From positions 1 through 47,967 of IMG/VR virus record IMGVR_UViG_3300027704_003263: a DNA stretch of 47,967 nt; one strand, 5' to 3'. Origin of the DNA: a virus. Position numbers and translations under genes: made by a program. A model generated the notes under the pieces. The model was not told the DNA's origin. It saw nothing but the letters and a program-made list of their open reading frames with translations, and searched no databases. Below are positions 1 to 47,967 of this stretch, in pieces (the stretch's first letter is position 1; each line of letters begins with the position of its first letter).

Positions 1-2
1 CA

Positions 3-332
3 GACATACTGAATGGAGAATTTGGTGCCGCATTTGAAAAAACAGTTGATGGGGTTACAAATTATACCGGAGCCACATCTGAAACATCTATAACATCTAC
101 TCCTAAACTTGCCATGGGTGGCCCAGTGTCTGCCGGGGCATCATATACAGTTGGAGAACAAGGACCAGAACTATTTGTTCCAACAGCCAATGGTTCAATT
201 GTATCAAATGCTAATACATCCGGTGGTACGGCATTAAACACAGATAACCGAGATGTAGTAGCAGCAATTAACGCATTATCACAAGCAATAATAAATCAGC
301 CAGCATCATCATTTAACGGAACGAGAGGATAA
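3..332 (+). CDS. Tail tape measure protein, C-terminal end (partial)
   Basis: The frame is open from the left edge of the window, so this is the 3' end of a longer gene. About 109 residues are visible. The segment GEQGPELFVP followed by a Ser/Thr/Asn-rich tail is the typical C-terminal signature of phage tape measure proteins, which set tail length and sit inside the tail tube. The next gene starts 3 bases after the stop, and the following genes look like baseplate and hub components, which is the usual position of a tape measure gene. The ATG at 114 is internal and not the real start. The identification rests on this short signature and on context. Confidence 0.75.
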   Translation, partial: DILNGEFGAAFEKTVDGVTNYTGATSETSITSTPKLAMGGPVSAGASYTVGEQGPELFVPTANGSIVSNANTSGGTALNTDNRDVVAAINALSQAIINQPASSFNGTRG

Positions 333-335
333 CAC

Positions 336-2066
336 ATGGAAAACCCAACAACTGGCAATGAATCACAATTTCAACGTCCATTCAATATATTGCCTGACAG
401 GTTGTATCGAACTACAATCGGCCGGGGTATTACTTCGGGTCAATTCACAACACCATTACAACTAGGAAACTACAATACATATGACATATTACCAAATGTT
501 TCATATACTAATCCGACACGAGAAGAGCCATCACAATTTATTAAGCCATTTACTGTTAAAACAACATCACCAATACCACATAACTTTATATCAAGCAACA
601 TAGACAGAGGTACAATAGAAAACAAAGGAATTCAATTAGCAGGAAATATATTAGGAGGTACTTTAGGTTTAAGTAGTATATCTAGTATAGGATCATCATT
701 ACTGAATTCGGGTCATTATTCGACTACATATAATACATTGCCATTTGACAGTCTAACATCACAACCACCACGTGGTGCATTTAATGCGGCTGAATCATTT
801 AAACTAGGGGCTGTTGTACCAGGGGTTAAATATCAAGATTTTAGAAGTCGATACAGAATAAGCACAGAATCTGGTCCTGGCAAGGAAATTATAGACAGTA
901 TAAGTTCATTAAACGCCAACGGAGCATCTGCTACACTACGAGGTAGTTTTAGAGCAGGAAAATATGCTCTAGCATCATTGTCGCCAGCAGGAGCATATTC
1001 TGTATTTAATATAAAACAAACATATGGGTTTGGTGATCATGACGATCCTGGGGCATTACGAAAAGACTTTACTGCTAGAAGTATGGTAACAACAAAATGG
1101 AAAAAGTCAAACCTCCGTCGAATAGACAAAGGTAAAGAAGATAATGGAGGTAAATTTGTTCCTACAATTAATCCGTTGGAACGAGCAACACCATTTAGAG
1201 GAGATAAAGTAAATGTTATTGATTATAAAAAAAGCACATTAAAATCAGCATATAGATGGATGCCTAAACGGTCTAAAATTCTAGGAAAAATTACCGATTT
1301 TTTAGGAACTGGAGTTACGCAAGATTTTATAAAATTTTATTTTACCGGGCCTACAATTCAACCAGGCGGAGATCAGGAAGACGATATCATGGCATTTAGA
1401 GCTATTATAACAAGTTTTGACGATTCATTCTCAGCTGATTGGAGTAGCGTAAACATGGTAGGTCGAGCCGATCCCAATTATCACTATGGTGGATTTTCTA
1501 GAGCAGGCTCATTGGCGTTTGATATATATGCAACAGATCGGGATGAATTAAAGCCAATATATAGAAAATTAAACGCACTTGCAAGTTACACTGCACCAAT
1601 ATATGACAGTAATAGTATTGCAATGATCGGTCCATGGATGCGAATAACAATTGGCGATATCCACAACCAGCAACCCATAGTGATGACTAGCGTAACATAT
1701 ACATATGGAATGGATACACCATGGGAAATTAATATTGAAAATGATCCAGAAAATATGCAAACACCAATGCGTGTAAGTGTAACCTGTCAATTTAATATTA
1801 TTGGAAATGATATACCGCAAAATAATGGAAGACTTTTGTCATTGGCAAAAAAATACACAGACGATGGCAAATCGATACAAGGCAATGATAATTGGTTAAG
1901 TGATTCTAAAAGCACAGTACCAAATCCACAAGAGTTTAACAAAACATTCCGTGGTAAAAAAGCAGAAAGAAAAACAGCCCGCGGCTTAAGAGCAGACGAT
2001 GATACATTATCGAGAAAAGACTCTTTTACAGAGGCAAGGAAACAATTAGCTAAACCGGGACAATAA
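336..2066 (+). CDS. Baseplate/tail structural protein
   Basis: A 576-residue protein that I assign to the baseplate or tail end from context and from a C-terminal half that reads like phage baseplate proteins. That half has a segment around residues 340-500 with FRAIITSFDDSFSADW, GRADPNYHYGG and ATDRDELKPIYRKLNAL, a pattern seen in contractile-tail baseplate and tail-completion proteins. The N-terminal third is low in recognisable motifs and has a Gly/Ser/Ala-rich stretch (about residues 95-125). The start has a GAGGATAA-type ribosome site 8 bases upstream. The stop overlaps the ATG of the next gene (TAATG). The exact baseplate role is not known. Confidence 0.6.
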   Translation: MENPTTGNESQFQRPFNILPDRLYRTTIGRGITSGQFTTPLQLGNYNTYDILPNVSYTNPTREEPSQFIKPFTVKTTSPIPHNFISSNIDRGTIENKGIQLAGNILGGTLGLSSISSIGSSLLNSGHYSTTYNTLPFDSLTSQPPRGAFNAAESFKLGAVVPGVKYQDFRSRYRISTESGPGKEIIDSISSLNANGASATLRGSFRAGKYALASLSPAGAYSVFNIKQTYGFGDHDDPGALRKDFTARSMVTTKWKKSNLRRIDKGKEDNGGKFVPTINPLERATPFRGDKVNVIDYKKSTLKSAYRWMPKRSKILGKITDFLGTGVTQDFIKFYFTGPTIQPGGDQEDDIMAFRAIITSFDDSFSADWSSVNMVGRADPNYHYGGFSRAGSLAFDIYATDRDELKPIYRKLNALASYTAPIYDSNSIAMIGPWMRITIGDIHNQQPIVMTSVTYTYGMDTPWEINIENDPENMQTPMRVSVTCQFNIIGNDIPQNNGRLLSLAKKYTDDGKSIQGNDNWLSDSKSTVPNPQEFNKTFRGKKAERKTARGLRADDDTLSRKDSFTEARKQLAKPGQ

Positions 2067-2365
2067 TGGGACGATATTCAACAACATCAATAATACGAGA
2101 CAACGACGGTTACCGTAAATTGGCAACGTCAATAATACCAAATCCAGATATATCGGATGATGATGTATATATACAAATAACAAGCACAGACCGTTTAGAT
2201 AAATTAGCACATTTATTTTATCAAAATTCGGCATTATGGTGGATAATAGCTGCAGCAAATAATTTAGGTAAAGGAAGTTGGATAGTGCCACAAAATACGA
2301 GTATTAGAATTCCCGGCAAAAATAATATTTTAGACCAAATTAAACAAACAAATCAAGATCGATGA
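2066..2365 (+). CDS. LysM-like baseplate wedge protein (gp53-like)
   Basis: A 99-residue protein. Residues about 38-85 (DRLDKLAHLFYQN, LWWIIAAANNLG, IVPQNTSIRIP) follow the LysM pattern: a helix beginning with D-x-L, a WW-IAxANN helix, and a closing P-x-x-x-x-I-R-I-P strand. Small LysM-type proteins at this place between tape measure and hub genes act in baseplate assembly, as with T4 gp53 or the gpX group of tail proteins. The start overlaps the previous stop and the end overlaps the next start (ATGA), so it is translated within one tail operon. Domain type fairly sure; precise baseplate position inferred. Confidence 0.7.
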   Translation: MGRYSTTSIIRDNDGYRKLATSIIPNPDISDDDVYIQITSTDRLDKLAHLFYQNSALWWIIAAANNLGKGSWIVPQNTSIRIPGKNNILDQIKQTNQDR

Positions 2366-4755
2366 GTTACAATATATTTTATACTGAAGTAGATAAAAAT
2401 TTACAAACAGAACTAAACGCTCGAGGAAGAGCTGGTATGTTCGATCGATCTAATAACTCGCTAGATTATATGTTAGGTAAAGTTGCAAATGTAAAATTAA
2501 CTGCGTATGAAAGTAGTGGAAGCACAAGTGCCATAGTATATGAATTGGGTGGTGCAGAAGTACGAGGCTCACGATATCAACCAAATACATTTCTATCTGA
2601 TCCATCATATACACAAGATCAATTACTTTATGACGACGCCGGTTCTGCTTATACTAAAGAAAATACAATACAAGACGTATCGAGAAGGGTAGGACCATAT
2701 ATTTCAGACGCAACTGTAAATATAGGCGACCATTCATTTGGTTTATTAAACAAAGCAGATATTAATATAGTTATACCTAATGTAGATCGAGATTTAGATA
2801 CAATAGAACACGTATTTTTTAGACCTGGCAGATATGTTCGTATAGATATAACGCATCCTGAAAATGCCGTTATAACTAGAGACTCAGACCATGGTGGATT
2901 GTTGTTACCAAGTATTTTGCCAAACCAAGATAAATTAAAAACATTATACCCGAATTTATTAGATACCCAACTAGAAAAATTAAAATTAGATGCTCGTAGA
3001 ATTAATTCATATAGATTCGAAGGATTAATAACTAATTTTAATTTTTCATATGACAAAGATGGGGTAGTTAATGCGTCAATTAAACTAACTGGTACTAGTA
3101 ATGTATACACTGATGTATCAATGTTTCAAAATTCTGATGCTACAAAAGAGAAAGAAGAAAAAGAAAAAATAGCCGATCCAGAAAATACTACAACATTAGA
3201 AACCGTGTCTGCAGAAACTGGTAGTAACTATACATCAGAATTTTATGAAAATTTATATGATATTGTTGATCAGAACATTGCACTTGATATTTTGCTGACG
3301 GCTGCTGAAAATGACATTATTCCAATATCAGATGTAGCGTATGCAGAAGGCAATGAAATTGAATATATATTGAATCTAGATATTAATACAACTGAAAAAT
3401 TACCTACCGATGTTTTGTCGAAATTAGATTTAAAAGAATCACATTATAATCCAGTAGATACAAATGATCAGTGGGTGTTAAAAGGAGATCCATATCCAGT
3501 ACTTCCAGAAAATATACACTCAACATCAATATATGATTATCGATATATTACATTAGGTGCATTAATTGAATTTATCAATGGTCGGGTTTTGTCTAAAACT
3601 GGTGGAGAAGCTTCATCAGCAATACCATTAATAATGTGTAATGAGTTAACTACTATTAGCAACTATTATAGTGAATTAGTGTCCGCTGATCCTGAAAGCA
3701 TATTATTATTACCAAAAACCCCAGGTGATAAATCTGGTATGAATTCATATGGCGGGTTGCAATATTATCAAAATATAATATCAGCTGCAAGCCAAGAATG
3801 GCCAGGAGTATGGGAAGAAATTAAAGATTCAACCGGACAGCAAACGAGGGTTTTATATCCATCTAGAATTTTTATTAATTTATCACTAATTAATTCAATT
3901 GTTACTAAATTAAGTAATACTGGTAATACTGCATATACTATAAAAGGATTTTTAGCAGAAATTTCTTCATATATTAACATGAATACAGCAGGAGCAATTG
4001 ACTTAAAATTAGTAACACATCCTACATTCCAAGATGCATTATTATTTGCAGATGTTAAGTGTTTAAAACCAATACCAGAGACAAAATCCGAGGTCCAAGA
4101 ATCCCATTCATTTGTTTGGACCAACGGTGAAACAATAACCATACCATTACAAGAAACCGATCCAGATCCCGTACAACCATATATCGTACCAATGTTTGCT
4201 AATCACCCAGAAGGTACTATCTGCCGAGATTTTAAATTTAGTGCATCATTACCAGAAAATGCTAAAAATTTATCATATGTTTTAAATACATCAGATGCTA
4301 TATCAGAAAATGACATTGCCCCATTTATGAATTTTATGTATACAGCAGGAGCTGGCGATGCCGATGCTATTAATAAATTTCGTGAAAAATATGAACAAAA
4401 CTATAATTCAAAAATAGAAGCATTAACCTCAGCAAAATTAAATTTTGGTAATGATCCAACTGACGAAGCCCCTCAACTACAATTGCGTAAAGCTTTATAT
4501 GAATACATGAAATTTCCAACTCCAAATATACAAGCGTCGCAACTAGCATCAGCACCAGTATTTCCATTTCAGGCCAGTTTTACAATTGACGGCGTTAATG
4601 GATTACGATATGGCGATGTTCTTATATTTCATGCATTGCCGTCTAGATATAAAGTTAATACTGTTTTTAGTATAATTGGAATCACACACAATGTAACAAC
4701 ACAAGGACAATGGACTACGGGTGTCAATTGTATAATGAGGCCAAATATAAAATGA
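2362..4755 (+). CDS. Baseplate hub protein
   Basis: A 797-residue protein. Its last 60 residues carry a pattern typical of the C-terminus of phage baseplate hub proteins (gp27/gpD type): a hydrophobic strand, GVNGLRYGDVLIFHALPSRY, VFSIIGITHNV, and GQWTTGVNCIMRP. The N-terminal part (about residues 1-230) contains long beta-rich segments, and residues about 255-285 are charged and Lys/Glu-rich, probably a linker. Hub proteins sit below the tail tube and carry the spike. The ATGA overlaps on both sides place it in the tail operon. It is longer than the classical hub proteins of about 350-400 residues, so extra domains are likely in the middle. None of the middle matched a family I know. Confidence 0.65.
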   Translation: MSYNIFYTEVDKNLQTELNARGRAGMFDRSNNSLDYMLGKVANVKLTAYESSGSTSAIVYELGGAEVRGSRYQPNTFLSDPSYTQDQLLYDDAGSAYTKENTIQDVSRRVGPYISDATVNIGDHSFGLLNKADINIVIPNVDRDLDTIEHVFFRPGRYVRIDITHPENAVITRDSDHGGLLLPSILPNQDKLKTLYPNLLDTQLEKLKLDARRINSYRFEGLITNFNFSYDKDGVVNASIKLTGTSNVYTDVSMFQNSDATKEKEEKEKIADPENTTTLETVSAETGSNYTSEFYENLYDIVDQNIALDILLTAAENDIIPISDVAYAEGNEIEYILNLDINTTEKLPTDVLSKLDLKESHYNPVDTNDQWVLKGDPYPVLPENIHSTSIYDYRYITLGALIEFINGRVLSKTGGEASSAIPLIMCNELTTISNYYSELVSADPESILLLPKTPGDKSGMNSYGGLQYYQNIISAASQEWPGVWEEIKDSTGQQTRVLYPSRIFINLSLINSIVTKLSNTGNTAYTIKGFLAEISSYINMNTAGAIDLKLVTHPTFQDALLFADVKCLKPIPETKSEVQESHSFVWTNGETITIPLQETDPDPVQPYIVPMFANHPEGTICRDFKFSASLPENAKNLSYVLNTSDAISENDIAPFMNFMYTAGAGDADAINKFREKYEQNYNSKIEALTSAKLNFGNDPTDEAPQLQLRKALYEYMKFPTPNIQASQLASAPVFPFQASFTIDGVNGLRYGDVLIFHALPSRYKVNTVFSIIGITHNVTTQGQWTTGVNCIMRPNIK

Positions 4756-5375
4756 GTAGACAAAAGTCATATTACGGCGCGGATGAAATTACCAATAATT
4801 TATATGCATTTAATAACGAATTAATGTATAGTAATGGTGTTGAATATATTGGATTATATCATAAATATACAACTGGCGAAATATATAGTCAACCAAGTTG
4901 GAATCGAAATACATCTCGTAAATTAATTACGTATGAGAATTTGAATACTGATCGATATAAATATAAACAATTGAATCCAGATATAAATGTAACATTTCAA
5001 TCACTAATTCTAAAACCAGTTAGTATAACATCATCCGATATCAGCCGAGGTTTTGTTATACGATATTTTATTCAAAAACAAAATTCTAAGAATATTATAG
5101 AAATAGATCAATCGCAATTTGATAAATGGAAAGCATCACAGATTGATAATATAATGTATAATGCAATAAAATTACCATGGTATATATCCGGCCAGAAAAC
5201 CGATTCATCAAATGGTCCAGTTAAATTACTCGGTGTAGTAACAAAAAATTTAAATCAAATCAAACTGGCTACAAAACGAATGCCAGGTATTAGTATTAAA
5301 TTGTCTAATCCACTTGAATATTACACCGACGTAGACTTCATAACACCCACAGACATAAACGGATTGGATTCGTAA
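4752..5375 (+). CDS. Probable virion/baseplate-associated protein
   Basis: A 207-residue protein. I place the start at the ATG of an ATGA overlap with the hub gene; an in-frame ATG 42 bases earlier lies fully inside the hub gene and is less likely. The N-terminal part (YYGADEITNNLYAFNNELMY, YHKYTTGEIYSQ, SRKLITY) resembles a conserved phage protein that often lies beside baseplate genes, but I know no function. The C-terminal part has FDKWKASQIDN and a short predicted helix, then NPLEYYTDVDFI. Position as the last gene of the tail operon suggests a structural or assembly role, by context only. Confidence 0.5.
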   Translation: MSRQKSYYGADEITNNLYAFNNELMYSNGVEYIGLYHKYTTGEIYSQPSWNRNTSRKLITYENLNTDRYKYKQLNPDINVTFQSLILKPVSITSSDISRGFVIRYFIQKQNSKNIIEIDQSQFDKWKASQIDNIMYNAIKLPWYISGQKTDSSNGPVKLLGVVTKNLNQIKLATKRMPGISIKLSNPLEYYTDVDFITPTDINGLDS

Positions 5376-5392
5376 AATTATTTTACTATTAT
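5364..5392 (+). promoter_or_regulatory. Sigma70-type promoter before the family A polymerase gene
   Basis: TTGGAT at 5364-5369, a 17-base spacer, TATTAT at 5387-5392. The -35 box lies inside the last codons of the preceding gene. The predicted start of transcription falls at about 5399-5400, on the ATG at 5400, and no Shine-Dalgarno is present, so the message may be leaderless. The same box pair recurs upstream of several other operons here. Confidence 0.55.
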
Positions 5393-5399
5393 ATTGTAT

Positions 5400-6722
5400 A
5401 TGATAGTGGACTATGAATCTGATGTTAAAACCTGCCTGAACATAATAGCAGAAAACAAGACATTGTTAGTTCCGATCTATGCAAACCCAACCACTCATAC
5501 GTGTATACAAGATATCTATGCATTGTATATATATTGTGAAGATGATAGTGAGTGGATAGTACCAATACATCATACAGAACAAATAAGGGGCTTCAACGAA
5601 TATCTTAAGGACTTCTTAGCATTAACTGATATATATATCCATGACAAGAAGCGATGGCTTCAAACCGGTGGAAACGATGCCGTATGGGATGTAAAGACTT
5701 TGTGGTGGTATACTTACAATGAACCATATGATGAAACCCACTATCCAACCGCAGCTCATGAATTTTATTGGCGTAGACTAAAATCATTATCTCAAGTAAA
5801 TTCAGTAATACCAATGCAACAGCATCTGGCAATGTGTCAAAAGATTAGGCATTATGCATGGCCAATGATATTAAATGTAAAACTTACAGATTCATATAAA
5901 CAGTTCAATGAGTTGTATCCCAGAACATTTGCTGACATAGAACAAAATGGGTTAGCAGTTAATAGCACTTTTCGTATGCCAGAACTAGTTAATGGCAATC
6001 GAGTGTATTCCAGATACAACTATCATACCACAACAGGTAGACCAAGCAATGCATATGGTGGATTCAATTATGCGGCAATGAACAAAGAAGATGGTACTAG
6101 AGCAGCATTTATAAGCAGACACTCAGCTGGAGCTTTAGTAGAAATGGACTTTGATAGTTATCATGTTAGACTGATTGCTAAACTAATTGGATATGATTTG
6201 CCAGACACCAGTATACATGACTATTTAGGTCAATTTTATTTCGGTGTCGACAAATTAACGGAAGAACAACGATCGGAAAGTAAAAGCATAACATTTCGAC
6301 TTTTATATGGAGGCATAGACAAAGAGTTTTTAACTATTCCATTCTTCCAGCAAGTGCATGATTTTGTGTTTAAACTTTGGGCTACATGGAAACGTAGTGG
6401 TTGCATAAAAACTCCTATTATAGGCAGAAGCATTTGCAAAGACCAAGTCACCAACATGACGTCATATAAATTGTTTAACTATTATCTGCAAGCCACTGAA
6501 ACAGAAGTGTCTGTTAAAAAATTAGCAGAACTACAACGGTATCTGCAAGACTATGAAACATGTATAATATTGTATACATATGACTCCGTCCTATTCGATG
6601 TTCCTTTATCAGAAGCCAAAGGCCTATTGCCGGAAATTAAAATGTTATTAGAAACGGGTAATTTTCCGGTGAAATGTAAAGTTGGCGATATTTATGATAA
6701 AATGAGTAATATCACGTTATGA
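5400..6722 (+). CDS. Compact family A (Pol I-like) DNA polymerase
   Basis: A 440-residue protein from the ATG at 5400; a TTG six bases upstream is an alternative. The C-terminal half reads as a family A polymerase. It has TTGR (212-214 region, the T-TGR motif before the palm). Motif A is MDFDSYHVR with D250. Motif B is R291-SES-K295-SIT-F299-RLL-Y303-G, matching the R/K/F/Y O-helix pattern. Motif C has YDS at 393-395. Two usual residues differ: the Glu after motif A Asp is His255, and the HDE of motif C is YDS. The N-terminal 130 residues look like a degenerate 3'-5' exonuclease domain without a clear DxE. A full family B polymerase is encoded at 19248, so this one is extra. The stop overlaps the next gene. 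Confidence 0.75.
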   Translation: MIVDYESDVKTCLNIIAENKTLLVPIYANPTTHTCIQDIYALYIYCEDDSEWIVPIHHTEQIRGFNEYLKDFLALTDIYIHDKKRWLQTGGNDAVWDVKTLWWYTYNEPYDETHYPTAAHEFYWRRLKSLSQVNSVIPMQQHLAMCQKIRHYAWPMILNVKLTDSYKQFNELYPRTFADIEQNGLAVNSTFRMPELVNGNRVYSRYNYHTTTGRPSNAYGGFNYAAMNKEDGTRAAFISRHSAGALVEMDFDSYHVRLIAKLIGYDLPDTSIHDYLGQFYFGVDKLTEEQRSESKSITFRLLYGGIDKEFLTIPFFQQVHDFVFKLWATWKRSGCIKTPIIGRSICKDQVTNMTSYKLFNYYLQATETEVSVKKLAELQRYLQDYETCIILYTYDSVLFDVPLSEAKGLLPEIKMLLETGNFPVKCKVGDIYDKMSNITL

Positions 6723-7768
6723 ATATAGATTCTATAATTACCGAATGGACATACCGATTAGACAAGGGGTATCCAGATTGCGAAGAAGATTACGTAGAAC
6801 TTAGAAATGTTTTACAAGAAATGACCGATCTTCCAGAAGCTGAACAAAATGTCATAGTTAAACGAGCAATGGGCCTTACTGAGGATGAAGAACAATTATC
6901 AAAGTTAGATAACGGAGACATTCCAAAAAATGATATTGAGTTATTAAAACAAGCATTTATAAAAATAGCTCCAGTCTATTCTAGATATCTTAAAATATTC
7001 AGTATGTTTGATCCAAATTCACTAGGAACAATATCTGAAGTGTTGTTATCTACATTGCTAAATAAACAACCTAAAATTGTATCTGTACATACTGGCGGCG
7101 CACAAACAATAAACGATTTACGTGTTAATGGACACGCAATTAGTTTAAAAACAACAGAAAAAGGAAAGGCAATTAGTTTAGGGAGTGATATTAAAAATAT
7201 AGATGATAGGAATATAAAAGGAGTATTAACTTATTTAAATTTTTTAAAAACATCAGATACAAATTTTGAATCAAAAACAATAACAGATATTGTTAAACTC
7301 GATGAAAAAGATGATGACGATACAAAACGAGCTAAAGAATCAATTAAACAACGAATTAACTCAATAATAAACAAGATAGCAGGAGAAGACGGTAACGATC
7401 ATTATTTTGTATGGGTAGAAAAAATAAAAAAACCTGGTTCTAACAATCCAATAACCGCAATACGTATTCACACGTATAAATACGATAGGAATAATTTATA
7501 TAATGAATTTTATAATGGATATCCACATATTGCTAAAACTGGTTGGAGTATAACAGATAAAACTAATGCATTAGTAAATACTGACAGTGCATATAAATAT
7601 TTAAATATTACACCCCATGCTGTCTATAAATTTGCTGGAGACGATGTGCCAATAGAAATTTCGTTAGGCGTAAAATTACTAAATAAAAAAATAGCTCCGG
7701 AGCAATTAATATCTTCAGAAATTTTAAGCGTATTAGATTCATTATCTATAAAACTATTTGGAGAATAA
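6719..7768 (+). CDS. Possible PD-(D/E)XK-fold nuclease
   Basis: A 349-residue protein translationally coupled to the family A polymerase gene (ATGA overlap). Residues 100-150 look like a restriction-endonuclease fold core: a helix with Glu107 (GTISEVLLSTLL), then IND133LRVNGHAIS142LK144, that is D-x8-S-x-K, where many nucleases have D-x(n)-E-x-K. The second acidic residue is replaced by Ser, so activity is uncertain. The N-terminal 60 residues are acidic and helical. Residues 195-225 are charged (DEKDDDDTKRAKES). The C-terminal 100 residues contain many aromatic residues and could bind DNA. The nuclease call is an inference from this motif only; the gene could have another role beside the polymerase. 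Confidence 0.4.
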   Translation: MNIDSIITEWTYRLDKGYPDCEEDYVELRNVLQEMTDLPEAEQNVIVKRAMGLTEDEEQLSKLDNGDIPKNDIELLKQAFIKIAPVYSRYLKIFSMFDPNSLGTISEVLLSTLLNKQPKIVSVHTGGAQTINDLRVNGHAISLKTTEKGKAISLGSDIKNIDDRNIKGVLTYLNFLKTSDTNFESKTITDIVKLDEKDDDDTKRAKESIKQRINSIINKIAGEDGNDHYFVWVEKIKKPGSNNPITAIRIHTYKYDRNNLYNEFYNGYPHIAKTGWSITDKTNALVNTDSAYKYLNITPHAVYKFAGDDVPIEISLGVKLLNKKIAPEQLISSEILSVLDSLSIKLFGE

Positions 7769-7769
7769 T

Positions 7770-8153
7770 TTGAAAACACAACTACTATGCACATTTGCAC
7801 ATCAATCAGATTTAAACATTATAACTGATTACATACAACAAAGTTACACTATACCAGAACAACGAATATTTGTGTTTTCCAATGCTGAAAAAACAGATCA
7901 ATTGTATTGCACTTATAATGCTGACAGCACAACACGCAGAGGACAAAACACCATAAGCATACATCGTAAAAAAGAAACCAACACCTTGTATACGGTTAAT
8001 GCATTAAACGCAATTATACGACGAGTCAACAACGGAGTGTTAGACAAAACATATCAAGTAGATTGGACACACTATCGCAATTCATTTATATTAACCGACG
8101 ATTCCGATTACCGAGTAGTTGAATTAACATTTTTCAAGAAGATTTCTTGGTAA
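7770..8153 (+). CDS. Conserved phage protein of unknown function, TTG start
   Basis: A 127-residue protein. I choose the TTG at 7770 because GGAG sits 6 bases before it; the TTG at 7758 would overlap the previous gene by 11 bases. The sequence starts MKTQLLCTFAHQSDLNIITDY and ends with a strand of the type VVELTFFKKISW. It is beta-strand rich with a central basic patch (STTRRGQNTISIHRKKE). No catalytic motif was found. It looks like the last gene of the operon that starts at 5400; a promoter follows directly. I do not recognise a function. Confidence 0.6.
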   Translation: MKTQLLCTFAHQSDLNIITDYIQQSYTIPEQRIFVFSNAEKTDQLYCTYNADSTTRRGQNTISIHRKKETNTLYTVNALNAIIRRVNNGVLDKTYQVDWTHYRNSFILTDDSDYRVVELTFFKKISW

Positions 8154-8175
8154 CCTGATATTTATTATATATAAT
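8147..8175 (+). promoter_or_regulatory. Sigma70-type promoter before the MIRLK gene pair
   Basis: TTGGTA at 8147-8152, a 17-base spacer, TATAAT at 8170-8175, so a full -10 consensus. Transcription should start near 8182, about 5 bases before the ATG at 8187. An AGGA lies at 8176-8179, just upstream of the predicted transcript start. Confidence 0.6.
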
Positions 8176-8186
8176 AGGATAATAAC

Positions 8187-8642
8187 ATGATACGACTTAA
8201 AGATTTAATAGCAGAACAACATATGGACTTCTCTCCGGGTATGCCCGATGGTAATTCAAACGCACAAAAAGACTTTAAACTAATAGTTAATTACGCCCAT
8301 ATAGATTTCAACCTAGGCGGCGATTTTGACTTCGAAGTCGACGGCGAATTAGACGGGCAAATGATTGATTCATTGATTGGTGAAATAAAAATGTATCTCG
8401 ATGATCGGAATACCGATTTGGAATATGTATCGGCATTTCATATGTATGATCAAACCAGAGCTATATCAGACATAAAATTAGATTGCAAAATACAAATAGA
8501 CGGAGACGAAATTGACTTAACAATCATGATGGATGCAACCGGCAGTGTATTATCTATAGATATTCAAGATGCATCAATAGCAGATAAACACGGAATAAAT
8601 GATCAAACTATAGAAGATCATCTACAAAAACTAGGATTGTAA
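8187..8642 (+). CDS. Unknown protein with capsid-targeting-like N-terminus
   Basis: A 151-residue acidic protein. It begins MIRLKDLIAEQ, the same N-terminal peptide type as the next gene and the genes at 46369 and 47357. I8-A9-E10 forms an (I/L)xE site, the pattern cut by T4-type prohead proteases. The rest (from about residue 28) is rich in Asp, Ile and beta-strands (FDFEVDGELDGQMID, DLTIMMDATGSVLSIDI) and carries no motif I know. AGGA at 8176-8179 sits 7 bases upstream of the ATG. The stop overlaps the next ATG by one base (TAATG). If the N-terminal peptide is a targeting sequence, this protein would be packaged in the head; that is inference. Confidence 0.65.
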   Translation: MIRLKDLIAEQHMDFSPGMPDGNSNAQKDFKLIVNYAHIDFNLGGDFDFEVDGELDGQMIDSLIGEIKMYLDDRNTDLEYVSAFHMYDQTRAISDIKLDCKIQIDGDEIDLTIMMDATGSVLSIDIQDASIADKHGINDQTIEDHLQKLGL

Positions 8643-9136
8643 TGATACGACTTAAAACATTGATAGAACAATCACAACCACCAGAAGACAAAATAATTGA
8701 CATCAAAGGGTCAGAACCTTATTACACTGTAATTTACAGACATGAAGGAAAAAATTATAAAATTGAATTTGAAGACTATGAATTAATAGATCGTGTCGAC
8801 GAATATGGATGGACAGGTACCATAATGGGAGTTGATCAACATGGCGGTGAATGGATTTGTTATGCTAATGCCGTTGGTTTAGGCGGAGGAGATTATGATT
8901 GGGACATAGATTGGGATCAGATTTCATATCAAGGTATACCAAAAACAAAAGATGGGGTTGATCCAAATTCATTAGATTGGCAAGAAAGTGATGATCAAAA
9001 CGCTGAAATGGGAGGCACTGCAGTAGTAGCTAAACATAATGGAAAATATTATGCTGCAAATGATCGCAACGGGCAATTTGATGAATTTCATGAAATTGAC
9101 AAAGATCAATACAATGACGAATTAGGAATTCGATAA
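8642..9136 (+). CDS. Unknown protein with capsid-targeting-like N-terminus
   Basis: A 164-residue acidic protein starting MIRLKTLIEQ, with L7-I8-E9 as an LxE site. It is directly coupled to the gene before it. After the start peptide the protein is strongly acidic and aromatic, with IDRVDEYGWTGTIMGVDQHGGEW in the middle and a GLGGGDYDWDIDWD segment near residue 80; these could bind a cation. The last part is AVVAKHNGKYYAANDRNGQFDEFHEI. I do not recognise a family. It is not closely similar to its neighbour beyond the first 10 residues, so the shared peptide is not simply a whole-gene duplication. Confidence 0.65.
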   Translation: MIRLKTLIEQSQPPEDKIIDIKGSEPYYTVIYRHEGKNYKIEFEDYELIDRVDEYGWTGTIMGVDQHGGEWICYANAVGLGGGDYDWDIDWDQISYQGIPKTKDGVDPNSLDWQESDDQNAEMGGTAVVAKHNGKYYAANDRNGQFDEFHEIDKDQYNDELGIR

Positions 9137-9142
9137 TAAAAA

Positions 9143-9275
9143 ACTTAACAAATTACTTGGACTTAACGATTTAATTATCTAATATATAATTAATAAATAA
9201 CATAAATTAATAACTTAACAAAAAAAGAGTACTTAAATGGGACTTAACTTAGACGCCATCAAGGCAAAACTTAAC
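9143..9275 (+). repeat. Five copies of the heptamer ACTTAAC around the gp32 promoter and start
   Basis: Exact ACTTAAC occurs at 9143, 9161, 9213, 9242 and 9269, and a near copy (ACTTAAA) at 9231. Two copies flank the -35 box, one lies in the leader, and two lie in the first codons of the gene, where they encode Leu-Asn pairs. The 100-base gap 9137-9236 holds only these repeats, the promoter and AT-rich leader. This could be an operator or a site where gp32 binds its own message; function is inferred. Confidence 0.55.
9157..9185 (+). promoter_or_regulatory. Promoter before the gp32 gene
   Basis: TTGGAC at 9157-9162, a 17-base spacer, TAATAT at 9180-9185. An alternative -10 TATAAT lies at 9185-9190, but with a 22-base spacer. 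Transcription from the first would start near 9192, giving a leader of about 45 bases that is AT-rich, with GAG at 9227-9229 as a weak ribosome site. Confidence 0.45.
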
Positions 9276-10022
9276 CAATTAAACAAAACCGACGACCGTC
9301 GTAACAACCTTTGGAAACCAGAAGCTGGACCAAAAACAAGAGTAAGAATTGTACCTTACGTTCACCGCAAAGACAATCCATTTATAGAATTGTATTTTCA
9401 CTATGACATTGCCAAACGGTCAATGCTATCTCCAATATCATTTGGTAATGCAGACCCGGTAGTTGAGTTTGCAGAAAAACTAAAAAAGACCGGAGACAAA
9501 GACGAATGGTTAATGGGTCGTAAAATTGAACCTAAAATGAGAACTTATGTTCCAGTAATCGTCCGCGGAAAAGAATCTGAAGGGGTTAAATTTTGGGGAT
9601 TCGGTAAAACAATTTACACTGAATTGCTTTCTATTGTGTCTGATCCAGATTATGGTGATATCACAGATTTAATGAATGGTCGTGACATCGACGTAGAGTT
9701 TATTCCTGCAGAAGGCGGCGGATATCCTAAGACTACAATTCGTGTCAAACCTAACACCACATCTGCGACTGATGACAAGGCAATTGCAGAAAAGATCATG
9801 AACCAACCTCAGATCACCGACATTTTTCCAGAACCAACTTATGATGAGTTAGAAACAGCTCTTAAAGAATGGATGAATCCGGAAGATGACAGTGCAGACG
9901 TCGATACATCATCTAACACCACAGCAAACACATCTGCTAAAACTGAGGGCGCAGCACCAGCTAAGACCGAAGAAAAGAAAACTGATGTAGCTGAAGCATT
10001 CAACGATTTATTTAACAAGTAG
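9237..10022 (+). CDS. 32: Single-stranded DNA-binding protein (gp32-like)
   Basis: A 261-residue protein, a little shorter than T4 gp32 (301). It starts MGLNLDAIKAKLNQLNK, then LWKPEAGPKTRVRIVPYVHR and PFIELYFHYDI, the OB-fold pattern of T4-type ssDNA-binding proteins. The C-terminal 45 residues are acidic and Ala/Thr-rich (EDDSADVD onward), as expected for the gp32 tail that contacts other replication proteins, and end in EAFNDLFNK. It coats single-stranded DNA during replication and recombination. No Cys residues for a T4-type zinc site are visible. Heptamer repeats and an AT-rich leader precede it. The next gene is uvsX, 10 bases downstream. Confidence 0.85.
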   Translation: MGLNLDAIKAKLNQLNKTDDRRNNLWKPEAGPKTRVRIVPYVHRKDNPFIELYFHYDIAKRSMLSPISFGNADPVVEFAEKLKKTGDKDEWLMGRKIEPKMRTYVPVIVRGKESEGVKFWGFGKTIYTELLSIVSDPDYGDITDLMNGRDIDVEFIPAEGGGYPKTTIRVKPNTTSATDDKAIAEKIMNQPQITDIFPEPTYDELETALKEWMNPEDDSADVDTSSNTTANTSAKTEGAAPAKTEEKKTDVAEAFNDLFNK

Positions 10023-10032
10023 GAGTCTTTAA

Positions 10033-11202
10033 ATGGCAAAGAAAAAAAGCAAAAGTAAGGACGAACTGGAAGATGCGTTAGCAAACACATTGGCCGATAG
10101 TATAAACAAACAGTTTAAAGGTCAAGCGTTAAAGACAGCATTCTTTTTAGATGGCGATGATGATTCGCCAAGCAATGTTACCGAATGGATATCGTCAGGA
10201 TGTGATGCATTAGACATAGCAATATCGAATCGACCTAATGGAGGATTTCCTGTTGGTAGAATTACCGAAATAACAGGGTTAGAAGCGTCGGGTAAATCAT
10301 TGTTAGCAGCACACACCTTAGCGGAAACACAAAAGAAAGGCGGACTTGCAGTGTATATAGACACGGAGTCTGCAACTAGTTCGGAATTCTTAACTGCAAT
10401 CGGTGCCGATTTGAAAACTATGTTATACGTACCTCTTGAAACGATCGAGGAAATTTTTGAAACAATTGAAACTATTGTGGATGGGGTACGTCAATCTGAC
10501 AAAGACCGATTAGTAACAATTGTAGTAGACTCTATAATGGGGGCATCTACAAAAATTGAATTAGCAGCAGAATATGACAAGGATGGTTATGCAACCTCCA
10601 AATCAATTATTTTGTCTAAAGCAATGCGTAAGGTTACCAATTGGATTGCTCGAGAACGAATCTGTTTAATCTTCACCAATCAACTCAGAGTTAAAATGGG
10701 CGTGTCATTTGGAGATCAGTGGACAACATCAGGTGGTAAGGCAATTCCTTTCCATGCATCTGTTAGACTGCGATTGAAAAATACCGGTCAAATTAAAGCA
10801 ACAGTTAATGGTGCAGAGCAGGTAGTAGGTAGCAAGACAAGCGTGCAGGTAGTTAAAAATCGTATGGGTCCACCACATCGTAAGATTGATTATGAAATCT
10901 ATTATGATAGTGGTATTGACAATTTCGGTGGTTGGTTGAACCTAATGAAGAAATTCAAATTGGTTAAACAAGCAGGAGCATGGTACACATTGGAAGATGT
11001 AGATCATGAAACTGGAGAAGTCTTTGGAGAAATGAAATTCCAAAGCAAAGATTTTGTTAGCAAGGTAATGGATAATCCTGCAGCAAAGGAACGGTTATAC
11101 AAAAGAATCTGCGATGCGTATATCTTTAAATATCAAGCAGGAGTACATGGTGGTATCGATGATGTCATTATAGACGAAACTGTAATTGATGAAGAAGGAT
11201 AA
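10033..11202 (+). CDS. uvsX: UvsX/RecA-like recombinase
   Basis: A 389-residue protein. Walker A is GLEASGKS (residues 82-89), and IVVDSIMG about residue 155 is Walker B. FTNQLRVKMG with GGKAIPFHASVRLRLK resembles the DNA-binding loops of RecA/UvsX. It forms filaments on single-stranded DNA and drives strand exchange and recombination-dependent replication, together with gp32 encoded just upstream. The N-terminus has a Lys-rich start (MAKKKSKSK) and a Phe/Leu-rich helix for subunit contact. The C-terminal tail is acidic. An AGGAG ribosome site stands 8 bases before the ATG. The TAATG overlap with the next gene suggests coupled expression. Confidence 0.93.
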   Translation: MAKKKSKSKDELEDALANTLADSINKQFKGQALKTAFFLDGDDDSPSNVTEWISSGCDALDIAISNRPNGGFPVGRITEITGLEASGKSLLAAHTLAETQKKGGLAVYIDTESATSSEFLTAIGADLKTMLYVPLETIEEIFETIETIVDGVRQSDKDRLVTIVVDSIMGASTKIELAAEYDKDGYATSKSIILSKAMRKVTNWIARERICLIFTNQLRVKMGVSFGDQWTTSGGKAIPFHASVRLRLKNTGQIKATVNGAEQVVGSKTSVQVVKNRMGPPHRKIDYEIYYDSGIDNFGGWLNLMKKFKLVKQAGAWYTLEDVDHETGEVFGEMKFQSKDFVSKVMDNPAAKERLYKRICDAYIFKYQAGVHGGIDDVIIDETVIDEEG

Positions 11203-12254
11203 TGAATACGTATCAACGATTATTTAAAGAGTTACAGAAAGAAAAGGAAACGAGCCCGAAGGATGCTAATGATCATATCATGGTATTTGATGGGCTCAAT
11301 ACCTTTATCCGAAGCTTCGGTGCTACACCAGCATACAATGAAGATGGTGACCATATCGGAGGAATAACTGGATTTTTATATTCAGTTGGAAAAACGGTTA
11401 GAGATTTCAACCCAAGTAGATGTGTAATTGCATTTGATGGTAGGAATGGAAATACTAAACGAAAAAAGATTTATAAAGATTACAAGGCTAATCGAGCTAA
11501 TAAAACAAAATTGCGAAGATTTGATCATCATGATTCTAGTATAGAAAATGAGCAACAATCAATGAAACATCAATTTAGTCGATTAATATCATATCTAGAT
11601 TATTTGCCTGTAACTTTTTTATCAATGGATGGAATCGAAGCAGATGACACCATTGCATATATTGCACAAATGTATACGGAAACATGTAAGAAGATTACTA
11701 TTGTTTCTACCGATAGAGATTTCTATCAATTAGTTGATGATCGAATCCAAATTTGGTCTCCAATTAAAAAGAAAATGTATGACACCCAAGCAGTTATAGA
11801 CGAATTTGGAGTACATCCAAATAATATGGTATTATATAGATCATTTACCGGTGATAAGTCAGATAATATACCAGGAGTATCCGGTATAGGTCCAAAGACC
11901 ATTTTAAAACTTATTCCGGAAATTGTTAATAGCAAACAAGTTACGTTAGAAGAGTTATTTGAAAAGAGTAATACACTTCTAACCGAAACAAAAAAATATC
12001 AGAAGATTTTAGATCATCGAGAAACCCTTGAAAAGAATTGGCAACTCATGGACATAAAACTTCTAGATATATCAGCAAATGTATCTTCTAAAATCAGAGG
12101 CATAATGGGTGAATCGATATCCGGGTTAAACCGTGCCGAGTTTCAGCGGTTATTCTATGAAGATAAAATGTGGGCAGTAATGAAGAATCTTCCAGATTGG
12201 TTGACTCGAACATGGCTTTCATTAGATGCATTTGCAAAACAAACACAGAAATGA
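11202..12254 (+). CDS. rnh: 5'-3' exonuclease / RNase H (FEN family)
   Basis: A 350-residue protein of the FEN/T4 RNase H family. HIMVFDGLNTFIRSF gives the first metal-binding Asp, VIAFDGRNGNTKRKKIYKDYKANR the arch region, DGIEADDTIAYIAQ the acidic cluster, IVSTDRDFYQLV the next Asp pair, and GDKSDNIPGVSGIGPKTILKL the helix-hairpin-helix region. T4 RNase H is 305 residues. It removes RNA primers and flaps on the lagging strand. It follows uvsX directly and is the last gene of the operon from 9237; a new promoter and the helicase gene follow. Confidence 0.9.
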   Translation: MNTYQRLFKELQKEKETSPKDANDHIMVFDGLNTFIRSFGATPAYNEDGDHIGGITGFLYSVGKTVRDFNPSRCVIAFDGRNGNTKRKKIYKDYKANRANKTKLRRFDHHDSSIENEQQSMKHQFSRLISYLDYLPVTFLSMDGIEADDTIAYIAQMYTETCKKITIVSTDRDFYQLVDDRIQIWSPIKKKMYDTQAVIDEFGVHPNNMVLYRSFTGDKSDNIPGVSGIGPKTILKLIPEIVNSKQVTLEELFEKSNTLLTETKKYQKILDHRETLEKNWQLMDIKLLDISANVSSKIRGIMGESISGLNRAEFQRLFYEDKMWAVMKNLPDWLTRTWLSLDAFAKQTQK

Positions 12255-12255
12255 T

Positions 12256-12283
12256 TTGATTTTATTTTAATTTTTATTATTAT
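12256..12283 (+). promoter_or_regulatory. Promoter before the gp41-like helicase gene
   Basis: TTGATT at 12256-12261, a 16-base spacer, TATTAT at 12278-12283. The ATG of the helicase starts 6 bases downstream, at 12289, with no Shine-Dalgarno in the intervening sequence, so translation would begin at or next to the 5' end of the transcript. The spacer is rich in T. Confidence 0.45.
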
Positions 12284-12288
12284 CTATT

Positions 12289-13644
12289 ATGACAGATAAA
12301 TTAAGTGAATATGGATGGGGCTTTCAAGTAAAAGTATTATCTGCAATGTTTACGGATAGACTATTTTTACAGCAAGTAGCAGATATAATTCAATCGGATT
12401 ATTTTGAATCAGACGCCAATAGTTGGATAATGGATGTAATATTAATACATTTTAATGAATATAAAGCACCTCCAACTAAAGATGTACTCAAGGTAAAAAT
12501 TACCGGCATTGAAAATGATATTCTTAAAGCTGCGGTAATGGAGCAGTTAAAAGATGTATTCCGATATATGGAGTCGAGTGACTTGACTTTTGTAAAGGAT
12601 GAAATTTTAAAATTCTGTAAAAATCAAGAAATCAAGCGTGCCATTATGGATTCTGTTGTATTACTTAAAAATGGTAATTTTGATGAAATTAAAACTAAAA
12701 TAGACGGCGCAATGAAAGCCGGTGCAGATACCGATATTGGGTTAGATTATAAAACTAGTGTCGCCGCAAGATATGATGAAGCCGCAAGACATACAATTAC
12801 TACCGGATGGGATGTTATTGATGATTTAATGGATGGTGGATTAGCCGATGGCGAATTGGGTGTAGTAATGGCACCAGCTGGAATCGGTAAATCTTGGCTT
12901 CTTATTAATATTGGAGCAAATGCAATTAAAGCAGGACATACCGTTATACATTATACATTAGAATTAAACAAAGAATACGTTGGACAACGATATGATTCGG
13001 TATTAACTGGAATTAATGCTCAAAACTTAAAAAATTATCAATCTGATATCCAAGACAAAATGGATAATTTAAAAGGTGAATTAATTATCAAGTATTATCC
13101 AACCAAATCGGTTAGTGTAATGGGAATAAAAGCACATTTAGAAAAATCAATCATGTTAGACAAGAAGCCAGCATTGGTAATTGTGGATTATGGTGACTTA
13201 TTAAAAATTAATACTAAGAAAGATAAACATGAAGCACTTGAAGATTTATATGAAGATCTACGTGGTATGGCTGGCGAATATGAGATACCAGTATGGACTG
13301 CATCGCAAGCCGGCAGGAGTGCATTGGAAGAAGATGTAATTGAAGCAGATAAGATTGCATCATCATATGGTAAAGTAATGGTGTCAGATTTCTTAATGTC
13401 ATTGTCTAGAAAAGTAGAGGACAAAATGTCAGGTACTGGTCGTGGCCATGTTATTAAAAATAGATTTGGTCCGGATGGTGTAACATTGCCGTGTAAAATA
13501 AATACTAATAATGGGCAATTTCAATTTTTTGAACCCCAAACTGCCCAAGGAAAACAAACTACACAAGTTATGAAAACTGGGGAAAATATGGTGAAAAAAA
13601 ATCTTGCGCAAAAGTTCAAGGATTTGGGTGGAACGTTAGGATAG
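12289..13644 (+). CDS. 41: Replicative DNA helicase (DnaB/gp41 family)
   Basis: A 451-residue protein. Residues 170-200 give TTGWDVIDDLMDGG, then Walker A APAGIGKS (195-202), followed by HYTLELNKEYVGQRYDS and LVIVDYGDLL (Walker B, near residue 300) and WTASQAGRSAL, the order seen in RecA-fold replicative helicases. Length is close to T4 gp41 (475). It unwinds DNA ahead of the polymerase as a hexameric ring. The N-terminal 150 residues are helical and would bind the primase; no primase is seen in this window. The start has no Shine-Dalgarno and lies next to the promoter. A terminator follows the stop by 24 bases. Confidence 0.92.
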   Translation: MTDKLSEYGWGFQVKVLSAMFTDRLFLQQVADIIQSDYFESDANSWIMDVILIHFNEYKAPPTKDVLKVKITGIENDILKAAVMEQLKDVFRYMESSDLTFVKDEILKFCKNQEIKRAIMDSVVLLKNGNFDEIKTKIDGAMKAGADTDIGLDYKTSVAARYDEAARHTITTGWDVIDDLMDGGLADGELGVVMAPAGIGKSWLLINIGANAIKAGHTVIHYTLELNKEYVGQRYDSVLTGINAQNLKNYQSDIQDKMDNLKGELIIKYYPTKSVSVMGIKAHLEKSIMLDKKPALVIVDYGDLLKINTKKDKHEALEDLYEDLRGMAGEYEIPVWTASQAGRSALEEDVIEADKIASSYGKVMVSDFLMSLSRKVEDKMSGTGRGHVIKNRFGPDGVTLPCKINTNNGQFQFFEPQTAQGKQTTQVMKTGENMVKKNLAQKFKDLGGTLG

Positions 13645-13667
13645 CGTTATATTTATATAAGCAAAAC

Positions 13668-13692
13668 GTCCGGTTGATTCCCGGGCTTTTTT
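13668..13692 (+). terminator. Rho-independent terminator between helicase and nrdJ
   Basis: GTCCGG at 13668-13673 pairs with CCGGGC at 13681-13686 (one G-T wobble), a loop of 7 bases, then six T at 13687-13692. It is the clearest terminator in the window and ends the helicase transcript. A weak promoter-like TTGGGT (13624-13629) and TATATT (13648-13653) lie just before it, so transcripts starting there would have the hairpin in their leader. Confidence 0.8.
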
Positions 13693-13739
13693 CGTCTAAA
13701 AATAAATCGTTAATAAAAAAACAAGGAGATTACAAAACA

Positions 13740-15596
13740 ATGGAGATTTCAAACAAAATTTTGAGTGATATCACAGTATACATGAAGTATGCAAAATATT
13801 CCCCGGAGCTCGAACGGCGCGAGACGTGGGATGAATTAGTCGACCGTAACAGAGATATGCACATAAAACGATATCCTAAACTACGTAACGAAATACTAGA
13901 CGCATATGAATATGTATATGCAAAAAAAGTATTACCGTCAATGAGATCACTGCAATTTGGTGGTAAATCTATAGAAATCTCTCCAAACCGAATTTATAAT
14001 TGTGCATATCTTCCAATTGACGATTACCGAGCCTTTGGTGAAACTATGTTTTTATTATTAGGCGGAACGGGTGTTGGTTATTCAGTGCAAAAGCACCATA
14101 TAGAAAAATTGCCAGAAATTCGCAAACCAAATTTAGACAGAACACGACGATTTTTAATTGCGGATTCAATCGAGGGATGGGCAGATGCAGTTAAAGCGTT
14201 AGTTAAAAGTTATTTTCAAGGAACTTCTAAATTAAAATTTGACTTCTCAGACATTAGACCAAAAGGGGCTAGGTTAGTAACATCTGGAGGTAAAGCCCCA
14301 GGCCCACAACCATTAAAAGAATGCTTAATTAAAGTACAAGGAATATTAGATGCTAAACATGCTGGCGAATTTTTATCGCCGATTGAAGTTCATGACATGG
14401 TATGTCACATTGCAGATGCTGTCTTGGCAGGAGGTATTAGGCGTGCAGCACTTATTAGTTTGTTTAGTGCCGACGATGAGGATATGATTGCATGTAAAAC
14501 TGGTAATTGGTGGGAAACAAATCCACAACGAGGCAGATCTAATAACTCAGCCGCATTAATGCGACATAAATTAACCAAAGGATTTTTTATGGATCTTTGG
14601 AAGCGAGTAGAATTGTCTGGAGCAGGTGAGCCGGGTATATATTTAACCAATGACAAAGATTGGGGAACTAATCCATGTTGCGAAATAGCACTTAGACCAT
14701 TTCAATTCTGTAATTTATGTGAAGTAAATGCATCAGATATTGAATCACAAGAAGATTTCGAAAATCGAGTAAAAGCGGCGGCATTCATTGGTACACTTCA
14801 AGCAGGATATACTGAGTTTCATTATTTAAGACCAATTTGGCAAAGAACCACTGAAAAAGATGCATTAATAGGCGTATCAATGACCGGGATAGGCTCTGGT
14901 ACAGTATTAGGATATGATATGACTAAAGCTGCAGAGATTGTTAAACAAGAGAATGCGAGAGTAGCTAATATATTAGGTATAAATGAATCTGCTAGAACAA
15001 CCACAGTTAAACCAGCTGGAACTACATCATTAGCATTAGGTACAAGTTCAGGTATCCATGCATGGCACAATGATTATTATGTTAGGAGAGTAAGAGTAGG
15101 TAAAAATGAGGCAATATATACATACTTGGCAAACAATCATCCAGAGCTTATAGAAGATGAATATTTTCGTCCTCACGACACTGCAGTTATCAGTATTCCA
15201 CAAAAAGCACCAGCTGGTGCAATTATGAGAACCGAATCACCATTTGAATTATTAGATAGAATCAAAAAAGTGCATTTAGATTGGGTTAAACCAGGACACC
15301 GAACGGGGAACAACACACACAATGTATCTGCAACCGTATCTCTTAAATCGGATGAATGGGACTTAGCAGGCGAATGGATGTGGACTAATCGAAATCATTA
15401 TAATGGATTATCTGTATTACCATATGATGGTGGTACATATGTTCAAGCTCCATTTGAAGACTGCACTGAATCAAAATACAATGAAATGATGTTGGCACTT
15501 AAAGATATAGATTTGTCTAAAATCGTAGAATTATCTGACGATACAGATTTATCAGGAGAATTAGCGTGTGCTGGTGGCGCTTGTGAAATTACATAA
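13740..15596 (+). CDS. nrdJ: Class II (B12-dependent) ribonucleotide reductase
   Basis: A 618-residue protein from the ATG at 13740, which has AAGGAG 10 bases upstream; the TTG at 13674 lies inside the terminator loop and is not used. It matches the monomeric RTPR type. C88 (NRIYNCAY), C313 in NPCCEI (with E315) and C324 keep the spacing of the radical and redox cysteines. C610 and C615 (ELACAGGACEIT) match the C-terminal shuttle pair. GGTGVGYSVQ and RPKGARLVTSGGKAPGP are family motifs. It makes deoxyribonucleotides with adenosylcobalamin and needs no oxygen or second subunit. A thioredoxin that could reduce it is encoded at 18400. RTPR from Lactobacillus is longer (739 residues), so this one is compact. 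Confidence 0.92.
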   Translation: MEISNKILSDITVYMKYAKYSPELERRETWDELVDRNRDMHIKRYPKLRNEILDAYEYVYAKKVLPSMRSLQFGGKSIEISPNRIYNCAYLPIDDYRAFGETMFLLLGGTGVGYSVQKHHIEKLPEIRKPNLDRTRRFLIADSIEGWADAVKALVKSYFQGTSKLKFDFSDIRPKGARLVTSGGKAPGPQPLKECLIKVQGILDAKHAGEFLSPIEVHDMVCHIADAVLAGGIRRAALISLFSADDEDMIACKTGNWWETNPQRGRSNNSAALMRHKLTKGFFMDLWKRVELSGAGEPGIYLTNDKDWGTNPCCEIALRPFQFCNLCEVNASDIESQEDFENRVKAAAFIGTLQAGYTEFHYLRPIWQRTTEKDALIGVSMTGIGSGTVLGYDMTKAAEIVKQENARVANILGINESARTTTVKPAGTTSLALGTSSGIHAWHNDYYVRRVRVGKNEAIYTYLANNHPELIEDEYFRPHDTAVISIPQKAPAGAIMRTESPFELLDRIKKVHLDWVKPGHRTGNNTHNVSATVSLKSDEWDLAGEWMWTNRNHYNGLSVLPYDGGTYVQAPFEDCTESKYNEMMLALKDIDLSKIVELSDDTDLSGELACAGGACEIT

Positions 15597-15637
15597 CCAG
15601 AAATTAAATAATTTTATTAACAAAAAAAAGAAGTACA

Positions 15638-15805
15638 ATGAACAAACAAGAGTTATTCGAAACAATGTTGGGTTTATGGAATGAGTTTGAAACTCAGCAT
15701 AACGGAACAACAAAAAAGTCACAACAACAAGCAAGAAAATCTGTTGGCGAACTTAAAAAACTAGTTACAGATTATAGAAAAGTATCAGTAGCAGAAAGCA
15801 AATAA
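15638..15805 (+). CDS. Histone H1-like (Hc1-type) small DNA-binding protein
   Basis: A 55-residue protein, MNKQELFETMLGLWNEFE then a Lys/Arg-rich second half with QARKSVGELKKLVTDYRK. This is close to the bacterial Hc1/histone H1-like pattern: a short helix, then ARK-x3-ELKKL-x3-R. Such proteins bind DNA and condense it; a phage copy might act in packaging or in changing host transcription. AAGAAG lies 5 bases upstream of the ATG. The stop is directly followed by the ATG of the next gene. The gene is short but has a good start, a full family pattern and tight packing. Confidence 0.65.
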   Translation: MNKQELFETMLGLWNEFETQHNGTTKKSQQQARKSVGELKKLVTDYRKVSVAESK

Positions 15806-16021
15806 ATGATGGTCAATTTGGGATCAGATTGGATTTATCAACAGTACGTAAAGGAGTTTGGAAACAAGCTCCTTTCTACTGATTTTTATTACGAAGATGG
15901 TAATCGGGTTATGACTGAATCATACCATACACGTAGAGGTTATTGCTGTGGGAACGGATGTCGACATTGTCCATATCTACCTAAAAATAAAAAGTATGAA
16001 AAAACTTTGAAACCCCAATAA
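15806..16021 (+). CDS. Small Cys-rich protein (DUF5522-like)
   Basis: A 71-residue protein. The end of the domain reads HTRRGYCCGNGCRHCPY: four cysteines and one histidine within 17 residues, likely a metal site. The preceding FYYEDGNRVMTESY fits the DUF5522 pattern (YY-ENG-xVFTxxYHLKRGYCCxxGCRHCPY), a small bacterial family whose role I do not know. It starts at the base after the histone-like gene stop. The Lys-rich tail (KNKKYEKTLK) could bind nucleic acid. A promoter for the next operon starts inside its last codons. Confidence 0.65.
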   Translation: MMVNLGSDWIYQQYVKEFGNKLLSTDFYYEDGNRVMTESYHTRRGYCCGNGCRHCPYLPKNKKYEKTLKPQ

Positions 16022-16036
16022 AATATATTATATTAT
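16007..16036 (+). promoter_or_regulatory. Promoter before the folE operon
   Basis: TTGAAA at 16007-16012, an 18-base spacer, TATTAT at 16031-16036. The ATG at 16042 is 6 bases further, without a Shine-Dalgarno, so the message is likely leaderless. The -35 overlaps the end of the preceding gene. Confidence 0.45.
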
Positions 16037-16041
16037 TAATA

Positions 16042-16716
16042 ATGAAAGAAGTTATGAAAATAAGAAACATTGAATTAGTTAAAGAAGGCTTTGCTAATGG
16101 TGTAGCGACCGGAGGTCCTTTATCAGATCAAGATAAATCTGATATGATTGAAACCGCAGCCCAAGCATTTGGTGCATTTTTAACTGCATTACGTTGTGAT
16201 TGGCAAAATGACCCAAACTCCGACAATACACCACACCGTGTTGCTAAAGCATATGTAAACGATTTGTGGTCCGGTAGATATAATGGACCTCCTAATATTA
16301 CTGCATTTCCAAGTGATGGATATGATGGTATGGTATTTGAAGGAGGTATTCCATTGACATCTATGTGTTCACATCATCATCAGACTATTATGGGTAAAGT
16401 GCATATAGCATATATACCAGGAAATGATAGTCATGTAATTGGATTAAGTAAATTGAATCGTTTAGTAGAACACTTTGCAAGACGAGGTGCAATTCAAGAA
16501 CAATTAACTGTTGCAATTCACAATTCAATTGATACAATTATCAATGACAATAAAGGCGTAGCAGTAATGATTGATGCTATGCATAATTGTGTATCTTGTA
16601 GAGGAGTTAAACATGGTGGAGCATCAATGAAGACAAGCAAACTGACAGGAGCATTTAAAGATGATGCCTCAACTAGATCAGAATATTATGAATTTGTAAA
16701 AGGATATAATGGCTAA
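16042..16716 (+). CDS. folE: GTP cyclohydrolase I (FolE)
   Basis: A 224-residue FolE. Zinc-site and active-site motifs are visible: TSMCSHHHQ with C109 and H112, and AMHNCVSCRGV with C183 near the end. KLNRLVEHFARRGAIQEQLT is the family core. It turns GTP into dihydroneopterin triphosphate, the first step of both folate and 7-deazaguanine synthesis. The next gene is a QueD homologue and queE follows two genes on, so the 7-deazaguanine use is the likely one here. The stop overlaps the queD start by 8 bases. It is preceded by a predicted leaderless promoter. The start at 16042 is preferred; M at residue 5 is an alternative. Confidence 0.93.
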   Translation: MKEVMKIRNIELVKEGFANGVATGGPLSDQDKSDMIETAAQAFGAFLTALRCDWQNDPNSDNTPHRVAKAYVNDLWSGRYNGPPNITAFPSDGYDGMVFEGGIPLTSMCSHHHQTIMGKVHIAYIPGNDSHVIGLSKLNRLVEHFARRGAIQEQLTVAIHNSIDTIINDNKGVAVMIDAMHNCVSCRGVKHGGASMKTSKLTGAFKDDASTRSEYYEFVKGYNG

Positions 16717-17170
16717 ATTTACATCAACTAAATTATTTGACGGATATTCAACATGTTTCCGACAATGGAAAGCAACGGATACTCATTGTAGTTATCTTCA
16801 TGGCTATGCTCTATCATTTCGAGTATGGTTTGAAGGCGAATTAGATCATCGAAATTGGGTGTTTGATTTTGGAGGAATGAAGCGATCTGAAAATAAAATA
16901 AATGGATTTGCTCCAAAAGATTATTTTGCATGGTTATTGGATCATACAGTAATCATTGCTAATGATGACCCTGAGTTAGACTCATTCAGAATGATGGATG
17001 CTCAAGGTATTATACAACTCAGAGTGATTGACGACACTGGGTGTGAAAAGTTTGCAGAGTTTTTATATAAAGTCATTAATGGATTCTTGCTCAAGGAAAC
17101 AACCGGCCGTGTAAGAGCTAGTAAAGTAGAAGTTTATGAACACGAAAGAAATTCGGCAAGTTATGAGTAA
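16709..17170 (+). CDS. queD: 6-carboxytetrahydropterin synthase homologue (QueD), variant
   Basis: A 153-residue protein of the QueD/6-pyruvoyl-tetrahydropterin synthase family. HCSYLHGY (residues 26-33) holds the catalytic Cys (C27) and a His (H31), and SKVEVYEHE near the end holds the substrate-binding Glu. In standard QueD, zinc is bound by three His (one in F-S-A-A-H and two in HGH). Here the third is Tyr33 and the first is replaced in YSTCFRQW, so the zinc site differs. QueD makes the pterin that QueE turns into CDG. It overlaps folE and the next gene, and it lies between folE and queE, which supports the role. Confidence 0.8.
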   Translation: MAKFTSTKLFDGYSTCFRQWKATDTHCSYLHGYALSFRVWFEGELDHRNWVFDFGGMKRSENKINGFAPKDYFAWLLDHTVIIANDDPELDSFRMMDAQGIIQLRVIDDTGCEKFAEFLYKVINGFLLKETTGRVRASKVEVYEHERNSASYE

Positions 17171-17501
17171 TATTACATATGTATCATTGTATGACTATTT
17201 AGGCAGATCGACTTCATCGACTCGCGATGGTATTAGAGTTGCTGAATTAGCAGATCAGAAAGGTATCAAACCAAAATATCAAGTGTTACCAACATCGTGC
17301 CAGACAGATAAGTTTAAATCAGTTGCAACGTGGCCAATAGACTTTTTAGATACCATATATAAACGTACGCATCAAGTAGTAGTTCGACAAGATGAATTTA
17401 TTGAATTGAAACAAAAAGTACAACAATTAGAACAACTAATAAATAAAATAACAAATGTTACCAATAGTAATGTCGGCCCTGCCGATGACCTCCCATTCTA
17501 A
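17163..17501 (+). CDS. Conserved phage protein, unknown function
   Basis: A 112-residue protein from the ATG at 17163, which overlaps the queD stop by 8 bases; an ATG 27 bases upstream would overlap far more. It starts MSNITYVSLYDYLGRSTSST, a conserved start of a small hypothetical family (SLYDYLG). The C-terminal part is a predicted coiled coil (ELKQKVQQLEQLINKI). The end, NSNVGPADDLPF, has an acidic-Pro-Phe tail, which is common in proteins that contact ssDNA-binding proteins or clamps; that link is a guess. No function is known to me. Confidence 0.6.
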   Translation: MSNITYVSLYDYLGRSTSSTRDGIRVAELADQKGIKPKYQVLPTSCQTDKFKSVATWPIDFLDTIYKRTHQVVVRQDEFIELKQKVQQLEQLINKITNVTNSNVGPADDLPF

Positions 17502-17502
17502 T

Positions 17503-18273
17503 ATGAAACGAATAGACGATTATAATAAAATATTACCGATATTAGAAGTATATCGATGTGTACAAAGTGAAGGAAGCCGTTTTGGTAGACCCACAATTGC
17601 AATAAGAACAACCGGATGCACTCACCGATGTTATTTTGGAGAAGGCGGGTGGTGTGATTCTTGGTACACAAGTATACACCCAGAAAAAGGCACTTTTTGT
17701 TTTCAAGACATTGTAGACATATATGATGCTAATCCACAAGTTAAAGAAATGATGATTACAGGAGGATCTCCTACTATGCACCCGACTTTAATGAATGAAT
17801 TAACTTTATTTGCTAGCAAGCGCGGGATTGTAACTACTGTGGAAACAGAAGGCAGTCATTTTATTGAAACTACAATTCCATTTGATTTAGTTTCTTTGTC
17901 ACCTAAATTTAGTAACAGTGTGCCAGTAATTGGAACTAAAACACCAGCTGGTAAAATAGTAGACGAACGAATGGTTACACAACACAATAAACTTCGTCTC
18001 AATCATAACGCTATTCATAAAACTTTAGAATACCATCATGACTATCATTATAAGCCAGTTTGGGATGGTACCGATGAAACATTGAAAGAAATAGAATATT
18101 TTCGATTGAAACATAATATCCCAAAAGACAAAACATATATAATGCCGGCTGGAGATACAAGAAAAGAATTAATTAAAATGTATCCTATAATATTCGAAAT
18201 GGTAGCAGAACATGGTTATAACATGACAGGTAGGGATCATATTATTGCATATGACACAGACCGAGGAGTATAA
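17503..18273 (+). CDS. queE: 7-carboxy-7-deazaguanine synthase (QueE), radical SAM
   Basis: A 256-residue radical SAM protein. I put the start at the ATG at 17503, which follows the previous stop by one base. RPTIAIRTTGCTHRCYF begins the SAM motif, and the cluster cysteines are C39, C43 and C51: C-x3-C-x7-C instead of the usual C-x3-C-x2-C. MITGGSPTMH and VETEGSHF are SAM-binding and QueE-type motifs, and KPVWDGTDETL is in the C-terminal part. It converts carboxy-tetrahydropterin to CDG, the precursor of all 7-deazaguanines. folE and queD are just upstream. A small gene begins within its last codons. Confidence 0.85.
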   Translation: MKRIDDYNKILPILEVYRCVQSEGSRFGRPTIAIRTTGCTHRCYFGEGGWCDSWYTSIHPEKGTFCFQDIVDIYDANPQVKEMMITGGSPTMHPTLMNELTLFASKRGIVTTVETEGSHFIETTIPFDLVSLSPKFSNSVPVIGTKTPAGKIVDERMVTQHNKLRLNHNAIHKTLEYHHDYHYKPVWDGTDETLKEIEYFRLKHNIPKDKTYIMPAGDTRKELIKMYPIIFEMVAEHGYNMTGRDHIIAYDTDRGV

Positions 18274-18403
18274 ATTAGAAGCATTAGAATTGCTTAATGA
18301 AATCGAAGAGAATATTAATATATGTTGTGCCATAACTATGGAACCAGATGATGTGCTAGCACATATTAATAAGTTACGTATAATAATAAATAATATAACA
18401 TGA
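18251..18403 (+). CDS. Small acidic helical protein, unknown
   Basis: A 50-residue open frame starting 23 bases before the queE stop, in another frame, and ending in an ATGA overlap with the thioredoxin gene. The protein is a predicted helical hairpin: MTQTEEYKLEALELLNEIEE, then ICCAITMEPDDVLAHINKLR. Without it, the stretch 18274-18399 would be an unexplained 126-base gap in a compact genome. The overlaps on both sides support it. A weak GGAG-like site is not visible, so expression may rely on coupling. Confidence 0.5.
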   Translation: MTQTEEYKLEALELLNEIEENINICCAITMEPDDVLAHINKLRIIINNIT

Positions 18404-18636
18404 GTCAATTACTATATTTTACAGCACCATGGTGTGGACCATGCAAACTATTAAAACCAAAATTAAATCAATTAACTGTTTCATACAGAACAATTAACAT
18501 CGATCAGGACATGGATACTGCTAATCGTTACAATGTTAGAAATATTCCTTGCTTTATGCGAATCAATGCAAACGGACAAGAAGTATCAAGAATAGTAGGA
18601 AACAGTGTAACTATTGACAACATAAAAAGATTATAA
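18400..18636 (+). CDS. Thioredoxin-like protein
   Basis: A 78-residue thioredoxin-fold protein with the standard active site WCGPC (residues 11-15) and a cis-Pro motif (RNIPCF). It is shorter than a typical thioredoxin (about 105) but has all core elements. It reduces disulfides; the class II ribonucleotide reductase at 13740 has the C-terminal Cys pair that thioredoxin normally regenerates, so it is a likely partner. A further Cys follows the cis-Pro. The start overlaps the small gene before it. Confidence 0.85.
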   Translation: MSQLLYFTAPWCGPCKLLKPKLNQLTVSYRTINIDQDMDTANRYNVRNIPCFMRINANGQEVSRIVGNSVTIDNIKRL

Positions 18637-18731
18637 TGTACTGGTATAGCACGACAACATATAAAAAACATATTCAACATTATATTAATAAACACATACA
18701 AAAAAACTATACAATGGAAAAGGAACAAGTT

Positions 18732-19025
18732 ATGAATTGGAAACCAATGGGCGATCAAGTATTGCTAAAAGTAGAAAAAAAATCAGAAAAGACAAAATCT
18801 GGAATTATATTAGTCGACAGGGACATGGCTTTTGTACTTGGAGAAGTAGTAAAGACCGGAGATGGGTTATTTACTCAGACAGGAGCTCGTATACCATTGA
18901 CTGTTAAAGCCGGAGACACTGTTTATGTGTATAAATCAAATTTAGGCGAAAACAAAGAGATCGTCCTTGATGATGATCAATATATGTTAATTCGGGAATC
19001 TGAAATTGCTGTAGTTAATGATTGA
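18732..19025 (+). CDS. GroES-like co-chaperonin
   Basis: A 97-residue protein. I choose the ATG at 18732, preceded by AAAGGA 7 bases upstream; ATGs at 18714 and 18636 extend the same frame but have poorer ribosome sites. WKPMGDQVLLKVEKKSEKTKSGIILVD and GEVVKTGDG, then VKAGDTVYVYKS, match the GroES core including a mobile-loop region (SEKTKSGIIL). In T4, gp31 replaces GroES to fold the capsid protein; a phage GroES homologue here could do the same. The end overlaps the next gene by 8 bases. The 95-base stretch before it, 18637-18731, holds nothing else I can support. Confidence 0.8.
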   Translation: MNWKPMGDQVLLKVEKKSEKTKSGIILVDRDMAFVLGEVVKTGDGLFTQTGARIPLTVKAGDTVYVYKSNLGENKEIVLDDDQYMLIRESEIAVVND

Positions 19026-19266
19026 ATCATTAGGTTGGATTAGCACCATATTAGTATTATGTGGGTATATCTTAAACGCCCGTAATTTGACTAAACTTGC
19101 CATGTTTTCTTGGATAATTGGAGATATTGGTTGGGTGAGCTATGACATAATGATAAACAATATTAGTCACATGGTATTGAGTTTTATTATTATTATAATT
19201 AATATTTACGGCATATGGAATATATGCAATCTTAAAAAGGAAAAACTTTGGCGTATCAAGCAATAG
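19018..19266 (+). CDS. Small membrane protein, three transmembrane segments
   Basis: An 82-residue protein with three hydrophobic segments: about 3-20 (LGWISTILVLCGYILNA), 27-46 (LAMFSWIIGDIGWVSYDIM) and 52-70 (MVLSFIIIIINIYGIW), then a basic tail. The pattern GDIGWVSYD resembles small PnuC-like or related membrane families, but the gene is too small for a transporter alone. It overlaps the GroES-like gene start and its 3' end overlaps the polymerase start. Function unknown. Confidence 0.6.
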   Translation: MIESLGWISTILVLCGYILNARNLTKLAMFSWIIGDIGWVSYDIMINNISHMVLSFIIIIINIYGIWNICNLKKEKLWRIKQ

Positions 19267-21767
19267 GTTATGATAAACGTGCTAACATAATGCACGTGTG
19301 GGATGATAAATTAGGTCATCAAAAGTTTCCATTTCAACCATATGGTTATTTACCGTCTGAAACTGGGCAATATAAAACATTGGATGGTAAGCGTTTATCT
19401 AAAGTTTCTGGGAATCATCGAGACAACTCAAATTCATTCGAATCTGATTTAAATGAAGAAGTTCGTACTCTAATAGATTTATATTATGAAAATGACACCG
19501 TGTCTACAGGACATCGAGATTTCTTTTTTGATATTGAAACGGCTAAAGACGAAAATGGATATAGTACTGTGGATGATGTACGAACAGCTATAACATCTAT
19601 TGCATACTATGATAAAAGTGGTCATGACCGTAGAGTACTAGTATTAGATGAACGGCAACGCATCAAAGATAGCATTATACAAGGCGATGGCTATGTATTA
19701 GAAATATTCCGAAGCGAAAAAGAATTACTTACCAGATTTATCAATGCATTTGCGGAAATACAACCTACTGTTATAACTGGTTGGAACACCGACGGCTATG
19801 ATATTCCATATCTATTAGGAAGATGCAAAAAAGTATTAGGGAATCAATCTATCAAGAAATTATCGCCAGCTGGAATAGTTACACAGAATCCTAAAAGTAA
19901 AAAATGGAAGATATTTGGTGTATCGAGTTTAGATTATATTAAACTATATAAAAACTTCACATACTCAGAACTTCCTAATTATAGATTAGATACTGTTGGT
20001 AAAACTGAGTTAGGAAGAGGTAAAGTTGAATATGACGGTGATTTAGATGATTTATTTGAACAAGACATTCACAAGTTTGCTTATTATAATATGACTGATG
20101 TTGATTTAGTATATGAATTAGACGAAAAGCTTCAACTTATCAATTTAGCCCGGACTATATGCCACAAAGGCCACGTACCATATGAAGATGTGTATTATGC
20201 ATCTAAATATCTTGATGGTGCAGCAATAGTTGATTTAAAACGGAATGGATACGTAGCTCCTAACAAACAATTCCGATTCATTGATGATGAACACCAAGAT
20301 GATCTAGCAGGAGCATATGTAATGTTACCTGTTCCTGGATTATACAAATGGATATATGATTTAGATTTAACATCGCTATATCCTAGTATCATAATGAGTT
20401 TAAATATATCTCCAGAGACTAAAATTGGTGTTATACAGAATTGGAACCAAGACAGCCTGTTACAAAAAGCCCCAATATCAGTCAATATTAATAATAACGA
20501 TATACCAGACGTTAAACAATGGTTAACAGACAATAAATATACGGTTGCTAGTAATGGTGCTGTATATGATACTTCTAGAATTGGATTTCTTCCAGCTATT
20601 CTTAAAACTTGGTTTAATGAACGTGTTGAATATAAAAATAAGCGAGATGAATATGAGGTTGGGTCAGAAGAGTATAAATTTTACGATGCGTTACAATTAA
20701 CACAAAAAGTGTTGTTGAATTCATTTTATGGAGTATTAGGACTCAAGACTTTCCGATTCCACGATCTAGACAATGCAGGAGCAATTACGGCAACTGGTCA
20801 AAGTGTAATTAAATTTTCTGCAAAAGTAATCAATGCATATTATACTAAAGAGACGGGTAAAGCTCATTTCTTTAATTCTACTAATAAAGGCAGACCATCA
20901 CCATTCTCATTCTACACAGACACAGATTCTACATTTGTTAGCTCGTTGCCTATCATAGAAAACCGATATCCGGATTATGATGAAAATGACGAGCAGTTCA
21001 TGATTGAAAAAACCAATGAGGTTGCTTCGGAGATACAAAAACATGTAAATGCAATGTATGATCATTATGCTGATATATTTCACAATACCAAAGAACACAA
21101 ATTTCAGATAAAGCAAGAATATGTTGCAAAGTCTGGATTATGGATTGATGCCAAGAAACGATATGCACAATGGGTTTTATTTAAAGAAGGCAAACCTACG
21201 GATAAAATAGATATTAAAGGTATGGATGTGGTTCGTAGTAGTTTCCCAACGGACTTCAAGAAGATAATGAAAGAAACATTGTGGTACATTCTTAAAGAAA
21301 AAGACAAAACTGCAACTTCTGACTTAATATTTAAATTTAAAGACTCTATACAAAATTCTGAAATCTTAAATGTTATGAAAAATACTGGAGTCAAAGAGGT
21401 TTCGAAATATATTAAAGGACGTAAGACATTTTCAGGATATATGAAAGGCACTCCGGCTCATGTAAAGTCGGCTATAAACTTCAATGATATGTTAAGCAGA
21501 TTAAAGTCAGACGAAATAGACATAAAGAATGGTGATAAAATAAAATGGGCATATCTTCGAAACAATCCAATGGGGTTTCAAACCATGGCACTTCGAGGTT
21601 ACAATGATCCACCCGAAATAGTAGATTTTGTTGAAAAATACATTGACAGACAAAAAATGTTTGAAAGTGATCTTCAAGGTAAACTAGATGATTTCTTTGC
21701 GGCAATGAATTGGGGTAAATTACCAGAAAATAATACAGTGAATAAATTCTTTTCATTTGGAAAATAA
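19248..21767 (+). CDS. 43: DNA polymerase, family B (T4 gp43-like)
   Basis: An 839-residue replicative polymerase (T4 gp43: 898). FFFDIETAK (D95, E97) is the exonuclease I motif and TGWNTDGYDIPYLLGR the second. Motif A is DLDLTSLYPSI (about residue 370), motif B is KVLLNSFYGVLG (about 488), and motif C is YTDTDSTF (about 555). The C-terminal end has the sequence NKFFSFGK, a possible clamp-binding tail as in T4. The start is TTG at 19248 with AAGGA 7 bases upstream; it overlaps the previous gene. It works with gp45, gp44 and gp62 encoded at 25552-28277. It is the main polymerase of the phage; a second, family A type lies at 5400. Confidence 0.95.
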   Translation: MAYQAIGYDKRANIMHVWDDKLGHQKFPFQPYGYLPSETGQYKTLDGKRLSKVSGNHRDNSNSFESDLNEEVRTLIDLYYENDTVSTGHRDFFFDIETAKDENGYSTVDDVRTAITSIAYYDKSGHDRRVLVLDERQRIKDSIIQGDGYVLEIFRSEKELLTRFINAFAEIQPTVITGWNTDGYDIPYLLGRCKKVLGNQSIKKLSPAGIVTQNPKSKKWKIFGVSSLDYIKLYKNFTYSELPNYRLDTVGKTELGRGKVEYDGDLDDLFEQDIHKFAYYNMTDVDLVYELDEKLQLINLARTICHKGHVPYEDVYYASKYLDGAAIVDLKRNGYVAPNKQFRFIDDEHQDDLAGAYVMLPVPGLYKWIYDLDLTSLYPSIIMSLNISPETKIGVIQNWNQDSLLQKAPISVNINNNDIPDVKQWLTDNKYTVASNGAVYDTSRIGFLPAILKTWFNERVEYKNKRDEYEVGSEEYKFYDALQLTQKVLLNSFYGVLGLKTFRFHDLDNAGAITATGQSVIKFSAKVINAYYTKETGKAHFFNSTNKGRPSPFSFYTDTDSTFVSSLPIIENRYPDYDENDEQFMIEKTNEVASEIQKHVNAMYDHYADIFHNTKEHKFQIKQEYVAKSGLWIDAKKRYAQWVLFKEGKPTDKIDIKGMDVVRSSFPTDFKKIMKETLWYILKEKDKTATSDLIFKFKDSIQNSEILNVMKNTGVKEVSKYIKGRKTFSGYMKGTPAHVKSAINFNDMLSRLKSDEIDIKNGDKIKWAYLRNNPMGFQTMALRGYNDPPEIVDFVEKYIDRQKMFESDLQGKLDDFFAAMNWGKLPENNTVNKFFSFGK

Positions 21768-21785
21768 GAATAAATTTATTATAAT
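21757..21785 (+). promoter_or_regulatory. Sigma70-type promoter after the gp43 gene
   Basis: TTGGAA at 21757-21762, a 17-base spacer, TATAAT at 21780-21785. The -35 lies in the last codons of the polymerase. Transcription should start near 21792, leaving about 9 bases before the ATG at 21801, without a Shine-Dalgarno. It drives the operon up to 28493. Confidence 0.6.
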
Positions 21786-21800
21786 AAATAAAAAAGTTAT

Positions 21801-22253
21801 ATGTACGGAAAAGATCAATGGCGAGGTAGAGAAGTAGAAGGCCGCTACTCAGATATGATGACTTACTTTATTCGAGATTTAGGTAATGGTATCAATGTAG
21901 ACATCCTTCAATCGTATCCGCATTATTATTTTACTATTGAATATATGGAATCTGCTAAAAATTCTGATAATTGGCAGAATAAACAAAATTTATATGATCC
22001 AATCCGATCGATATTAGACACTACTAATTGTGTAGTAACTATCGAAGCAAATAGTAATGTATTAGAAAATCTTCCACCAGACATATTTAATCGATGCCAT
22101 GTTATATATCGTATTCAAGACGAAGCATTACAAAAACTCAAAGACACAGATACATTCAGTGTAGATGCAGGTTGGTATCGTGTGCATCAGGTTACTAAAT
22201 GCAATATGATGGAAATAAAGCCCGATAACTATAAATTTGATGAAGAAGTATAA
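21801..22253 (+). CDS. Unknown protein
   Basis: A 150-residue protein, start MYGKDQWRGREVEGRYSDM. It has a mixed alpha/beta outline with a YPHYYFTIEYMES segment and a helix with DIFNRCHVIYRIQDEALQKL. No known motif is visible. The first gene of the operon from 21801; the TAATG overlap with the next gene shows coupling. The neighbours are unknown, and DpdA and clamp genes lie further downstream, so no role can be drawn from context. Confidence 0.6.
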   Translation: MYGKDQWRGREVEGRYSDMMTYFIRDLGNGINVDILQSYPHYYFTIEYMESAKNSDNWQNKQNLYDPIRSILDTTNCVVTIEANSNVLENLPPDIFNRCHVIYRIQDEALQKLKDTDTFSVDAGWYRVHQVTKCNMMEIKPDNYKFDEEV

Positions 22254-22771
22254 TGGGTAAATGTCCATATACAAATTTTAAAAATCGTGTATTAGATTAT
22301 ATCAATATATTAAGAACACCTAGAGAAGAATATGGAAATATGCCACCATGTCCATTTGTCGGAGCTGAGTTAGATAAAAATAAATTATTAATAGAAAAAT
22401 TTGATCCTAAAGAAAACACATTGTTAGACATGATTGAAAAATTAGAAAATTCAGATTATGATAGTGCATTATTTGCTCAGGTGCAAGATGACGATTTAAA
22501 ACAAAATGATACGGTTAGATATCAAAATTTTATTAATAAAACGTTACAAGAAAATGGCTATACTCATTTAACATGTATATGTTTTAATCCGGCCGATAAA
22601 TTAAATATAAATGGATTTAATCCTAGAAGTCAAGCACCATATTTTTTAATTAATATTGCACAATCTTCTGTATTAAGTAAAGCACATACTAATTTATTAA
22701 AAACAAATTATTTCGACAAAATGAACGATCGTTATTTAAAATATTTAAAAGTTAAAAAAGACGAATTATGA
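22253..22771 (+). CDS. Conserved phage protein, unknown function
   Basis: A 172-residue protein. Its N-terminal region contains TPREEYGNMPPCPFVGAELD, with a Cys-Pro-Phe site also seen in some unrelated small proteins, and KCPYTNF at the very start. The C-terminal part reads YTHLTCICFNPADKLNINGFNPRSQAPYFLINIAQ, then a Lys-rich tail. The Cys residues may coordinate a metal or act in redox, but no family is recognised. It overlaps the previous and next genes by one to four bases. Confidence 0.6.
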   Translation: MGKCPYTNFKNRVLDYINILRTPREEYGNMPPCPFVGAELDKNKLLIEKFDPKENTLLDMIEKLENSDYDSALFAQVQDDDLKQNDTVRYQNFINKTLQENGYTHLTCICFNPADKLNINGFNPRSQAPYFLINIAQSSVLSKAHTNLLKTNYFDKMNDRYLKYLKVKKDEL

Positions 22772-23115
22772 AATATAGTGTAGTAGTATCATTTAGTATG
22801 GAAGGATTTCATTGTTGGCCAGAAGCCAAAGAAGTATTTCCAGAAGTAGCATTTTTATCAGATAGACACCGACATCAATTTGGATTTCGTTGTTACGCTC
22901 AAGTAACGCATACAGATAGAGATGAAGAATTTATTTTAATGCAACGAAAATTAAAAAAACAATTAAGAGTTACATTTGGTGGTAATATATTAGAGTTTGG
23001 CCGAATGAGCTGTGAAGATATTGGAGATTGGATATTAACTCATTCTGCAAATGAAAATTTATACAAAGTAGAAGTATGGGAAGATTGGGAAAACGGAGCA
23101 ATAATAGAAAGATGA
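22768..23115 (+). CDS. Possible T-fold protein (QueD/PTPS-like)
   Basis: A 115-residue protein. Pattern: FSMEGFHCWPEA, then DRHRHQFGFRC, then RMSCEDIGDWI, then VEVWEDWENGA. This order resembles the pterin-synthase T-fold (F-x-AAH; HGH; EN/ED; V-x-V-x-E), with His residues in the right places. I recall similar small proteins in other phages. It lies 346 bases before a glycosyltransferase and the DpdA gene, so a link to deazaguanine metabolism is possible, but function is not known. The end overlaps the next start by 4 bases. Confidence 0.45.
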   Translation: MKYSVVVSFSMEGFHCWPEAKEVFPEVAFLSDRHRHQFGFRCYAQVTHTDRDEEFILMQRKLKKQLRVTFGGNILEFGRMSCEDIGDWILTHSANENLYKVEVWEDWENGAIIER

Positions 23116-24287
23116 GAAAATTATTTTATTTTGGCCTAGAGCCACTAAAAGCTAGATATACATATCAGCTATCAAAAGAATGGATGCCGGCTACATTTGA
23201 GCCATATGCAGACCGGTTGGAGTTTATTGATATCGAAGGCGACTTTGACCCAGATCAACAAATAAAGATAGGCGCAGTATTAGATGCGGTAGGTCGAGGT
23301 AAATTTGCAATGAGTCAATGTTCTAACTTTTTGGATATGCTCAATCGAGACGAAGTTAATGATGGGGACATTATATTCCTTCAAGACTATTGGCATCCGG
23401 GTATTGAGTCTATATTATATGCAATAGATTTATATGGTATTGATTTAAAATTCTATTCAATGCTACATGCACAAAGCGTAGATGAATATGACTTTACATA
23501 TCCAATGCGCAATTGGATGCGTGGTTTTGAGTTAGGATTAGACAAAAGAATGACCGGTATATTTGTAGGATCGACAATTCACAAAGATCAACTAAGAGCT
23601 GCGGGCTTCGAAGCACCAATTCATGTTGTTTCACTCCCATTACACGCAGAAATGGCATTAGATAAGAATCCAAATTATGATCCATTCAAGAAGCGAAATG
23701 ATACTGTAGTATATTCAAGCAGATTAGACAAGGAAAAGAATCCATTCTTTATGCTTGAAGTTGCCGAAGCATTTTTAACAGATAATCCTGATTGGACATG
23801 GCACGTTACCACATCTGGTAAAGAGTTTAAATCATCATTGCCTGGAGTATTAGGAGCAATGTATGAATTAGAAAAACGTCAACCTAGATTTGTTTGTATG
23901 CATAATTTAACTAAACAAGAATATTACGAACAATTATCCACTGCTCGAATACAATTTAATTCAGCTTTGCAAGACTATGTTTCTTGGACAGTATTAGAAG
24001 CAACATTGTTTGGATGTGATGTGGTATATCCAAATTTTAGATCATTCCCGGAATTTATCCCAAAAGATAAATTATATCAACCATTCGATCTTAACGATTG
24101 TTTGAAAATATTCACTAATGTGATTGATACCGGTAATAACTTCCAAACTATGCGCTTCCCATTACTATCTGATTTGGGTCGCCAAATGGAAGGGTATATC
24201 ATTGCCAATGATTATGATCGAGAAATTAATGTGTGGCACGAAGAAGCATATTGTAAACATTTATTAGAAAAGGAACAAAATGGATAA
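23112..24287 (+). CDS. Glycosyltransferase (GT-B type) beside dpdA
   Basis: A 391-residue protein from the ATG at 23112 (ATGA overlap with the previous gene); an ATG 36 bases upstream lies in the previous gene. The C-terminal half has the GT-B signature: VVYSSRLDKEKNPFFMLEVA (sugar-binding domain start), NLTKQEYYEQLSTARIQFNSALQDYVSWTVLEATLFGCDVVYPNF, then RSFPEFIP. The N-terminal half is the acceptor domain. The substrate is not known. It ends overlapping the dpdA-like gene by 8 bases, so both are made together; a role in decorating a modified base is possible but not shown. Confidence 0.7.
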   Translation: MRKLFYFGLEPLKARYTYQLSKEWMPATFEPYADRLEFIDIEGDFDPDQQIKIGAVLDAVGRGKFAMSQCSNFLDMLNRDEVNDGDIIFLQDYWHPGIESILYAIDLYGIDLKFYSMLHAQSVDEYDFTYPMRNWMRGFELGLDKRMTGIFVGSTIHKDQLRAAGFEAPIHVVSLPLHAEMALDKNPNYDPFKKRNDTVVYSSRLDKEKNPFFMLEVAEAFLTDNPDWTWHVTTSGKEFKSSLPGVLGAMYELEKRQPRFVCMHNLTKQEYYEQLSTARIQFNSALQDYVSWTVLEATLFGCDVVYPNFRSFPEFIPKDKLYQPFDLNDCLKIFTNVIDTGNNFQTMRFPLLSDLGRQMEGYIIANDYDREINVWHEEAYCKHLLEKEQNG

Positions 24288-25536
24288 AAAAGAGTTTTTA
24301 TATATACCGTCACTCTCGGCAGGTAGTATGGTATCGGCTTTTAAGAAAGATACTAAATTTGAAGATGGCACTACAATGCGATTCTTTGCAAAAGAATACC
24401 CAGACAAATGGCGACACCCACACTTCTTGGTAACTGCAGGTCACCATTATAAAAAAATGGACTTTAGAGATCAATTAGGGTTAGATGATGGTACATTTGT
24501 ATTTGGAGACTCAGGCGGATTCCAGATTGCTACGGGGGCTTTAAAATGGGATGGTACCATTCGAGAAAAGATATTTCATTGGTTAGAAGCTAATAGTGAT
24601 GTAGCAGCAAACTTAGATATACCGCCCCGTGTTACATTTGAAAATCGGTTCCAAGATTCAATGGATATATCATTTGACAATTTTAAATACTTTGAAAAGC
24701 ATCAAAGTGGTAAGACTAAATTCTTAAATGTTATACAAGGTACATTCAGTGAAGAATACAAAGAATGGTATCATAAGTTCAAAGACTTTGACTTTAAAGG
24801 TTGGTGTATTGGAGGTCCTAAGAAATTAGTTGACTTTATGTATGTAATTGCATTAATGCTTCAGGAAAGAGAGTTTGAAAAAGGTCATGTCGAATACATA
24901 CACTTATTAGGTATAAGTAAAATATCAGATTTCTTTATATTAGCAACATTGCAGAAATTATTAAATACATTAACTGGCAATAGGATCCAATTGATGTCAG
25001 ATTCATCTTCCCCCGGGCAATATCCAGTATTTGGAACATATTTGCATTCTGGAAATTATAAAACTCAAACATTCACGGAATTGTATTTTCCAAAGAATGC
25101 TGAATATCGAAGGAAGACACATATCAGAAATGGCAAAGATGGAACTATTACTATAGATAAAACACAACATGTACCATGTAGTATAAATTGTCCAGCATGT
25201 AATGACTTTACATATGAGTATTTAGGAGGCCAAACTACTACCGGATTAGATCGATATTCTCAAGAAGGTATGCCTCGAATGGTTGTGCATAATACGCATT
25301 TATATTGTGAAATTGTAAAGGATATTAATAAATTAACAGATAGTCACGTTGAATTGTTAGAAACGGCAATTCCAAAGGAATTATTCAATGTTATTTTATC
25401 ATTACATGAAATGTTTGCAGATCCAGACAATGCAATGAATGTATACTCAACATATAAGAAAACATATAAAAAGTTTGGTGGCGAAAGTATATCAACCACC
25501 GATATTAAACAATTCAATAAATTTTTTAAATTTTAA
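24280..25536 (+). CDS. dpdA: DpdA-like tRNA-guanine transglycosylase homologue (DNA 7-deazaguanine insertion)
   Basis: A 418-residue protein of the TGT/DpdA family. DSGGFQ (77-82) is the family motif with the base-binding Asp. HLLGIS (208-213) and MSDSSS (239-244, D241) align with the region of the nucleophile Asp. A zinc site reads C300-x3-C304-x2-C307 (VPCSINCPAC). TGT enzymes swap guanine in tRNA; phage DpdA swaps it in DNA, which protects against restriction. Because folE, queD and queE are also present, DNA modification with a 7-deazaguanine is likely. The ATG follows AAGGA by 6 bases. It could still be a tRNA enzyme, but phage context and DpdA-like layout argue for DNA. Confidence 0.75.
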   Translation: MDKKEFLYIPSLSAGSMVSAFKKDTKFEDGTTMRFFAKEYPDKWRHPHFLVTAGHHYKKMDFRDQLGLDDGTFVFGDSGGFQIATGALKWDGTIREKIFHWLEANSDVAANLDIPPRVTFENRFQDSMDISFDNFKYFEKHQSGKTKFLNVIQGTFSEEYKEWYHKFKDFDFKGWCIGGPKKLVDFMYVIALMLQEREFEKGHVEYIHLLGISKISDFFILATLQKLLNTLTGNRIQLMSDSSSPGQYPVFGTYLHSGNYKTQTFTELYFPKNAEYRRKTHIRNGKDGTITIDKTQHVPCSINCPACNDFTYEYLGGQTTTGLDRYSQEGMPRMVVHNTHLYCEIVKDINKLTDSHVELLETAIPKELFNVILSLHEMFADPDNAMNVYSTYKKTYKKFGGESISTTDIKQFNKFFKF

Positions 25537-25551
25537 ACTAGGTTATAAATA

Positions 25552-26262
25552 ATGGAAAAAAGTAAATTACAATCATTTATCAATCGTTATTATCTTGCAG
25601 GTAATTGCGAAGCGGTAATATTAAAAGAAAATGAAACAGGGGTAGGTTGCGAACTTATCGACATGGATCAAACTGTGGTTGGGAAACTGCAATGGAAAAC
25701 GACTCCTTTTATGAAAGGAGAATTGGGAATCAATCATACTGGAGCATTGATGAAAATGTTGTCTGCACTTGGCGAAAACATCAATATTGATGTGCAAGAT
25801 GCTGCCGGTAAAAACTATGCTATGAAGATTAGTGAAGGAAGCACTAGAGCAACCTTTATGTTAGCAGACACAACCGTTATCCCTGCAGTTCCCGCTATCA
25901 ATGCTGAACCACCATATGAAGTAACACTTCCAATAGACGATGAATTCATTAGTAAATTTATTAAAGCAAAGAATGCACTACCAGATGCTAAGAATTTTGC
26001 AGTGCAAGTAGTTAGTGGTGCAATTAAGTTTATTATTAATTATACAACCGTTAACTCCGACAATATTACATTTGATGTAGGTATGACAGATGTTGCAGAT
26101 TTAGAACCAATATGTTTTAGCGCTGATAAACTTAAAGAAGTATTAGTTGCAAATAAAGGCGATAAAGGTACAATGCATGTATCAAGTCATGGTTTGTCTA
26201 GAATAGATTTTAGCGGTCCAGATTTTGAATCACAGTATTGGTTAGTACAATTACAAAATTAA
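25552..26262 (+). CDS. 45: Sliding clamp (gp45-like)
   Basis: A 236-residue protein (T4 gp45: 228). Two similar halves are visible, with the joint near residue 115; the second half has YEVTLPIDDEFISKFIKAKNAL, the first MKMLSALGENINIDVQDA. The protein ends in a hydrophobic strand, SQYWLVQLQN. It forms a ring that holds the polymerase on DNA and, in T4, activates late transcription. The clamp-loader genes gp44 and gp62 follow after the dUTPase gene. Confidence 0.85.
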   Translation: MEKSKLQSFINRYYLAGNCEAVILKENETGVGCELIDMDQTVVGKLQWKTTPFMKGELGINHTGALMKMLSALGENINIDVQDAAGKNYAMKISEGSTRATFMLADTTVIPAVPAINAEPPYEVTLPIDDEFISKFIKAKNALPDAKNFAVQVVSGAIKFIINYTTVNSDNITFDVGMTDVADLEPICFSADKLKEVLVANKGDKGTMHVSSHGLSRIDFSGPDFESQYWLVQLQN

Positions 26263-26263
26263 T

Positions 26264-26698
26264 ATGAATATTAACGTACTAACAACATCGAATTTTAAAC
26301 TTCCACAATATGAATCGCCCCAAGCAGCAGGTTGCGATGTGTTGTGTAATGCAAAGTATGACACTGAAATACCACCGGGTGGCACAGCATTAATTCCAAC
26401 CGGCTTATTTGTAGAAGTTCCAGTTGGGTATGAAATACAAGTAAGACCTAGAAGTGGGTTAGCTTTAAAGAAAAGCGTAACAGTATTAAATAGTCCAGGT
26501 ACCATCGATGCAGATTATCGGGGAGAAATTGGAGTAATTTTGATTAATCATGGTCATAAGTTTTTTGTAGTAAAAACCGGTGATAGAATAGCTCAATTAG
26601 TATTAAATAAAGTAGAACAAATAGAATGGAGTCCAGCAAATATACTCACCGGGACTAAACGAGGTGATAATGGATTCGGATCAACAGGTAATAAATAA
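26264..26698 (+). CDS. dut: dUTPase
   Basis: A 144-residue trimeric dUTPase with all five motifs: AAGCDVLC (21-28), RPRSGLALK (61-69), NSPGTIDADYRGEIGV (76-91), GDRIAQLVL (106-114) and GFGSTG (137-142). It breaks down dUTP to dUMP, lowering uracil in DNA and feeding thymidine synthesis. It starts 1 base after the clamp stop and precedes the gp44 start by 3 bases. Confidence 0.95.
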   Translation: MNINVLTTSNFKLPQYESPQAAGCDVLCNAKYDTEIPPGGTALIPTGLFVEVPVGYEIQVRPRSGLALKKSVTVLNSPGTIDADYRGEIGVILINHGHKFFVVKTGDRIAQLVLNKVEQIEWSPANILTGTKRGDNGFGSTGNK

Positions 26699-26701
26699 AT
26701 T

Positions 26702-27628
26702 ATGTTTGGAGTAACAGAAAATACACTATGGGTAGAATCCTTCCGCCCGGATACAATGGATGGATATATTGGTAATGAGCATATTATTGACAAAGTCAAG
26801 ATATTCATTAAGAATGGTGATGTGCCACATTTATTATTTTATGGTCCAGCTGGAACAGGTAAGACAACATTAGCCAAGATAATTGCTGGTAGTGTAGACG
26901 CCGATGTTATGTATATTAATGCATCAGACGAAAACTCTGTTGATGCTGTACGAGATAAGATAAAGCGATATGCTTCAACGGTAGGATTTAAACGATGGAA
27001 GATTGTAATATTAGACGAAGCTGATTACTTGACACCAAATGCTCAAGCGGCACTTCGCAACTTAATGGAGACATATAGTAAAACTACTCGTTTCATATTA
27101 ACATGTAATTATGTAGAAAAGATTATTGATCCAATTCAGAGTAGATGTCAGACATTTGCAATAACACCGCCCAATAAAACGGATGTAGCAAAACGATTAG
27201 TTACTGTGTTAGAAGAAAAGAGTGTAACTTATGACGTTCAGGATATAGCAGCAATTATCAATGCATCATATCCAGATATAAGAAGAGCCATTAATGCAGC
27301 ACAAGCCTCCGTTGTTGATGGTGTGTTACAATTAGACAAAGCAAGTGCTATTCAAGCAAATTATATGACTGAGGTGTTGGAAATGCTTAGAAATGCTAAA
27401 GACAAAAAAGCAACATTTAACAAGATTCGAAAGTGTATTGCCGATAGTAAAGTTAGAGACTTTACTCCATTATATACATTTTTATATGACAATCTTGAAG
27501 AATTTGCTACAGGTCATATTGCATCGATTATTTTGATAATAGCAGAAGCCCAATTTAAAGACGTAACCGTAGTAGACAAGGAAATAAACATAATGGCTAT
27601 GTTTGTTAATATCATGAATGAATTATAA
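26702..27628 (+). CDS. 44: Clamp loader ATPase subunit (gp44-like)
   Basis: A 308-residue AAA+ protein (T4 gp44: 319). Walker A GPAGTGKT (48-55), Walker B VILDEAD (102-108), and the SRC motif at 147-149 in QSRCQTF show a clamp loader. LWVESFRPDTMDGYIG at the start is the typical N-terminal motif. It opens the gp45 clamp and loads it on DNA with gp62, encoded 217 bases downstream. The gene order (45, dut, 44, small, 62) differs from T4. Confidence 0.93.
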   Translation: MFGVTENTLWVESFRPDTMDGYIGNEHIIDKVKIFIKNGDVPHLLFYGPAGTGKTTLAKIIAGSVDADVMYINASDENSVDAVRDKIKRYASTVGFKRWKIVILDEADYLTPNAQAALRNLMETYSKTTRFILTCNYVEKIIDPIQSRCQTFAITPPNKTDVAKRLVTVLEEKSVTYDVQDIAAIINASYPDIRRAINAAQASVVDGVLQLDKASAIQANYMTEVLEMLRNAKDKKATFNKIRKCIADSKVRDFTPLYTFLYDNLEEFATGHIASIILIIAEAQFKDVTVVDKEINIMAMFVNIMNEL

Positions 27629-27630
27629 TT

Positions 27631-27846
27631 ATGGCAGAAAAAATATTAAAAGGAACAATTACGCTTGTTTTTAAAACTAGTAATCGTAGCAATGCAAAGA
27701 CTAAAATTAAAACATATAAAAAGAAAAGCATTGACGACATATTAACAGCAAAAAAGTTAGTCGGGATTCCAGACAACGCTATAATATTAGAAATGGGAAT
27801 GGGGCATGACTTTGAGGCAAGATGGCGAAAAAAATATAAACTATAA
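27631..27846 (+). CDS. Small basic protein, unknown
   Basis: A 71-residue protein between the two clamp-loader genes. It is Lys-rich (TSNRSNAKTKIKTYKKKSIDD) with a strand-helix pattern and ends with RWRKKYKL. No known motif. The tight packing (2 bases after gp44, overlapping gp62 by 1 base) supports a real gene. A role with the clamp loader or in regulation of translation is possible by position only. Confidence 0.6.
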   Translation: MAEKILKGTITLVFKTSNRSNAKTKIKTYKKKSIDDILTAKKLVGIPDNAIILEMGMGHDFEARWRKKYKL

Positions 27847-28277
27847 TGGCAACAATATTTGATTTTATCGGAGGTATAACAAGCAACAAGAAAGCTTGGG
27901 ACAAATGGACAGATGTAGAACAGAAGAAGTTCTCTCCATTTATTGTGAATCGTTGGCTATCAATGCGAATGGAGCTAACCGACTTGGTTAATGAATTACA
28001 ATGTTATACTATAGGACAACTTAAACCTAGAGATACATATAAGTTATATCACGATCTTCTTCCTAATAATAAAGCATTTGCAAAATACGTTAAAGGTAAA
28101 AAGTCTGACAAGTATGACGTTAAACTAATCGAACAATTAGCAGAACATTATCAGATAAGCAAAAGTGAAGCTACTGAATATTTAGAATTATTGAATAAAT
28201 CAGCCTGCGATCGTATACTGTCATTGTATGGGTATACTGACGCAGAGAAGAAAAAAATGTTAAAAGGAATAAAATAA
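27846..28277 (+). CDS. 62: Clamp loader small subunit (gp62-like)
   Basis: A 143-residue helical protein. It starts MATIFDFIGGITSNKKAWDKW and has FSPFIVNRWLSMRMELTDLVNELQ, a pattern of the phage gp62 family in T4-like phages. It lies after gp44, as expected for the small clamp-loader subunit, which joins the gp44 tetramer. T4 gp62 is 187 residues, so this is a shorter version. Function rests on position and this N-terminal pattern. Confidence 0.7.
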   Translation: MATIFDFIGGITSNKKAWDKWTDVEQKKFSPFIVNRWLSMRMELTDLVNELQCYTIGQLKPRDTYKLYHDLLPNNKAFAKYVKGKKSDKYDVKLIEQLAEHYQISKSEATEYLELLNKSACDRILSLYGYTDAEKKKMLKGIK

Positions 28278-28493
28278 ATGTTTATAAATTTAGATGGTGA
28301 AACAATACACACCCAGCAACACTATACTGGCAAAGACAGTTTATATAAATTTGCAACCGAATGGGAACTTAATGCTTATGAATTTGACATACTTAAACGC
28401 ATTGTAAGATGTCGCCGAAAAGGTAACTTCGAACAAGACTTGGAAAAAACAAAAGATGTGATTAATATATATCTAAAAGAATTTGGTATATAG
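28278..28493 (+). CDS. Small protein, possible DUF3310-like
   Basis: A 71-residue protein. ELNAYEFDILKRIVRCRRKGNFEQDLEKTKDVIN resembles the core of the phage DUF3310 family (x-N-x-I-K-Y-I-x-R-x-x-K-x-x-x-x-D-L-x-K-A). Start directly follows gp62 stop. Little else can be said; the family's role is unknown to me, and the match is partial. It is the last gene before a promoter. Confidence 0.5.
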   Translation: MFINLDGETIHTQQHYTGKDSLYKFATEWELNAYEFDILKRIVRCRRKGNFEQDLEKTKDVINIYLKEFGI

Positions 28494-28511
28494 TAATAAT
28501 TTCATTATATT
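28483..28511 (+). promoter_or_regulatory. Sigma70-type promoter before the nuclease/SLOG/glycan operon
   Basis: TTGGTA at 28483-28488, a 17-base spacer, TATATT at 28506-28511. Transcription should start near 28518, about 12 bases before the ATG at 28530; there is no Shine-Dalgarno. The -35 overlaps the end of the previous gene. Confidence 0.5.
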
Positions 28512-28529
28512 ATATATAAATTACGCTAT

Positions 28530-29492
28530 ATGAGTAAAGAAAGTATTAACTATATTAGTCCAGTATATAAATTAGCAGTACGAGACCCTAAGTCGGTACC
28601 TCGAAGAATATCATATTCACAATGGAGTATGTATGAGCGATGTCCATTAAATTGGAAACTTGCATATATAGACGGATTAGCTCCATTTACATCATCTATA
28701 GAAACAGTATTTGGTACTGCATTTCATGAGACAATGCAACACTTCTTAACAGTATTATATACAGACTCCGTTAAAACGGCAGATGCTATTGATTTATCGG
28801 CTTTGTTAATGGATAATATTAAGAAAGAATATAGCAAATGTGTTGCTGAAAAAGACGGCGAGCATTTTTCCAACCCATTACAATTAACAGAATATCACGA
28901 AGATGGTGTTGCTATATTAGAATGGTTCAAGAAGCGACGCGGTCAATACTTTTCAAGTCGAGATTATGAATTGTTAGGTATTGAAATGGAACTATGTACA
29001 CAAGCATCTTCAAAGAATCAATCAGTATATTGGTATGGATTCATGGATTTAGTTATACGACATAAGCCTACAAATACGATAGAAATAATTGACATCAAAA
29101 CAAGCAGAATGGGTTGGAATAAATATCAAAAAGCCGACCCATTAAAATCAGCTCAGTTAGTAACATATAAAACTTACTTTTCAGAACAATATGGAATTCC
29201 AAAAGAAAATATCAATGTAGAGTTTTTTATAGTTAAACGAAAATTAATTGAAAACTCAATGTTTCCACAAAAGCGAGTTCAACAACATAGACCATCATCT
29301 GGAACTGTAACACAAAAGAAAGTGCAAAAACTAATTGATGAATTTGTTGAAGAGTGCTTTGATGTTGACGGCAATAAAAACGAAGAACGCAAATATTTAG
29401 CAATTGCCGGTAAAGGAGCTAAACACTGTAAATGGTGTGTATTCAAAACCGATTATGCTAATTGTCCTAAAGAAAACCGAATTAAAGAATAA
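28530..29492 (+). CDS. PD-(D/E)XK nuclease with likely Fe-S cluster (Cas4/AddB type)
   Basis: A 320-residue protein. GTAFHE (62-67) is the His-Glu motif, WYGFMDLVI gives D173, and IIDIKTS (D188, K190) is the core of a RecB/Cas4-family nuclease. Four cysteines have the Cas4/AddB spacing: C38 (YERCPLNWKL) near the N-terminus, then C300, C303 and C312 (HCKWCVFKTDYANC) at the end, where these enzymes hold a 4Fe-4S cluster. Such nucleases process DNA ends in recombination. A SLOG-like gene follows with overlap. In T4-like phages this role is often played by gp46/47, which are not in this window. Confidence 0.8.
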   Translation: MSKESINYISPVYKLAVRDPKSVPRRISYSQWSMYERCPLNWKLAYIDGLAPFTSSIETVFGTAFHETMQHFLTVLYTDSVKTADAIDLSALLMDNIKKEYSKCVAEKDGEHFSNPLQLTEYHEDGVAILEWFKKRRGQYFSSRDYELLGIEMELCTQASSKNQSVYWYGFMDLVIRHKPTNTIEIIDIKTSRMGWNKYQKADPLKSAQLVTYKTYFSEQYGIPKENINVEFFIVKRKLIENSMFPQKRVQQHRPSSGTVTQKKVQKLIDEFVEECFDVDGNKNEERKYLAIAGKGAKHCKWCVFKTDYANCPKENRIKE

Positions 29493-29890
29493 TGAACGTT
29501 GCAATTATAGGAAATAAAGATTGGCAGAATAGACGTAAAGTTCAAGAAGCGTTACAACAATTAAAAACCAAATACGACAATGTAACTATAGTAGGTGCCG
29601 GAGGAAGTGAAGGTGCTAATCATATGGTTAGAAAATATGCATTGGAATTTGGAATGAGTTACACTGAATATAATCCGTCATATTCAGGATACAATCTATA
29701 TTCGGCAATGCCAAAGACATATTATGGTAAATCATATCATTTCAGTCAATTACATCACAGAATGAAACTTATTGCAGAAAATTGTGATTACATGATAATC
29801 ATGACTAATGAAGATGCGATGGATCCTTTTTTAAAAACAGCATACAGTAATGTTAACAAACAAAAAAAGCCGGTAGTTTTACTTGGTTGA
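29492..29890 (+). CDS. SLOG/YspA-like nucleotide-binding protein
   Basis: A 132-residue protein. It starts MNVAIIGNKDW and later has TIVGAGGSEGANHMVRKYALEFG and YMIIMTNEDAMD, the Rossmann-like layout of the SLOG superfamily (YspA/DUF2493-type). Family members bind nucleotide or base derivatives in some systems. It overlaps the nuclease gene by one base, suggesting joint expression. The biochemical role is unknown. Confidence 0.6.
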   Translation: MNVAIIGNKDWQNRRKVQEALQQLKTKYDNVTIVGAGGSEGANHMVRKYALEFGMSYTEYNPSYSGYNLYSAMPKTYYGKSYHFSQLHHRMKLIAENCDYMIIMTNEDAMDPFLKTAYSNVNKQKKPVVLLG

Positions 29891-29920
29891 TATATTTATA
29901 TAAAAGTTATAAGGAGAAGA

Positions 29921-31390
29921 ATGAAGTTACCAAAGCTACAACCCGTAGACATCAACAAAAAAACAAAAAAGAAAATCTTATTATTATCCGATGATTTCCG
30001 ATTACCAAGTGGTATTGGAACTATTAGTCGAGAAATTATATTGAAAACGGTACACCATTATGATTGGGTACAATTAGGAGCAGCATTAAACCATCCTGAA
30101 CACGGTAAAGGTCAAGACGTATCACAACAGATACAACAAGAGACTGGTATCATGGATGCCGACGTTAAAGTTATTCCGTGGACTGGTTATGGCGATCGTA
30201 ATGTGTTATTCTCAATATTAAATCAAGAAAAGCCCGATGCCATATTACATTTTACCGATCCTAGATATTGGGGCTGGTTATATGCATTAGAGCATGAAAT
30301 TAAAACCACATATGGTATACCTATTGCATATTATTCAATATGGGATGACCTACCCTATCCAATGTGGAACGCCCCATTTTACGGCAGTTGTGATATGATT
30401 ATGGGAATCAGTAAGCAGTCAGACAATATACATAGAGAAGTGCTTAAACAGAATGGATTTGAGGTATATGACCACGATTCAAAAGAAAAAGACAATGGTG
30501 GTATAATCACCGGCTATGTTCCCCACGGATTAGACGAAAATGTATATACACCATTAGATCGAAATAAACCTGAATATCGAAATATGCATAAGCAGATAAA
30601 AGAAGATAATGGTGCAGACTTTGTAGTATTTTGGAATAACAGAAATATAAGGAGAAAACAGCCAGGTGATGTGATACTTGCATTTAAAATGTTTAACGAC
30701 AAGTTAACCCCGGAGCAACGTAGTAAAACCATGCTTCTAATGCATACCACACCAGCAGATGCAAATGGTACTGATTTAAGAGCAGTAGCAAAAAACGTTG
30801 CTCCAGATTGTAAAGTAGTATTTTCAGAAGCTAAACTTTCTATACAAGATCTTAATGCAATGTACAATGTAGTAGATGTAGTTGTGAATATTGCTAGCAA
30901 CGAAGGTTGGGGACTTAGTAGTACAGAAGCAATGCTATCAGGAACTCCTATTATAAACAATGTAACCGGAGGCCTTCAGGACCAATGTATGTTCACAGAT
31001 GATGACGGAGAGTGGATTAAATTTGATGGAGAATTTTCATCGAATCATATGGGTAAATTTAAAACTCATGGCAGATGGGCTAAACCAGTATTTCCAAGCA
31101 ATAGATCATTACAAGGTTCTCCACAAACGCCATATATATTTGACGATCGATGTCGACCAGAAGACGTAGCAGACGCTATAACTGAATGGTATGAATCTCC
31201 ACCAAAGTTTCGTCAGCTATGTGGAATACAAGGCCGACAATTTTGTTTAGATAATGGCTTGACGGCAAAGCAAATGGGCAATAAAATGATTGAAATGTTG
31301 GATTTATTAACAAGCCGCCCCGTTGCCAGACCAAGATATACATTTGATAAAGTTGAAGAAAAAAAATATAAAAACATAGGAATAGCATAA
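29921..31390 (+). CDS. Glycosyltransferase, GT4-like
   Basis: A 489-residue protein. ILLLSDDFRLPSGIGTISREI begins the first Rossmann domain, and NIASNEGWGLSSTEAMLSGTPIINNVTGG is the GT4 nucleotide-sugar binding site with the E-x7-E motif. PRYWGWLYALEHE lies in the first half. The length fits the GT-B fold. It moves a sugar from a nucleotide donor; donor and acceptor are unknown. The ATG has AAGGAG 6 bases upstream. First of the glycan cluster. The Lys-rich end (KVEEKKYKN) has no known role. Confidence 0.82.
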   Translation: MKLPKLQPVDINKKTKKKILLLSDDFRLPSGIGTISREIILKTVHHYDWVQLGAALNHPEHGKGQDVSQQIQQETGIMDADVKVIPWTGYGDRNVLFSILNQEKPDAILHFTDPRYWGWLYALEHEIKTTYGIPIAYYSIWDDLPYPMWNAPFYGSCDMIMGISKQSDNIHREVLKQNGFEVYDHDSKEKDNGGIITGYVPHGLDENVYTPLDRNKPEYRNMHKQIKEDNGADFVVFWNNRNIRRKQPGDVILAFKMFNDKLTPEQRSKTMLLMHTTPADANGTDLRAVAKNVAPDCKVVFSEAKLSIQDLNAMYNVVDVVVNIASNEGWGLSSTEAMLSGTPIINNVTGGLQDQCMFTDDDGEWIKFDGEFSSNHMGKFKTHGRWAKPVFPSNRSLQGSPQTPYIFDDRCRPEDVADAITEWYESPPKFRQLCGIQGRQFCLDNGLTAKQMGNKMIEMLDLLTSRPVARPRYTFDKVEEKKYKNIGIA

Positions 31391-32646
31391 TGAGAAAAGT
31401 AGTTATATCATCACCAGTAATAACACAATCGGGTTACGGACACCACGCGCGGGAAGTTATCAAACAATTTATGGACAAGAAACAAGATGATTGGGATATT
31501 CATTTACTTTCAATGCCTTGGGGTAATACGCCATTTACATATCCTATACCAACGGAATGGAAACAAAAGTTCATAGGATTACCATTACAAACTAAACCAG
31601 ATGTCTGGGTACAAATAACAGTTCCTAATGAATTTCAAGCTGTTGGCGAATACAATATAGGAGTAACTGCCGGCACTGAAGGTAGTATTTGTAATCCAGA
31701 ATGGATTGACCGAATCAATCAAATGCAAATAACCATTGTCCCAAGTCAATTCACAAAGAAAACATTTGAAGATACTGCAGAAAAGCATGGTAAAACTATA
31801 ACTACCAATTTACAGGTAATATCTGAATATTTTGATGATACAATCTATAATAGTAACAATGTAACTACTAAGGTACCTGCATTAGAAACAATTATAGAAA
31901 AAGAAGCATTCTTAATGTGTGGACATTGGTTGTCTGGACAATTAGGAGAAGACCGTAAAAATATTAGCGGTGCATTGCATTGTTTCTTTAAAACATTTAA
32001 AGACAAAAAAACTAAGCCGGCTCTAGTGATGAAAACAAGTGGAGCTACATATAGTGTAACCGATCGCTGGGAGATTGAAAATAAAATCAACCAAATCCGG
32101 GACATGTTCGGATCTGAAAAACATAAGCTTCCTAATGTGTATTTACTTCATGGTGATTTAACAAATGCGGAAATGAATGCATTATACAATCACAACAAAA
32201 TTAAAGCAATGATTAGTTTTACAAAAGCCGAAGGATTTGGAAGACCATTGTTAGAATTTGCAACAACTGGTAAACCTATTATTGCTCCACATTATTCTGG
32301 CCAAGTAGACTTCTTAAAAAAGGAATTCATATGTGCATTACCAGGAACCATGACTGATATACATGAGTCTGCAGCAAATGACTTTTTACTTAAAGAATCA
32401 CAATGGTTTACTGTTGATTATGGGTATGCTAGTAAAATGTTAATAGACGTTCTTAAGAATTATAAGAACTGGAAACAATTGGCTACTCGTCAACGATATT
32501 TTGTTAATAGCAATTTTACGGAGACCGCTGTATCTAAACAATATGATATTCTATTAGACCTAATTGATGCCGGTACCGAGTCAATACCTAAACAAGTAGA
32601 GTTGAAATTACCTAAATTAAAACTACCAAAACTTCAGAAAGTATAA
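31390..32646 (+). CDS. Glycosyltransferase (GT-B like)
   Basis: A 418-residue protein. VVISSPVITQSGYGHHAREVI at the start and MISFTKAEGFGRPLLEFATTGKPIIAPHYSGQVDFL in the C-terminal half show a GT-B glycosyltransferase with an EGFGRPLLE donor site. The tail carries three repeats of the type LPKLKLPKL (residues 406-416), a Lys/Pro-rich end. The start overlaps the previous stop by one base (TAATG). A promoter lies after its stop. Confidence 0.75.
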   Translation: MRKVVISSPVITQSGYGHHAREVIKQFMDKKQDDWDIHLLSMPWGNTPFTYPIPTEWKQKFIGLPLQTKPDVWVQITVPNEFQAVGEYNIGVTAGTEGSICNPEWIDRINQMQITIVPSQFTKKTFEDTAEKHGKTITTNLQVISEYFDDTIYNSNNVTTKVPALETIIEKEAFLMCGHWLSGQLGEDRKNISGALHCFFKTFKDKKTKPALVMKTSGATYSVTDRWEIENKINQIRDMFGSEKHKLPNVYLLHGDLTNAEMNALYNHNKIKAMISFTKAEGFGRPLLEFATTGKPIIAPHYSGQVDFLKKEFICALPGTMTDIHESAANDFLLKESQWFTVDYGYASKMLIDVLKNYKNWKQLATRQRYFVNSNFTETAVSKQYDILLDLIDAGTESIPKQVELKLPKLKLPKLQKV

Positions 32647-32675
32647 TTGGATTTTTAATATAAATTAATTATAAT
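32647..32675 (+). promoter_or_regulatory. Sigma70-type promoter before GT2 genes
   Basis: TTGGAT at 32647-32652, a 17-base spacer, TATAAT at 32670-32675. Transcription should start near 32682, and the ATG is at 32684, so the message is almost leaderless. No Shine-Dalgarno. Confidence 0.65.
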
Positions 32676-32683
32676 ATAAATAA

Positions 32684-33304
32684 ATGAAAATAAGTTACGC
32701 CATAACAGTCTGCAATGAGTTTGTAGAGATACAACGTTTAGTTAATTTTCTAATTGCCAATAAACGACATCAAGATGAAATTGTAATTCAATTTGATAGT
32801 AAAAATGGAGATCCGGAAATAGAAGCATATTTACGAACACATTCCATTAATGGCGAATTCAATTGGCATTTCTATGAATTTCAAGGAGATTTTTCACATA
32901 TGAAGAATCGGTTAACTGATATGTGTAAAGGTGATTACATTTATCAAATTGATGCCGACGAAATGCCTTCGACATATGTTTTAGATATGTTACCGGAAGT
33001 TCTACAACATAATTCAGTAGATGTGCTTAAAGTACCTAGGATTAACACTGTAGAAGGAATTACTCCAGAACATATTGAAACTTGGAAGTGGGGTGTTAAT
33101 GAACATGGGTGGATTAATTTTCCAGACTTTCAATGGCGCATCTATAAGAACAATGGCAAAATTAAATGGGTAAATCGAGTTCATGAAGTGCTCGAAGGTT
33201 ATAAGACAATGTCATATCTTCCAACTGAAATGGAATGGTGTTTAGTTCACAATAAAACCATAAAGAAACAAGAACAGCAAAATAAATTATACGAGGAGTT
33301 ATAA
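32684..33304 (+). CDS. Family 2-like glycosyltransferase
   Basis: A 206-residue protein. ISYAITVCNEFVEIQRLVNFLI is the first strand and helix of a GT2/GT-A domain, IYQIDADEMP gives the D-x-D type metal site near residue 90, and NGKIKWVNRVHEVLEG is typical of the C-terminal part of this group. It is at the short end for GT2. It starts at a predicted leaderless promoter and ends directly at the next ATG. Confidence 0.72.
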   Translation: MKISYAITVCNEFVEIQRLVNFLIANKRHQDEIVIQFDSKNGDPEIEAYLRTHSINGEFNWHFYEFQGDFSHMKNRLTDMCKGDYIYQIDADEMPSTYVLDMLPEVLQHNSVDVLKVPRINTVEGITPEHIETWKWGVNEHGWINFPDFQWRIYKNNGKIKWVNRVHEVLEGYKTMSYLPTEMEWCLVHNKTIKKQEQQNKLYEEL

Positions 33305-35326
33305 ATGAATAAATTTATTATTATAATACCAGCATATAACGTAGAAGCATGGGTCGGATTAAATTTAGAAATATTAAAAAATCAGAGTTATAAAAACTTT
33401 GAATGCGTTTTTATAGATGATGCGTCGACAGATGATACGGTTAATGTAGTTAAAAAACACATTGATGGTGATTCTAGATTTCATTTATTAATTAATGAGA
33501 CAAATAATGGTAGTGCTTTAGCCAATCATATAAAAGCATATGATTATATTAATCCAGATGATGATGATATAATATTAAGAGTTGACGGAGACGATTGGTT
33601 ATCTTCGGTATTTGTTTTAGAATACTTAAATCACATATACACAAATTCAGATACATGGATGACATATGGTACTTACCAAATATATCCATCAATGGAAACT
33701 GGAGAACATCAATGTGTACCAATACCAAAACATGTACATAATAATCGGTCATATAGACAAAATCCACACATATACTCACATTTACGTAGTCATAAATCTT
33801 TTTTATTTAAATCAATTGATCGTCAAGACATGATCGATCCGAATACAAATGATTATTATGCAGAAGCAGAAGATTGTGCTCATTTATTTGCTATGGTTGA
33901 AATGAGTGGTGAAGATCATATACATTTATGTGATGATATATTATATGTATTAAATCGAGAAAACCCACTTAATGATGGTAAAATTGGATTAAAAAAACAA
34001 AAAGAAAATGAACACGCAATTCGACAATTAAAAGTATATGACGAATTAATTAGATATGAGTCTATAACTCCATTGGATTTATTATCACCTCGTAGATTTG
34101 ATATATTAGCTAAATACATCTATGCAAAAGGTAAAGAAAATAATTATGACTCATCATTTTATATTGACGTATATAGAGAGCATTTGAGTTCTTGGAATAA
34201 CATATATTCTGAATTTGACAAAAAATATAATCTAGATGATTACTTAAATAGTTTTGATACAATTTTAACGTCATTTAAAGAAAATGGATTTGACAATAAC
34301 ATATCTCAAATACCTATAATTAAAGATACGTGTTTATCTCCATTAAATGGAGCACATCGAACTGCAGCTGCAATTTTATATGATACCAAAGTAAGTTGTA
34401 TACCTGGTATCATACAAAAAGACGGAATGTTGTGTGATTTTAATTATCTTAAGGATAAAGGATTAGACTCACATTGGTTAGATATGATGGCGTTAGAATA
34501 CGCAAAATTAAAAGATGATACATTCGTTGTGTCATTATTTCCATCCTGTACAGGTACTAATGACAATGCAGTTAGAGATATACTAAAAAATGCAGGAGAA
34601 ATTGTATATGAAAAAGACATTTACTTAAACAGTAATGGTGGCTTAAAATATGCAATTGAAATGTATAGAGGAGAAAATTGGATAGGTAATGCTGCTAATG
34701 GATATCATGGTGTTAATAATAAAGCTAAATTATGTTTTACTAATAATACTAACCCACTTAAAGTATTTCTAATGAAATTTCCAAAAAATGAATCACATAT
34801 ACGAACTGTAAAGGAAACTATTAGGACGTTGTTTGGGATAGGAAATCACTCAGTGCATATTAACGATACCCACGAAGAAACTATTAGATTATCAAAATTG
34901 ACACTTAATAATAATAGTATTAATTTTTTAAATAATTCTAGTTTAAAATATTATCCAGTTTTTGAAAATCAACTAGATTATTTCAAACAGTTTATATTAC
35001 AAAACAACTTAAATATTGACGATTACTGTGTAACAGCTAGCTCAGTGTTATCTATTTATGGATTACGAGAAGGAAGTGACCTAGATTATTTACATAGAGG
35101 ACAAAAAATTAAAGGTCGCAATATGATTAGTAGTCATAATGAATACAGCCATGGTCGTTATGATAAAACAATTGACGATATCATTTATAACCCAAAAAAT
35201 CATTTTTATTATAATGGTATTAAATTTGCGTCTTTAGACATAGTAAAATCATTAAAAGTTAACAGATGGGAAGAAAAAGATAAAGTAGATGTTGAATTAA
35301 TAAATTCGGTTTTGTTATATGCATAA
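33305..35326 (+). CDS. Multi-domain GT2 glycosyltransferase with ParB-like and nucleotidyltransferase-like parts
   Basis: A 673-residue protein. Residues 1-220 form a GT2 domain: IIIIPAYNVEAW, IDDAST (37-42), LRVDGDDW (91-98). A second region (about 333-365) holds PIIKDTCLSPLNGAHRTAAAI, a ParB/sulfiredoxin-like G-x-H-R pattern. The last part (about 573-600) reads CVTASSVLSIYGLREGSDLDYL, with a D-L-D as in nucleotidyltransferase-like domains. The joining of these is unusual. The middle has DILKNAGEIVYEKDIYLN. An AGGAG ribosome site lies 7 bases before the ATG. It overlaps the next gene by 8 bases. Confidence 0.65.
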   Translation: MNKFIIIIPAYNVEAWVGLNLEILKNQSYKNFECVFIDDASTDDTVNVVKKHIDGDSRFHLLINETNNGSALANHIKAYDYINPDDDDIILRVDGDDWLSSVFVLEYLNHIYTNSDTWMTYGTYQIYPSMETGEHQCVPIPKHVHNNRSYRQNPHIYSHLRSHKSFLFKSIDRQDMIDPNTNDYYAEAEDCAHLFAMVEMSGEDHIHLCDDILYVLNRENPLNDGKIGLKKQKENEHAIRQLKVYDELIRYESITPLDLLSPRRFDILAKYIYAKGKENNYDSSFYIDVYREHLSSWNNIYSEFDKKYNLDDYLNSFDTILTSFKENGFDNNISQIPIIKDTCLSPLNGAHRTAAAILYDTKVSCIPGIIQKDGMLCDFNYLKDKGLDSHWLDMMALEYAKLKDDTFVVSLFPSCTGTNDNAVRDILKNAGEIVYEKDIYLNSNGGLKYAIEMYRGENWIGNAANGYHGVNNKAKLCFTNNTNPLKVFLMKFPKNESHIRTVKETIRTLFGIGNHSVHINDTHEETIRLSKLTLNNNSINFLNNSSLKYYPVFENQLDYFKQFILQNNLNIDDYCVTASSVLSIYGLREGSDLDYLHRGQKIKGRNMISSHNEYSHGRYDKTIDDIIYNPKNHFYYNGIKFASLDIVKSLKVNRWEEKDKVDVELINSVLLYA

Positions 35327-36188
35327 AATATATTTTGCTAGTAATTGGGGGCAAAGTTCTGAACAAATAACTAATTTTTATAAACGACAATCGCCAAATG
35401 GAATGGGCCAATGGGGCAATGTAATTTCTGTTAATACAATGCAAGAGGCTGATTTTGTTATAGTGTTAGATGATACTACAGAACATATACCAGCAGACAA
35501 ACGTGTTATATTTTTAGGCAGAGAACCCGACTATGTACGTCCTAGAATTAAGTCTAATAAATGGAAGTCGTCGTATAACTTTTTGCATCATGAATTTAAC
35601 AATTGTTGGCTTGCTCAAACGTGGTGGGTAGATATGAATTATGAAACGTTAAATGATCTGCCTCCAATTAAAACAAAAAAATTAAGTGTTATAGATTCAG
35701 GGAAAGTATCAGTTCCTGGACATCGTGATAGAATTGAAACTATTAATAAAATGATAATTGAGTATCCACACGATATCGATGTATATGGTAAAATTACAAT
35801 TAACCAAGCACATCATCCGTCTATACAAACAGTGTTACCACATAAAGATAAAAGATTAGGGTTATTAGATTATAGGTACTCATTAGTTATAGAAAATGGC
35901 TCGACTGATTATTATTTTAGTGAAAAGATTAGCGACAGTTTAATGTGTTGGACTATGCCAATTTATTATGGATGTAAACAAATTCATAAATTTTTACCAG
36001 AAGGGTCATATATTAACATTGACATTAATTCTACTAATGTAACTAAAACTATTAAAGACATAATTGACAGCAATTATGCAGAAAAAAACATCGAAAATTT
36101 AAAAAAAGCACGTACGCTCATCATGAATAAATATAATATTTGGCCTACAATTGAAAAAGCTATAAACAAAGAAACATTTATATTATGA
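35319..36188 (+). CDS. GT10-like fucosyltransferase
   Basis: A 289-residue protein. The segment YRYSLVIENGSTDYYFSEK (residues 185-203), continuing to LMCWTMPIYYGC, is the alpha-1,3-fucosyltransferase (GT10) signature: VIEN, then YYFSEKISDSL, then PIYYG. It moves a fucose-type sugar from a GDP donor. The cluster also holds a GDP-mannose 4,6-dehydratase, which supplies the precursor of GDP-fucose, but no GDP-fucose synthase is seen. It overlaps both neighbours. Confidence 0.8.
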   Translation: MHKIYFASNWGQSSEQITNFYKRQSPNGMGQWGNVISVNTMQEADFVIVLDDTTEHIPADKRVIFLGREPDYVRPRIKSNKWKSSYNFLHHEFNNCWLAQTWWVDMNYETLNDLPPIKTKKLSVIDSGKVSVPGHRDRIETINKMIIEYPHDIDVYGKITINQAHHPSIQTVLPHKDKRLGLLDYRYSLVIENGSTDYYFSEKISDSLMCWTMPIYYGCKQIHKFLPEGSYINIDINSTNVTKTIKDIIDSNYAEKNIENLKKARTLIMNKYNIWPTIEKAINKETFIL

Positions 36189-36919
36189 TTAAAATTCCAA
36201 TTTATGTTTCTACAAATAATAAACATTGGCAATGTTTGCAAGTATTTACTCATTTATTCAATAAGTTTTTACCTCAACAAGAGTTGCGAATATTAGGCTA
36301 TGATACACCTAATTTCGGTTTACCAGATAATTGTAAATTTATTTCAATGGGTACACAAGGCCCAGTTAATGAATGGTCTACTGATTTACGTAAATTTTTT
36401 AAAAATTGTAAAGACAAATTTTTTATATATGGAACAGAAGACGTTTTTATATACAAAGCAATCAATGTTAGTTTTATAAATTATTTAATCGATATAATTG
36501 AATTAAATAATAATATAGGTCGCGTTAATCTTGTTGATGCAACAGAAGGTAATAATTGCCATTTAATTGATAGTCCACATTATGATGTAGAATTATTAAA
36601 CACCATTACCAAAAAAGAATGTGGGTGGGACGATTGGGAGTTATATATACAAAAACCATCAAGTGATTATAGTTTAACAACTCAATTATCTATATGGAAT
36701 AAAGAGTTTTTACTTCGTTACTTAAAGGATGGGTTAACACCATGGGACTTTGAACGGAAATCCCACATAGCAAAATTTGACCCAGATTACAAAATATTAA
36801 TGTTATACAAAAATTTTCCAATATACAAAAAGGAAGGATATAGTTTAGGAACTTGGACTAATAAAACATATTGGTTTGATTTATTAAACTCCAATATAAA
36901 AAAACAAATAAAATTATGA
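36185..36919 (+). CDS. Probable sugar-transfer enzyme, unknown family
   Basis: A 244-residue protein. IPIYVSTNNKHWQCLQVFTHLFNKF begins a Rossmann-like domain, FFIYGTEDVFIY has an E-D in a GT-A-like position, and LSIWNKEFLLRYLKDGLTPWDFE lies in the C-terminal part, a pattern seen in some small sugar-transfer proteins. No family assignment is safe. Its place inside the glycan cluster, with ATGA overlaps on both sides, makes a sugar role likely. Confidence 0.45.
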   Translation: MIKIPIYVSTNNKHWQCLQVFTHLFNKFLPQQELRILGYDTPNFGLPDNCKFISMGTQGPVNEWSTDLRKFFKNCKDKFFIYGTEDVFIYKAINVSFINYLIDIIELNNNIGRVNLVDATEGNNCHLIDSPHYDVELLNTITKKECGWDDWELYIQKPSSDYSLTTQLSIWNKEFLLRYLKDGLTPWDFERKSHIAKFDPDYKILMLYKNFPIYKKEGYSLGTWTNKTYWFDLLNSNIKKQIKL

Positions 36920-37338
36920 AAATTTATTCAAAAATACAACCAGACAAATTATTACATATAGTTCATCGTTTAGTTGATGTAATAAACAGAAAAACACAAC
37001 GATTGGATCTAATAAATCCGGATCAGTTTATTCAATGTTCATCACTTAAAATGCCAGAAGGCACAACGTTTAAAGCTCATAAACACATATGGAAATCCGG
37101 CCCCACAGATGTTATTGCACAAGAATCCTGGGTAGTAATAATGGGATCAGTTAAATGTTATTTTTATGATTTAGATGGTAGTTTATTAGAAACTGTAAAT
37201 TTATTTGTTGGCGATGTTAGTTTTACATTATCTGGAGGGCATAATTATGAAATATTAGAAGATTCTACTATAGTATACGAATATAAAACAGGACCATATG
37301 AAGGTCAAATTTTAGACAAGGAGTTTTTAGATGATTAA
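36916..37338 (+). CDS. Cupin-fold protein
   Basis: A 140-residue protein with a double-stranded beta-helix pattern: FKAHKHIWKSGP (metal-type His-x-His at the first cupin motif), ESWVVIMGSVKCYFYDLDG, then LFVGDVSFTLSGGHNYEIL (second motif with Gly-Gly-His). Sugar-associated cupins of this size (FdtA/WbuC type) isomerise or modify nucleotide sugars. Here it lies between two genes of the glycan cluster. The exact reaction is unknown. Confidence 0.6.
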   Translation: MKIYSKIQPDKLLHIVHRLVDVINRKTQRLDLINPDQFIQCSSLKMPEGTTFKAHKHIWKSGPTDVIAQESWVVIMGSVKCYFYDLDGSLLETVNLFVGDVSFTLSGGHNYEILEDSTIVYEYKTGPYEGQILDKEFLDD

Positions 37339-37882
37339 GATAAACTTAGGTTGTGGGTGGAGGAACTTTGGATCTAATTGGATTCATATTGACGGAGGCA
37401 ATTATGATCATTTAGATTATAAAGACATTACAAAATTAGAATTCAATGATAATTCAGTAGACGTAATTTATGTAAGTCATGTATTGGAGTATTTTGATAT
37501 AAACGAAGCAAAACAATTACTTCGCGAATGGAGGAGAGTACTAAAACCGGGAGGTGAATTACGAGTTGCTGTTCCTGATTTTGAAGCTATGAATACATTA
37601 TATCATAATGGAAAAGTAAAATTAAAAGATATCATAGGACCACTTTATGGTAGAATGCCAATGGGAGATAAAATGATATATCACAAAACAACATACGATT
37701 ATGAATCGCTACATCTTTTACTTTATGAATTATCATATAATGACATTAAAAGATATGATTGGAGAAAGTATGAAGCTCATAGACAAAATGATGATCATTC
37801 ACAAGCATATCTTAATCCTAACGGAGATAAAGACAACGGAACATTGATTAGTTTAAATGTTACATGTAATAAGATTGGATAA
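37331..37882 (+). CDS. SAM-dependent methyltransferase (class I)
   Basis: A 183-residue protein. INLGCGWRNF (motif I), IHIDGG, then VDVIYVSHVLEYF and REWRRVLKPGGELRVAVPDFE are the type 11 methyltransferase core. It would methylate a sugar or another small acceptor. AAGGAG lies 6 bases before the ATG. It ends the operon that begins at 32684; a promoter starts inside its last codons. Confidence 0.85.
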   Translation: MIKINLGCGWRNFGSNWIHIDGGNYDHLDYKDITKLEFNDNSVDVIYVSHVLEYFDINEAKQLLREWRRVLKPGGELRVAVPDFEAMNTLYHNGKVKLKDIIGPLYGRMPMGDKMIYHKTTYDYESLHLLLYELSYNDIKRYDWRKYEAHRQNDDHSQAYLNPNGDKDNGTLISLNVTCNKIG

Positions 37883-37903
37883 TTCATATTAATTAAATAT
37901 AAT
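37875..37903 (+). promoter_or_regulatory. Sigma70-type promoter before the aminotransferase-like gene
   Basis: TTGGAT at 37875-37880, a 17-base spacer, TATAAT at 37898-37903: the same box pair and spacing as the promoter at 32647. The ATG is at 37909, where transcription should begin (about 37910), so the transcript would be leaderless. No Shine-Dalgarno. Confidence 0.65.
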
Positions 37904-37908
37904 ATATT

Positions 37909-38544
37909 ATGAGCTTTGAAACAATAACCAAATTTGAAAATGAAATAGCAAAGTTTTTTGGTGCACCATATGCAGTAGCTGTTGATAGTTGCACGCATGG
38001 TATTGAATTATGCCTACGCCATCAAAATTTATCATATATAACCGTTCCCAGGAGAACATATATATCAGTACCGTTTTTAGCAGATAAATTAAAAATACAA
38101 TTGCAATGGAGAGATGAAGATTGGGTTGATTGTTATCAAGTTAATAATCATCTTAAACCTATATATGATGCTGCGGTATTATGGAAACAAGACAGTTATA
38201 TTCCAAGATCATATATGTGTGTTAGTTTTCAATTTCAAAAACATTTATCTTTAGGTCGCGGAGGCGTTATACTTTGTGATATAAAAAAAGACTATGATAT
38301 TCTTAAACGTATGTCATATGATGGAAGAAACCCAGATACGCCATGGCGTGAACAAGATATTGAAGTTCATGGTTATCATTATTATATGACTCCAGAAACA
38401 GCACAACAAGGATTAGATAAATTACCAGATGCCATTAAAACACCACCTAGACAATGGAAAGTTACAGATTGGCCAGATTTATCAAAAATGAAAGTTTTTA
38501 ATCAACCTAAATGGACAGGAGATCCATATACACAATACATATGA
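37909..38544 (+). CDS. Short DegT/DnrJ-type aminotransferase homologue
   Basis: A 211-residue protein. FEKEIAKFFG-like start (FENEIAKFFGAPYAVAVDSCTHGIEL) is the PLP-binding start of DegT sugar aminotransferases, and SFQFQKHLSLGRGGVILCD has the Lys where the PLP lysine lies. Usual members have 360-390 residues; here the large domain is shortened and the small C-terminal domain is missing. It may be inactive, or a minimal version. It overlaps the GDP-mannose dehydratase gene, whose product is a substrate of such enzymes in perosamine synthesis. Confidence 0.6.
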   Translation: MSFETITKFENEIAKFFGAPYAVAVDSCTHGIELCLRHQNLSYITVPRRTYISVPFLADKLKIQLQWRDEDWVDCYQVNNHLKPIYDAAVLWKQDSYIPRSYMCVSFQFQKHLSLGRGGVILCDIKKDYDILKRMSYDGRNPDTPWREQDIEVHGYHYYMTPETAQQGLDKLPDAIKTPPRQWKVTDWPDLSKMKVFNQPKWTGDPYTQYI

Positions 38545-39527
38545 AAAAAGCATTTATAACAGGAATTGGCGGCCAAGACGGCTCGTACTTAGCAGAATAT
38601 TTATTAGAATTAGGATATGAGGTACATGGTATCGTTAGAAGAAATTCTACTCCAGAAAATCAAGATGATCGTCTTAATAATATTATTAATGATATACATA
38701 CATATTATGGAGACTTGTTAGATCAAGGCGGAATTGAAAGATTGCTAGATGAAATTCAACCCGATGAAATATACAACATAGCAGCCCAAAGTCATGTACG
38801 TATTAGTTTTGATATACCACAGTTTACAGTACAAACCAATGCACTAGGCGTACTAAATATGTTAGAAGCATATCGACGATCATGTCCTAATGCAAAGTTT
38901 TACCAGGCAAGTAGCTCCGAAATGTTTGGGTTATCAGTAGATGACGATGGGTTCCAACGAGAACAAACACCAATGAATCCAGTATCACCATATGGATGTT
39001 CAAAGGTGTTTGGTTATAACATCGTACGAAATTATCGAAGAGCATATGGGTTACACGCAACTAATGGTATTTTATTTAATCACGAATCTCCTAGACGTGG
39101 TAGTAATTTTGTAACTAATAAAGTATGCAAAGCCGCTGCAAAAATTAAATTAGGACTTCAAGATAAGTTGGAATTGGGTAATATGGATTCTTATAGAGAT
39201 TGGGGACATTCATATGATTATGTTAGGGCAATGCATTTAATGACGCAACATGATGAACCAAGTGATTTTGTAGTATCAACAATGGAAACCCATTCAGTTA
39301 GAGAGATGTGTGACCTAGTATTTAGACATCTCGATCTAGATTATAAAGATTATGTTGTACAAAATCCAAAATATTTAAGGCCAGAAGAACTTCCATATTT
39401 AAAAGGCGATTCAACAAAAATTAGAAACATGTTAGGATGGAAACCTACATATACTTTTAAAGGTATGATGCAAGAAATGGTAGAACATTGGGTAGAACAA
39501 TATAGAGTAAAGACAAGACATTTATGA
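38541..39527 (+). CDS. gmd: GDP-mannose 4,6-dehydratase
   Basis: A 328-residue protein from the ATG at 38541 (ATGA overlap); an ATG 30 bases earlier is inside the previous gene. AFITGIGGQDGSYLAEYLL is the NADP-binding start, RRNSTPEN and NIAAQSHVRISFD are family motifs, YGCSK (Y-x3-K) is the catalytic pair, and FNHESPRRG with VTNKV follows the family order. It changes GDP-mannose to GDP-4-keto-6-deoxymannose, the precursor of GDP-fucose, perosamine and others. Confidence 0.93.
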   Translation: MKKAFITGIGGQDGSYLAEYLLELGYEVHGIVRRNSTPENQDDRLNNIINDIHTYYGDLLDQGGIERLLDEIQPDEIYNIAAQSHVRISFDIPQFTVQTNALGVLNMLEAYRRSCPNAKFYQASSSEMFGLSVDDDGFQREQTPMNPVSPYGCSKVFGYNIVRNYRRAYGLHATNGILFNHESPRRGSNFVTNKVCKAAAKIKLGLQDKLELGNMDSYRDWGHSYDYVRAMHLMTQHDEPSDFVVSTMETHSVREMCDLVFRHLDLDYKDYVVQNPKYLRPEELPYLKGDSTKIRNMLGWKPTYTFKGMMQEMVEHWVEQYRVKTRHL

Positions 39528-40453
39528 ATATAGCATTTTTTACTGAAATGAACTTTTTTGGCACAATTCCTCGTAATCATAACAACATGAGAACTGAATT
39601 TGCCTGGATGTGTGCGTTAGATGCTAAACATATTCCTTTATTTGATGAAACAGGAAATATTGAAGGCAAAGATTTTGATTTAGGCATTATCATTTTACCT
39701 AAAAATAATATTGAATTACTTACAATACATCCAAGTTTTATTGGGGCTATTAAACAAAATTGTAAACAACTTGCTGTAATGCAAGAAGGACCAAATTGGC
39801 TTTGGCAAGATTATTCATTAGAGCAGCAAATATGGTATTACAACACATTGACATCAGCTGATATAATTTACGTTCACAACAAATCAGATCAACAATATTA
39901 TAAAGGATTAACTAATCATCTAGATGTACGAGTAATGCCAAGTTTAATGATTGAAGATTCAATACAACCCCAATTAGAATATGAACAGTCAGGCGTGATG
40001 ATAGGCGGCAATATGACAAGTTGGTATGGTGGGTTCGATTCGATGATGGTTGCTCAAGAATTTGAAGAAACGATCTATGCCCCATCGATGGGGAGAAAGA
40101 TTGAAAGAGAAGAAGAGCTAGACATAACTCATTTACCTTATATGAATTGGACACAATGGATTTATGAATTAAGAAAAGTTAAATATGGAGTTCATTTAAT
40201 GAGAACTCACGCAGCAGGAACATTTGCTTTAAATTGTGCATATTTAGGAATTCCATGCATCGGATATAAAGGATTAGACACACAAGAATTATGTCACTCG
40301 GAAACAACAGTCGAAGTAGGTGATTTAGTAACAGCAAAACAAATTGCTAAACGACTCAAAGAAGATAATAAATTTTATGAATATTGTAGTGATATGTCCA
40401 AACAAAGATATCAATCATATTATCATGAATCTAAATTTAATATAGGAGAATAA
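39524..40453 (+). CDS. GT-B-like glycosyltransferase, putative
   Basis: A 309-residue protein. It begins IAFFTEMNFFG and has VMQEGPNWLWQDY, ADIIYVHNKSDQQYY, then VMIGGNMTSWYGG and TFALNCAYLGIPCIGYKGLDTQ, the order of a GT-B fold with a C-terminal donor domain. Substrates are not known. It overlaps the dehydratase gene by 4 bases and the following methyltransferase by 1 base. Confidence 0.55.
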   Translation: MNIAFFTEMNFFGTIPRNHNNMRTEFAWMCALDAKHIPLFDETGNIEGKDFDLGIIILPKNNIELLTIHPSFIGAIKQNCKQLAVMQEGPNWLWQDYSLEQQIWYYNTLTSADIIYVHNKSDQQYYKGLTNHLDVRVMPSLMIEDSIQPQLEYEQSGVMIGGNMTSWYGGFDSMMVAQEFEETIYAPSMGRKIEREEELDITHLPYMNWTQWIYELRKVKYGVHLMRTHAAGTFALNCAYLGIPCIGYKGLDTQELCHSETTVEVGDLVTAKQIAKRLKEDNKFYEYCSDMSKQRYQSYYHESKFNIGE

Positions 40454-41019
40454 TGGAAACTTGGATGCATTCAAAAGAAAAAAAATTAATAACGGATTGT
40501 TTAACTAATAACATAACTATGCTAGAATGGGGTTCCGGTGGATCTACTTTGGAATTTTCATCTTTAGTTGAAAAATATTATTCAATTGAACATAATAAAG
40601 AATGGTATGATACAATATCAACTAAATTGAAAGATTATCCATTAAATGATGTTACATATAAATTCATTAAACAAAATCAACCAAATCCGGATGATCGGCA
40701 AAGTGAATATGATATGTTTAAAGATTATCTAGATATTGTTGATACATTCAATGAAAAATTTGATATTGTTTTAATTGATGGTCGGGCAAGAAGATTATGT
40801 GCAAAAAAAATTATTCCATATTTAAAATCAACGTCTATAATATTTATACATGATTATATTGCAAGAAAAGAAGTATATGGATGTGTAGAAGATTATTATG
40901 AATTAATTGATAGTATAAGTGATACTACACAAACAATAGGAAAATTTAAGTTACGAAATAAACCAAATCAACCAGGTTATGATTTAACATTATCTGGATT
41001 TGATAGAATAGGAAATTAG
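40453..41019 (+). CDS. Putative SAM-dependent methyltransferase
   Basis: A 188-residue protein. MLEWGSGGSTLEFS is the SAM motif I, YYSIEHNKEW motif II, and FDIVLIDGRARRLCAKKIIPYL follows the class I layout. The C-terminal part continues IIFIHDY. It could methylate a sugar. The neighbours are glycosyltransferases. The family is sure to class; the acceptor is unknown. Confidence 0.7.
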   Translation: METWMHSKEKKLITDCLTNNITMLEWGSGGSTLEFSSLVEKYYSIEHNKEWYDTISTKLKDYPLNDVTYKFIKQNQPNPDDRQSEYDMFKDYLDIVDTFNEKFDIVLIDGRARRLCAKKIIPYLKSTSIIFIHDYIARKEVYGCVEDYYELIDSISDTTQTIGKFKLRNKPNQPGYDLTLSGFDRIGN

Positions 41020-41021
41020 TT

Positions 41022-42287
41022 ATGAAGATATCAATAATACAACCAAGTAGAAACAACCTTAAATACCTTAAATGGTCTTACGATTCAATTCGTAAAAACC
41101 AAGGAGACCATGAAGTAGAAATTTGTGTAGCAGATGACTTTAGCGACAAAGATGGTACTTGGGAATGGTGTCAAGAAATGATGGATAAAGATCCACATTT
41201 CAAAGCAATTAGAAATGAAGGACCAACTCGTTTAGGTCATACAATATTATACGATCGTTTAGTTAATGAAGTAGCAACAAATGAGCTATGTATGATTTAT
41301 CATGCTGATATGTACTTATGCCCTGGAGCGTTGGATGCAATTGAGAAACATATGTATGCAATGCAGGATTCAACATCGAGATTATCCCATCAACCATTAC
41401 CAAAAACAATTGTATCACTTACTAGAATTGAACCACCATTACATCCACCAGGACCTGAGAAGATATTGTTAGATTGTGGAATTGAACCCGAAGAATTTGA
41501 TGAAAGTAAATTACTAAGTAAAGTAGATGAATTTAAAGTTTTACATGAAAATGATGAAGGTATTACCGAAGGTATATTTGCACCTTGGGCATTTTGGAAA
41601 AAAGACTTTCAAGAAATAGGAGGACACGATATTTTATTTGCTCCTCAAAGTAAGGAAGACTCAGACATATTCAATCGTTTCCATTTAAACGGGATTAAGT
41701 TTGTTCAAACGTGGGAAGGATTTGTTTATCATATGACTTGTAGAGGATCAAGATTTGCAGATGGGGCAACACGAAACCCTAATGGTGAAGTGTTCATGAA
41801 GAATAGAGAAACAGATGAATGGTTAGCTCAAAATGAAAAATCAACTCGAGAGTTTATTCGTAAATGGGGGCATTTTTGTAAACATGATGAATATATGAAA
41901 CCAATTGTACCACCTAAATATGAAGTAGGTATTGTAGTTGAAAATTGCTATATACAATTAATACAAGCATTAGAACCATGGTGTGATTATCTCTATGTTG
42001 ATTTAGAAGAATTTGTTTTATATAGTGAAGAAGAACAAAAATATAGCTCATTTAATATAGATGAAAGAGTTAAAGGATTTGATCCAAATAAACACGTTAT
42101 AAAAGATAATATTACTGTTAAAATAAATGGTAATAAATTTGATCAACAAGATATGCAAATAATAGAAAATTTGTCAGCGATTATACAAGATAGCGGAGAG
42201 TTAGGTAATTTTAAATTGGGTAATCTATTAATATCAATAAATGATCTAACAACGTATGAACACGATCTCATAAAAGTTTTGAAATAA
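41022..42287 (+). CDS. Family 2-like glycosyltransferase, large
   Basis: A 421-residue protein. ISIIQPSRNNLKYLKWSYDSI and VCVADDFSD-like (CVADDFSDKDGTWEW) show the GT2 start with the D-D site; MIYHADMYLCPGAL has the D-x-D-like metal site. A region around residues 190-230 (APWAFWKKDFQEIGGHDILFAP and KEDSDIFNRF) is typical of the acceptor part. The last 100 residues are acidic and unlike GT2 (IVVENCYIQLI, YSEEEQKYSS). It ends the cluster before the lysis region. Confidence 0.75.
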   Translation: MKISIIQPSRNNLKYLKWSYDSIRKNQGDHEVEICVADDFSDKDGTWEWCQEMMDKDPHFKAIRNEGPTRLGHTILYDRLVNEVATNELCMIYHADMYLCPGALDAIEKHMYAMQDSTSRLSHQPLPKTIVSLTRIEPPLHPPGPEKILLDCGIEPEEFDESKLLSKVDEFKVLHENDEGITEGIFAPWAFWKKDFQEIGGHDILFAPQSKEDSDIFNRFHLNGIKFVQTWEGFVYHMTCRGSRFADGATRNPNGEVFMKNRETDEWLAQNEKSTREFIRKWGHFCKHDEYMKPIVPPKYEVGIVVENCYIQLIQALEPWCDYLYVDLEEFVLYSEEEQKYSSFNIDERVKGFDPNKHVIKDNITVKINGNKFDQQDMQIIENLSAIIQDSGELGNFKLGNLLISINDLTTYEHDLIKVLK

Positions 42288-42332
42288 TCTATAGTATCAT
42301 ATTTATTATTAAAATACACAAAAGGACTAAAT

Positions 42333-42518
42333 ATGAAAAATAGAATATTAGAAAATTATGTAACATCAGTTTTAGGAATTTCGATATTAGTATTTTGCGG
42401 CGTAATGATTTACACTGAAAAAGCTACTACTAATGACATGGCAGGATGGATGGCAACAGGATTGTTGTTTCTTCGATCTAAAGATAGTTTAATTGCATTA
42501 CCAGCAAAAGAAAAATAA
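42333..42518 (+). CDS. Small membrane protein, possible holin
   Basis: A 61-residue protein with one clear transmembrane segment (about residues 11-28, VLGISILVFCGVMIYT) and a second, weaker hydrophobic segment (GWMATGLLFLR), then a charged end (SKDSLIALPAKEK). It starts just before the amidase gene, and small membrane proteins at that place are often holins, which open the inner membrane for the lysis enzyme. AAAGGA lies 7 bases before the ATG. The gap 42288-42332 before it holds a TATTTAT element but no clear promoter. Confidence 0.5.
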   Translation: MKNRILENYVTSVLGISILVFCGVMIYTEKATTNDMAGWMATGLLFLRSKDSLIALPAKEK

Positions 42519-42521
42519 GCC

Positions 42522-43202
42522 ATGGCAAAGATTGTTACGTGTCCCAGCTGTGGAGCAAAATATGATGTCACAGTCACACCACAATGTCCTACACCCAACT
42601 CAAACTATCTATGGATATTTGATAATGGTCATGGAGGTATTATAGACGGTGTTTATCAAACAGCAGGAAAAAGATCTCCAGTATGGCCTGATGGTGAAAT
42701 TCTTTATGAAGGAGAATTTAATAGATCAATCGTCGACAGATTAATGAAGCTTTGTACCGATGCCGGAATCGAGTGTGTTAACTTAGTTGATACTCAAGAA
42801 GATGTTCCTTTATCAGATAGAACAAGTAAAGCAAACTCAATAGCTATAGCATCTGATAAACCTTGTATATATGTAAGCATACATGCTAATGGGTTTACCA
42901 CTGAATCAGCAAATGGTTGGTCAGTATATACATCAGAAGGAGTAACTAAGTCTGATGGAATAGCTAAAATATTACTTGATGAAGCAACTGCTGAATTTCC
43001 TGATGAATATATGAGAGGAACAAAAGAATCTAATTTCTATGTTCTTAGAAACACTTCAATGCCAGCAATACTATCAGAGAACTTCTTTATGACTAACTCT
43101 GACAACTGTCATAGGTATTTGTTATCAGGAGATGGAAGAGATAGAATTGCTAAAATACATTTTGAAATGATACAAGAAGTCGAATCGGCTAAAATAATTT
43201 AA
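42522..43202 (+). CDS. N-acetylmuramoyl-L-alanine amidase (Amidase_3)
   Basis: A 226-residue protein. The catalytic motifs of the zinc amidase are: DNGHGG (H37), EGEFNRS (E65), SIHANG (H121) and ILSENFF (E186). It cuts the link between MurNAc and the first peptide residue of peptidoglycan. A short N-terminal segment has C7-x2-C10 and C22, a partial zinc-ribbon-like element that may be a binding or targeting part; only three Cys are seen. It follows the possible holin by 3 bases, so it is the likely endolysin. Confidence 0.9.
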   Translation: MAKIVTCPSCGAKYDVTVTPQCPTPNSNYLWIFDNGHGGIIDGVYQTAGKRSPVWPDGEILYEGEFNRSIVDRLMKLCTDAGIECVNLVDTQEDVPLSDRTSKANSIAIASDKPCIYVSIHANGFTTESANGWSVYTSEGVTKSDGIAKILLDEATAEFPDEYMRGTKESNFYVLRNTSMPAILSENFFMTNSDNCHRYLLSGDGRDRIAKIHFEMIQEVESAKII

Positions 43203-43229
43203 TAAAATCAATAAACGAGAGAGTGAGAC

Positions 43230-43826
43230 ATGGGAGAGATATTAATAGTAACTATAACAGCCGTTATTGGTGTAGTAGGTACATTGAGTGCAATTTGGTT
43301 AAAACATAAACTAGAACTTAATCGAATAGACCACAATCATGATTGTCCAATCGAACTTTGCGTAACAGAAGATACATTAGTACTAGAACAATTACGGGAA
43401 ACGCTAGACCAAATCCACGCAGATCGAATTTCAATATTTTCATTTCACAACGGCGGCCACTACTATTCTGGTAAGTCAATGCAAAAGATGTCAATGTCAT
43501 ACGAACAAATAGATAACGGCATATCAAGCACAATGATGGCAAAACAAAATATTCCAGTTTCTGCTTGTATTACAACTATACAACCATTAATGGATAACGG
43601 CGAGTTTTGGTGTGTTGATACAAAACAGTATCCAGATGGATTATGTAAACATCATTTACTAGTAGACGGAGTAAAATCTACATATGCATGGCCAATAATT
43701 GATTTACATAAAAATATTATAGGTATATTACGGGTTGATTACGTTAAACGTAAGACTACATTAAAAGAAGAAGATACCGACTTACTTAAACAACTTGCAT
43801 TACAACTTCCTGGATATCTAACTTAA
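43230..43826 (+). CDS. Membrane-anchored GAF-like protein
   Basis: A 198-residue protein. Residues about 3-24 are a transmembrane segment (ILIVTITAVIGVVGTLSAIWL). After it come a His/Cys-containing segment (NHDCPIELCV) and a GAF-like fold: RISIFSFHNGGHYYSGKSM, QPLMDNGEFWCVD, YAWPIIDLHKNIIGILRVDYVKR and LLKQLALQLPGYL. GAF domains bind small ligands. With the amidase and holin just upstream, a role in timing of lysis is possible, but not shown. The ATG has GAGAG 8 bases before it. Confidence 0.6.
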   Translation: MGEILIVTITAVIGVVGTLSAIWLKHKLELNRIDHNHDCPIELCVTEDTLVLEQLRETLDQIHADRISIFSFHNGGHYYSGKSMQKMSMSYEQIDNGISSTMMAKQNIPVSACITTIQPLMDNGEFWCVDTKQYPDGLCKHHLLVDGVKSTYAWPIIDLHKNIIGILRVDYVKRKTTLKEEDTDLLKQLALQLPGYLT

Positions 43827-43831
43827 ATCAT

Positions 43832-43859
43832 TTGATATTATAGATTTTTTTCTTATAAT
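43832..43859 (+). promoter_or_regulatory. Promoter before the four-segment membrane protein gene
   Basis: TTGATA at 43832-43837, a 16-base spacer, TATAAT at 43854-43859 (TTTGAT with a 17-base spacer is an alternative). The ATG at 43866 coincides with the predicted transcript start. No Shine-Dalgarno. Confidence 0.5.
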
Positions 43860-43865
43860 ATATAA

Positions 43866-44213
43866 ATGAATCTAAAATATATTGCAATTGCAGCTTTATT
43901 ATTTACTGTAGGACAAACATTGGTGTGGGTACAAGTTAATGGACCGATTATGTGGCAATGGGCCAAGGACTGGCGTTGGGCATTAATTCTATGTGGTATT
44001 CCAATTACAATTCTTTTTATGGAAGCTACCCGATTAGCAGTCTCTGGATTTGATGGCTTATTTTGGCCGGGCCGGTTTGTGTCATTTGTATCTGGAATAA
44101 TTATTTTTTCAGCATTAACGTATCTATTCCGAGGTGAAGCCGTTAATCTTAAAACTGCCACCTGTTTACTATTAGCATTTAGTATTATATTAATCCAGCT
44201 CTTTTGGAAGTAA
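43866..44213 (+). CDS. Membrane protein with four predicted segments
   Basis: A 115-residue protein. Hydrophobic segments lie at about 5-24, 38-59, 71-88 and 95-114, with short charged loops (AKDWR, RGEAVNLK). The size and layout resemble small four-segment phage or bacterial membrane proteins; no family is recognised. Its place after the lysis genes could point to lysis control or superinfection exclusion, but there is no evidence. Confidence 0.6.
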   Translation: MNLKYIAIAALLFTVGQTLVWVQVNGPIMWQWAKDWRWALILCGIPITILFMEATRLAVSGFDGLFWPGRFVSFVSGIIIFSALTYLFRGEAVNLKTATCLLLAFSIILIQLFWK

Positions 44214-44228
44214 CGGTATTTATATTAA

Positions 44229-45452
44229 ATGCTACACGAATACGAAACACAAAGTACTTTAAATCCTAAACTATGGGAGAACTCAAACCTTAAGGATGGA
44301 CTATCAGCTAAATTTTTGCGAATAGCAAATGCATTTTTTGACTTCCTTGAAGTGTCAGACGATGTTACAATACTCGATGTATTACTTATAGGCAGCAATG
44401 CTAATTATAATTGGACAGATACATCGGATATAGATCTTCATGTTGTTATTGATTATCAATCAGTTGGAGACAATCTACATTTAGTTAAAAATTACATGAT
44501 GGCTAAAAAAAGCATATGGAATACAAACTATCCACTTAAATATAAAGGAATGGATATTGAGTTGTATGCTCAAGATTGGAACTCTCAACTTCACTCATCG
44601 GTAGGACAATATTCTATTATGAAAGACAAATGGATTAAAAAACCAAATGCTGATATAATTTCAATTGACGACGAAGTGATTGATGCAAAGATGGCTCCAT
44701 TACAATATGAAATTGAACAACTTTCAGAAAATGATCCAAAGTTAGAATATCGTATTAAATATATATTGTCACGTTTATATAAAATGCGACAAACTGGATT
44801 GGAAGCTGAGGGTGAATATTCTATAGAAAATCTAGCATTTAAGAAACTGCGTTCTAAAGGTCTATTAGCTCGTTTAAAAGACTTTGCAAAACGTATTGCA
44901 ATTAGCCAATTACAATTAGAACAAGTTGTAGGCCAAGTAAAAATAGACGGTATAGGCGATTTGGCAGCACATATGGCAAAACGTAAGACGCTGGACAAAA
45001 CTGGTTGGAAGAATGTGTTAAAATATATGAATGCAGTTGAAGATCCACAAGGCCAATGGAAATATCCAAAACAATGTACCATGATACCAAGTGGAAACAT
45101 AACAATGAAAAATGTTCCATATAAAGTATTAGGGATAGACAATACAGGTCATAGCAAAATAATGCACCCAGAGAAAGATTACGGTTATCCGGGCGGAGAA
45201 GTTTTAGAAATACCAATAACACCAGAACATAATACTATACTCAAGAAATTAAAAAAATTGCTGATTAGTATGAAAACTGTAACCGAGCAAGATCTTGCCG
45301 GACCATTTGGTAAAGAACACAATTATGCTGATTTCGGCGGACCATGGGGAACTGGCCATCGGCATAAAACTGACTTTAAAAAAGGCCCTGGCAAACATCC
45401 AACGGATTCAATTTCAAAAAATTGGAAAAACAAAAGTGTAACAAAATATTAA
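44229..45452 (+). CDS. Putative nucleotidyltransferase
   Basis: A 407-residue protein. LLIGSNANYNWTDTSDIDLHVV (residues 52-73) is a nucleotidyltransferase motif: G55-S56, then D67-x-D69, and the second segment GMDIELYAQDW gives a further Asp. The C-terminal half is helical and then has an unusual Gly/His-rich region (KEHNYADFGGPWGTGHRHKTDFKKGPG). The target is unknown. A possible role is tRNA or protein adenylylation. It is preceded by a short gap with TATTTATA. Confidence 0.7.
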   Translation: MLHEYETQSTLNPKLWENSNLKDGLSAKFLRIANAFFDFLEVSDDVTILDVLLIGSNANYNWTDTSDIDLHVVIDYQSVGDNLHLVKNYMMAKKSIWNTNYPLKYKGMDIELYAQDWNSQLHSSVGQYSIMKDKWIKKPNADIISIDDEVIDAKMAPLQYEIEQLSENDPKLEYRIKYILSRLYKMRQTGLEAEGEYSIENLAFKKLRSKGLLARLKDFAKRIAISQLQLEQVVGQVKIDGIGDLAAHMAKRKTLDKTGWKNVLKYMNAVEDPQGQWKYPKQCTMIPSGNITMKNVPYKVLGIDNTGHSKIMHPEKDYGYPGGEVLEIPITPEHNTILKKLKKLLISMKTVTEQDLAGPFGKEHNYADFGGPWGTGHRHKTDFKKGPGKHPTDSISKNWKNKSVTKY

Positions 45453-45462
45453 AAGCAAACAT

Positions 45463-45654
45463 ATGAAATCAAAAGGACTAGGAGATAGTATAAAAAAGAT
45501 TACATCGGCAACAAGATTAGATCAATTATCAGACAAGATTGCTAGACTACTAGATGAAGATTGTGGTTGTGATGAAAGGCAAGAATGGCTCAATGAAAAA
45601 ACTAAAGATTGGCCCATGTATAAAAAAGGAAATGTAAATGGCAACAATAAGTAA
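45463..45654 (+). CDS. Small protein with CGC motif
   Basis: A 63-residue protein. It has GLGDSIKKITSATRLDQLSDKIARLL followed by DCGCDERQEWLNE. The pattern GLGD-x-I-xK-xT-AT then CGC-x2-R-(Q/K)-E-x-LN occurs in a small family of proteins in phages and bacteria whose role I do not know. It overlaps the next gene by 17 bases. Confidence 0.55.
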   Translation: MKSKGLGDSIKKITSATRLDQLSDKIARLLDEDCGCDERQEWLNEKTKDWPMYKKGNVNGNNK

Positions 45655-46354
45655 AATTGGTATACAACAAGGATTAACCAGTAAAGCAGAACATATAACA
45701 CGTATCATTGATGCATTGGATGGCACTGCTACTACTGAAGTTGTAGCAACAGGTAGTTTTACCGGATCATTTGCAGGAATATATGCCGGGACAATCACTA
45801 GTGCGTCATATGCAGTTACCGCATCATATGCAGAAAACGCAGGAGGAAGTGGAGCAGGATTTCCATTTACTGGCGATGCTCAAATATCTGGTAGTTTATT
45901 GGTATCCGGATCATTCATAAATTTTCAATCGGCGTCACAAGTAATATTACCAAATTCGACACTAGGCCCTTCAACGATAACAGTTGCGGCACATACATTA
46001 CCAGCTGGAGGTCGAACTAGAGTATTATTGAGTACGGATACCCAAACAATTACAGTAGAACTACCAACCGCGTCAGATTTATATTTAGGATATGAATGGA
46101 CATTTGATGTTGCAACTATCGGCGGTACCAATGCCAAATTTGTAATAGAAAGTGGATCTGCTATAATATCTGGGACAACACAGGCATCATCCCCGGGAGT
46201 TTATTTAAATGTAGACAAACTAACTATGGATACTGCTGCAGGAGTACGGCAAAGTGATTCATATATGATACGTAGCCTAGGAGCCAATGGGTGGAGATTC
46301 AATGCATCTGCAAGAGTAGCAGCATCTGTCTCTAGTTCAAATCAAGCAGGATAA
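45638..46354 (+). CDS. Virion-like protein (tail fibre/decoration type)
   Basis: A 238-residue protein. SFTGSFAGIYAGTITSASYAVTASYAEN is a repetitive Gly/Ser/Ala/Tyr segment typical of phage fibre and other structural proteins; beta-strands follow. No catalytic motif. A tail-fibre, whisker or head-decoration role is likely from composition. AAAGGAAATGTAA before the ATG contains a ribosome site (AAGGA). Confidence 0.6.
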   Translation: MATISKIGIQQGLTSKAEHITRIIDALDGTATTEVVATGSFTGSFAGIYAGTITSASYAVTASYAENAGGSGAGFPFTGDAQISGSLLVSGSFINFQSASQVILPNSTLGPSTITVAAHTLPAGGRTRVLLSTDTQTITVELPTASDLYLGYEWTFDVATIGGTNAKFVIESGSAIISGTTQASSPGVYLNVDKLTMDTAAGVRQSDSYMIRSLGANGWRFNASARVAASVSSSNQAG

Positions 46355-46368
46355 TATAAAGGAATAAA

Positions 46369-47349
46369 ATGCAATACAAAATGATTAAGCTTAAAAACAT
46401 ATTATTAGAAGAACCTGGAACTAAACAGACTATATCTAATTTACGCGATGGTGCGAAGGTTTGGAACGGTATATATAATGCTACATTAGATTGGAAAAAA
46501 CATTTAGTCGATGTTGGGGCTACTACCGTAACCAGTACTGGTAAAAAACGTAATGAATTAAACAATCCTGAATGGGATAATCTGCCTAACTGGCTGAAGG
46601 GTGATGGTTCTCATCCATATGGAGATCGAATATGGCTATGGCCACAAGCAGGACGTGCATTCTTAAAAATGAAATCAGCAGCAGCAGTAGACGGCGTAAC
46701 CATAATTGTTACAAATGCATACCGAGATGTATTTCATCAAGCTCTTGTTAAAGACCTAAACACAAATGGAAAAACTGGGTTACCAGTAGCTGCCCTAGGA
46801 AAAAGTAATCATGGATTTGGTCTTGCTATTGATGTTTCACGAGGTGCAGGACGAGAATGGATGATAAAGAATGGACTTAGATATGGTTGGTCTTGGTTCG
46901 GATCGGGTGACCTACCACATTTCAATTATTATCCAATATTATTAGCAAACAATTTGAGGTTCGGATCTGATGTAAGTAAAAGAAAACTTCAAAGATATCT
47001 TAAAAAATCAGACAAAAAAATGGCTAAAATTGTTTTACCAGACATACAAACAGCTGTCGAAAAAGCTAAAACGACACCCCCAACTAGTACTCGCAATCAT
47101 TATAATGATATAGAATCATCGCCTGATATATATAATTATCCTATTTTAAGTTCTTCAAATTTTGAAGCATGGAAAGATTCCATAGACAAAAAAACAAATA
47201 TTCCTTTTTATAAAATAAATCCAATTGTATTAGTAGGCAATATAGATTCGGCCGATACAATTAATACAAAGGAATATAACCCAGAATCTAAACAATGGAA
47301 AACTAAACTCAATCTGTTACCATCGGTAACTATTAATGCAAAAAAATAA
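46369..47349 (+). CDS. M15 (VanY-type) peptidase with capsid-targeting-like N-terminus
   Basis: A 326-residue protein. The peptidase motif is SNHGFGLAIDV (H148, D155), with LPHFNY (H184) as the second metal His: a D,D-carboxypeptidase/L,D-endopeptidase-like M15 enzyme acting on cell-wall peptides. The N-terminus is MQYK-MIKLKNILLEE; the second ATG at 46381 gives MIKLKNILLEE, with an L-x-E site. AAAGGA supports the ATG at 46369. The 130 residues after the domain are Lys/Ser-rich and unassigned. If the leader directs packaging, the enzyme could be injected at infection or present in the head. Confidence 0.82.
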   Translation: MQYKMIKLKNILLEEPGTKQTISNLRDGAKVWNGIYNATLDWKKHLVDVGATTVTSTGKKRNELNNPEWDNLPNWLKGDGSHPYGDRIWLWPQAGRAFLKMKSAAAVDGVTIIVTNAYRDVFHQALVKDLNTNGKTGLPVAALGKSNHGFGLAIDVSRGAGREWMIKNGLRYGWSWFGSGDLPHFNYYPILLANNLRFGSDVSKRKLQRYLKKSDKKMAKIVLPDIQTAVEKAKTTPPTSTRNHYNDIESSPDIYNYPILSSSNFEAWKDSIDKKTNIPFYKINPIVLVGNIDSADTINTKEYNPESKQWKTKLNLLPSVTINAKK

Positions 47350-47356
47350 TAAACCA

Positions 47357-47827
47357 ATGATAAAACTTAAAAACATATTGAATGAATCATATGTATTAGG
47401 AGTAAATGACAATGACGTAATTGCTGCTACTATAGTAGGAGAAGCTGGTGGTGAGGGGTACGAAGGTATGCAAGCCGTAAAAAATGTTTTGCAGAATCGA
47501 TCAAATAAGAAAGGTACAATAGCTGCTCGTGAATCATTGCGTCCACGTCAATTTTCAATGTGGGATAACGCAACTGGCGGCGTAAGTGTTCCTGATGATT
47601 TTAATAAAGATGGTCGATCTAAAACAATACAATCAATAATTGATATGTATAAAAAACATTCTAAATGGGACACTGCTTTAACATTGGCTAAGTCCAATGT
47701 AGAAGATATAACCGGCGGAGCTACTATGTATTATGCATCAGGTGGAACCCAAACTATAGATCCTCCATATTGGGCTTCAGATTGGCAAGATCCTATTGTA
47801 ATAGGAAATCATACTTTTGGTAATTAG
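47357..47827 (+). CDS. SleB-like cell-wall hydrolase with capsid-targeting-like N-terminus
   Basis: A 156-residue protein from the ATG at 47357, chosen because it yields MIKLKNILNES and lies 8 bases after the previous stop; the ATG at 47336 is inside the previous gene. AATIVGEAGGEGYEGMQAVKNVLQNR has the Glu of the SleB/CwlJ hydrolase family, followed by RPRQFSMWDN and YYASGG, also typical. It cleaves the glycan or peptide part of peptidoglycan. L8-N9-E10 is an LxE site. It is the third wall hydrolase within 5.5 kb. Confidence 0.8.
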   Translation: MIKLKNILNESYVLGVNDNDVIAATIVGEAGGEGYEGMQAVKNVLQNRSNKKGTIAARESLRPRQFSMWDNATGGVSVPDDFNKDGRSKTIQSIIDMYKKHSKWDTALTLAKSNVEDITGGATMYYASGGTQTIDPPYWASDWQDPIVIGNHTFGN

Positions 47828-47830
47828 TAT

Positions 47831-47859
47831 TTGGTTATTTACCTGATATTTATTATTAT
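47831..47859 (+). promoter_or_regulatory. Sigma70-type promoter near the right end
   Basis: TTGGTT at 47831-47836, a 17-base spacer, TATTAT at 47854-47859. The ATG of the next gene is 6 bases downstream (47865), without a Shine-Dalgarno. A 16-base stretch (47841-47856) is identical to part of the promoter at 8147. Confidence 0.55.
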
Positions 47860-47864
47860 ATATT

Positions 47865-47967
47865 ATGGAAGATTCAAGAAACTTTGTTGACGAATTATTT
47901 ATACGATCCATCAATCATATGAAAACTGATAATTGGAAATGGCCCGACACCTGGGATACAGATCATA
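47865..47967 (+). CDS. Start of an unknown gene (partial)
   Basis: The frame is open to the right edge: MEDSRNFVDELFIRSINHMK then a Trp/Asp-rich piece. Only 34 residues are present. It lies directly after a promoter, like other operon starts in this window. No function can be read. Confidence 0.5.
   Translation, partial: MEDSRNFVDELFIRSINHMKTDNWKWPDTWDTDH

Follow-up and report, generated by a model that had tools for sequence, protein, structure and literature searches.

What does a virus put into its DNA when it encodes a route to a 7-deazaguanine base and a candidate enzyme for inserting it, but no visible QueC? The question is raised by a 48 kb fragment from an uncultured T4-like virus (the window, that is, the whole stretch of 47,967 nucleotides analysed here). 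FolE, QueD and QueE together form the route to 7-carboxy-7-deazaguanine (CDG). The original prediction placed these three enzymes at 16042-18273 and a TGT/DpdA-like protein at 24280, and left three options for the missing QueC: that it lies elsewhere, that the host supplies preQ0, or that the DNA base is derived from CDG. The relevant features are as follows.

16042-16716, + strand: FolE, GTP cyclohydrolase I (PF01227, E 1e-45; phrog_2197, E 4.5e-61)
16709-17170, + strand: QueD-like 6-carboxy-tetrahydropterin synthase, phage type (PF01242, E 2.3e-14; phrog_2389, E 1.5e-34)
17455-18273, + strand: QueE, radical-SAM CDG synthase (phrog_2076, E 1.5e-46; TIGR03365, E 4.9e-14)
21801-22253, + strand: protein kept across this virus group, no assigned function (hhalign only, weak)
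22768-23115, + strand: small QueD/PTPS-fold protein, phrog_17812 (AlphaFold and Foldseek)
23076-24287, + strand: GT4-like glycosyltransferase, GT-B fold (AlphaFold and Foldseek)
24280-25536, + strand: DpdA, DNA guanine transglycosylase, DpdA2-like, of the subtype with a glycosyltransferase (PF01702, E 4.9e-7, passing the cut-off)

The Pfam, PHROG and TIGR profiles uphold the coordinates, strand and identities of FolE, QueD and QueE. A check of residues invariant across 18 relatives shows that the QueD-like protein at 16709 retains the catalytic Cys27 and Asp78-His79, with an HGY instead of an HGH motif, and the cysteines of QueE are spaced C-x3-C-x7-C.

By its sequence, the 24280 protein is a DpdA rather than a tRNA TGT, which sharpens what the original prediction had called TGT/DpdA-like. 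The active site of the TGT superfamily is present (D77-SGG, D113, Q153-G154, D241), and H208 aligns with His196 of phage 9g, a position occupied by Tyr in E. coli TGT. DpdA2 is said to be without this His (Hutinet 2019, PMC6884629), but nt-1 DpdA2 has one at the 9g-H196 position in this alignment, contrary to that report. The family profile, built without nt-1, scores nt-1 DpdA2 at 124 bits, E. coli TGT at 8 bits and 9g DpdA1 below 0, and E. coli TGT falls outside the DpdA-like group in a tree that uses this single TGT as outgroup. Neither scores nor tree group the protein with tRNA TGTs, the placement that the original prediction had named as speaking against it. Searching PDB sequences with a DpdA profile made for this virus group brought up no match. 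Were the protein nevertheless a tRNA TGT, the genes would serve to raise queuosine in tRNA, and the Pfam TGT match, together with the retained zinc-site cysteines (C300, C304, C307) and HN motif, agrees with this. The histidine, the profile scores and the tree all argue the other way, as does the lack of a QueC for preQ0, preQ1 or Q, and I regard such a role as extremely improbable. DNA modification with a 7-deazaguanine through DpdA, the core of the original prediction, is well supported by the gene identities, the DpdA histidine and the affinity to DpdA2.

QueC is indeed missing from the window, as predicted, with no match to PF06508 in its 48 kb; since the window is a fragment, this absence proves little alone. 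Longer relatives are more telling. Neither QueC nor Gat-QueC turned up within the same virus group, for which 28 records reaching 173 kb were searched, or among 37 long and diverse contigs that encode the small protein found at 22768, and 12 isolates with this small protein are likewise without a bona fide QueC. All five DpdA isolates without the small protein contain QueC, and neither the small protein nor the glycosyltransferase occurs in the 13 QueC-type DpdA loci. Of the weak PF06508 matches in other records, those in X1 and two contigs look NAD-synthetase-like by eye and those in D479 and one further contig look like divergent PP-loop proteins, so that these five records were not counted as having QueC.

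A preQ0-type modification, with QueC outside the window or in the host and preQ0 inserted by DpdA, would be compatible with a fragmentary genome, and DpdA phages without synthesis genes, which may draw on host preQ0, are known (PMC6884629). It is difficult to reconcile with the absence of QueC from the long same-group records and the diverse contigs, and with the mutual exclusion of the small protein and QueC in all sets tested; moreover, the virus's own FolE, QueD and QueE would be a waste if host preQ0 were used. Of the three options originally offered, a CDG-derived base fits best, whereas QueC elsewhere and host preQ0 are both disfavoured, as the lack of QueC tracks the small protein in every lineage tested; I consider insertion of preQ0 improbable. 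A QueC-free 7-deazaguanine modification of DNA is thus quite likely.

Two conserved genes, at 22768-23115 and 23076-24287, both directly beside dpdA, were overlooked in the original prediction, and taking them into account alters the end product to be expected. Searches of Pfam and of PDB sequences with the 22768 family returned nothing convincing, and the family was placed by fold search only: the AlphaFold model (pLDDT 95.6) has E. coli QueD (4ntk) as its best PDB match in Foldseek (E 6.8e-7). The zinc histidines H15, H34 and H36 are invariant among 70 diverse relatives, while an invariant Leu30 stands at the position of the QueD catalytic Cys and the LDH motif is missing. I lean slightly towards a protein that works on CDG, probably a CDG decarboxylase. 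It might instead be a second or replacement QueD, with CDG itself as the inserted base, given that it has the QueD fold, that near the small protein QueD occurs in just 21 of 51 loci compared with 28 of 51 for QueE, and that the three pathway enzymes encoded yield CDG. Yet the window and many relatives encode a QueD besides, with the catalytic residues retained, the 22768 protein has Leu for the catalytic Cys and no LDH motif, its gene is contiguous with those of the glycosyltransferase and DpdA and not with that of QueE, and in Magnetospirillum the small-protein gene stands apart from a distinct QueD-family gene. A second QueD therefore seems a poor candidate.

The second overlooked gene encodes a protein whose AlphaFold model (pLDDT 78.4) matches glycogen synthase, BshA and MshA (GT4/GT5) in Foldseek with E values from 6e-10 to 1e-8, and whose donor-site residues R216, K221 and E308 are kept in at least 98% of 43 diverse members. 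Many unrelated phages share this gene set: the small protein, the glycosyltransferase and DpdA occur together in 102 phage loci, in all six possible gene orders, and the glycosyltransferase is linked to the other two in 48 of 51 untruncated loci. The trio is also found in the alphaproteobacterial genomes of Magnetospirillum and Aurantimonas; in the former the three genes are contiguous and a phage-type integrase lies within 6 kb. Also found near the module are a purine phosphoribosyltransferase, at 54 loci, and, at 40 loci, a family of sugar-nucleotide epimerases. By a weak hhalign match (probability 80, E 1.5e-5), the 21801-22253 protein is possibly related to a family of about 175 aa that accompanies the module in other phages.

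These observations suggest the following scheme. FolE, QueD and QueE would produce CDG, which the 22768 protein would convert, the most likely reaction being a zinc-assisted decarboxylation that gives 7-deazaguanine; DpdA is predicted to swap guanine in the phage DNA for the CDG-derived base after replication, and the glycosyltransferase would most likely put a sugar on the inserted base, or on the base before insertion. That the glycosyltransferase acts on this base at all, as its linkage to DpdA suggests, is an evenly balanced proposition. The explanation as a whole, a QueC-independent 7-deazaguanine DNA-modification module with a small protein that processes CDG, DpdA and a glycosyltransferase, I judge to be a little better than even, and the module would presumably protect from host nucleases.

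Several points count against this explanation. Plain 7-deazaguanine offers no hydroxyl to an ordinary O-glycosyltransferase, and therefore a decarboxylase and glycosylation are compatible only if C7 or an amine carries the sugar, or if the product of the small protein is a different one. The subtype II phages phiST, D479, Ahp1 and MA9V-3 keep the small protein without the glycosyltransferase. Finally, the same virus has a separate, unrelated glycan gene cluster downstream in the window, at 29921-42287, so that glycosyltransferases are not rare in it. The last two points also favour a CDG-derived base that stays free of sugar, either dDG or dCDG, with the glycosyltransferase decorating virion or cell-surface glycans or the like, and both bases have reportedly been found in phages (Cui 2023). 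Against this stand the linkage of the glycosyltransferase to DpdA and the small protein, which holds for every gene order and extends to phages and bacteria that show no obvious glycan cluster next to it, and the failure to find its family in the 13 QueC-type DpdA loci. An unglycosylated base is thus unlikely, though it is the most serious of the alternatives.

If a sugar is indeed placed on the base, phages with the module may hold an undescribed sugar-coated DNA base. No description of a glycosylated 7-deazaguanine in DNA was found in the literature searched, and 7-deazaguanine DNA bases are not known to carry anything larger than small side chains. With a sugar on 7-deazaguanine, phage DNA would gain a new class in chemical terms, a counterpart to the glucosylated cytosine of T4 but on guanine and made after replication. 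Resistance to nucleases that recognise guanine from the major groove would then be expected, and there would be a reason for the retention of FolE, QueD and QueE, without QueC, in so many phages that have not been cultured. That this is a widespread hypermodification of T4-like and jumbo phages and of alphaproteobacteria, free of QueC and with a dedicated GT4-like enzyme, is a tentative proposal that I hold at somewhat less than even. It is directly testable, because the trio is carried by cultured phages: Synechococcus phage BUCT-ZZ01, ACP17, X1, PA5oct and Phosso.

How does the module compare with known systems? The alpha- and beta-glucosyltransferases of T4 modify 5-hydroxymethylcytosine, and the proposed logic is the same, with a GT-B enzyme adding sugar to a modified phage DNA base, but the base is another, no hydroxymethyl handle is known here, and insertion is by transglycosylation, not through a modified dNTP. 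The dCDG/dDG phages, for which a CDG decarboxylase, DpdL, has reportedly been predicted (Cui 2023), have a CDG-branch base without QueC, as is predicted for the module, and the 22768 family is perhaps the published DpdL. Cellulophaga phage phiST shares a member of this family beside FolE, QueD and QueE, but lacks the glycosyltransferase and has another candidate transglycosylase; the family of its gp042 gives a low probability in profile comparison with TGT/DpdA, although D51, D81, Q116-G117, H182-x-LG and D205 of gp042 match the TGT motif order. The preQ0-type phages 9g, CAjan and nt-1 (Hutinet 2019, PMC6884629) have FolE, QueD, QueE and DpdA in common with the window, and the DpdA2 of nt-1 is related to the DpdA at 24280, but the module here is without QueC or Gat-QueC and adds the small QueD-fold protein and the linked glycosyltransferase. 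Mycobacterium phage Bipper, like the module, has DpdA and lacks QueC alone, and CDG has been suggested as its base (Hutinet 2019, PMC6884629). Bacterial Dpd islands (Thiaville 2016; PMC11888242) share with the Magnetospirillum locus a DpdA-based DNA modification in a bacterial genome, but the partners identified in Magnetospirillum are the QueD-fold protein, the glycosyltransferase and a CoiA-like nuclease-domain protein.

The set of FolE, QueD, QueE and TGT/DpdA-like genes from which a DNA modification pathway was originally predicted for this virus is real, and the DNA-modification reading is sound, with the chemistry itself a prediction. All four genes were recovered on the + strand, but two genes directly upstream of dpdA, with overlapping gene ends, had been overlooked, and these are the key facts.

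Genes of the predicted pathway in the window
16042-16716, + strand, FolE (PF01227, E 1e-45; assignment certain)
16709-17170, + strand, QueD-like protein (PF01242 2.3e-14, phrog_2389 1.5e-34; divergent but clear)
17455-18273, + strand, QueE (phrog_2076, 1.5e-46; clear)
22768-23115, small QueD-fold protein, 115 aa (phrog_17812, no known function)
23076-24287, GT4-like glycosyltransferase (GT), GT-B fold (predicted model, pLDDT 78.4)
24280-25536, + strand, TGT-superfamily protein (PF01702, 4.9e-7)

The 47,967 bp fragment carries T4-like replication genes, and its DNA polymerase B is closest to that of Microcystis phage Mel-JY01 (43%); a family A polymerase-like protein (442 aa, PF00476 1.9e-10) accompanies the T4-type family B polymerase (5394-6722 and 19248-21767). 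FolE-QueD-QueE lies between genes for a GroES-like co-chaperonin (18636-19025; PF00166, 3.9e-17) and for a B12-dependent ribonucleotide reductase (13674-15596). A large glycan cluster (29921-42287) holds several glycosyltransferases, a GDP-mannose 4,6-dehydratase at 38511 and a partial-looking DegT-type aminotransferase at 37909.

Judged by sequence, the 24280 protein is a DpdA, as predicted. Relatives are plentiful in IMG/VR (315 stretches), and those in isolates are distant (22-35%). A profile of 37 diverse relatives, from which every characterised DpdA was left out, scored 124 bits against DpdA2 of nt-1, 8 bits against E. coli TGT and below zero against 9g DpdA1. DpdA2 is a characterised subfamily, and the DNA of phage nt-1 contains dPreQ0 (PMC6884629). 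The family conserves the catalytic residues D77-SGG, D113, Q153-G154 and D241. In the alignment H208 falls on His196 of 9g, a position that is His in all DpdA aligned and Tyr in E. coli TGT. Although Hutinet 2019 (PMC6884629) describes DpdA2 as lacking His196, nt-1 carries His there in my alignment, a point that depends on the alignment. A tree, with weak deep nodes and a single TGT included, also places the family apart from E. coli TGT.

The AlphaFold2 model of the small protein (pLDDT 95.6, 70 diverse relatives as input) has a QueD/PTPS fold, with E. coli QueD (4ntk, E 6.8e-7) as the top Foldseek match. The zinc histidines H15, H34 and H36 are invariant, as is E105, by alignment the pterin-anchoring Glu. 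Where QueD has its catalytic Cys, the family has an invariant Leu30; the LDH motif is lost, and H48, D50, R51, E54 and E108 are newly invariant. The protein is QueD-like by predicted fold and departs from the QueD catalytic signature. The family also adjoins FolE, QueD and QueE in Cellulophaga phage phiST. A homologue in Streptomyces sp. NEAU-Y11 (L367:9974-11639) neighbours genes for QueD and FolE. Downstream lie those for a deaminase and an FAD-binding protein, and the whole possibly makes a 7-deazapurine natural product.

As originally noted, QueC is missing from the window (PF06508 profile, no matches). That it lies elsewhere in the genome, one explanation originally offered, fits poorly with its distribution: a bona fide QueC was found in none of 12 isolates with the small protein and in all five without it (CP220, nt-1, Voja-6, GR7B and 9g; Fisher p 1.6e-4, only indicative as the 17 isolates were not chosen at random), and a full QueC was found in none of another 37 long contigs, also diverse, that encode the small protein. 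Weak QueC matches that were inspected resemble NAD synthetase or divergent PP-loop proteins and were rejected. Conversely, 13 loci with an nt-1-type QueC have FolE (12) and DpdA2 (11), and neither the small protein nor GT in any. On this evidence QueC is replaced, not merely unseen. With QueE encoded by 16 of these 17 isolates, the pathway is expected to branch at CDG, and an alternative branch there, the CDG-derived route among the original options, best explains the absence.

The small protein, GT and DpdA genes form one unit. Within 8 kb either side of the small protein, 51 untruncated loci contain GT (48), DpdA (42), FolE (41), QueE (28), QueD (21) and no QueC. Members of the virus's own group share one order, small protein, GT, DpdA, clamp, wherever the contig reaches far enough; outside the group the trio occurs in BUCT-ZZ01, ACP17, X1, PA5oct and Phosso (with dpdA elsewhere in the genome) and in about 100 diverse IMG/VR loci. 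All six possible gene orders occur over 102 loci, which argues for linkage under selection, beyond shared ancestry alone. Among cellular genomes, Magnetospirillum contigs carry the trio contiguously and Aurantimonas sp. (L362:8041-11415) has it as a cluster; in M. aberrantis SpK (L365:8817-11925) it adjoins a CoiA-like nuclease-domain protein, with a phage-type integrase less than 6 kb away. These bacterial sets are possibly DNA-modification islands of a new type. A family of about 175 aa (motifs EVExTP, HIYFGANHSF, NPGVW), without a Pfam match, recurs upstream of the small protein (L083:7278-7760 and 61 other loci), and perhaps includes window 21801-22253.

Two subtypes emerge. Subtype I, that of the window, combines a DpdA2-like DpdA with GT. 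In subtype II (phiST, D479, Ahp1, Chryseobacterium phage MA9V-3 and others) GT is absent, the small protein is present and, in 24 loci, another conserved protein lies beside it, a phrog_20335-like family (phiST gp042, L081:9801-10577, and 23 related loci). Its conserved residues follow TGT motif order (D51, D81, Q116-G117, H182-x-LG, D205), so that it may be a very divergent transglycosylase/DpdA.

I infer that CDG is what the small protein acts on. On the simplest reading it would decarboxylate CDG to 7-deazaguanine, given a zinc pterin/purine-binding site from which the QueD nucleophile has been removed and the family's place beside FolE, QueD and QueE in phiST. DpdA would then swap guanine out of DNA, and a purine phosphoribosyltransferase, encoded near the module in 54 loci (L237:9867-10481 among them), as well as in BUCT-ZZ01 and PA5oct, and not found in the window, could recycle the guanine freed. 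GT is the module's least explained component and its most interesting one. It structurally resembles GT4/GT5 enzymes such as BshA and MshA, and of 43 diverse family members at least 98% keep the donor-site residues R216, K221 and E308. Its linkage to DpdA suggests that it glycosylates the base, as does a family of sugar-nucleotide epimerases encoded close to the module in 40 loci. Plain 7-deazaguanine has no hydroxyl, so the sugar would sit on C7 or an amine, or the small protein's product would be something else. Cui in 2023 reportedly showed that phages contain dDG and dCDG, and predicted that an enzyme named DpdL decarboxylates CDG; the small-protein family is a plausible candidate for DpdL. 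There is a fair chance that the module's predicted product, 7-deazaguanine bearing a sugar, is a new chemical class.
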